Origin: Pseudomonadota bacterium
GTDB taxonomy: Bacteria > Desulfobacterota > Desulfobulbia > Desulfobulbales > Desulfocapsaceae
NCBI GenBank assembly: GCA_018817385.1
Contig: JAHIUA010000085.1
Location: 85,636-121,808, forward strand
Reading direction: 5' to 3'
DNA length: 36,173 bases
The position numbers were made by a program, and so were the translations under genes. Within the stretch, counting starts at the first letter, position 1, and each line of letters starts with the position of its first letter. The notes below the pieces were generated by a model. The model made no database searches and was not told where the DNA came from. It saw nothing but the letters and a program-made list of their open reading frames with translations. Below, in pieces: positions 1 to 36,173 of the stretch.

Positions 1-12
1 CATTTTCTCCTG
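1..12 (-). promoter_or_regulatory. Probable ribosome binding site and start codon of a gene leaving the window
   Basis: Read on the minus strand, the first twelve bases are CAGGAGAAAATG: an AGGAG Shine-Dalgarno motif followed at short spacing by an ATG occupying positions 3 to 1. This would be the first codon of a leftward gene whose body lies outside the window. The spacing of three bases is shorter than ideal, and only one codon is visible, so nothing can be said about the product. Confidence 0.3.
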
Positions 13-154
13 AAAAAATCCACCTTCCGTTCATACCTTTTTAAATTGCAGCAGAACGCCACTCTTCAAACACACCGTAAAGAAGAAGCAAAAAATTGTA
101 TATCCGCTTCCTATCCTATACAACCAATGGAAAGTCGTAACAATTCAGCAGCAC

Positions 155-230
155 TCCATCTTCGTCCATTGAGGTCTTCTCGAATAGGACGAGTATGCTT
201 CGAAAGTCCTCAATGAACGAATAGAATGGA
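155..230. repeat. Large imperfect inverted repeat (hairpin)
   Basis: Two arms of roughly 30 bases face each other. The best-matched core pairs 167-184 (CATTGAGG, CTT, TCGAA blocks) with 199-215 (TTCGAA, AAG, CCTCAATG blocks). Weaker pairing continues outward to TCCAT at 155-159 and ATGGA at 226-230. The loop is about 14 bases. There is no T-tract, so it is not a standard terminator. It lies directly upstream of a truncated permease fragment, which would fit a small mobile-element remnant or a structured RNA. I do not recognise a family. Confidence 0.6.
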
Positions 231-290
231 CTGAAAACAGCTACAGAGCAGTTGGTTGCCAACTGGTGGCCATTACCTGAATAGTTTTGA

Positions 291-563
291 AAAGTCCCTT
301 GTCGACTCCTCTTTTCCACGGTCTTCCTCAAGGCCATCGGGGTGGTGGGCGGAGTGGGCATTGCCCTGCTCTTTGGTGTCCTGCCGGCAGTAATCTTTTT
401 CATCAAGCACAAGTCCTTCCTTTCCCGGGTTCTCGCCCTTGCCATAGGACTACTCTTTACTGCAGCCCTGCTCGTTGATCTCAGCAACGATTTCGGCCTC
501 ATCGAAACCGATGCCATCCTTGTCAACCTGCAGAAAGAGGCGGTTACCCAGCAGAGACAGTAA
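291..563 (+). pseudogene. C-terminal remnant of a membrane transporter, possibly an aromatic amino-acid permease
   Basis: The frame is open from just after a TGA at 288-290 to a TAA at 561-563, about 90 codons. It shows two hydrophobic segments: one rich in Gly, Val and Leu ending in a LFGVLPAVIFF-like stretch, and a second with LALAIGLLF. A charged tail with DLSNDFGLIE follows. There is no convincing start: the earliest usable codon is the GTG at 342, inside the first membrane segment and without a Shine-Dalgarno motif. The two terminal helices and the GILPA-like turn resemble the C-terminal end of TyrP/HAAAP-type aromatic amino-acid permeases; this is from memory and moderate at best. The missing N-terminal part (about 300 residues in the family) and the adjacent inverted repeat suggest a decayed gene. 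A genuine small two-helix membrane protein starting at 342 is the alternative. Confidence 0.45.
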
Positions 564-673
564 CAGGCAAGCTCCTGACAATACAGATAAGTGTTGCTAT
601 TTTTTTGAACATATGTTTGTCAATAGTCATCAAGGCTTCCATCATCCACTTAGCCCACTTGAAGGAGATCACC

Positions 674-1024
674 ATGGCCGAATTTCTGTTTGTTCTGCAC
701 ACCGATGACAATGAAAAGGCAGCCCGCTGCTTCCAGTTTGCCAAAATTGCCCATGGAAAGGGGCATACCGTCAATATCTTCCTCGTTGATGACGGTGTCC
801 AGTGGGCCGTAAAGGGAAAAGACGGCTCGCAAAAAACCCTTACCGGTGACTGCCCGGCAGATTATCTCCCCTACCTGGAAGAGAACAAGGTGAGCACCGG
901 AGTCTGCACCCCCTGCGCCAAGGGTAGAAGTCTTGATGAGGCGACATTCTTGAATAACATGCAACTCGATACCGGTGGGAACCTCATCGACAAAGCGGCA
1001 ACGGCCCAAGTCTTCAACTTCTAA
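674..1024 (+). CDS. DsrE/DsrF-like sulfur-relay family protein
   Basis: This is a 116-residue soluble protein with the alternating strand/helix pattern of the DsrE/TusD fold: an N-terminal FLFVLHTDD strand, a helix, then VNIFLVDDGV. A CTPC pair (C78, C81) sits in the loop where DsrE-family proteins carry their reactive cysteine. Such proteins bind or relay persulfide sulfur, or act as small sulfur-metabolism accessory subunits, in the cytoplasm. The ATG at 674 is chosen because GAAGGAG precedes it with good spacing; an in-frame upstream start at 605 has no such site and would add unrelated residues. The gene is monocistronic, separated from the convergent nifB by about 290 bases holding the nifB terminator. 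In a sulfate reducer a sulfur-trafficking role is plausible, but the specific partner is unknown. Confidence 0.8.
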   Translation: MAEFLFVLHTDDNEKAARCFQFAKIAHGKGHTVNIFLVDDGVQWAVKGKDGSQKTLTGDCPADYLPYLEENKVSTGVCTPCAKGRSLDEATFLNNMQLDTGGNLIDKAATAQVFNF

Positions 1025-1130
1025 TCATAAGATTTTGCTGATCGCCGGTAACGCCCAGTAGAGAAGCAATCTGATCCAGTCAACTCCTGTGCAGCTGTTC
1101 TCGTTCCTGGAATGCTCAACTCTCAGCAAT

Positions 1131-1186
1131 AAAAAAAAAAGCAGCAGCCTCCTCCGCTTTTCATCAATCAAGGAAGAGACTGCTGC
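1131..1186 (-). terminator. Rho-independent terminator of the nifENB operon
   Basis: On the minus strand a GC-rich hairpin is followed by ten consecutive T. The stem pairs GCAGCAG (1141-1147) with CTGCTGC (1180-1186), continues through CTC/GAG and TCC/GGA blocks with two mismatches, and has a loop of about 16 bases. It lies about 125 bases past the nifB stop. Confidence 0.85.
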
Positions 1187-1312
1187 CAGGCGCAGTAAAA
1201 CAGATATTCTGTTTTCTATGGAATTCAGCTTATTTCCTCTCTTGCCGATATCGCTGACCAGACCGGCGAGTCCCTCCCCAAACCGTTCTATTCCAGGGAA
1301 GGAGGCTGCAGC

Positions 1313-2599
1313 TTAACCGCAACCGGTGCCAGTGCCCAGGCATCCGCCGCTGCTGCAACTCTTTTTGGCCCTCCTTTTCAGAGCCGACAGTCCTTTGCCG
1401 GTGTACACGGCCTCCAGTCCCGCCTCGATAAATCCAGACATGGTGATTGGAGTGATTCCTGCCCGATTGAAGACCTCTCTGGGGGAAGCCCCCATATCGC
1501 TGGCCAGTACCGCCCGACAGTCATAGAGGAGCCTGGTCAAAGCCTCCCAACGGCCCAGCCCCCCACCAGGAGTGGGGGCCCGACGTTCCTCAATAAGGGT
1601 GTAGCCATTTTCTTCCTGGCCATAGATAAGGAATTTCGTCGTTTCTCCCAGGTGCTGATTGACAAGCATCCCTTCCAGGCTGGCCACGGCCACATAGGGC
1701 CTCACTTTTTGCGGAGTGGCAGGCATGCTGGCACAGGCGTTGAGGCATCCGGCCATTTCACCTGATTTATCCTGTCCGAGCAAGCCAACGGCATCGGCGC
1801 GACACCGTTTGCAATGACGCATCTGGGGTAAATGTTCTTCACAGCTGTTTCTCAGTCTGTTCATCATGGCCTTATCCGGCTCCACCAGATCAGCAAAAGG
1901 GGTTTCGGCATTGGGCAACATGGCCATACAGTTAAACAGATCCACTCCCATCTTGGCCATGGTCCTGGCCGTGGTTTCGGCATGATGGTCATTGACCCCG
2001 GGAATGGTGATAAAATTGATCTTGACGGTCACGCCCCGGGCTTTCAGCTTCTCAATGGCCGTGAGCTGGCGGGCCAGGAGGAGTTCAGCAGCCTGTCGAT
2101 GGTGATAGACGATGTTGCCGTCTCTGACATAGGTATAGATATTCTTGGTGATTTCAGGGTCAACCCCATTCACCGTCACCGTGACGTGGGAGACACCGAT
2201 ATCGGCGACCTCATCGACATGCGGGGCCAGACCGAGACCATTACTGGAAAGGCAGAGGATGAGATCCGGATAATGCTTGCGCAGAAGCTGCATGGTTTCC
2301 AGGGTCTCACTGGCATTGGCAAAGGGATCACCTGGACCGGCAATACCAGCCACAGTGATACGGGGTTCGGCAACCAGAACCTTGTCCATGTAGATCAGGG
2401 CCTGCTCCGGTGTCAGGATGGTCGAAGTAACACCAGGTCGGGATTCATTGACACAGTCATATTTCCGGTTGCAATAATTACACTTGATATTGCATTTCGG
2501 AGCCACCGGCAGATGGACCCTGCCAAATTTCCCTTGGACCTTGGCATTGAAACAGGGATGACGGGAAAGATCCGGGGATGCGGTGAAGAGAGTTTTCAT
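1313..2599 (-). CDS. nifB: Nitrogenase cofactor biosynthesis radical SAM protein NifB
   Basis: NifB is a radical S-adenosylmethionine enzyme that fuses two Fe4S4 clusters with a carbide and a sulfur to make NifB-co, the precursor of FeMo-cofactor. With the start at 2599 the protein has 428 residues. The radical SAM motif CxxxCxxC is at C36, C40 and C43, in a PVAPKCNIKCNYC context that is diagnostic of NifB. The region up to about residue 290 forms the SAM barrel, and the C-terminal part (about 300-428) matches the NifX/NafY-like domain often fused to NifB. The tail is rich in Cys and Gly. The ATG at 2599 is preferred over an in-frame ATG at 2611 because GGAG precedes it by six bases. It is the last gene of nifE-nifN-nifB, after a gap of about 150 bases from nifN. 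The product would be handed to NifEN encoded just upstream. Confidence 0.97.
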   Translation of the reverse strand: MKTLFTASPDLSRHPCFNAKVQGKFGRVHLPVAPKCNIKCNYCNRKYDCVNESRPGVTSTILTPEQALIYMDKVLVAEPRITVAGIAGPGDPFANASETLETMQLLRKHYPDLILCLSSNGLGLAPHVDEVADIGVSHVTVTVNGVDPEITKNIYTYVRDGNIVYHHRQAAELLLARQLTAIEKLKARGVTVKINFITIPGVNDHHAETTARTMAKMGVDLFNCMAMLPNAETPFADLVEPDKAMMNRLRNSCEEHLPQMRHCKRCRADAVGLLGQDKSGEMAGCLNACASMPATPQKVRPYVAVASLEGMLVNQHLGETTKFLIYGQEENGYTLIEERRAPTPGGGLGRWEALTRLLYDCRAVLASDMGASPREVFNRAGITPITMSGFIEAGLEAVYTGKGLSALKRRAKKSCSSGGCLGTGTGCG

Positions 2600-2752
2600 A
2601 ACAAGCTCCATAAGAGTTTTTGACTTCTACCTTCTAGAGGATGACGTCATGTATAATAAATTTTAAAAATCGTATCCCGGATGGCTCTGGGAAAAGCTGC
2701 CTCTGCTTCAGATTCGCACCAGTATGGCAGATGAAGAGCTTTGCCGAGGCCA

Positions 2753-4114
2753 TCACATATACGAATAACCGATCGGTGAGTCGCCCTGCTTTTTGGCGAT
2801 ACAGGCATTGACCACCAGATCGAAAAGTTGCTGGGTCCCCCGGTAACCGAGGTGGAGAATACGTTGGCCGCCCATACGGTCATGGATGGGAAAACCGACC
2901 CGGATAAGGGGAATGGAAAGTTTTTGGGCCAGAGGGTAGCCCTTGGAATGACCAACCAGGAGATCAGGGCCAAGACTTTCAGCCAACTCACTGATATCAT
3001 AAAAATCCATCGCTTCATGGACCTGGGGCTGCTCGGGTAAGAGATCAGCAGTGGCCTGCCGAATCCTCTCGGCCAGCTTACCGCTCTTCCCACCCGAGGC
3101 GCAGAGTACAGGCATGACACCTATCTCAGCCAGAAAGGTGGTCAGGCCGACAACCAGGTCTTCCTCGCCATAGACAATGGCCTTTTTCCCATAGACATAT
3201 TTATGACTGTCCACATAGGAATCCACCAGACGTCCCCGCTCTGCCTGATGCTTTTCGGGGACGGGCACACCACTCAAGCGGCTCAGGTAGGCAAAGAACC
3301 GATCGGAAGCCCCAATGCCCATAGGCATTGCCATTCTCGTATTTTCCACCCCGAATTTTTCAGCGAGCAGGACACCACCACTGGCTTCAGCCATGGTGTG
3401 ACCAAATTCAACACTTCCCATGCTATTGCCCATGACAGCGATGGCCGAAAGCGGGGTCCCGCCAGGCTGTATCTTTGCATAGGTTTTGGCAGCCGGACCG
3501 TCCATGGTATCTGAGATATCCGGCAGGATCGTGGCCTTCATGGAAAAATCATCTGTGATTTCTTTTAAGTAGCGAATATCTGCCGGCGACACAAAGCCTG
3601 GCAGGATGTTTACACCACTGCCTATATCTTGTTTGCCATCTCTGCCAGCCAGGGCCTCAACAACGGAAGCGATGGCATTATGAAATCCTTCCATGTGGGT
3701 GCCGCTGTAGCTTGGCGTACTCACCTGAACCATGATCGGTTTTTCCCCTTCCACCTCCTTGTCGTATTCGCGGAGAAACAACTTCACATCATCCCCTATG
3801 GTCTCGGTAAGACAGGTGGTGGCTATGCCGATGAGTTGGGGCCGATATTTTTCGGTTACATTCATCAAGCCCAGTTTCAAATTTGCCCCACCACCATAGA
3901 CTGCATGCTTTTCTGAGAGTGAAGAAGAGGCAATATCAATGGGCTCGTTAAAATGACTGATGATATAGCGCCGCATGTAGGTAGCACAGCCCTGAGAGCC
4001 GTGCAGATAGGGAACCGCGCCCTCAATTCCCTTGAATGCCAGGGCTGCTCCCAAGGGGGTACAGAGCTTGCACGCGTTGGTGGTGGAGATATAGTTGGGA
4101 GGATTTTTTGACAT
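2753..4114 (-). CDS. nifN: Nitrogenase iron-molybdenum cofactor assembly scaffold subunit NifN
   Basis: NifN is the beta-like subunit of the NifE2N2 scaffold on which NifB-co is matured to FeMo-cofactor before transfer to NifDK. The 453-residue protein opens with an ACKLCTPLGAALAFKGIEG stretch and GSQGCATYMRRY, both typical of NifN. Candidate cluster-binding cysteines are C15, C18 and C43. The body has the repeated Rossmann-like folds of the nitrogenase component 1 family. The start lies eight bases after the nifE stop and is preceded by GAGGGAAATC, so translation is probably coupled to nifE. The length is usual for the family. No nifHDK genes are in the window, so the structural nitrogenase must be encoded elsewhere. 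Confidence 0.96.
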   Translation of the reverse strand: MSKNPPNYISTTNACKLCTPLGAALAFKGIEGAVPYLHGSQGCATYMRRYIISHFNEPIDIASSSLSEKHAVYGGGANLKLGLMNVTEKYRPQLIGIATTCLTETIGDDVKLFLREYDKEVEGEKPIMVQVSTPSYSGTHMEGFHNAIASVVEALAGRDGKQDIGSGVNILPGFVSPADIRYLKEITDDFSMKATILPDISDTMDGPAAKTYAKIQPGGTPLSAIAVMGNSMGSVEFGHTMAEASGGVLLAEKFGVENTRMAMPMGIGASDRFFAYLSRLSGVPVPEKHQAERGRLVDSYVDSHKYVYGKKAIVYGEEDLVVGLTTFLAEIGVMPVLCASGGKSGKLAERIRQATADLLPEQPQVHEAMDFYDISELAESLGPDLLVGHSKGYPLAQKLSIPLIRVGFPIHDRMGGQRILHLGYRGTQQLFDLVVNACIAKKQGDSPIGYSYM

Positions 4115-4122
4115 GATTTCCC

Positions 4123-5505
4123 TCAGTTTTTGGGGTTAGCAAGAGCAATACGGCAATTTTTTTCTTGGGCCGCTTCTTTTTGATAGGTGAAGCGCCACAC
4201 CGGACTCATCACTGAAGAGTAGACTTCTTCAGCAAAATTGAGCATCCCGGAAAATCCAGCCAGGATCTCCTTGCGTTCGTGGTTATGATCGCAAAAGCCT
4301 ACCCCCAGTTTATAGGCAATAGGGCGTTCCTTGACCCCGCCGACAAAGATATCCACCTCTTTTTCCTCCAGGAAACTGGTAAGTTCGAGAGGATTGGTAT
4401 CGTCGACGATAATGGTCCCTGGATCGGTGATCTCGGCCAGCTCCCGATATTCCTGTTCGGTTCCGGTCTGGCTGCCGACCATCACCACGTCCATACCAAG
4501 GAGGCGAAAGGCCTTGACCAGAGAAAAGGCCTTGAATGAGCCACCCACGTAGATGGCTGCCTTCTTCCCCTGCAATGCCTTTTTATAAAAGGACAGCTTG
4601 GGCAGCAGTTCCTGCAGCTCTTCTTTCACCAGTTGCCTGGTTTTTTCCAGGATCTCCGGATTATTGAAATGTTCGGCCACGTCATAGAGGGCCTGGGCCA
4701 TGTCCTCCACACCGAAATAAGAGACACGGATGGAAGGAACTCCATACTCATCTTCCATCATCCGGGCCAACTCCATGGTCGAGCCGGAGCACTGCACCAC
4801 GTTCAGGGCGGCACCATGGGCCCGCTTGATATCAGCCACTCGCCCGTCTCCGGTGATATTGGCCACCACCTCCACGCCCATACGTTCGAAGTATTCACGA
4901 ATTAACCAGATCTCACCGGCCAGGTTAAAATCACCGAGAATATTAAGGGAATAGGGGGAGATACCGGTGGTATCTCCGCTGCCGATGAGTCGGGCCATGG
5001 CATTGCAGGCGGCGGTGTACCCGGCCCGCTTATTGCCCATGAAGCCCTCAGACTTGACCGGGATTACCGGGATATGAGTCTCTTTTTCCACCTCTCTGCA
5101 CACCGCCTCCATATCATCGCCGATGATGCCGACGATGCAGGTGGAGTAGACAAAAGCGGCCTTGGGGCTATGCCGTTCAATGAGCTCCAGCAGGGCCCGT
5201 TTCAATTTCTTTTCGCCGCCGAAGATGACATCTATCTCCTGCAGATCCGTGGAAAATGAGAGGCGGTGCAGCTCCGGCCCCGAAGAAAGGGCCCCACGGA
5301 TATCCCAGGTATAGACGGCACAACCGATGGGCCCATGCACCAGGTGCAGGGCATCGGCAATGGGATAGAGGACCACCCGCGAACCACAGAACACACAGGC
5401 GCGCTGGCTTACCGCCCCGGCCAGTGAATCCTTGTCACAAGACAAAGAAAAAGGCTGCTCTCCGGTGCGGTAAATCTGTTCTTCTCGTTCTTTTAATAGT
5501 TCCAT
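4123..5505 (-). CDS. nifE: Nitrogenase iron-molybdenum cofactor assembly scaffold subunit NifE
   Basis: NifE is the alpha-like subunit of the NifEN scaffold for FeMo-cofactor maturation. With the start at 5505 it has 460 residues. Cysteines at C37, C62 and C123 fall where NifE carries the ligands of its Fe4S4 cluster, in the contexts ACVFCGSR, HGPIGCAVYTWD and YSTCIVG. The middle carries the VVQCSGST segment and the C-terminal part the KLGVGFCDHNHERK segment of the family. The ATG at 5505 is chosen because AGGAAGGAACG precedes it; an upstream in-frame extension to 5571 would run over the sigma-54 promoter and is unlikely. It is the first gene of the nifENB operon, transcribed from a near-consensus -24/-12 promoter with an upstream NifA-type site. 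Confidence 0.96.
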   Translation of the reverse strand: MELLKEREEQIYRTGEQPFSLSCDKDSLAGAVSQRACVFCGSRVVLYPIADALHLVHGPIGCAVYTWDIRGALSSGPELHRLSFSTDLQEIDVIFGGEKKLKRALLELIERHSPKAAFVYSTCIVGIIGDDMEAVCREVEKETHIPVIPVKSEGFMGNKRAGYTAACNAMARLIGSGDTTGISPYSLNILGDFNLAGEIWLIREYFERMGVEVVANITGDGRVADIKRAHGAALNVVQCSGSTMELARMMEDEYGVPSIRVSYFGVEDMAQALYDVAEHFNNPEILEKTRQLVKEELQELLPKLSFYKKALQGKKAAIYVGGSFKAFSLVKAFRLLGMDVVMVGSQTGTEQEYRELAEITDPGTIIVDDTNPLELTSFLEEKEVDIFVGGVKERPIAYKLGVGFCDHNHERKEILAGFSGMLNFAEEVYSSVMSPVWRFTYQKEAAQEKNCRIALANPKN

Positions 5506-5543
5506 GCTCGTTCCTTCCTCCTGGTTGATTTGCCATAGAGAAC

Positions 5544-5559
5544 AGCAACGACTGTGCCA
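5544..5559 (-). promoter_or_regulatory. Sigma-54 (-24/-12) promoter of nifENB
   Basis: On the minus strand the sequence reads TGGCAC-AGTCG-TTGCT, an exact match to the TGGCAC-N5-TTGCW consensus for RpoN. It ends 38 bases before the nifE ATG, leaving room for a short leader and a good Shine-Dalgarno site. Nif genes of proteobacteria are classically transcribed by sigma-54 with NifA. Confidence 0.92.
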
Positions 5560-5632
5560 AAAAGACCACATGAATTATTTATGTTTTATTTCAGTACGAT
5601 AAAGAGTTGGACAGGAACGAAAAAGAAAAATA

Positions 5633-5654
5633 GCGACACAACCGGTAGTGTCGC
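5633..5654. promoter_or_regulatory. 22-bp near-perfect palindrome, candidate operator
   Basis: The arms GCGACACAACC (5633-5643) and GGTAGTGTCGC (5644-5654) are complementary at ten of eleven positions. It lies about 75-95 bases upstream of the nifE sigma-54 promoter, and its last six bases overlap the TGT half of the NifA-type site. No T-tract follows on either strand, so a protein-binding site is more likely than a terminator. I cannot name the regulator. Confidence 0.65.
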
Positions 5655-5664
5655 AAAGTTGACA
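5649..5664. promoter_or_regulatory. NifA-type upstream activating sequence (TGT-N10-ACA)
   Basis: TGT at 5649-5651 and ACA at 5662-5664 are separated by exactly ten bases, matching the NifA enhancer consensus. The site is about 100 bases upstream of the nifE -24/-12 promoter, a usual distance for looping activation. The motif is symmetric, so it could also act toward urtA, whose promoter is about 270 bases away. Confidence 0.7.
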
Positions 5665-5784
5665 ATTTTGAAGTAAACCTTCCCTTTTGTCGTAAAAAGG
5701 AGAAAGAAGGGGTGGCTTTTGTCCATCCATCATTTCTGCTTGCCATCACCGTCCGCCAGAGAGACCAAAACCATTTTACAAAAA

Positions 5785-5828
5785 CACATTTATGTGATGA
5801 ACAAAAACCAAAAGGCTACATAAATGTA
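5785..5828. promoter_or_regulatory. Pair of spaced 12-bp palindromes upstream of urtA
   Basis: CACAT-TT-ATGTG (5785-5796) and TACAT-AA-ATGTA (5817-5828) are both perfect dyads with the shared core ACAT-N2-ATGT. Their centres are 32 bases apart, close to three helical turns, so two dimers could bind on the same DNA face. They lie about 100-145 bases upstream of the urtA sigma-54-like promoter, where an enhancer-binding activator would sit. They do not match the NtrC consensus I know; the binding protein is unknown. Confidence 0.55.
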
Positions 5829-5929
5829 CCATTTAAACCTGATCCCAAAAAACCCACCCCACCACCAATCTTTTTTTTATGCATAAAACTAAAAAGTTAC
5901 CCAGCAGCACCCCACAAGAGAAACTCATA

Positions 5930-5945
5930 TGGCATACCATGTGCA
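5930..5945 (+). promoter_or_regulatory. Sigma-54-like promoter of the urea operon
   Basis: The sequence TGGCAT-ACCAT-GTGCA has the invariant GG and GC at the correct 12-base spacing, with mismatches to consensus at the sixth base and the first T of TTGC. It ends 88 bases before the urtA start. Sigma-54 control would fit the nitrogen-limited expression of urea uptake known in other bacteria. Confidence 0.65.
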
Positions 5946-6033
5946 ACTCATTGCCTACTCGCAGCCAGAACTGGTTCCGAAATAAAAAAATCAGACGAAA
6001 TATTTTTAACCACCATCTATGAAAGGAGAAAAG

Positions 6034-7320
6034 ATGAAATCAAAACTGATCGCAATCTCAGTTGGTTGCGCCTTAACGGTTAGCTCTCTGTTCAGCGGCC
6101 AGGCCATGGCAGAGGAAACCATCAAGGTCGGAGTGCTGCACTCCCTGTCCGGCACCATGGCCATCAGCGAGACGACCTTGAAAGATACTATGCTCATGCT
6201 CATCGACGAGCAGAATAAAAAGGGAGGGCTGCTTGGCAAGCAACTTGAAGCCGTGGTTGTCGATCCGGCATCCGACTGGCCGCTTTTTGCTGAGAAGGCC
6301 CGTGAACTTATTGAAAAAGAAAAAGTGGCCTCAGTCTTTGGCTGCTGGACATCAGTATCACGTAAATCCGTACTGCCAGTCTTTGAAGAACTGAACAGTC
6401 TCCTTTTTTATCCGGTCCAGTATGAGGGTGAAGAATCATCACGAAACGTCTTTTACACCGGTGCTGCACCCAACCAACAGGCTATTCCCGCCGTTGACTA
6501 CCTTATGAACGATATGGGAGTAAAACGGTGGGTACTCGCCGGTACCGACTATGTCTATCCCCGTACCACCAACAAGATCCTTGAAGCCTATCTCAAGGCC
6601 AAAGGTGTGGCTGACGAAGATATTATGATCAACTATACGCCCTTTGGTCACTCTGATTGGCAGTCCATTGTTGCCGATATCAAAAAGTTCGGTTCCCTCG
6701 GTAAAAAGACAGCCGTGGTTTCCACCATTAATGGCGATGCCAATGTCCCCTTTTACAAAGAATTGGGCAACCAGGGGATTACCGCCGACAACATCCCGGT
6801 GGTTGCCTTTTCCGTGGGTGAAGAAGAGCTCTCCGGCATCGACACCACACCACTGGTCGGTCACCTGGCTGCCTGGAACTATTTCATGAGCGTGGATGGT
6901 GAGATCAACGATGCCTTTATCGAATCCTGGCAGAAATTCATCAAGAGTGAAAAACGAGTCACCAACGATCCCATGGAGGCCCATTACATCGGTTTCAACA
7001 TGTGGGTCAAGGCCGTTGAAAAGGCTGGCACCACAGACCCAACCGCAGTCCAGGAAGCCATCATTGGAGTGACCGTCCCCAATCTCTCCGGTGGCTACTC
7101 GGCCATGATGCCCAACCATCACATCACCAAGCCAGTCCTCATCGGCGAAATTCAGGACAATGGTCAGTTCGAGATTGTCTGGCAGACTTCCGGCATGGTA
7201 GTCGGCGACGCCTGGTCCGACTTTCTTGAAGGTTCCAAGGATCTGATCTCCGACTGGAGATCGCCCCTTTCCTGCGGAAACTATAACGTCAAGACCGGGG
7301 TCTGCTCCGGCCAGAAGTAA
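6034..7320 (+). CDS. urtA: Urea ABC transporter, periplasmic substrate-binding protein UrtA
   Basis: UrtA captures urea in the periplasm and delivers it to the UrtBC permease. The 428-residue protein starts with a Sec signal peptide: a Lys-containing N-terminus, a hydrophobic core and likely cleavage after QAMA, before EETIKVG. The mature part has the two-lobed type I periplasmic-binding fold of the Leu/Ile/Val and amide family, including HSLSGTMAISE and the FYPVQYEGEE and NYFMSVDG segments characteristic of urea- or amide-specific members. The second in-frame ATG (6034) is chosen because AAGGAG lies five bases before it; the ATG at 6019 overlaps that ribosome site. It is the first gene of a twelve-gene same-strand run and is separated from urtB by a stable hairpin. 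Confidence 0.96.
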   Translation: MKSKLIAISVGCALTVSSLFSGQAMAEETIKVGVLHSLSGTMAISETTLKDTMLMLIDEQNKKGGLLGKQLEAVVVDPASDWPLFAEKARELIEKEKVASVFGCWTSVSRKSVLPVFEELNSLLFYPVQYEGEESSRNVFYTGAAPNQQAIPAVDYLMNDMGVKRWVLAGTDYVYPRTTNKILEAYLKAKGVADEDIMINYTPFGHSDWQSIVADIKKFGSLGKKTAVVSTINGDANVPFYKELGNQGITADNIPVVAFSVGEEELSGIDTTPLVGHLAAWNYFMSVDGEINDAFIESWQKFIKSEKRVTNDPMEAHYIGFNMWVKAVEKAGTTDPTAVQEAIIGVTVPNLSGGYSAMMPNHHITKPVLIGEIQDNGQFEIVWQTSGMVVGDAWSDFLEGSKDLISDWRSPLSCGNYNVKTGVCSGQK

Positions 7321-7335
7321 ACGACCCTCTCCATC

Positions 7336-7374
7336 AGAACCGGGAAGAGGTCCTTCCTGTCAATTCCCGGTTCT
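7336..7374 (+). other. Intercistronic hairpin between urtA and urtB
   Basis: AGAACCGGGAA (7336-7346) and TTCCCGGTTCT (7364-7374) form a perfect 11-bp stem with a 17-base loop, just after the urtA stop. There is no run of T after it, so full termination is unlikely. Such hairpins after binding-protein genes commonly protect the upstream message from 3' decay, giving excess binding protein over permease; that role here is inferred. Confidence 0.75.
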
Positions 7375-7413
7375 CCCCTACCATCCACCAAAGCACTTTA
7401 ACGAGAATAGCCC

Positions 7414-9048
7414 ATGTATCCGGCCGAGACTTGTCCCTGCACCTTCAAGACGCTCCTTCCCCTCCTCCTGAGCGCACTTATTCTTCTCCTGGCCGCACCT
7501 TGCCATGGGAAAGACCCTGAAGCGCAGTTTAGAGAAGGAACCACTCTTCTCGTCCAGGGAGATTTTGAGGAGAAGCACACCGGTATTCAAAAAATAGCTG
7601 CAAGTGGCGACCAGCGGGCGGAAACCCTCTTCCTGGCCCTGCTTGACGGAAAGCTGTTTCACCTCAAAAAAGACAAGACTCTGGTCTACGCCACTCTCGA
7701 CAATTCACAGGCAGAGATCAAGTCCGTCCTCAGCGGAGAAACGCTTGGGACTGTAAGCCATCGAAAAATCAAAAAAATAACCATCAACAACAGCCTGCGC
7801 AGCCAGCTCAAAGATCTCCTGGCCAAAATCGATCTGAAGAGTGCCGATGCAAGGATACGCACAGATGCGGTCAACAAGCTGATGCTGAGCTTAAGCCCGG
7901 CCTCCTCCAGCCTGTTGACGGAGTTGTTGGAAACAGAAAGCAACAGCGATGTCCGTGAGGCACTGACAACAGCCATGGCCATCGTCGACTTACGCAGCCT
8001 TGACAGCGACAAGAAGCTGCTTGCCTTGGGCCAACTGCAGGGCAATCTCAAACCGGCAGTACGCAATGAACTGCAGCGTCTGCTCTCCGAGGAGAAGGAC
8101 ATCAATATTCGCAGCAAGGCTGAATCGGTACTGAGCACCATCGAGACCAAAACCACCCTCTACGGCCTGGTGGAAACACTGTTCTTCGGCCTCAGCCTCG
8201 GCTCTGTCCTGGTGCTGGCTGCAATCGGTCTGGCCATCACCTTTGGCGTAATCGGGGTCATCAACATGGCCCACGGCGAGCTGATCATGCTCGGGGCCTA
8301 CACAACCTACGTCATCCAGCAGCTGCTTCCGGGTTCCATCGGCATTGCCCTTTTTCTTTCCATCCCGGCGGCGTTTCTGGTCTCCGGTCTGACCGGCATT
8401 GCCATTGAACGCCTGGTTATCCGTTTCCTCTACGGTCGGCCCCTGGAAACACTGCTGGCGACCTTTGGCGTCAGCCTTATCCTGCAACAGGCAGTGCGCT
8501 CCATTTTCTCACCCCTTAACCGCAGTGTGGCCAGTCCTGCCTGGATGAGCGGTTCCTGGCAACTCAACCCCATCCTGTCGCTGACCACTAACCGCATAAC
8601 GATACTCGTCTTCTCTCTCCTGGTCTTTACGGGGCTCTACCTCCTCCTCAAAAAGAGTTCCATCGGCCTCCAGGTCAGGGCCGTCGCCCAAAACCGAAAT
8701 ATGGCCAGAGCCATGGGAATTCGAGCCGCAAAGGTCGACGCCCTGACCTTCGGCCTTGGTTCCGGTATCGCCGGCATTGCCGGCGTAGCCCTTTCCCAAC
8801 TCACCAATGTGGGACCCAATCTCGGCCAGGCCTACATTATTGACTCCTTCATGGTCGTGGTTTTCGGCGGGGTGGGCAACCTCTGGGGGACCCTTATCGG
8901 CGGCCTGTCCCTGGGGGTGGCCAACAAATTTCTTGAACCCTGGGCCGGGGCAGTGCTTGCCAAGATCCTGATCCTGGTCTTTATTATTCTCTTTATCCAA
9001 AAACGTCCCCAGGGCTTGTTCCCGCAAAAGGGCCGCGCGGCGGGCTGA
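7414..9048 (+). CDS. urtB: Urea ABC transporter permease UrtB
   Basis: UrtB is one of the two inner-membrane permease subunits that carry urea into the cytoplasm. The 544-residue protein has a signal-like hydrophobic N-terminus (about residues 13-30, ending PCHG), then a long soluble stretch (about 30-245) rich in helices and charged residues that should face the periplasm. After it comes a LivH-type permease domain (about 250-540) with several membrane helices, the GVINMAHGELIMLGAY segment near the first helices, and a VFGGVGNLWGT loop. The N-terminal extension is a known feature of many proteobacterial UrtB proteins, and its function is unsettled. The ATG at 7414 has only a weak GAGA ribosome site. 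Four bases separate its stop from urtC. Confidence 0.95.
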   Translation: MYPAETCPCTFKTLLPLLLSALILLLAAPCHGKDPEAQFREGTTLLVQGDFEEKHTGIQKIAASGDQRAETLFLALLDGKLFHLKKDKTLVYATLDNSQAEIKSVLSGETLGTVSHRKIKKITINNSLRSQLKDLLAKIDLKSADARIRTDAVNKLMLSLSPASSSLLTELLETESNSDVREALTTAMAIVDLRSLDSDKKLLALGQLQGNLKPAVRNELQRLLSEEKDINIRSKAESVLSTIETKTTLYGLVETLFFGLSLGSVLVLAAIGLAITFGVIGVINMAHGELIMLGAYTTYVIQQLLPGSIGIALFLSIPAAFLVSGLTGIAIERLVIRFLYGRPLETLLATFGVSLILQQAVRSIFSPLNRSVASPAWMSGSWQLNPILSLTTNRITILVFSLLVFTGLYLLLKKSSIGLQVRAVAQNRNMARAMGIRAAKVDALTFGLGSGIAGIAGVALSQLTNVGPNLGQAYIIDSFMVVVFGGVGNLWGTLIGGLSLGVANKFLEPWAGAVLAKILILVFIILFIQKRPQGLFPQKGRAAG

Positions 9049-9052
9049 CGCT

Positions 9053-10138
9053 ATGCTTATTCTCAAACTTCTAAAAAATGACCGCGGCGGAGCATTCATG
9101 CTCGCCCTGCTGACCCTGACAACTCTGGTGGTCCCAGTCTGTAACCTGCTGGTGCCTGAAAACAGTGGCCTGCACATCTCTACCTACACCATGACCCTGC
9201 TCGGCAAGTATCTCTGCTATGCACTGCTGGCCATTTCCGTAGACCTGGTCTGGGGGTACCTCGGCATCCTCAGCCTTGGTCACGGGGCCTTCTTTGCCCT
9301 GGGTGGCTACGCCATGGGGATGTACCTTATGCGACAGATCGGCAGCCGGGGTATGTACGGCCATCCTCTCCTGCCCGACTTCATGGTCTTCCTCAACTGG
9401 CAGGAGCTCCCCTGGTTCTGGCATGGCTTCCACTGGTTCTGGTTTGCCATGCTCATGGTCGTCCTGGTTCCGGGTCTGCTGGCCCTGGTCTTTGGCTGGC
9501 TGGCTTTCCGTTCCCGGGTCACCGGCGTCTATCTCTCAATCATTACCCAGGCCCTGACCTATGCCCTGCTCCTGGCCTTTTTCAGAAACGAGATGGGTTT
9601 CGGCGGCAACAACGGTCTCACTGATTTTAAAGATCTCCTGGGATTCTCTCTCCAATCCGATGCCACCCGGGCCGGTCTCTTTATCGCCTCAGCCCTTGCT
9701 CTGGGCCTGGGATACCTGAGCTGCCTTTACATCACCCGCTCCCGACTGGGCAGGCTCTGCACCGCAATCCGGGACCAGGAGGATCGCACCCGATTCATCG
9801 GCTATCGAGTGGAACATTTCAAGTTGTGGATCTTCACCTTTTCCGCCATCATGGCCGGAATTGCCGGGGCCCTCTATTTTCCTCAGGTGGGCATCATCAA
9901 TCCCGGGGAATTCGCCCCCCTCGCCTCCATTGAGATCGTCATCTGGGTGGCGGTGGGCGGAAGGGCAACCCTCTACGGTGCAGCGGCCGGTGCGCTTATG
10001 GTCAACTATGCAAAGAGCTATCTCACCGGCGCCATGCCCGATGCCTGGTTATTTGCTCTGGGGGCAATGTTTGTCCTGGTGACCCTGCTCCTGCCCCGGG
10101 GAGTAACCGGACTGCTGAGAAAAAAGGAGGGGAACTAA
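9053..10138 (+). CDS. urtC: Urea ABC transporter permease UrtC
   Basis: UrtC is the LivM-type second permease of the urea importer and pairs with UrtB in the inner membrane. The 361-residue protein is strongly hydrophobic, with about eight to ten predicted helices. It contains the family segments LVWGYLGILSLGHGAFFALGGYAMGMY, summarised here as GYLGILSLGHGAFFALGGY near residues 68-86, a GNNGLTDF loop, and a cytoplasmic FIGYRVEHFKLWIF coupling segment. It starts four bases after the urtB stop, and its TAA overlaps the urtD ATG by one base (TAATG), so translation is tightly coupled. Confidence 0.95.
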   Translation: MLILKLLKNDRGGAFMLALLTLTTLVVPVCNLLVPENSGLHISTYTMTLLGKYLCYALLAISVDLVWGYLGILSLGHGAFFALGGYAMGMYLMRQIGSRGMYGHPLLPDFMVFLNWQELPWFWHGFHWFWFAMLMVVLVPGLLALVFGWLAFRSRVTGVYLSIITQALTYALLLAFFRNEMGFGGNNGLTDFKDLLGFSLQSDATRAGLFIASALALGLGYLSCLYITRSRLGRLCTAIRDQEDRTRFIGYRVEHFKLWIFTFSAIMAGIAGALYFPQVGIINPGEFAPLASIEIVIWVAVGGRATLYGAAAGALMVNYAKSYLTGAMPDAWLFALGAMFVLVTLLLPRGVTGLLRKKEGN

Positions 10139-10968
10139 TGAGTGTCCTGCAATCCATGCGCTCGTTTATGCGCCGCGATCAGGTTTTTGAGTTTCTCATC
10201 CCGGATACACCGCCCGATCTTGATCTGACCCACGGGGTCATCCTCTACCTGGAAGAGATCAGTGTCAGTTTCGACGGCTTTAAGGCCATAGACAACCTCA
10301 ACCTTTATATTGATGACGGTGAGCTGCGCTGCATCATCGGCCCCAACGGTGCCGGCAAGACCACCATGATGGATATCATCACCGGCAAAACCAGACCAGA
10401 CAGTGGCTCCGCCTGGTTCGGACAGCAGATCAACCTCCTGAAAATGGATGAACCGGAGATCGCAAAGGCCGGTATAGGCCGAAAGTTTCAAAAACCAACG
10501 GTCTTTGAACACCATGCAGTGATTGAAAATCTGGAACTGGCCATGGCCGGCGACAAAGGGGTGTGGGTGACGCTCAACGCCCGTCTCAATGGTGAACAAC
10601 GCGACCACATCGACGAGATTCTCCACATCATCGGCCTCAACCAGCAGGCTGCTCAGCTGGCCGGATCCCTCTCCCATGGCCAAAAGCAGTGGCTGGAGAT
10701 CGGCATGCTGTTGATGCAGAACCCGAAACTGCTGCTCGTTGATGAACCCGCTGCCGGCATGACCCATCAGGAGATGGAACGAACAGCCGAACTGCTGACT
10801 TCCCTGGCCGGCAGCCACAGCGTCATCGTCGTCGAACATGATATGGACTTTGTTCGTTCCATCGCCCAGAAGGTGACCGTATTGCACCAGGGCAGCGTGT
10901 TGGCGGAAGGGACCATGGACGAGGTCCAAAACGACCAGCGGGTCATTGAAGTCTATCTCGGAGAATAA
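10138..10968 (+). CDS. urtD: Urea ABC transporter ATP-binding protein UrtD
   Basis: UrtD is one of two ATPases that power urea import from the cytoplasmic face. The 276-residue protein carries a Walker A motif GPNGAGKT at residues 68-75, an LSHGQKQWLEIG signature segment (in place of the usual LSGGQ), a Walker B LLLVDEPAAGM, and a switch histidine in VVEHDMDFV. An N-terminal extension of about 30 residues before the first strand is usual for UrtD compared with LivG. AAGGAGG lies before the start, inside the end of urtC. The start overlaps the urtC stop, and urtE follows three bases after the stop. Confidence 0.95.
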   Translation: MSVLQSMRSFMRRDQVFEFLIPDTPPDLDLTHGVILYLEEISVSFDGFKAIDNLNLYIDDGELRCIIGPNGAGKTTMMDIITGKTRPDSGSAWFGQQINLLKMDEPEIAKAGIGRKFQKPTVFEHHAVIENLELAMAGDKGVWVTLNARLNGEQRDHIDEILHIIGLNQQAAQLAGSLSHGQKQWLEIGMLLMQNPKLLLVDEPAAGMTHQEMERTAELLTSLAGSHSVIVVEHDMDFVRSIAQKVTVLHQGSVLAEGTMDEVQNDQRVIEVYLGE

Positions 10969-10971
10969 CAG

Positions 10972-11667
10972 ATGCTGCAGATCAAACACCTCAACCAGTA
11001 TTACGGTGAAAGCCACACCCTCTGGGATATCGACCTGGCCGTGCCAAAGGGGCAATGCACCTGCCTGATGGGGCGAAACGGTGTCGGCAAGACCACCCTC
11101 CTCGATGTGATCATGGGACTCCTCCCCCTCCGCTCCGGTCACATCACCCTTGATGGCCAGGAGATAACAAAACTGGCGGCGGAACGACGAGCCGCCCTCG
11201 GTGTCGGTTATGTCCCCCAGGGGCGTCAGATTTTCCCTCTCCTCACCGTCCAGGAAAATCTGGAAATCGGTCTCGGCAGCGGACGCAGGAAAAGAAAAAA
11301 TATTCCAGACCTTGTTTTTTCCCTCTTTCCCGTATTAAAAGAGATGATGAACCGTCGGGGTGGCGACCTGTCCGGCGGCCAGCAGCAACAGCTGGCCATA
11401 GGCCGCGCCCTGGTGCTGGATCCCTTATTGCTGATTCTCGACGAACCAACCGAAGGCATCCAGCCCAATATTGTTCAGGAAATCGGTGAAATCATCAACA
11501 AACTGAAAAATGACCTGGGGATAACCGTCCTCTTAGTGGAACAGAAGCTGCCCTTTGCCCGGGCCGTGGCCGATGGTTTTGTTATTCTCGATCGTGGCCG
11601 CTCAGTGGCAACAGGCAGCATAGACAAACTTGATAAGCACTTAATCCGCCAGTATCTCACCGTATAG
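10972..11667 (+). CDS. urtE: Urea ABC transporter ATP-binding protein UrtE
   Basis: UrtE is the LivF-type second ATPase of the urea importer. The 231-residue protein has Walker A GRNGVGKT at residues 34-41, the ABC signature LSGGQQQQLAIGRAL, Walker B LLILDEPTEGI and a VLLVEQKLPFA switch region. The Gly-rich QGRQIFPLLTVQENL segment is the Q-loop area of branched-chain amino-acid type ATPases. GGAGAA precedes the start. Two bases separate its stop from the ureD start, which joins transporter and urease into one transcription unit. Confidence 0.95.
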   Translation: MLQIKHLNQYYGESHTLWDIDLAVPKGQCTCLMGRNGVGKTTLLDVIMGLLPLRSGHITLDGQEITKLAAERRAALGVGYVPQGRQIFPLLTVQENLEIGLGSGRRKRKNIPDLVFSLFPVLKEMMNRRGGDLSGGQQQQLAIGRALVLDPLLLILDEPTEGIQPNIVQEIGEIINKLKNDLGITVLLVEQKLPFARAVADGFVILDRGRSVATGSIDKLDKHLIRQYLTV

Positions 11668-11669
11668 AG

Positions 11670-12512
11670 ATGACCGCAGCCGCAATTGACAGTGGGCCAG
11701 GCAGGGGCTGGAGCGCCCGTCTGCAACTGGAGTATGCCCAACGCCGGGGACGCACCGTTCTTGCCCGCAACCGCCACAGTGGCCCCCTTGTCGTGCAGCG
11801 GCCCCTCTATCCCGAAGGCGGAGTCTGTCACACCTGCATCCTCCATCCGCCCGGCGGGGTGGTCGCTGGTGACCGCCTGGAGATAGAAGTCCTCGCCGCA
11901 GAAGAGACCGCCACCCTTATCACCACACCCGGGGCGACCAAGTTTTACCGCTCAGATGGCAAAAAGGCTGTACAGGAACAGCATATTCGCGTCGGCAACG
12001 GCGCTATGGTTGAGTGGTTTCCTCAGGAGACCATTCTCTTTCCCGGTGCGGATGTGGAGCTCAGAACCAGGATTGACCTTGCCCCCGAGGCACTGTTTAT
12101 GGGATGGGAGATACTCTGTCTGGGGCTGCCGGTAACTGATCAACCCTTCAACAACGGACGGCTTCTGACCAGCCTCCTTATCCATCGCCACAATACCCCC
12201 CTGCTCATCGACCGGCTGCGGGTGAAGACCGCGACAGATCTGGACCGCTGCGCCGGCCTGCGCGGTTTTCCGGTGATGGCCACCTTTGTCGCCACCGCCT
12301 GCACAAGCGAGATGCTTGCCCCCCTGCGAAGCCTTGTCCCTCACGAAAAAAAGGCAATCTACGGGGTAACGCTGATGGATGAGCTGCTGGTGGCCAGATA
12401 CCTTGGTCACTCAACCTTTGCCGCCCAGCGTTTGTTTGGTCAACTCTGGAAGGGACTTCGCCCGCAGATTACAGGAAAAACTGCTTGTCCACCACGCATC
12501 TGGGCAACATGA
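11670..12512 (+). CDS. ureD: Urease accessory protein UreD (UreH)
   Basis: UreD binds the urease apoenzyme and, with UreF and UreG, forms the complex that loads nickel into the active site. The 280-residue protein contains the family segments RNRHSGPLVVQRPLYPEG and HPPGGVVAGDRLEIEV, a TTPGATKFYRS block, and EWFPQETILFPGA in the beta-rich core. The length matches the family. The first ATG after urtE (11670) gives the standard UreD N-terminus. A 57-base gap with AAAGGAA separates it from ureA. No odd features are seen. Confidence 0.95.
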   Translation: MTAAAIDSGPGRGWSARLQLEYAQRRGRTVLARNRHSGPLVVQRPLYPEGGVCHTCILHPPGGVVAGDRLEIEVLAAEETATLITTPGATKFYRSDGKKAVQEQHIRVGNGAMVEWFPQETILFPGADVELRTRIDLAPEALFMGWEILCLGLPVTDQPFNNGRLLTSLLIHRHNTPLLIDRLRVKTATDLDRCAGLRGFPVMATFVATACTSEMLAPLRSLVPHEKKAIYGVTLMDELLVARYLGHSTFAAQRLFGQLWKGLRPQITGKTACPPRIWAT

Positions 12513-12569
12513 CAAGAACAGGTACAAAACAATGCGGACACCTGTCCCGCATAGCATAAAGGAACCCCC

Positions 12570-12872
12570 ATGGAACTGACACCAAGAGAAAAAGATAAAT
12601 TGCTCCTCTTTACCGCCGGACTCCTTGCCGAACGCCGTAAAGACCGGGGCCTGAAGCTCAACTACCCGGAGGCAGTGGCCTTTATCAGTGCTGCCATCCT
12701 GGAAGGGGCCCGAGACGGCAAGTCGGTGGCCGAACTCATGGATTACGGGCGCACCCTGCTCCGCCTTGAAGATGTCATGGAAGGCATTGCCGACATGGTG
12801 CAAGAGATCCAGGTGGAGGCCACCTTTCCCGACGGCACCAAGTTGGTCACAGTCCATAATCCTATTGTCTAG
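12570..12872 (+). CDS. ureA: Urease gamma subunit UreA
   Basis: UreA is the small structural subunit of the trimeric (alpha-beta-gamma)3 nickel urease. It is exactly 100 residues, as in Klebsiella and related bacteria, and opens with the conserved [20 protein letters not shown] helix. The [13 protein letters not shown] and [16 protein letters not shown] blocks are diagnostic. AAGGAA precedes the ATG at 12570. It stands alone rather than fused to UreB, so the urease is of the three-subunit bacterial type, not the Helicobacter type. Confidence 0.97.
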
Positions 12873-12884
12873 AGAGGCTCAAGC

Positions 12885-13198
12885 ATGATACCAGGCGAAA
12901 TCATCACCCCGGAAGGTGAAATTGAAATCAACAGTGGTCGCGCCACCATCACCATCGACATCGCCAACAGCGGCGACCGTCCCATCCAGGTCGGCTCCCA
13001 TTACCACTTCTTCGAGACCAATCCCGCCCTCCTCTTTGACAGGGAAAAAACGCGGGGCTTCCGCCTCAATATTGCGGCCGGCACCGCGGTTCGCTTCGAG
13101 CCCGGTCAGAACCGCGAGGTGGAGCTTGTCGCTTATGCAGGCGACCGAACTGTCTATGGCTTTAACGGGGCCATAATGGGCCATCTGGAGGAAAACAA

Positions 13199-13202
<4 letters not shown>
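12885..13202 (+). CDS. ureB: Urease beta subunit UreB
   Basis: UreB is the second structural subunit of urease and caps the alpha subunit. It has 105 residues with the conserved start [16 protein letters not shown], the [15 protein letters not shown] block and a C-terminal [10 protein letters not shown] segment. AGAGG lies upstream of the ATG. Its stop overlaps the ureC start by four bases (ATGA), which should give near-equal synthesis of the two subunits. Confidence 0.97.
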
Positions 13203-14902
<1,700 letters not shown>

Positions 14903-14903
14903 C

Positions 14904-15347
14904 ATGATTCACTTCACTCAAAAAACAGAGGCCGTCCAGGAAGCTGCGACCACACTGACCCTGCCCTGGTCACAGCGCAACAAGAGCCGCCAGCGCGTCC
15001 GACTGGATAATGGTGAGGAGGCCGGCCTTTTTCTCGAACGCGGCATCATCCTCCGGGGTGGTGACTGTCTGACCGCAGAGGACGGCACCATTGTCAGGAT
15101 AGTGGCGGCCACGGAAACCGTGTCTACGGTGCAGTGCCAAGATCCCCTGCAGCTGGCACGTATCTGCTACCATCTCGGCAACCGTCATGTGGACCTGGAA
15201 ATCAGCAAAGACCGGGTCCGCTACCCGCATGATCATGTCCTCGATGCCATGCTCCAAGGTATGGGCCTGACAGCAACGGTTGAGCAGGCCCCCTTTGAGC
15301 CGGAAACCGGTGCCTATGGTCAAGGGCATGGACACCACCATGGCTGA
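14904..15347 (+). CDS. ureE: Urease accessory protein UreE (nickel metallochaperone)
   Basis: UreE binds nickel and passes it to UreG for insertion into urease. With the ATG at 14904 the protein has 147 residues. It shows the N-terminal peptide-binding domain (LTLPWSQRNKSRQRVRLDNG, LFLERGIILRGGD) and the C-terminal metal-binding domain (CYHLGNRHVDLEI, YPHDHVLDAML) with the conserved central histidine. It ends in a short His/Gly-rich tail, GQGHGHHHG, less extensive than the Klebsiella tail. The start one base after the ureC stop was chosen over an upstream extension inside ureC. Its last eight bases overlap the likely ureF start. Confidence 0.94.
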   Translation: MIHFTQKTEAVQEAATTLTLPWSQRNKSRQRVRLDNGEEAGLFLERGIILRGGDCLTAEDGTIVRIVAATETVSTVQCQDPLQLARICYHLGNRHVDLEISKDRVRYPHDHVLDAMLQGMGLTATVEQAPFEPETGAYGQGHGHHHG

Positions 15348-16014
15348 CCGCGATGCACTGCTGCACCTCCTCCACCTTGTCAGCCCCACCTTGCCCACCG
15401 GCGCCTTCAGCTATTCACAAGGACTGGAATGGGCGGTTGAGGCGGGATGGGTCCATGACGGTCCAACTCTCCAGGGCTGGCTCATCGATCTGATCGAACA
15501 ATCGCTGGCTTTTGTCGATATCCCCATTTTAGGCCGGATGATGACAGCGATAATAAACGAACAGCTCCTGGAGTTGGAGGAGTGGTGTGGTGTCCTCCTG
15601 GCCTGCCGTGAAACCTCCGAACTACGCCAGGAGGAACAGATCCGAGGCCGCGCCCTGGCAACCTTGCTCCAGGGTCTTGCTGTTGAGGGCGGCCAATCGC
15701 TGGCAAAGACCCTGAACCGCTGCCAGCTGGCCGGCTTTGCCCTGGCGGCCGTAGAGTGGAATATAGAGATGCGAGATGCGGCCCTCGGCTATACCTGGGC
15801 CTGGCTGGAAAATCAGGTCCTGACCGGGATCAAGATCATTCCCCTGGGCCAGACAGAAGGTCAGCGCCTTCTCCTCCACCTCAGTAGAGGGATCCCCCAG
15901 ATCGTCGACCAGGGCCTGCGACTTCAAGAGGAAGATATCGGTGCTGCAAGTCCCGCTTTTGCACTGGCCTGCAGTCTGCACGAAAATCAATACACCCGAA
16001 TTTATCGATCGTAA
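15340..16014 (+). CDS. ureF: Urease accessory protein UreF
   Basis: UreF bridges UreD and UreG in the nickel-loading complex and gates GTP hydrolysis by UreG. Starting at the ATG at 15340 gives 224 residues opening [23 protein letters not shown], shortened here to the [20 protein letters not shown] motif that marks UreF N-termini. The rest is all-helical with the [17 protein letters not shown] and [11 protein letters not shown] segments. The start is not certain: in-frame ATGs at 15316 and 15328 and a TTG at 15280 would lengthen it. I prefer 15340 because it gives the family-standard N-terminus and overlaps the ureE stop. Confidence 0.93.
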
Positions 16015-16025
16015 AGGAACGAACC

Positions 16026-16643
16026 ATGACGCCAACAGAAAAGCCCTCTCCTCTCCGCCTCGGCATCGGCGGCCCGGTGGGTTCCGGCAAGACCGCCCTC
16101 ATAGATGCCCTCTGCCGCAAGATGCGCGACCGCTACCAGGTCGCCGTGGTGACCAACGACATCTATACCCGGGAAGATGCCGAATTCCTCACCCGCAGCC
16201 AGGCCCTGCCCGCTGAGCGAATCGTGGGTGTGGAAACCGGAGGCTGTCCGCATACCGCCATCCGCGAAGATGCCTCCATGAATCTTGCCGCAGTCGATGA
16301 CTTCATCCACCGCTTTCCCGATCTGGACCTGATCATCATTGAGAGCGGCGGCGATAACCTGAGCGCCACCTTCAGTCCGGAACTGGCTGATCTGATGATC
16401 TATGTCATTGATGTGGCAGCAGGCGACAAGATACCGCGCAAGGGTGGGCCTGGTATCACCCGCTCCGACCTGCTGGTGATCAACAAGATCGACCTGGCCC
16501 CCTTGGTGGGGGCGTCCCTGACGGTGATGGACCAGGACAGCAAAAAGATGCGTCGGGAAAGGCCCTATGTTTTTGCCAATATGAAAACCGGCCAGGGGGT
16601 GGATGAGATACTGACTTTTATCGAGGAGAAAGGAATGCTTTAA
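16026..16643 (+). CDS. ureG: Urease accessory GTPase UreG
   Basis: UreG is the SIMIBI-class GTPase that dimerises around nickel and drives its insertion into urease. The 205-residue protein has a P-loop GPVGSGKT at residues 16-23, the nickel-binding CPH motif at C74-H76 within [15 protein letters not shown], the [17 protein letters not shown] switch region, and the NKIDLAP guanine-specificity motif. AAAGGAACGAACC precedes the start. It is the last gene of the urea operon; no clear intrinsic terminator is visible in the 119 bases before jetA, so read-through into jetA is possible. Confidence 0.97.
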
Positions 16644-16762
16644 ACTGGCCCCTTTTCTCATAGAAATCAAAAAAAGAACGGTTGAGCACCGGCTTCATTT
16701 TCAAGAAATTGTGTCAGAACAATGCATTTGCATGAAGCACTGGAGTGTAGTAATACAAAAAG

Positions 16763-18295
16763 ATGACCTCTTCCTCAACAGATCAGCCCATCACCCTTTT
16801 TTCCGACCAGCCCCTTTCGGCCTTTGATCAGGGAATGGCTGCTGAGCTGATTAAACGCCGTAATCCCAATCTCGGCAGTCTGTTGATCACCGAACGTGCC
16901 CCCTTTTATGTCACCATCCTCTACCGCATGCTGCTCTTTAAACGGGATCATGAGTTGGAGCCACTCTATGATGATATTTATCAGGCAGTGTTCCACCCCT
17001 TGGAAGGCCTGGAACAGACTGAATACTCACCTGACCGCTTCCGCACGGATCTTGACCAGCTGGCCAACTGGAATCTGGTCTCCTCCCGTATCGAGAAACA
17101 GCGACTGCGTGGCTATCGGGACAACCGCAAACGAAAATTTCGCTATCGTCTGAGCGATGAGGCAGCAAGCCTGCTCCACTGGCTTGAGCAGCGACTGCAG
17201 GACGAACTGGAAGAGCGCAGCAATGACGCCAGGGATCTGCTCGGAGAGGTTCGCGGCGCCCTTGGCGAACTGCTCCGCCTCCTGCATGGGTTACGCCTCA
17301 ACGCTGAGGGCCAGGAGGACAGTGCCAGGCGTATCATATTTCAGCTGGGTAAAGCAGACGATCTCTGCCAGTCCACCACCGAAGGACTGATTGATTTGAA
17401 TGGCCGCTTAATGGCCTTTTTACTCCGGCGTTATGAGGCCGATGAGGTTCGGATCATCCTTGGCGAACTGGATAACTATGTGCAGGTTTTTCTGAAACAG
17501 GCATTTGGCCTGCGCCGGGAAATTGTCCCCCTGTTGCACCGTCTGCAAAAAAGAAGCATCCAGGATAAACTGCACTTTGCCTTTACGGCGATGGAAAAAG
17601 AACGGCGTCTCGCGCCCCATCTCCTCCAGGTACGCAGAGAGGCTTCCGGCCTCGCTATTCCGGACAGACTCAACCGTTTTTTTGAAGACCAGGGCGGACT
17701 TGACCACCTGTTACAGCGGATCAATGAATCCTCTCTCCAGGTGTGGCAAAAGCTGCGCAGCCATCTGCAGGAACTGGAGAGAAAAAACCACCGTTTGCAG
17801 GATCTCCGACACAGAATTGAGGAAATTGCCAGCCTTGATGAATCCGTTGTTCCCCTTCATTTTATGGAAAAGCTGTGCTCTTGCGGCCAGGGATTCTTTG
17901 ATCGAAACTATTGGGACAGCCGGGAAAAGGCCGACCCTCCCCAACCCAGCCGGCGTATCAGCAGAAAGGAAAAGATTATCCGCGCCTATATCAAGCCGAA
18001 GAAAAAGTCAGATGGCCCGGTACAGAGCATGGACGAGGCCCGCTTGGCTTCCCTTGAAAAATGGCTGCAGGAAAAAGTACTGTCGCCACCGGCCAATGGC
18101 CAGGTTGAAAAAGGGGACTTTGGCGAATTTGCAGATTTCCCTCGCATCATGGAACTGGCCAGGGCTGGACTTCTAGGTGAGGGAAAGAGACTGGCCAGCA
18201 TTGCCCTGCTTCTCCAGGCTGCAGAAGAACGGGCAAAACTTGATTTTGCCTCCTGTCAGCTTGATCTTCCGAAGCTCACCGTAAAAGCAAACTGA
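16763..18295 (+). CDS. jetA: Wadjet defence system subunit JetA (MukF/kleisin-like)
   Basis: This 510-residue soluble protein is best explained as the kleisin-like JetA subunit of a Wadjet (MksBEFG-type) complex, which recognises and cleaves small circular plasmid DNA. It has an N-terminal winged-helix-like region (about 45-135, with LVSSRIEKQRLRGYRD), long helical stretches in the middle (about 140-355) and a basic C-terminal part. A CSCG motif near residue 371 is seen. The N-terminus does not look like the DUF3375 proteins of type I Wadjet, so I leave the subtype open. The identification leans on the nearby jetB-jetC-jetD genes and on MukF-like architecture. It lies on the same strand but is separated from jetB by a 3-kb antisense gene. 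The ATG has no strong ribosome site. Confidence 0.72.
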   Translation: MTSSSTDQPITLFSDQPLSAFDQGMAAELIKRRNPNLGSLLITERAPFYVTILYRMLLFKRDHELEPLYDDIYQAVFHPLEGLEQTEYSPDRFRTDLDQLANWNLVSSRIEKQRLRGYRDNRKRKFRYRLSDEAASLLHWLEQRLQDELEERSNDARDLLGEVRGALGELLRLLHGLRLNAEGQEDSARRIIFQLGKADDLCQSTTEGLIDLNGRLMAFLLRRYEADEVRIILGELDNYVQVFLKQAFGLRREIVPLLHRLQKRSIQDKLHFAFTAMEKERRLAPHLLQVRREASGLAIPDRLNRFFEDQGGLDHLLQRINESSLQVWQKLRSHLQELERKNHRLQDLRHRIEEIASLDESVVPLHFMEKLCSCGQGFFDRNYWDSREKADPPQPSRRISRKEKIIRAYIKPKKKSDGPVQSMDEARLASLEKWLQEKVLSPPANGQVEKGDFGEFADFPRIMELARAGLLGEGKRLASIALLLQAAEERAKLDFASCQLDLPKLTVKAN

Positions 18296-18318
18296 AAACT
18301 ATTGGCTACCTTGAAAAA

Positions 18319-21300
18319 TTAATCGCCAGTAACAAAATCCGCGACATCATCCATCAGTTTGACCAGTAAATCTTTGGGGACGGTTTCAGCCTGTGCCAAC
18401 CCCATGACCTGCATGATAAGAGCGGCCTCACCGGGGGTCAGGATCCCTTGAGGCACCGCTTCGCTAAATACCCAGACCCCAGCCTCTGAGGAACTCGGTG
18501 CGGCATCAAGTCCAGACAAATCTGCGGCCTTTGTCAACAGGGCAGACAACAGTAATTCCAGGGCAGGACGCCCCATATTCTGCTCAACAAGAACCCTGGC
18601 GGCATCACATTTTTCTGCTGCCATAGTCGCCAACCTTGTCAGGCCTGAATCAATATGCCTTTGCGGCTCATACCAGGTTTGTGCCTCTGCCAGGGGCGAA
18701 GCAGCACCCAGTCGATTCAAACCATTTAAGGAGATAAGGTCGATAAGAGCCACCGGGAGAGTGGACGAGAGTTCCACAGCCAGACTCTCAGCCTCACTGT
18801 CAACTCGATCCAACACGGCAATCAAGCCCCCTTTGGCCCCTAAAATACGTTCAATCCTTGGCCCAAGTCCCTTTTGCAGCTCGTCAATACAATAACGGAT
18901 AGCCTCTTCCATTCTGGTGTCCGGGGAAGAGGGCTCACGACCTTCAACCACCTTATTGTCAGATGGTTCAGGCAGCTGATCAGACGCATCTTTTTCACCT
19001 GCCCCACTCCCCTTTCCTGCTGTCAGATCATCAACCAGAGCATCTATAAGTTTTTTGGAAACACCAATCACATCCTCTGAAGCATCCTCCCTAACCACAT
19101 TGTCAAAGAGGTTCTGCTTGGTAGTAAGCAGGCCAAGCACATGTTCTTCATAGGAGTCAGCCGCCACCATGGTGATGATCTGCACCTTTTGCTTTTGCCC
19201 CAGACGATGGATTCTGGCATTACGCTGTTCCAGGACCGCAGGATTCCATGGAACATCCAGATTGATGAGGACCGAGCCGCTTTGCAGATTCAAACCAACA
19301 CCACCGGCATCAGTGGAAACAAAGACCTGAATTGCGTCATCTTCACGAAACCGGTCCATCAACTCACCCCGTTTGGCCGTAGGCACTCCACCATGGAGTC
19401 GGACAAAGCCCAGACCCATTCTACGCAACCGCTGTTCCACCATACGGGTCATCATCTCCCACTGGGAAAAGACCACGGCCTTGCGACCAGACTGCACACA
19501 TATCTCATCCAGAATATCAGCAAGCTCATCAATCTTCGGACTGCCTTCGGTTTCTTTATCCACCAACCCAGCGGCATTACAGGCCATTCGTGCCTGTTGC
19601 AGAGCAGCCATTAAGCGATTTCGCTCACTCGGAGTAAGGGGGCGTTTCTTGGCTATACTGGCAAGTTGACCGGCATTACCCAGGGCAGCATTATGAATTT
19701 CAAGCTGTTTTTCAGTCATTCCCACGTCAAGACGCTGATTGGTTCGTTCCGGCAGTTGATCACTCACCAGACTTCGATCCCGCCTTAACATTACCGGCTC
19801 CAAACGCTTTCTCAGCAGGGAAAGATTTCGATAGCCCATAATCTTGCCCCGTTCATCCATTACATGAAAATCAACCATATAACGCCAGAGAGGTCCGAGG
19901 ACTTTAGGATCAACCACCTGCATCAGACTGTAGAGGTCTTCCAAGCGATTTTCAAGGGGCGTTCCAGTGAGGACAAAGGCGTAGCGACTGGGGATCAGCT
20001 TAACAGCCGAGGCGATCTTGGTGCGCCAATTCTTGATACGCTGGGCCTCATCCATGATGATGAGATCGGGAGCCAAGGTTTTAGTAAGTATTGAAAGATC
20101 ACGAAGAATCAGTTCATAATTAAGGATAAAAAAATTCACTTGCCTACGATATTGGGCATGACGCTTGTCAGGTGGGCCACCGATGATCTGGCTCTGCATA
20201 TCCGTAAACTTGGCAATTTCCCTGGCCCACTGCTGCTTAAGAGATGCCGGACAGATAATGAGTATCTTTTTAACCCCTTCATGATCCTTCAGCCAGCTGG
20301 CAGCGGAAAGAGCCTGCAGCGTTTTACCCAGGCCCATATCATCGGCCAGTAGTGCCCGACCGGTACCGGCCAGAAAGGCGGTACCGGAAACCTGATAAGG
20401 ATAAAGTCTGGCCCTGATACCCGGCAATCGCCCCCTGCTGTTTTCAATATCGCGCCTGATATCTGCAGAGCGCAAGCGGTGGCCTGCCGCCTGGGCCCGC
20501 TGTCTGGCCCAATCAACGGCATCATCACCAATATGGATATCACCACGGCCATCGGCAAGCTCAACAAAACTGAAAAAATCTTCCGGAATCCTACCTGTAA
20601 ATTCACCACCTTCCCCAAAATAGTTCGCCAGAAGGGCCTGCAGTTCCCCGCTCATTTCCTTCATCGGGTACAGACGGATAATCGGCCCATTATCCTGGTC
20701 CAGATAGACATAGGGAAAGGGCGCCGCCTGGTCTTTAAATTCGTCGTAGCGCGGATGTTTTCTGATTTTGTGCAGGACCGCCTCGATATGCTTACAGGTA
20801 CCGAGTTGATTGCCGGCAAAATCCGGGCAGGAACAAAAATTTGCCCGTTTGTGAAGATTACGGATTACGACCCGATAATTACGGGGGAAAACGGCATTAA
20901 TGGAAGATGCCCGCCAACTGCCAAACCAGGGCTGGCCACTTTCCGCTTCCACCTGAACTTCTGCTTGAGCCCGTTTCATCCGGTCTTTGATGGCTGTATC
21001 AACGGCAGAAAGCAGACCATCAATCTCCTGGCGCTGATCAGCATAGGCATAGAGGACGGCCACCTGATGATGACACATTGCCTGCCCGCTTTCCTCACAA
21101 TCACAGTGAAAATGGAGGCTGCCTTCCGGGCTTGACTCAATCAGGATATCCAGGGGAATATCTGTCAACTCTTCATCTTCCACCACCGCCCAGAGTCTCT
21201 TTTCATCCTGGTCAATCTCCAACACCCTGTTTTCCTTAAAAAGGGTCAGGCCCCGGCCAATGGCTTTTTGGTGGGCAACATCCTGTAACTCTTCACGATC

Positions 21301-21345
21301 AAAGAAAAAGATGTCTTCATTTACTGGTTGGCAGATATAGGGCAT
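18319..21345 (-). CDS. SNF2/RapA-type DNA translocase with two SWIM-like zinc motifs
   Basis: This is a superfamily 2 ATPase of the SNF2 class, expected to move along double-stranded DNA and displace bound proteins. With the ATG at 21345 it has 1008 residues. Two SWIM-type zinc motifs precede the motor: C81-x-C83 with C91-x-H93, and C171-x-C173 with C184-x-H186. The motor has Walker A DDMGLGKT near residue 332, DEAQ near 430, LTGTPLENRLEDLYSL, and the helicase C-terminal motifs STDAGGVGLNLQ and RIHRLGQ near 712. The last about 270 residues form an acidic linker and an unrecognised helical domain. A TTG at 21411 would extend it but has no ribosome site. It sits antisense between jetA and jetB, convergent with jetA and divergent from jetB. 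Whether it works with Wadjet is inference. Confidence 0.9.
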   Translation of the reverse strand: MPYICQPVNEDIFFFDREELQDVAHQKAIGRGLTLFKENRVLEIDQDEKRLWAVVEDEELTDIPLDILIESSPEGSLHFHCDCEESGQAMCHHQVAVLYAYADQRQEIDGLLSAVDTAIKDRMKRAQAEVQVEAESGQPWFGSWRASSINAVFPRNYRVVIRNLHKRANFCSCPDFAGNQLGTCKHIEAVLHKIRKHPRYDEFKDQAAPFPYVYLDQDNGPIIRLYPMKEMSGELQALLANYFGEGGEFTGRIPEDFFSFVELADGRGDIHIGDDAVDWARQRAQAAGHRLRSADIRRDIENSRGRLPGIRARLYPYQVSGTAFLAGTGRALLADDMGLGKTLQALSAASWLKDHEGVKKILIICPASLKQQWAREIAKFTDMQSQIIGGPPDKRHAQYRRQVNFFILNYELILRDLSILTKTLAPDLIIMDEAQRIKNWRTKIASAVKLIPSRYAFVLTGTPLENRLEDLYSLMQVVDPKVLGPLWRYMVDFHVMDERGKIMGYRNLSLLRKRLEPVMLRRDRSLVSDQLPERTNQRLDVGMTEKQLEIHNAALGNAGQLASIAKKRPLTPSERNRLMAALQQARMACNAAGLVDKETEGSPKIDELADILDEICVQSGRKAVVFSQWEMMTRMVEQRLRRMGLGFVRLHGGVPTAKRGELMDRFREDDAIQVFVSTDAGGVGLNLQSGSVLINLDVPWNPAVLEQRNARIHRLGQKQKVQIITMVAADSYEEHVLGLLTTKQNLFDNVVREDASEDVIGVSKKLIDALVDDLTAGKGSGAGEKDASDQLPEPSDNKVVEGREPSSPDTRMEEAIRYCIDELQKGLGPRIERILGAKGGLIAVLDRVDSEAESLAVELSSTLPVALIDLISLNGLNRLGAASPLAEAQTWYEPQRHIDSGLTRLATMAAEKCDAARVLVEQNMGRPALELLLSALLTKAADLSGLDAAPSSSEAGVWVFSEAVPQGILTPGEAALIMQVMGLAQAETVPKDLLVKLMDDVADFVTGD

Positions 21346-21377
21346 GATAGTAAATATAGTGAAGATGATTAGAGGCT

Positions 21378-21447
21378 GAGCAGTGCTCCCAAAAAATCCT
21401 TGCCCCGCCAAGTAAAGAAGGTATGGTTAAAAAACCATATATATAAT
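21378..21447. promoter_or_regulatory. Divergent promoter region between the SNF2 gene and jetB
   Basis: The 132 bases between the two starts hold two dyads and a clear -10 box. GAGCA-G-TGCTC (21378-21388) is a perfect 11-base palindrome on the SNF2 side. TATGGTT (21422-21428) and AACCATA (21433-21439) form a 7-bp dyad. TATAAT at 21442-21447 is an exact -10 for rightward transcription of jetB, leaving a leader of about 25 bases. No good -35 is seen; the second dyad sits where it would lie, as an operator or activator site might. Confidence 0.5.
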
Positions 21448-21477
21448 TCAAAAACCTCAGCCCTGTAAAGAAAAAGG

Positions 21478-22128
21478 ATGGACATTGAACTAACCAAAAT
21501 GCTCGACCGCAGTGGCGACAAGGTTCGGGCGGTATTAAATATCCTCATAGAAAGTCCCTGTTTTTATGCCAGCGACCGCCAGGAGCTCTTTTATTTTTTG
21601 CGCCGCCATCGCCGGGAGTTCAATGATTTTTTTGACAAGATGTATGGCTGGCAACTCTTGATGGATGCGAAATGCGCCAGGGTTTACAAGGGGGAGTGGC
21701 ACAACCCAGCCATCACCCCGGCCAACCGGGCCATGTTCAATTTCAGCCGTCGAGACGAATGCCTTGCCTTTATGATGCTTCTGGAATTTTTTGAACAACA
21801 ACTGGAAGAAAACGGCATGACCGTGGAGGACCAACACAATCTGCGTTTTCATTTCGGTGACCTGTTGCACCACATCCACCGCCGCTTCCAGGAGATTTTT
21901 CCGGGTGATGCGGAGCGTTACAGTGAAGAGTATGTACGGGCCAAAGCGCTAAAACCCATCATGCCTGAGCTGGAAAAATACCGCTTTATCAAACGGATAC
22001 AGCCGCCTGAAGATCTGGTTGCCCTGGCAGATGAGGTCATCTACGAGGCCCTGCCAGCCCTCTACCATTACAATAGCGCAGCACTGAGCCGTATGCTGCC
22101 CGAATTGCAGAGGGAAGAACAAATATGA
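21478..22128 (+). CDS. jetB: Wadjet defence system subunit JetB (MukE-like)
   Basis: JetB is the MukE-like kite subunit that binds the kleisin JetA in the Wadjet condensin. The 216-residue soluble protein is mostly helical, rich in aromatic and charged residues (HRREFNDFFDKMYGW, ANRAMFNFSRRDECLAFMMLLEF, FGDLLHHIHRRFQ), and resembles the DUF4194 family. The length is right for JetB. Its stop overlaps the start of jetC by four bases (ATGA), so it is translationally coupled to the SMC-like gene. It is the first gene of the jetBCD block and appears to have its own promoter with a TATAAT box about 30 bases upstream. Confidence 0.85.
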   Translation: MDIELTKMLDRSGDKVRAVLNILIESPCFYASDRQELFYFLRRHRREFNDFFDKMYGWQLLMDAKCARVYKGEWHNPAITPANRAMFNFSRRDECLAFMMLLEFFEQQLEENGMTVEDQHNLRFHFGDLLHHIHRRFQEIFPGDAERYSEEYVRAKALKPIMPELEKYRFIKRIQPPEDLVALADEVIYEALPALYHYNSAALSRMLPELQREEQI

Positions 22129-25100
22129 AACAGCAACTCCCCTTTGCCATCACCCGCATCCGCCTGATAAACTTTCATAATTTTGTTGATGAGACCATTT
22201 CCATTCCCGACAGCGGCCATCTCTTTCTCCTTGGCGATAACGGCTGCGGCAAGACCACCGTCCTTGATGCCATCCATTATGTGCTCACCGCCGGTCGCTC
22301 CATGGAATGGAATTCCGCCGCCAGGGTTACCGGACGGAGAGACGGAGGGAGGAGGTTACAGGGCGTCATCCTGCGCTACAACATGGAAACAGGAGTGATG
22401 AACCAGCAAGGTTCCATCACTTACGCAGCTATTGAAATTGCCGGGCGCAATGGCCAACCGCTTACCATCGGCCTGGGGATGTCGGTCGCGGCCATGGATG
22501 AAAAGGTTAACCCATGGGGAGTAATTCGGGAATGCCCCCTGGAAGAGATCCCCTTTCTCATTGATGATGACCATGGCAGACGTCCCGCCTCCCGCCGCGA
22601 ATTCAAACAGGCACTGGGCAACAGCCGCGGTTTTTATCGGGATGCGACCACCTTTCGCCGGGAACTTGCAGGACGCCTCTTTGGCGGCACCGACAGTTAC
22701 CAGGAAATATGCCGTTTTCTCAGTATGGGCAAGGCCTACCGTGAGATTGCCGCCGGAGCAGCGGATTATCATGAACTCTTTAAACAGTTGCTGCCGGAAC
22801 CGCACACCACCTTATTTGAACAGATCATTGACGGCCTGCGCACCCTTGACAGCTCCCGTACCCTGCTCGACGATCTCGAACGCAAGGTTGACTATGTCCG
22901 CTCTCTGCAGGAGTTGATCACCAACATCGACAGACAGCAGGAGGCAATTTGCCGCTATGACTGGCTCCTCTGCCGATGGAATCTCAAGACAAACCAAAAA
23001 GAACAGCACCAAAATGAAAAAGAGCTGACGCGCCTGGGGCTGAAACAACAAGAAGGAGAGGCCAGACTGCACGCCTTGCAGCGACAGGACCAACAACTCC
23101 ATGAACGCCTGGCTGATCTCAAGGCCAAAGATAACAGTGGCCTGGTACGCCAGGAAAAAAGCTGCAAGGGGGAACTTCAGGAAAAAAAGGCCAAGCTTGC
23201 CATCCATGTCTCCCGGTTGAAAAATGAAAAAAAAGTGGTCCGTCAGGCGGAACTGGAACAAGAACGGCAGCACAGGGAATTGACCGATCGACTGGGTAAA
23301 GTGATCAGTGAATGCGGCCGCCGCGCCCGGAACCTGCCTTTTTCTATCACCTCTCTCCAGCAGGAGGTGGATCAACTGTTCCGCACCCCTGATGTCGACC
23401 GCTGCTCCCAGTTAGAAGGACAGGAAACCTTTGCTACTATCAAGGAACACCTCCATACACTCAATGGACAGTCTGTCCTCCTGGAAAAGGAGATTGACCG
23501 AGGCGCGGCAGAGCTTTCTGAGCAAGAAAAGCTCCTGGAGACCCTGCGCAAACAGGAAACTCCACAGCCGCAACAGGATATTTTTTCATGCATCCGAGCC
23601 ATGCAAAATGAAATGATTATCCCCAAACCCCTCTACCTTGGCTTGGAGTGGTTTCCCGGTCTGGATCTGGCAGAACAGGGTCGGATCGAAGAAGTCATTG
23701 GCGAAGAGGTACTGGTAACCCTAATCATAGCGGACAATGATTATCCAACATGTCGAACCCTTATCACGGATTGGCCAGGGATGAGAATAAGCTGTAAATC
23801 ACGGGCAGCAGAAGATCTGCCCGAGTGGATGCGCAGCGTCTTTGATATTCAAAACAGTGATCCCGACGCCCTTCGCTGTCTTGCCGCAGAGATGGAGAGT
23901 AGCCGGGAACCAGTTGTCAGCCGGCTCAACAACAAAAATCTGCTTGCCTTCCGCAGCCACGAACGAACGCTTTTCGGAAAGGGCGCCCGGCTCATTGGCA
24001 CAGAAAGTCGCAGGCAGGCACTGGCAGAAGAGATCAGCGTGCTGGAAACAGAGATCAGCCGACTGGCCCAAAAACAACTCAAACAAGAGAAAGAACTCAA
24101 ACGCATTGAGGGGCAAAAAGAACTACTGGAAAACTTTCGAGTCACCCTTTCCGATCTACTCAAAGAGATCGGCAGACTGGCCCATCAGCTCACAGCATCA
24201 CAAAAGGAAACCAATCACTGCCGGGATCGTTACAGGCAACAAAAAGAGCGGCATGATGAGCTGGAGAGTGAAGTTGAACACCTTGCCATCCGTTATCAAG
24301 AACTGACAGAGTTGATTGCCCAGGAAGGGCTTGCCGGTCTGGATCGGCGCATCAGCAGCCTGGAGAGTCAGTGGCGAACAAATCGGGATACAATCAATAA
24401 AGAGAATCAACAACTCGGCGCGCTTAACAGTGACAGCAAACAGAGCAAAGAAAGGCAGAAGCGACTTGCAGCAGAATATGAAGCGCTGCAGGTTGAACTG
24501 AACCAAAAAACAGGTGAGCTTGCCTCCCGCCTGCCGGACATTGAAGATATTGCTTACTATGTCTTGAAGACAAAGACAGGTCAGCAATTTAGCAGCAGCG
24601 CCGCCATTATCAAAAAAAGGGAAGAGGCTGAGCGGGATGCCATCAGCCTGATCCTGGAGCTAAAAAAGGTGAAGCTCAACGATCCCGAGTTCGGTGCCAC
24701 CTTTCGCTTCTCCTACACGGAGACGGCCAACCAGGTTCAGGATTTTCGCGGACGCCTCTTATCCGACATCCTGCCGGAACAGGAGCAGGCTGTTCGGGAA
24801 CAGCAGGAGCTTATTAACGACCACACCCGTGAGCTTTTCACCAAGATCATCATGACCGACCTGATGACCTATCTTCGCAGCCATGTCAGCAGTCTGGAAC
24901 AGATGATACGCCGCATTAACAGCCTCCTGGCCCACAGATCTTTTGGCGGTCAGCGCTACCGTTTCCGGGTTCGTCCCCTGGAAAATTTTCGCCGCCTGGT
25001 GGAGGTGGTAAAAAAATTCAGCCCTTTCGATCCGAAGGCGGACAAAGAAGTGCGTCACTTTTTTGAAGATCACCGAAATGACATTATGGCTGCCGAAGTG

Positions 25101-25583
25101 GGCGCTGTCCCAGAGGAACTGGACTACCGCAACTGGTATCGCTACGAACTGGAAGTCTCCTCCGTAGGAGAACAGGGGGTGGTGATGGATAGAACCACCA
25201 AAAGTATCGGCTCCGGCGGAGAACAGGCGGTGCCGAATTATCTCCTGATCCTGACCATTGCCCACTTCCTCTATCGGGGCAAAAAAGTCCGGCTGCACAC
25301 CCTGCTCTTTGACGAAGCCTTTTACGGTATTGATGCAGGGCGGCGGGACCAGCTGCTCGGCTTTGCCACGGATCTTGACCTCCAACTTTTTGTGGCCTCA
25401 CCTGACCAGGACGGGGTGCGTCGGGAAATCAAGCACTCCACCACCCTGTTTGTGGTCAAAGATAAGGACTTCAATGTTCACCTGCGCGATTTCCACTGGG
25501 AAAATCCGAATATCAGCAAACAACCAGGCTTATTTGATGGGCCTCAGGAAGAAAAGCCCATAGTCTTCGGAGAAGAGCTCTAA
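22125..25583 (+). CDS. jetC: Wadjet defence system SMC-like ATPase JetC (MukB-like)
   Basis: JetC is the SMC-like motor that extrudes DNA loops, so the complex can sense small circular DNA and present it to the nuclease JetD. The 1152-residue protein has an N-terminal ABC head with Walker A GDNGCGKTT at residues 37-45. Two long coiled-coil arms (about 270-470 and 640-850) flank a globular hinge-like segment (about 480-640). The C-terminal head lobe carries the ABC signature SIGSGGEQAVPNYLL near 1028 and Walker B HTLLFDEAFYGID near 1060, with a catalytic glutamate. All ATPase motifs are present, so it should be active. It overlaps jetB by four bases, and jetD follows seven bases after its stop. 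Confidence 0.92.
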   Translation: MKQQLPFAITRIRLINFHNFVDETISIPDSGHLFLLGDNGCGKTTVLDAIHYVLTAGRSMEWNSAARVTGRRDGGRRLQGVILRYNMETGVMNQQGSITYAAIEIAGRNGQPLTIGLGMSVAAMDEKVNPWGVIRECPLEEIPFLIDDDHGRRPASRREFKQALGNSRGFYRDATTFRRELAGRLFGGTDSYQEICRFLSMGKAYREIAAGAADYHELFKQLLPEPHTTLFEQIIDGLRTLDSSRTLLDDLERKVDYVRSLQELITNIDRQQEAICRYDWLLCRWNLKTNQKEQHQNEKELTRLGLKQQEGEARLHALQRQDQQLHERLADLKAKDNSGLVRQEKSCKGELQEKKAKLAIHVSRLKNEKKVVRQAELEQERQHRELTDRLGKVISECGRRARNLPFSITSLQQEVDQLFRTPDVDRCSQLEGQETFATIKEHLHTLNGQSVLLEKEIDRGAAELSEQEKLLETLRKQETPQPQQDIFSCIRAMQNEMIIPKPLYLGLEWFPGLDLAEQGRIEEVIGEEVLVTLIIADNDYPTCRTLITDWPGMRISCKSRAAEDLPEWMRSVFDIQNSDPDALRCLAAEMESSREPVVSRLNNKNLLAFRSHERTLFGKGARLIGTESRRQALAEEISVLETEISRLAQKQLKQEKELKRIEGQKELLENFRVTLSDLLKEIGRLAHQLTASQKETNHCRDRYRQQKERHDELESEVEHLAIRYQELTELIAQEGLAGLDRRISSLESQWRTNRDTINKENQQLGALNSDSKQSKERQKRLAAEYEALQVELNQKTGELASRLPDIEDIAYYVLKTKTGQQFSSSAAIIKKREEAERDAISLILELKKVKLNDPEFGATFRFSYTETANQVQDFRGRLLSDILPEQEQAVREQQELINDHTRELFTKIIMTDLMTYLRSHVSSLEQMIRRINSLLAHRSFGGQRYRFRVRPLENFRRLVEVVKKFSPFDPKADKEVRHFFEDHRNDIMAAEVGAVPEELDYRNWYRYELEVSSVGEQGVVMDRTTKSIGSGGEQAVPNYLLILTIAHFLYRGKKVRLHTLLFDEAFYGIDAGRRDQLLGFATDLDLQLFVASPDQDGVRREIKHSTTLFVVKDKDFNVHLRDFHWENPNISKQPGLFDGPQEEKPIVFGEEL

Positions 25584-25590
25584 CCCTCAT

Positions 25591-26808
25591 ATGGACACTC
25601 TCACTGCGCAGCTCAGTCTGATACTGGTAAAGATATGTAAGCGCCATGAAAAGCGAGGTACTCTTTCCGGCATCATGAAGCTGGGCCAGGATCTGGACGA
25701 GGCAGAGGGCAGGGACATAGAAAATTTCTTCGGTCTGGCCCCTCTCATCCATACCTCCAGAAACGAGATCAAACTCTCCTTTGAGCGCTTTTTGGCAGGC
25801 AAAAGTGAAAACGAAATTGCCACCTTGCTGGAACGGATCTATCAGCTGAGCGGTCGAAACCGACCGACTTCTCTTTCTTTGCATAATGATGCGGCACCCC
25901 TGCTGCTGGATCAGCTAAAGCTCAACTTTCCACGCCTTGGCCCTATCCACCAGGTTCTGAGCCAAAACCAAGAATCCCTTGCTCGTAAACTCCGCCAACA
26001 GACAAGCCAGATTCGGCAGTTCTATTTCACTGCCGCTACAATCGTTGATTACCTGCTGGACAATGAAAAAGAAATCACCCTCTCTGAATTAGGCGCCCGT
26101 TTCTGCGCAGACAGTAAACAACTGCGCCAGGGCGAACTGAAAAAAGTGGTGGAGCAGTGGCTGCGCCTGATGCGCCCCGAGCTGCCGGAAAACGAAGAAG
26201 TATGGGAGGAGTTCCTGGTCATCCGCGATCGTCTGACCATCACCGCTCTGCTCTTTGCTCCACTCATTTACAGCAAAGGCGGGCGGGAATATGACTGGAT
26301 AAACCAGCTCTACCAGGCAGGAGAACCTGCCATGGTCAGCTGGTTTCACCTCGAAGGGATCACCTCCTGCCGCCTGGCCGGTAAAAAAAAGGAAAACGCC
26401 ACTCTGATAAGCTGCGAAAACGAGGCACCATTCAGCCAGCTGCTCCGGGAAGAAACAGGCCATGTACTCCTTTTCAGCGCCGGCTTTCCAAACCGGGCCG
26501 TACGCAAACTCTACCAGCTTCTTTCACCCCTTGCCTCCAATTGCCACCACTGGGGAGACAGTGATCTGGCTGGTCTGCGCATTGCAGCCATCTTACACGC
26601 CATCCATCCACTCAAGCTGTGGAGATGTGACCTGGCCACCCTCAAACGCCATAAGACCAAATTGCTCCCTCTGGCAAAAAATCAGGCTCAGGCGGCATCC
26701 TCCATACTCCGCACTGAGCCAACTTTCCCCTTTGCGCCAGAACTGAGTTTCACTTGCGAACATGGCTGGCTGGAGCAGGAAAGCTGGCTGGCCGAAAAAT
26801 CCAATTAA
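25591..26808 (+). CDS. jetD: Wadjet defence system Toprim nuclease JetD
   Basis: JetD is the nuclease of Wadjet; its fold resembles the topoisomerase VI A subunit, and it cuts plasmid DNA held by the JetABC motor. The 405-residue protein has an N-terminal helical and winged-helix part (about 1-250) and a C-terminal Toprim domain. The Toprim acidic residues are visible: E276 in ISCENEAPF, and D323 and D325 in HWGDSDLAGLRI. The ENEAPF and WGDSDLAG motifs are typical of the JetD C-terminal (DUF2220) family. It is the last gene of the jetBCD block and converges on kbl, with 55 bases between their stops and no clear terminator. The presence of JetD separates this locus from ordinary MukBEF or MksBEF chromosome condensins. 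Confidence 0.88.
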   Translation: MDTLTAQLSLILVKICKRHEKRGTLSGIMKLGQDLDEAEGRDIENFFGLAPLIHTSRNEIKLSFERFLAGKSENEIATLLERIYQLSGRNRPTSLSLHNDAAPLLLDQLKLNFPRLGPIHQVLSQNQESLARKLRQQTSQIRQFYFTAATIVDYLLDNEKEITLSELGARFCADSKQLRQGELKKVVEQWLRLMRPELPENEEVWEEFLVIRDRLTITALLFAPLIYSKGGREYDWINQLYQAGEPAMVSWFHLEGITSCRLAGKKKENATLISCENEAPFSQLLREETGHVLLFSAGFPNRAVRKLYQLLSPLASNCHHWGDSDLAGLRIAAILHAIHPLKLWRCDLATLKRHKTKLLPLAKNQAQAASSILRTEPTFPFAPELSFTCEHGWLEQESWLAEKSN

Positions 26809-26863
26809 CAATACTCAGTGTTCACCAGTTGATATCAAGAAATGCCATAGGGTTTTAAAAATT

Positions 26864-28081
26864 TTAAAATTGCCGGAGCACAGTCAGGACAAAATCGATA
26901 TCCTTTGCGGTGTGCTCGGCGGAGACCTGAAACCTGATCTCTTCATCTCCCCGGGGCACCACCGGATACTTCAAACCAGTTGCCAGGATACTGTTTTGAA
27001 AAAGATACTCCACCAGCCGGGCCGTTTTTTCAGTATCGCGAACCAAGAGAGGAACAATGGGGTGCTCACCGCAAAGGACCTCAAGGCCGAGATCCATCAG
27101 CCCCACTTGCAGACGTTTTGTGAGACTGCGCAGCCTTTCAAGGAGGGCACCCCCTTCTGGACCCTCAAGAATGTCCAGAGACTTGCAGGCGACGGCTGCC
27201 TCAGCAGGGGTGACAGGATTTGAATAAATATAAAAAGGGGCCGTCTCCCGCAGATACTCGATGATGGTGCTGCTACCGGTAACATAGCCACCATTTACCC
27301 CCAGGGCCTTGCCCAGAGTGGCAACCAGCAGATCGACCTTGGCATCGGTATATTCCTCGGTCCCCCGTCCGGTCTGGCCAAAAGCCCCCACCCCATGCGA
27401 ATCATCAACAAGGGTGATGATTCCCTCGCCAAAGTTCTCTTCATAGCGCTCACAGGTGGCCACCAGTTTGTCCAGAGGGGCATACTCACCACGCATACTG
27501 AAAATGCCGTCGCTGACCACAAGGACTCTTTTGCCTGCCCCAATGGCCTGCTGCAACTTTACCTCCAGATCTCCCATATCCAGATGAGCATAGATCTCTT
27601 TTGCTGCCGGCCGGGACAGCCTGATCCCATTGATGATACAGTTATGATTCAGGGCATCACTGATGACAATGGTTTCTGAAGTGATAAGAGCGGGCAACAC
27701 CGCCATAACAGCACTGTAGGCAGCACTGAAAAGCATGGCCGATTGCCGGTGATGGAATGCTGCCAATCTCTTTTCAAGATCTACATGGGGCTGATAGGTG
27801 CCGCTGATAAAGCGAACCCCACCGGGTCCGGTGCCGAATTTACTAGCCGCTGCCTCTTCTGCCTCAATAAGCTGCCGGTTACGGGACAGGCCAAGATAAG
27901 AGTTAGAGTTCATCTGCAGAAACTCTTTACCCCCCTGCCCCTCTAAATAGAGGCGCGGCCCCCAATTGTCCTGAGCTCCTTTTACTCCGCAGATGACTGT
28001 CTCCCTGCCCTTCAGTATCCCCTCTATTTGCCGTTCTGCCAGCTGGACCCTGAGTATTTTTTCCAGTGCTTTGGTGGTCAT
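26864..28081 (-). CDS. kbl: Glycine C-acetyltransferase (2-amino-3-ketobutyrate CoA ligase)
   Basis: This PLP enzyme of the alpha-oxoamine synthase family converts 2-amino-3-oxobutyrate and CoA to glycine and acetyl-CoA, the second step of threonine degradation. The 405-residue protein has the PLP lysine K258 in VATLGKALGVNGGY, the cofactor-binding aspartate in LVDDSHGVGAFG (D226/D227), and SDALNHNCIINGIRLS. Members include 8-amino-7-oxononanoate synthase (BioF), but the KGRETVICG start and the adjacent threonine dehydrogenase gene support Kbl. Its ATG overlaps the tdh TGA by one base (TGATG), so the two are translationally coupled. It is the last gene of the sixA-tdh-kbl operon. Confidence 0.94.
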   Translation of the reverse strand: MTTKALEKILRVQLAERQIEGILKGRETVICGVKGAQDNWGPRLYLEGQGGKEFLQMNSNSYLGLSRNRQLIEAEEAAASKFGTGPGGVRFISGTYQPHVDLEKRLAAFHHRQSAMLFSAAYSAVMAVLPALITSETIVISDALNHNCIINGIRLSRPAAKEIYAHLDMGDLEVKLQQAIGAGKRVLVVSDGIFSMRGEYAPLDKLVATCERYEENFGEGIITLVDDSHGVGAFGQTGRGTEEYTDAKVDLLVATLGKALGVNGGYVTGSSTIIEYLRETAPFYIYSNPVTPAEAAVACKSLDILEGPEGGALLERLRSLTKRLQVGLMDLGLEVLCGEHPIVPLLVRDTEKTARLVEYLFQNSILATGLKYPVVPRGDEEIRFQVSAEHTAKDIDFVLTVLRQF

Positions 28082-29049
28082 CAGAGCTTTCCTCCCTCAT
28101 GTTGCATGCGCTCAGAGAGCTTGTCGATCATCTCCCTGGTCATGATCGGCAAGTCGTATTCAGGCTGCCAGCCCCATTGTTTGCGAGCTTCACTATCGTC
28201 CATTTTATTGGGCCAGGAATCGGCAATGGCCTGACGAAGCAAATCAACCTCATAGGTCATGGTGAAATCGGGGATACTTTTTTTGATTTCGGCAAAGATA
28301 TCTTCCGGAGCAAAACTCATGGCCGTGACATTAAAGGCATTACGGGTGGTAAGCCTGGCCGGATCCGCTTCCATCAAGGTGATGGCTGCCCGCAAGGCAT
28401 CTTGCATATACATCATGTCCAGGCGGGTGCCTTGCTTGAGAAAGCAGCAATATTTTTTATCTTTGATGGCCCCATAAAATATTTCAACGGCATAATCTGT
28501 GGTGCCGCCGCCCGGCCTGGTCTCATAGGATATCAGACCGGGGAAGCGCAGGCCTCGGGTATCCACAGCATATTTTTGCCAGTAGTAATCACAGAGCAGT
28601 TCTCCAGCGACTTTGGTAATCCCGTACATTGACTGGGGGCGCTGAATAGTAAGCTGGGGGGTGTTGTCAAGGGGCGTTGACGGGCCGAAGGCGCCGATGG
28701 AGCTGGGAAAGAAGACTGCGCAGTGGCAGACACGGGCCACCTCAAGTACATTCGTCAGCCCGGTCATATTGACATCCCAGGCCAGTTGCGGATTTTGTTC
28801 GGCCACAGCGGAAAGAATACCGGCCAGATGAAAAATGGTATCGATTTTATACCGTTTGACAATGTTGACAAGTGTGGAAAAGTTACGGATATCCAGATAG
28901 ACAAAGGGACCGGTATAAAGAGATTTAGGCCCCAGTTTTGTTTTATGGCCACAGGCAATAACGTTGCCGGCCCCGTATCGCTGACGCAGGGCAACCGTTA
29001 ATTCCGAACCAATCTGCCCAGCCGCACCTGTTATGAGTATTTTTGTCAT
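28081..29049 (-). CDS. L-threonine 3-dehydrogenase, short-chain (epimerase-like) type
   Basis: The enzyme oxidises L-threonine to 2-amino-3-oxobutyrate with NAD, feeding the next gene product, Kbl. The 322-residue protein is an extended short-chain dehydrogenase with a Rossmann motif GAAGQIG at residues 8-14, the HLAGILSA segment, S116/S117, and catalytic Y142 and K146 in YGITK. The PGLISYETRPGGGTTDYA stretch is characteristic of the epimerase-like threonine dehydrogenases seen in animals and some bacteria, as opposed to the zinc-dependent E. coli Tdh. Pairing with kbl makes the assignment firm. It starts ten bases after the sixA stop. Confidence 0.93.
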   Translation of the reverse strand: MTKILITGAAGQIGSELTVALRQRYGAGNVIACGHKTKLGPKSLYTGPFVYLDIRNFSTLVNIVKRYKIDTIFHLAGILSAVAEQNPQLAWDVNMTGLTNVLEVARVCHCAVFFPSSIGAFGPSTPLDNTPQLTIQRPQSMYGITKVAGELLCDYYWQKYAVDTRGLRFPGLISYETRPGGGTTDYAVEIFYGAIKDKKYCCFLKQGTRLDMMYMQDALRAAITLMEADPARLTTRNAFNVTAMSFAPEDIFAEIKKSIPDFTMTYEVDLLRQAIADSWPNKMDDSEARKQWGWQPEYDLPIMTREMIDKLSERMQHEGGKL

Positions 29050-29059
29050 GTCGTCACGG

Positions 29060-29521
29060 TCAGCTGATGTGGGGCATCAAGGTCCACTTGATACACCATG
29101 TCCCGCTGTCACTCCTTTGCTCCAGGCAGACTATGCCGCCGTTCTGAAATTTAAAAACAGTCAGATCGGTTGAACCTGCCACCAGATAAGAGGTAAGTTT
29201 TTCCATGAAAGGCAGATGGCCCACGTACATGGCATTGTCCATATGGATCAGCGTTGGCGCAAACGCTTTCACATCATCCAACGGTTTGATCCCTGCTATT
29301 TGTTGGATATTTTTGTCAGACTGCAATGCCTCTGAAAAAAGTTCAGCGGTTTGGGCAGCCCTTTTTTTGCCACTGTGGAAGATGGTCCCCACCGGCACCT
29401 GATACCCTTTTGCGACCTGAGCAATTAATTTTACCTCATCAATACCGGTTTCCGTAAGTACCTGTTCCGGATCCTGATCTTTACTCAAAGACAGACCATG
29501 TTGAACTAAATAAAGGGCCAT
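29060..29521 (-). CDS. sixA: SixA-like phosphohistidine phosphatase
   Basis: This is a 153-residue member of the histidine phosphatase (phosphoglycerate mutase-like) family, similar to SixA, which removes phosphate from phosphohistidine proteins. The catalytic H8 lies in a LVQHG motif (Gln where RHG is usual), with R54 in SGKKRA and the second histidine H102 in YVGHLPF. The ATG at 29521 is chosen because AGGAGG lies six bases before it; the upstream in-frame codon at 29557 has no ribosome site. It heads the operon with tdh and kbl. A link between this phosphatase and threonine breakdown is not obvious; the physiological substrate is unknown. Confidence 0.85.
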   Translation of the reverse strand: MALYLVQHGLSLSKDQDPEQVLTETGIDEVKLIAQVAKGYQVPVGTIFHSGKKRAAQTAELFSEALQSDKNIQQIAGIKPLDDVKAFAPTLIHMDNAMYVGHLPFMEKLTSYLVAGSTDLTVFKFQNGGIVCLEQRSDSGTWCIKWTLMPHIS

Positions 29522-30307
29522 AATTCCTCCTGGAAAAATATATAGTTGCTGAGCCATACTTCCCCAAACACCACTGCCGGCATCGCATTCGGCTCAGTAT
29601 TCGCCTGGAATTTTTTATCAGTTCCTGTGGCAGACGCAGAGTGTGTTTTCCCTGCTGTTCACGGTTCATCTATGCAGATTTTCAGGCAACGAGTAGATCG
29701 GATTGCTTTCTTGCTGCTGTCGAGTCTCCTCTGGACCTTGAGAGAAGGGAGACTGAACAAGTTTTTGCTGTCAGTATTCGCAGGAATATATATCTGATAT
29801 ATGCTGAACATATTGTTAAAATGCAACAGTTTTGATTGGCTGTTTTGGGTCAGGAGTTCATGGGAAGAAGGTATGGCTTTTGGGAAACACGGGTACTTTG
29901 GATAAAGCGAAGATACTCAGCAAGAAGATAACATTTCGATTTTCTTAACTAGTTACCCTGGCCCTAGACTCTTTTTTGCATTTTTTTTCAGAAAGAATGC
30001 AAATACAGGCAATTATACCTCTTTTAAAACCAATCCTTTTGTGGTTAGGTGAATACCGATTCATTTTTGTGATGATGGTCAGCAATTTACTCCTGGTTCC
30101 TGGGAACATGAGCTACCAATATGATTATTGAATCCTTGCGTTAGCCATGTTCCTTGTTGACACTGAAAATTGTATAGAGGCGTAACAATATACCTATTTG
30201 TACCAATTCAGGTAAGGGCCAACAATTGGCAAACAACCGCTCTGTAACTGTTTAGCAGTGCTGCTGAAGAGTTACAATGACTTTAATCTCACGGGAGGGG
30301 GATAGTC
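29522..30307. other. Gene-free stretch between sixA and a secreted protein gene
   Basis: About 790 bases with no convincing gene on either strand. It is AT-rich and must hold the leftward promoter of sixA and the rightward promoter of the next gene; I see no strong promoter consensus. One hairpin is clear: TTTGCATT (29975-29982) pairs with AATGCAAA (29996-30003), extended by a few further pairs and without a terminator tail. Confidence 0.5.
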
Positions 30308-31456
30308 ATGTCCAAGTTAACTCAATTACTCGTTTTCCTGATCACATTCTCCATCCTGTCTCCTGCTGGTATTGCTCTGGCCGCTGATAGGGTTGTCGTT
30401 ATTCCGCTGGCTGGGAGCAAGAAACCGTTAAAAAATATTGTAACAGTCGCCAAGGGTAATGGCGATTTTACCGATCTTGTGGCTGCTGTTGATTCGATCA
30501 CCGATGCAAGTGCGAACAATCCCTATCTGGTAATCATCGCTCCCGGTGAATATTCATTCGCAAAAACCCTGGCGATGAAGGAGTACGTCGATATCAGCGG
30601 CAGCGGAGAAAATGTCACCAGATTGATCGGTGCCATCGGTCAAGGAACTTATGACGCAAGCTCGGCAATTGTCGAGGCTGCCAACCACGCGACCCTTTCC
30701 AACCTCAGTGTAGTGAATACTGGTGACGGCGAGTACTCCATCGGTATTTACACCACCGGTCTCAATGCGACAGCAAAACTCCAGCAGGTGACCGTGATGG
30801 TTTCGGGATGGTACAATGTATACGGTGTCCACAATTCTGATTCTTCCCCAGAAATGTTTCAGGTAGAAGCAATAGCCTCTGAAGGATACACCACCATAGG
30901 CATAAACAATGTTTCATCATCACCAAGAATGAGAGAGGTGACAGCTTCCGCCACATTTACCAGGCTTGGTGTCGGCTACACCTACGGAATCAGGAACCAA
31001 AACTACTCTGATCCGATAATGACCAGAGTAACAACCACAGCCGAAGGGGGAAGATATATATATGGATTGTCCAATTCAGGCAACAGTTCGCCAACAATGA
31101 CTGAGGTAATTGTAAAAGCCTCGGGAAGTGGTCTGAAAAACTGGGCGATATATCTCGACGCTAGTTCTTCCCCCATAATGACCGGTGTATCGGCGACGGC
31201 ATCAGGTGGTGATGAAAATACAGGGATATCACTTCATCGTGGTTCTTATCCAACCATACGACGGAGTACCGTTTCAGGGACGGAATATGCCATTTTAGAT
31301 GATGCTGGTTATAGCATCACCGGCCAGTCAATCCGTATAAGTCAGTCCACTCTCATCGGAGCTGTCGTCGGTAATGACACCTATGCGTGTATAGCGTGTG
31401 ATGATGATAAGGGTGGAGAAATTCCTGGAGATTGCGGGAGAGAAGATATCCCGTAG
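30308..31456 (+). CDS. Secreted right-handed beta-helix protein (pectinesterase-like)
   Basis: The 382-residue protein has a Sec signal peptide (hydrophobic core LLVFLITFSILSPAGIALA, cleavage probably before ADRVV). The mature part has the layout of secreted pectinesterase-like beta-helix proteins: a VAKGNGDFTDLVAAVDSI segment, YLVIIAPGEYSF, and then repeated short turns with Asn and Ser (NNVSSSPRM, NQNYSDPIM, NSGNSSPTM, DASSSPIM) at near-regular spacing. Each repeat pairs a serine-rich turn with an M-x-x-V strand start. It ends in a Cys- and Asp-rich tail (CIACDDDKGG). GGGAGGGGGATAGTC precedes the ATG. The catalytic residues of true pectinesterases are not evident, so it is more likely a structural or binding surface protein. 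Its role is unknown. Confidence 0.75.
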   Translation: MSKLTQLLVFLITFSILSPAGIALAADRVVVIPLAGSKKPLKNIVTVAKGNGDFTDLVAAVDSITDASANNPYLVIIAPGEYSFAKTLAMKEYVDISGSGENVTRLIGAIGQGTYDASSAIVEAANHATLSNLSVVNTGDGEYSIGIYTTGLNATAKLQQVTVMVSGWYNVYGVHNSDSSPEMFQVEAIASEGYTTIGINNVSSSPRMREVTASATFTRLGVGYTYGIRNQNYSDPIMTRVTTTAEGGRYIYGLSNSGNSSPTMTEVIVKASGSGLKNWAIYLDASSSPIMTGVSATASGGDENTGISLHRGSYPTIRRSTVSGTEYAILDDAGYSITGQSIRISQSTLIGAVVGNDTYACIACDDDKGGEIPGDCGREDIP

Positions 31457-31694
31457 ATTCCCCAAAAAAGAGCGGGACAGCAACACCAGGTGCGAACTCG
31501 AGGAATTCGCCTCGTCGAGAATTTTCAAGATCTTCTCTACGAGACGAGATAGGCACTGTCAATAATAGACGCATGTTACCATTTCTACGAGAATGTCGGC
31601 CCACAATCAACGACTCACCCAAAAGAGTTCTGTCCCTTTATTACTTGATCTTACTCATGACAACATGCAACCTTACTCTCAAGGATAACTTACC

Positions 31695-33144
31695 ATGCGA
31701 ATTCAACCACTCTTTTTGTTCTACATGAGCGTCCTGTTTGCGCTCCCGGCACATGCGATCAACGTGGGTAGTGAGGCCAATAATACCCCTGGCCTGGACG
31801 CTTTTGGCACGCCTGTCGGGGTGTACGGGGCTGTCGATCTTGGCAACAACGAACAATCCGGGGACACCCTAGGTGACCTGGTGGGCAGTGGCGGCAACGC
31901 AGCCACGGTATGCTTTCCGGATATCCTTGCCCCAGAGGCCGCATCGTTCACCATGACCGCCAGCGGCTGTTCGGGCGCCGGCACCCAGACCGCAAGCATC
32001 AGCGCCAGCAACGCATCTCAAGTCTGCGACGATCTCAGCGCACTCAACCAGGGGTGTAGCTGGCGCAATGAAGGCCTGCACGCACAACGGGTCCCCAGGC
32101 GGTATGTTTGACATCGTCGGCCCCTTCCTCTGTACTCTGGACCACTGGGAATTTTTCACCGGAACTGTCACCGCGGCACCGAGCACCGTAGACATCACTG
32201 AGGTTACAGAGGCGGAGGCCTCAATCGTGGACTACTTCACTCTTACTGTCGGAGGGACACAGGTCGAGGCGAATGCCGCAAGTTTCTCGGCCGTCACGAA
32301 CAGTATCCAGCTGGAGTCTGTTCTGGAAGGCCTGTCCACCCTCTTTGATGTCACGTTGAGTGGAACCACCTTAACCTTCACCACCACGGCCACCGGTCCC
32401 ATCGCCCTGACTGATCTGCACCTGGAGTTCAGCACACCTGCCAGCATTGCAACGGTATAGGTAACCGACATCAGCGACGCTGTGGCTAATGTGGTCAACA
32501 GGTTCACTTTGAACATTAATAGGTCCGAGGTCTCCACCTCCGGCCTTGATTACAATGGTGTAAGCAACGGCACCGAGTTAGCAGCTGTATTAAACACGGT
32601 AAGTGGAATCGAGGTGATCTACAATGGCGGCAACAACAAGATTGTCATCGCTGCCTCAACTGCAGGAGCTATCACATTTTCGAACGTCTTACTCGCCTCG
32701 GTGCCCGAACTTGGCGGCAGCGCAGGCTCGCTGGATTTCTACGAAAACGGCCCCCCCCTGGTCGTCGATGATGCCCTCTGGAGCGGGCCTTCAGGCAGCG
32801 AAAGCTACATCCTGACCAGCGCCATGGTCTGGCTGAACACATATTCGGACGACGACATGCTCAATTTCATATCGACGTCGGGAATTAGCGGAACCTACGA
32901 TGGAACAAGCGGTGTTCTCAACCTGTCTGGGAACGCCACTAGGAGCGAGTATTTGTCGGTCTTACGAACCGTGACCTATGATAACTTGAGCCATATGCCC
33001 ATGGAAGGGGCCCGGGAAGTCAGTTTTCTTGTGACGGATACAGATCACTCCAGTGCTGTGTTCACAAGGGGAGTCAACCTGATTGCATCCCCCTTCCCCT
33101 GGCCTCTTTTTTTGCCGAAATCACCTATTCAAAAAGAAATGTGA
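31695..33144 (+). pseudogene. Broken gene for a secreted adhesin-like repeat protein
   Basis: Three open segments make one damaged gene. The first starts at 31695 (AAGGA upstream) with a signal peptide ending PAHA and runs in one frame to about 32060. Removing one G from the run at 32051-32054 would continue it into the frame that is open to 32457, where a TAG (32458-32460) interrupts. The same frame then resumes to a TGA at 33142-33144. The middle and last parts hold two similar domains beginning VTEAEASIVDYFTLTV and VTDISDAVANVVNRFTLNI, followed by an LSGNATRSEYLSVLRTVTYDN block known from large cadherin/RTX-like bacterial adhesins. The C-terminus ends abruptly in WPLFLP and a short charged tail, shorter than whole adhesins. 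A sequencing error in the G run is possible, but the TAG is independent of it. Confidence 0.7.
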
Positions 33145-33270
33145 ACCAGAAATTTCGAACAGCCTGCAAGTAATTACAGCAACATCTTGCCTGAGAAGTG
33201 AAAAAGAGCTCAATCATTTCCCATGAAGAAGGGAACACTCTGATAAAAAAGGCAACAGATACACTCTCCC

Positions 33271-33819
33271 CTAACGTACACACCGCACATAATTTTCGTA
33301 GGTATAACGCTCCCAATCCGCGTAACCGCTGAAAAAATAGACACCCCACTTGTAGTCATCATAATAAACACTGGACGACCAATACAACTTGGAACTAGAC
33401 TGAAAAACAGAATCAATTGTCGGCTTGGTGTAAGTAGTATCATAAGTTGTGCCGCCACAATAGTATGGTTCGTTCGGATACTCCTGTAATGGCGTGGAGA
33501 CACCGTTATCACATACCACCAGACTTTTCAGCTCATCCTTCGTTGGCAAACGCCAATCAGAACGCCCTCCCAAAACCAATTCCTGGCAATAGGCAGTGGC
33601 CTGATCCCAATTATACATAAGTTCATCGTCACAACGCTGCCACTCGAGACCCTGCCACATCACGGTCTGAGAGCCGAATTCGCAGATGCCTTCGCCAAAC
33701 AGCAGCAACATCAGCATGGGGGAGACCGCTTTACCCTGATCTGCCGCCTGAGCCGGTAACATTAGGCTGACCAGAACAGCAAAGAAGGCGAGCAACTGAA
33801 TATTGTTTTTTCTGTTCAT
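33271..33819 (-). CDS. Secreted DUF1566 (Lcl C-terminal-like) protein
   Basis: The 182-residue protein has a signal peptide (LLAFFAVLVSLMLPAQA, cut before ADQGK). The body is one DUF1566 domain: W-x-RCDDELMYNWDQATAYC, GGRSDWRLPTKDELKSL, a YWSSSVYYDDYKWGVYF block and the closing NYVRCVR. The WRLPT-x-x-EL and YWSSS motifs are diagnostic of the domain, found in many secreted or surface proteins of delta-proteobacteria and Legionella (Lcl collagen-like protein). Domain function is not established; carbohydrate or glycosaminoglycan binding has been proposed for Lcl. AGAGGG precedes the start. The gene stands alone, convergent with the broken adhesin. Confidence 0.85.
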   Translation of the reverse strand: MNRKNNIQLLAFFAVLVSLMLPAQAADQGKAVSPMLMLLLFGEGICEFGSQTVMWQGLEWQRCDDELMYNWDQATAYCQELVLGGRSDWRLPTKDELKSLVVCDNGVSTPLQEYPNEPYYCGGTTYDTTYTKPTIDSVFQSSSKLYWSSSVYYDDYKWGVYFFSGYADWERYTYENYVRCVR

Positions 33820-33932
33820 AATTCAACCCTCTTGAGCATGCAACTTCATGAGTACTCCTATCAGATTAAAGAAACAGATCTGTCATGAAGAATTGTTTTT
33901 GATATGATTTTACTTTCGCAACCATACACCCC

Positions 33933-34748
33933 TTATACTATATAAAAGACTGATGGATTAGTACCCAGTAAGGGCATACGCTGTTTGGTTTCAGTGCTTC
34001 CTAATATAATGTTAATTTCTGAGTTGGGATCATTCAAGTCCCCAACTACAATGGCCCTAGCCTCACTGGTGACCTCGACGCATGCGGGCATCTGACCACG
34101 GCCCAGTCTTTCAGCACAGAAATTGCAATTTTCGACAACCCCACGTCTGCGGGTTGGGAACTCACGATTAAGAGTATTCATGTCGAGACCTTCCCTGGGG
34201 TCTCGCCAGTTAAAACTGCGCATTCCATAGGGACAGGCAGCTACGCAGAAACGGCAGCCAATGCAACGATGGTAGTCTATGGCAACAATTCCATTATTAT
34301 CTATAAAGGTTGCTCTGGTGGGACAATCCTCTACACAGGGAGGATTATCACAGTGATTGCACAGGACCAGCACTTCAGTATAGTCTGGCGATTGCTCACC
34401 AAAGGCAATTTCATAATCGATACCACTGACCCACTTAACGGCATCTTCCTCGTCAGGGAAATTCGGTACGTTATGGTTGGTATGGCAGGCAGATATCACC
34501 TTTCCAACAAGGGACGGATCATTCTTGAACCTGCTCAGGTCAATGACCATCCCTAAGCGTTTTGTGGGAGTAGTATCTTTTGGGTTAGTAACTTGGCTGC
34601 TACCAAGACCAGGCTCAACACCTGTTTCGGCCCTGGATGAGGCTGGACTGGCACCTGATACAAACCGCTCAGCAACAGCGATTCCCCCGAGTCCGGCCAA
34701 CGTGGAGACCCCGGCAATCTTGAGGAATTCTCTTCTCTTCTTATCCAT
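33933..34748 (-). CDS. dsrO: Periplasmic Fe-S protein DsrO-like
   Basis: DsrO is the periplasmic ferredoxin-like subunit of the DsrMKJOP membrane complex of sulfate reducers and sulfur oxidisers, which exchanges electrons between the quinone pool and dissimilatory sulfite reduction. The 271-residue protein has a twin-arginine signal (KKRREFLKIAG then a hydrophobic stretch). Four cysteine clusters follow: a CH in ISACHTNHNVP, CNHCDNPPCVEDCP, CIGCRFCVAACPYG and CNFCAERLGRGQMPAC. These fit the four-cluster HybA/DsrO family. GGGAGGAT lies about ten bases before the ATG. It follows dsrJ by 23 bases. The usual partner gene dsrP is not found downstream; the next gene is an unrelated secreted protein. 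Another HybA-like subunit is the alternative, but the dsrJ neighbour favours DsrO. Confidence 0.85.
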   Translation of the reverse strand: MDKKRREFLKIAGVSTLAGLGGIAVAERFVSGASPASSRAETGVEPGLGSSQVTNPKDTTPTKRLGMVIDLSRFKNDPSLVGKVISACHTNHNVPNFPDEEDAVKWVSGIDYEIAFGEQSPDYTEVLVLCNHCDNPPCVEDCPTRATFIDNNGIVAIDYHRCIGCRFCVAACPYGMRSFNWRDPREGLDMNTLNREFPTRRRGVVENCNFCAERLGRGQMPACVEVTSEARAIVVGDLNDPNSEINIILGSTETKQRMPLLGTNPSVFYIV

Positions 34749-34771
34749 CAGTACATATCCTCCCTAACGGC

Positions 34772-35095
34772 TTATTCGATAGGAGACAAATGACAATCCC
34801 AACAAGACAGCGTAACAGATGTGTTGATATGACATTGATCACAAAACTCTTTTTTACTTGTATGACATTTCATACAGGCGTTTTGAAGGCTTTTGGGATA
34901 CCGTTTTCCATCAATCTCAATCAATGATCGATCTCCTGTACGCAGTACATCGTCACGCCACACATTCAGCAACTGCATATGCTCTACCCGCATCTGCTCT
35001 GCCGGTAAAACACACAGGTTGGCATCCTGTGGTAGGGTGAGAAACAGAACAAAGAGTATCAATCCTGTTTTAATACTTTTATTATTGCCATTCAT
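34772..35095 (-). CDS. dsrJ: Triheme cytochrome c DsrJ-like
   Basis: DsrJ is the periplasmic triheme cytochrome of the DsrMKJOP complex. The 107-residue protein has an N-terminal membrane anchor or uncleaved signal (TGLILFVLFLTLP) and three CxxCH heme motifs in the C-terminal half: CMKCH, CDQCH and CWDCH. The MRVEHMQLLNVWRDDVLR and KSLQNACMKCH blocks are typical of DsrJ. It is somewhat shorter than the DsrJ proteins I recall. GGAGG lies seven bases before the ATG. In the standard order dsrMKJOP it would follow dsrK, but about 940 bases without genes lie upstream instead, so this pair is probably a separate copy or a split locus. Confidence 0.85.
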   Translation of the reverse strand: MNGNNKSIKTGLILFVLFLTLPQDANLCVLPAEQMRVEHMQLLNVWRDDVLRTGDRSLIEIDGKRYPKSLQNACMKCHTSKKEFCDQCHINTSVTLSCWDCHLSPIE

Positions 35096-35384
35096 GTCGA
35101 ATCCTCCACTCCTGCCAAGGGCTAATAATGAAAGGTGATAAAAAATCTCTTTTCAGACGAGGTATCTGGAATCAGGTAGAAGGCGTAGCTCGATTGAGGT
35201 GAGCCAAATTTCACACTCAATATCTGCAGACATTCCCCCCTCAAAAGAAAAATGCCTCTTAAGCAAATTCAGCTACAAAATTCTTAAGATCTCGTCCTTC
35301 TGCCCCTCATTGTTCCCTTTGAACGGACAATCCCACCCACATGGCTACCAACTACACTAAAAACAATGCTTTTTTGATTGGACC

Positions 35385-35421
35385 AAAAAAAGCCGAGCTG
35401 CATTGAATTTGCAACCCGGCT
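35385..35421 (-). terminator. Terminator-like hairpin (leftward)
   Basis: On the minus strand AGCCGGGTTGCA (35421-35410) pairs with TGCAGCTCGGCT (35402-35391), ten of twelve pairs, with a 7-base loop and seven T at the end. The structure is that of an intrinsic terminator. No gene is visible in the 370 bases that would be transcribed before it, up to the next terminator, which raises the possibility of a small RNA. Confidence 0.65.
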
Positions 35422-35793
35422 GACTATAATAGCCCCGTAGCTTTCCGTCCTTTGATCACTCAAAGTTTGGCTTTATATTAGAACTGAAAATGAATCCTCA
35501 TTCATTTAACCATAGATAGACTAACTTTAACATAGGTATCTATACTTAGATTTTCGTTAATTCGGAAAATGGGAACATATTTATTTTTATGATGTTTCCT
35601 CCACGCTGAAGAAAATACACCAATAGCTTATACAGTCAACTGTGTATCAGACTACTGCGGAAGGCCTCTCATCCGCACAGATAATGACAATGCTGGCCAG
35701 AGTTGTACGATAGAATAAAAGTCACCCGAGAGGGATATGGAGCGAAAAGCAGCAACAACTTGAATACCGCGCCCCTCCCCCCTCACTCCACCT

Positions 35794-35832
35794 AAAAAGG
35801 CCGCTACCGCAATGGCAGTAACGGCCGTTTTT
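35794..35832. terminator. Bidirectional terminator-like hairpin
   Basis: A run of A, then GGCCGCTACCGC, a four-base loop AATG, GCAGTAACGGCC and a run of T. The stem pairs at ten of twelve positions and carries A and T tracts on its two sides, so it could terminate in both directions. It lies about 200 bases past the stop of the membrane protein gene at the right edge and is probably its terminator. Confidence 0.7.
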
Positions 35833-36032
35833 CCGAGAGTAGGTTATGAAGGTGACGCAACAGGTCTCGCCACCGCCAAAAATTTTGGCAGACGTATGAG
35901 CGAACGTGCCTCTACTTACTCCTGGAAGCCTGTAATAAAAAAAACAAGAAATCAGATACGAGCTTAAAATCAAATGCGTAAAGCATCACCCAAGGCACTT
36001 GTCAGGCTCATCGTGGTTAGATGTTTTACCAA

Positions 36033-36173
36033 TTAAACCAGTACCCAGGCCAGTCCAAAGGCGATACCGTAACAGACAACCAAGCCAAAGAGAAACTGTC
36101 CGGGATTCATAAAAAGGACGGGTAAGATACCGACAGCCAACAGGCTGAAGATGCCCCGTCCCATGGAAACAAG
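36033..36173 (-). CDS. C-terminal end of a membrane protein (runs off the window)
   Basis: The minus strand is open from the window edge to a TAA at 36033-36035, giving 46 residues. They form two hydrophobic segments, about FSLLAVGILPVLFM and LFGLVVCYGIAFGLAWVLV, joined by a short NPGQ turn, with the C-terminus at the membrane. This is clearly protein-like, but too little is present to assign a family. I considered a transporter or a small inner-membrane subunit and cannot choose between them. Confidence 0.6.
   Translation of the reverse strand, partial: LVSMGRGIFSLLAVGILPVLFMNPGQFLFGLVVCYGIAFGLAWVLV

Follow-up and report, generated by a model that had tools for sequence, protein, structure and literature searches.

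A SNF2-family ATPase gene with two SWIM motifs splits a divergent Wadjet locus and belongs to a subfamily repeatedly linked to Wadjet

Why does a gene for a SNF2-family ATPase lie between jetA and jetB of a Wadjet locus? The first-pass annotation of the 36,173-nucleotide stretch of Desulfocapsaceae DNA analysed here (the window) described jetA, then an opposite-strand 1008-codon SNF2 gene with two SWIM motifs, then jetB, jetC and jetD on the strand of jetA. Open reading frames confirmed this order and these strands, and the locus reads as follows.

16763..18295, plus strand: jetA, kleisin-type subunit of 510 aa, DUF2397 (PF09660, 30.4 bits against a cut-off of 28.5; best PADLOC model JetA2)
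18319..21345, minus strand: SNF2-family ATPase of 1008 aa from an ATG, with two N-terminal SWIM motifs (PF00176, PF00271, PF04434)
20320..20343, minus strand: DDMGLGKT, residues 335-342, which we take to be the SNF2 Walker A motif; invariant in both the 12- and the 36-sequence alignment
20788..20835, minus strand: second SWIM motif, C171-x-C173 ... C184-x-H186; over the PF04434 cut-off and invariant in 36/36 aligned sequences
21067..21105, minus strand: first SWIM-like motif, C81-x-C83 ... C91-x-H93; invariant in 36/36 aligned sequences
21346..21477, no strand: 132-base intergenic region separating the divergent SNF2 and jetB starts, G+C 0.37
21478..22128, plus strand: jetB, KITE-type subunit of 216 aa, DUF2398 (PF09661, 43.6 bits against a cut-off of 26.9; best PADLOC model JetB2)
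22125..25583, plus strand: jetC, SMC/MukB-like ATPase of 1152 aa (PADLOC JetC1, PDLC00519, 7.6e-60; Pfam AAA_29 and SbcC_Walker_B)
25591..26808, plus strand: jetD, Toprim-type nuclease subunit of 405 aa (DUF2399, PF09664, 33.5 against 23.4 bits; JetD_C, PF09983, 30.9 against 22 bits; best PADLOC model JetD2)

Coordinates of the SWIM and Walker A motifs were computed from residue numbers, and a TTG at 21411 offers an alternative SNF2 start (1030 aa). The jetA and SNF2 stops are separated by 23 bases. The overlap that had been described for jetB-jetC-jetD is real for jetB and jetC (4 bases) but not for jetC and jetD, where jetD begins 7 bases past the jetC end. None of jetA, the SNF2 gene, jetB, jetC and jetD contains an internal stop, and dN/dS is low (~0.1 for the SNF2 gene and 0.05-0.16 for the jet genes, a rough guide only because dS exceeds 1.2), in agreement with the earlier view that the locus shows no sign of decay.

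The locus holds all four Wadjet genes (kleisin, KITE, SMC ATPase and Toprim nuclease) and departs from a contiguous one-strand jetABCD in having the SNF2 gene between jetA and jetB. The system is divergent: JetA, JetB and JetD are type II-like, whereas for JetC a type I model is the best fit (PADLOC JetC1, PDLC00519, at 201 bits against 119 bits for JetC2). Scores against NCBIfam TIGR02677, 02678, 02679 and 02680 were all under the cut-offs (score/cut-off 32.6/165.85, 29.2/124.65, 45.7/196 and 91/462.85 bits); this Wadjet is of type II at the domain level and lies outside the curated NCBIfam family. A sequence search of solved structures at 0.01 returned no relative of JetA.

On the interrupting protein, Pfam placed SNF2-rel_dom (1.4e-43), Helicase_C (8.7e-23) and SWIM (6.8e-05; second motif, residues 158-193). 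The first SWIM-like motif received no Pfam call in the window protein, and Pfam SWIM matched the same motif in a relative (L204). Both motifs have the CxCx(n)CxH form of a SWIM zinc module, and their eight residues (C81, C83, C91, H93, C171, C173, C184 and H186) did not vary in either the 12- or the 36-sequence alignment. With SNF2-related and helicase C domains, and with DDMGLGKT, DEAQRIKN, LTGTPLEN and RIHRLGQ intact in its translation (which we take to be the SNF2 ATPase motifs), the protein classes as a SNF2 ATPase. Among solved structures, the closest by sequence is the Sulfolobus SNF2/Rad54-family helicase core 1z63. A fold search with the predicted model of the protein (mean pLDDT 76, pTM 0.47) matched SNF2-family remodellers, generally over the common SNF2 core, and left the SWIM region and the C-terminal part without an assignment. 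Narrower identities were rejected: RapA/HepA (PRK04914, 78.7 bits against a cut-off of 576), Zorya ZorD (148.9 against 1500 bits), DISARM DrmD (142.3 against 950 bits) and DpdE, all four with matches over the core that lie far under the NCBIfam cut-offs. We also rejected a mobile-element passenger: 72,556 plasmid records gave no match at 1e-100, the best 80 matches listed in viral contigs were distant (26-33% identical, mainly over the core), and no transposase lies among the genes between ureG and kbl.

We then asked how widespread the split is. The suggestion that an antisense SNF2/SWIM gene might recur between jetA and jetB was not borne out: among the loci examined, the complete interruption was found in this genome only. 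jetA adjoins jetB in 15/15 related genomes, so a widely conserved split order was rejected (0/15) and the departure from contiguous jetABCD looks secondary. In the near JetABC relatives G100 and G138, which are without the window's SNF2 gene, the jetA stop overlaps the jetB start by four bases. A further check covered seven more JetB loci from the class (G251, G173, G255, G162, G155, G151 and G248). jetA adjoins jetB in the first four, and in G155 the two are ~0.45 kb apart with no SNF2 gene inside; no jetA could be recognised in the 233 and 180 bases that remain before the contig end in G151 and G248, respectively. As judged from sequence, G248 probably shares the split by common ancestry because its jetB is without jetA upstream, its jetB leader is 90% identical to the last 27 bases and start codon of the window's intergenic region, and the closest SNF2 relative (L085, 78%) is found in the same genome, where a small contig carries it with 1.1 kb of non-jet sequence ahead of the SNF2 start; contig ends leave its gene order unproven. 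The intergenic region before jetB also contains an inverted repeat (TATGGTT-AAAA-AACCATA, 21422-21439), which was picked by eye before being searched for, making any rarity post hoc. Scans for promoters and terminators yielded little more than shuffled sequences did.

The SNF2 insertion left the jetA and jetB reading frames unharmed. This, together with the single complete arrangement, would suit a chance insertion of a gene unrelated to Wadjet, as the first-pass annotation had considered. The distribution of the subfamily argues otherwise, as it is linked to Wadjet in 12 loci besides the window, in several geometries. Among 144 relatives, 14 genomes carry both SNF2/SWIM and Wadjet and the two are co-located in 11, in five geometries (6/16 type II-like and 5/21 type I Wadjet genomes). 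All seven linked type I cases are co-directional with Wadjet, upstream of jetA in L056, L059 and L110 and after jetD in L058, L067, L073 and L118. Co-directional spacing is only 5-9 bases in G006 and G132. Two observations weigh against a partnership: in G117 a broken SNF2/SWIM copy adjoins a complete jetABCD, and the near JetABC relatives G100 and G138 are without this SNF2 gene. On the SNF2 tree, the 13 Wadjet- or Mks-adjacent tips are scattered, needing at least 10 label changes; on the JetABC tree, 6 tips need 5. Members of a second SNF2 subfamily occur at or close to Wadjet in G138, G105 and G044, with a fragment in G087; in G044 a separate SWIM protein also precedes jetA.

SNF2/SWIM and Wadjet (types I and II-like) also co-occur genome-wide, in tests that are only partly corrected for phylogeny. 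Wadjet was present in 14/19 SNF2/SWIM genomes and 23/125 others among the 144 nearest genomes (Fisher p 2.9e-6), and in 19/30 carriers and 43/227 others in an overlapping 257-genome sample of the class (p 1.1e-6). The association held by genus (9/11 vs 12/39, p 0.003), and it persisted within the window's family (p 0.002) and beyond it (p 0.0005). In Chromatiales, a strong JetD match occurred in 22/32 SNF2/SWIM genomes and 28/115 others; with genome size and restriction-gene count accounted for in 137 of the 147 genomes, the odds ratio was 4.1 (p 0.005). Because the subfamily recurs beside two Wadjet types, is scattered on its tree and, in two bacterial groups, tends to share genomes with Wadjet, a chance insertion is very improbable. 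The SNF2/SWIM gene does not turn up at Wadjet loci at random.

Is it then a fifth Wadjet subunit, as had been proposed? It cannot be a constant one: of the 37 Wadjet genomes in the set of 144 relatives, 26 lack a SNF2/SWIM gene at the locus (where some contigs are cut), and SNF2/SWIM genes mostly lie away from Wadjet. The protein could instead be a stand-alone genome-maintenance or anti-invader ATPase that comes near Wadjet through shared accessory islands, the two never cooperating. Consistent with this, 71 of the best 80 SNF2/SWIM loci have no adjacent Wadjet gene, although only 42/79 have 3 kb on both sides, and the neighbours vary. Wadjet is not the sole recurrent one: nine of the best 80 loci have a co-directional helicase (UvrD-, PIF1- or DpdF-like) within 1.4 kb, four have what we take to be a phosphorylase-like gene within 227 bases on the other strand, and a type I methyltransferase neighbours the gene in L103. 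In Chromatiales, 0/40 sampled Wadjet loci had a SNF2 gene (>100 bits) in the available flanks, and G263 is the only linked genome there. Twelve further SNF2/SWIM genomes of the class included six with no Wadjet found and none linked in the available flanks; in G180, a single-contig genome, jetA lies 14 kb upstream. However, Wadjet genes are jointly the commonest recurrent neighbours of the best 80 loci (9 loci, with single jet clusters at 3-6 each and two other clusters matching with 5), and among the non-jet neighbour clusters of Wadjet genomes, SNF2 ATPases rank first (13 genomes, against at most 4 for any other). A SNF2 family 39% identical is Wadjet-linked in 0/3, and the tight spacing in G006 and G132 likewise speaks for cooperation. 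We regard a stand-alone role as possible but somewhat doubtful.

Our preferred explanation, held tentatively and at a little under even confidence, is that the protein is an optional accessory factor working with the divergent Wadjet, its gene gained at the jetA-jetB junction, and that it aids extrusion by clearing the track. We infer the functional partnership, which linkage supports; the clearing step is speculative. A chromosomal gene for a SNF2-family dsDNA translocase with two SWIM zinc modules would have entered the junction in a lineage that the window probably shares with G248. The protein would track along duplex DNA and displace whatever is bound there, be it RNA polymerase, nucleoid proteins or plasmid proteins; the JetABC loop extruder could then complete the circle on the cleared track, and JetD would cut. 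The SWIM modules may supply DNA or partner binding. In PMC12647877, Wadjet-I with a closed hinge is described as cutting circles that bear two obstacles poorly, and type II nvJET as unable to bypass obstacles.

The same translocase activity could serve the opposite end, stripping Wadjet or stalled extruders off the host chromosome and so limiting self-damage. Mot1, which removes TBP, provides a model, and Mot1:TBP complexes were among the fold matches, though the fold matches generally span the core that SNF2 proteins share. The variable placement would also suit a factor that is optional and transcribed separately. Such protection is not generally needed, as the 26 Wadjet genomes that do without the gene at the locus indicate, and we consider this role quite improbable. 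A broader version of the preferred explanation, which we think unlikely, is that SNF2/SWIM proteins are general track-clearing escorts of processive DNA machines, namely type I and II-like Wadjet, the MksBEF condensin with which one subfamily member is paired (L099), and the neighbouring UvrD-, PIF1- or DpdF-like helicases. Beside Wadjet, such an escort would be an auxiliary motor for crowded plasmids, compensating for an SMC unable to bypass obstacles.

Among the open-licence PMC papers that searches listed, no title or abstract described a SNF2 partner of Wadjet or MksG. Wadjet appears with four subunits in the relevant part of a review (PMC10586767), and the SNF2/SWIM pairing would add an accessory class to this anti-plasmid system. 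How loop-extruding SMC complexes handle DNA-bound proteins is called an open question in part of PMC12647877; if nature has repeatedly paired a family of nucleoprotein-remodelling ATPases with an SMC nuclease that is tractable in vitro, plasmid-cleavage assays could put it to the test.

Compared with known systems, the locus resembles type II Wadjet (JetABCD; DUF2397-DUF2398-SMC-DUF2399) in having all four subunits in the same order and strand, with JetA, JetB and JetD matching type II models. It differs in its scores under the TIGR02677-02680 cut-offs, a JetB of only 216 aa, a 1152-aa JetC best fitted by the type I model, and the SNF2 gene inside. With type I Wadjet (DUF3375-DUF4194-SMC-DUF3322/2220) it shares the best PADLOC model for JetC, and type I loci in related genomes carry the same SNF2/SWIM subfamily, whereas the window's JetA and JetB belong to type II families. 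RapA/HepA and Bacillus YwqA/HepA are likewise SNF2 translocases, said in part of PMC7385302 to backtrack or remove RNA polymerase, and offer an analogy for track clearing, although the window protein falls under the RapA model cut-off. Finally, it shares a SNF2 core plus SWIM with the SWIM-associated prokaryotic SWI2/SNF2 ATPases, but represents a twin-SWIM subfamily that is often Wadjet-linked in its class.

The first-pass annotation described jetA, an opposite-strand gene for a 1008-amino-acid SNF2 ATPase with two SWIM motifs, and jetB-jetC-jetD, and ORF and domain calls confirmed this order between the following two genes.

16026-16643, ureG, end of a urease cluster, upstream of jetA
26864-28081, minus strand, kbl-like gene, downstream of jetD

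All four Jet subunits were named by both Pfam and PADLOC. The best-fitting models were type II for JetA, JetB and JetD and type I for JetC, and none of the four proteins reached the NCBIfam type II cut-offs; judged by these profile matches, the window's Wadjet is divergent. The SNF2 protein comprises an N-terminal region with the two SWIM motifs, a SNF2 core (~320-720) and a C-terminal part (~810-1005 in the structure model) matched by no Pfam or NCBIfam model. Its top solved relative by sequence, the Sulfolobus SNF2/Rad54-family helicase core (1z63), ranked ninth in the fold search. The gene has no internal stops and a dN/dS of ~0.1 (with saturated dS), and decay is therefore not indicated, as had been claimed from the first reading. 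Elsewhere in the window, a transporter-like cluster followed by urease genes (6019-16643) ends just upstream of jetA, and two related genes at 2753-5571 are, by their look, presumably nitrogenase-type component proteins.

A JetB search of 144 related genomes (genus, family and order levels) found the protein in 16, and in all 15 besides the window's genome jetA directly adjoins jetB (the G017 contig is cut inside jetB). The jetA stop and jetB start share a four-base overlap in genomes G100 (79% over JetABC) and G138. This adjacency and overlap in relatives indicate that the window gained a gene exactly at the jetA-jetB junction. The window jetB is preceded by a 132-base A+T-rich divergent region, and a perfect inverted repeat between SNF2 and jetB, TATGGTT-AAAA-AACCATA (21422-21439; picked by eye, with rarity assessed post hoc), is a possible operator. 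In a class sample of 257 genomes, which takes in most of the 144, this JetB occurred in 23, seven of them outside the first sample. In four of these seven, jetA again lies next to jetB; G155 shows a gap of ~0.45 kb; and in G151 and G248 jetA was not found upstream of jetB as far as the contig ends.

L366:1-825 (locus on contig C126 of G248), jetB, no jetA in the 180 bases upstream

The 30-base stretch that ends with the jetB start codon is 90% identical between G248 and the window. The window SNF2 gene also has its nearest relative in G248 (L085), on a 4.4-kb contig that carries no jet genes. The split is probably common to both genomes, with the G248 locus broken by assembly. In this check for recurrence of an antisense SNF2 gene between jetA and jetB, the complete jetA/SNF2/jetB order was seen only in the window.

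SNF2 matches at 1e-100 were present in 30 of the 144 genomes: 19 of the same subfamily (SNF2/SWIM; best piece at least 57%), several of whose copies are fragmented or ended by contig edges, and 11 in a 38-40% family. Type I Wadjet was found in 21 of the 144 (one JetA1 query, 1e-20). Type I or type II-like Wadjet occurred in 14/19 SNF2/SWIM genomes versus 23/125 others (Fisher p = 2.9e-6), and co-occurrence was also seen by genus (p = 0.003) and in two taxonomic strata (p = 0.002 and 0.0005, with the family boundary taken from handle numbers). Furthermore, the two lie together at one locus in 11 of the 14 genomes carrying both.

SNF2 between jetA and jetB: window
SNF2 divergent from jetA: G056, G017, G067
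SNF2 just after jetD: G006, G126, G119, and a broken copy in G117
SNF2 2.3 kb after jetD: G066
SNF2 upstream of jetA: G132, G123

In G132 the neighbouring genes are clearly of type I (JetA1, 1.3e-192); in G142, G087 and G141, SNF2/SWIM and Wadjet are on separate contigs. As a small control, the 38-40% family had Wadjet in 3 of 11 genomes, none linked. An unrelated insertion that split the operon had been offered as the alternative to a fifth Wadjet component; this co-occurrence and linkage show that SNF2/SWIM is no random visitor. The SNF2/SWIM copy of G117 follows a complete type I jetABCD but is broken, with its middle missing (L073:6924-8326), which suggests that SNF2/SWIM can be lost and Wadjet kept.

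The class sample contained the subfamily in 30 of 257 genomes at 1e-140 (the G117 fragments score below this), type I Wadjet in 39 and type II-like in 23; either type was present in 19/30 carriers versus 43/227 others (p = 1.1e-6). Six of the 12 new carriers have Wadjet, and none of the 12 showed it beside SNF2 in the flanks examined, including L085 and L092 (from G253). In G180, a single-contig genome, a type I jetA begins 14 kb upstream of SNF2 on the same strand.

Another SNF2 subfamily is also found at or near Wadjet loci, tail-to-tail with jetD in G138 and G044, downstream in G105 and as a 292-aa fragment in G087. The G138, G044 and G105 proteins are complete, with 36-39% mutual identity over their full length, and that of G138 has one SWIM-like motif. 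The G044 arrangement corresponds to the fused SWIM-SNF2 gene split in two.

L213:260-3325, plus strand, SNF2 gene tail-to-tail with jetD
L213:10047-11921, minus strand, SWIM protein of 624 aa as a separate gene, immediately before type I jetA

In G087 (L211:10827-11966) and G045 (L212:10122-11264), related 380-aa proteins are encoded immediately before type I jetA. Of the 37 Wadjet-bearing genomes, 15 have an SNF2 ATPase of either kind at the locus or near it, more than for any other neighbour cluster.

Among the best 80 of 333 SNF2 relatives in named genomes (at least 13 of them from genomes already carrying G handles), profiles built in this analysis placed Wadjet genes beside SNF2 in nine loci, including two absent from the 144 (L110, type I, Deltaproteobacteria; L118, type I, Candidatus Sedimenticola). 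Pooled, Wadjet genes are the commonest neighbours in these 80 loci; as single clusters, jetD1 reaches up to six loci and two unrelated clusters five, one of which we take to be a phosphorylase-like gene (within 227 bases of SNF2 in four loci). L099 carries MksE/MksF/MksB instead of Wadjet (MksE 4e-31; MksB and MksF assigned by position). A co-directional helicase lies within 1.4 kb of SNF2 in nine of the 80 loci, and SNF2/SWIM with a UvrD-like or DpdF/UvrD-fusion helicase is possibly another recurrent module.

L099:2491-7156, MksF/E/B condensin-like set; L099:8077-13632, SNF2/SWIM and PIF1/HRDC helicase, same strand
UvrD-like helicase next to SNF2/SWIM, same strand: L092, L094, L104, L117
DpdF/UvrD fusion helicase next to SNF2/SWIM, same strand: L102, L105, L137
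PIF1-like helicase next to SNF2/SWIM, same strand: L099, L163

In L103 (Desulfobulbus elongatus), a JetD-like gene (11185-12285) without jetABC in the flank lies 7.5 kb from SNF2/SWIM and also near a type I methyltransferase. Flanks reach at least 3 kb on both sides in only 42 of 79 loci (L101 ends 147 bases upstream), so the solitary status of SNF2 loci is only partly secured.

Strong JetD matches (>100 bits) occurred in 18 of 45 genomes of the best-80 loci (one SAR324, the rest mostly named Gammaproteobacteria) versus 23 of 229 class genomes (p = 4e-6, uncorrected for genome size). In 147 genomes of Chromatiales, which we take to be the order of L132 (Thiocapsa), SNF2/SWIM was present in 32 and strong JetD in 50, the latter in 22/32 SNF2/SWIM genomes versus 28/115 others (p = 5.7e-6). 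Adjusted for genome size and N6_Mtase count, the odds ratio was 4.1 (p = 0.005; 137 genomes, leaving out 10 with no listed size and negative for both genes). Linkage was seen only in G263 (L118): a sample of 40 of the 50 strong JetD loci, G263 not included and some loci cut short, contained no SNF2 gene >100 bits, and 20 restriction loci likewise had none. Of all results, this near-absence of linkage weighs most against a tight SNF2-Wadjet partnership everywhere, and an independent ATPase that shares islands with Wadjet is an alternative. On the SNF2 tree (INDEPENDENCE; 89 rows, built by a quick method without bootstrap), the 13 tips adjacent to Wadjet or Mks require at least 10 changes. The window SNF2 clusters with L085, and this pair lies near L086, a neighbour of type I Wadjet. 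The JetABC tree (16 rows) requires five changes for six linked tips. Linkage was gained or lost many times, the change counts being blind to gain versus loss.

According to one study, large obstacles pass through the Wadjet-I hinge, hinge closure impairs Wadjet-I cutting of two-obstacle circles, and the type II nvJET is bypass-incompetent (PMC12647877). SNF2 translocases such as HepA/YwqA are described as moving back or removing RNA polymerase (PMC7385302). Because of these obstacle and polymerase-removal data, we favour a model in which SNF2 would act as a translocase and clear plasmid DNA in front of the Wadjet loop extruder. Since SNF2 is also associated with bypass-capable type I systems, a role restricted to type II is disfavoured. 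An alternative to track clearing is that SNF2 would strip Wadjet off the chromosome. We found no report of a SNF2 or SWIM partner of Wadjet in the open-access literature searched, and regard the system as Wadjet with an optional SNF2/SWIM gene.
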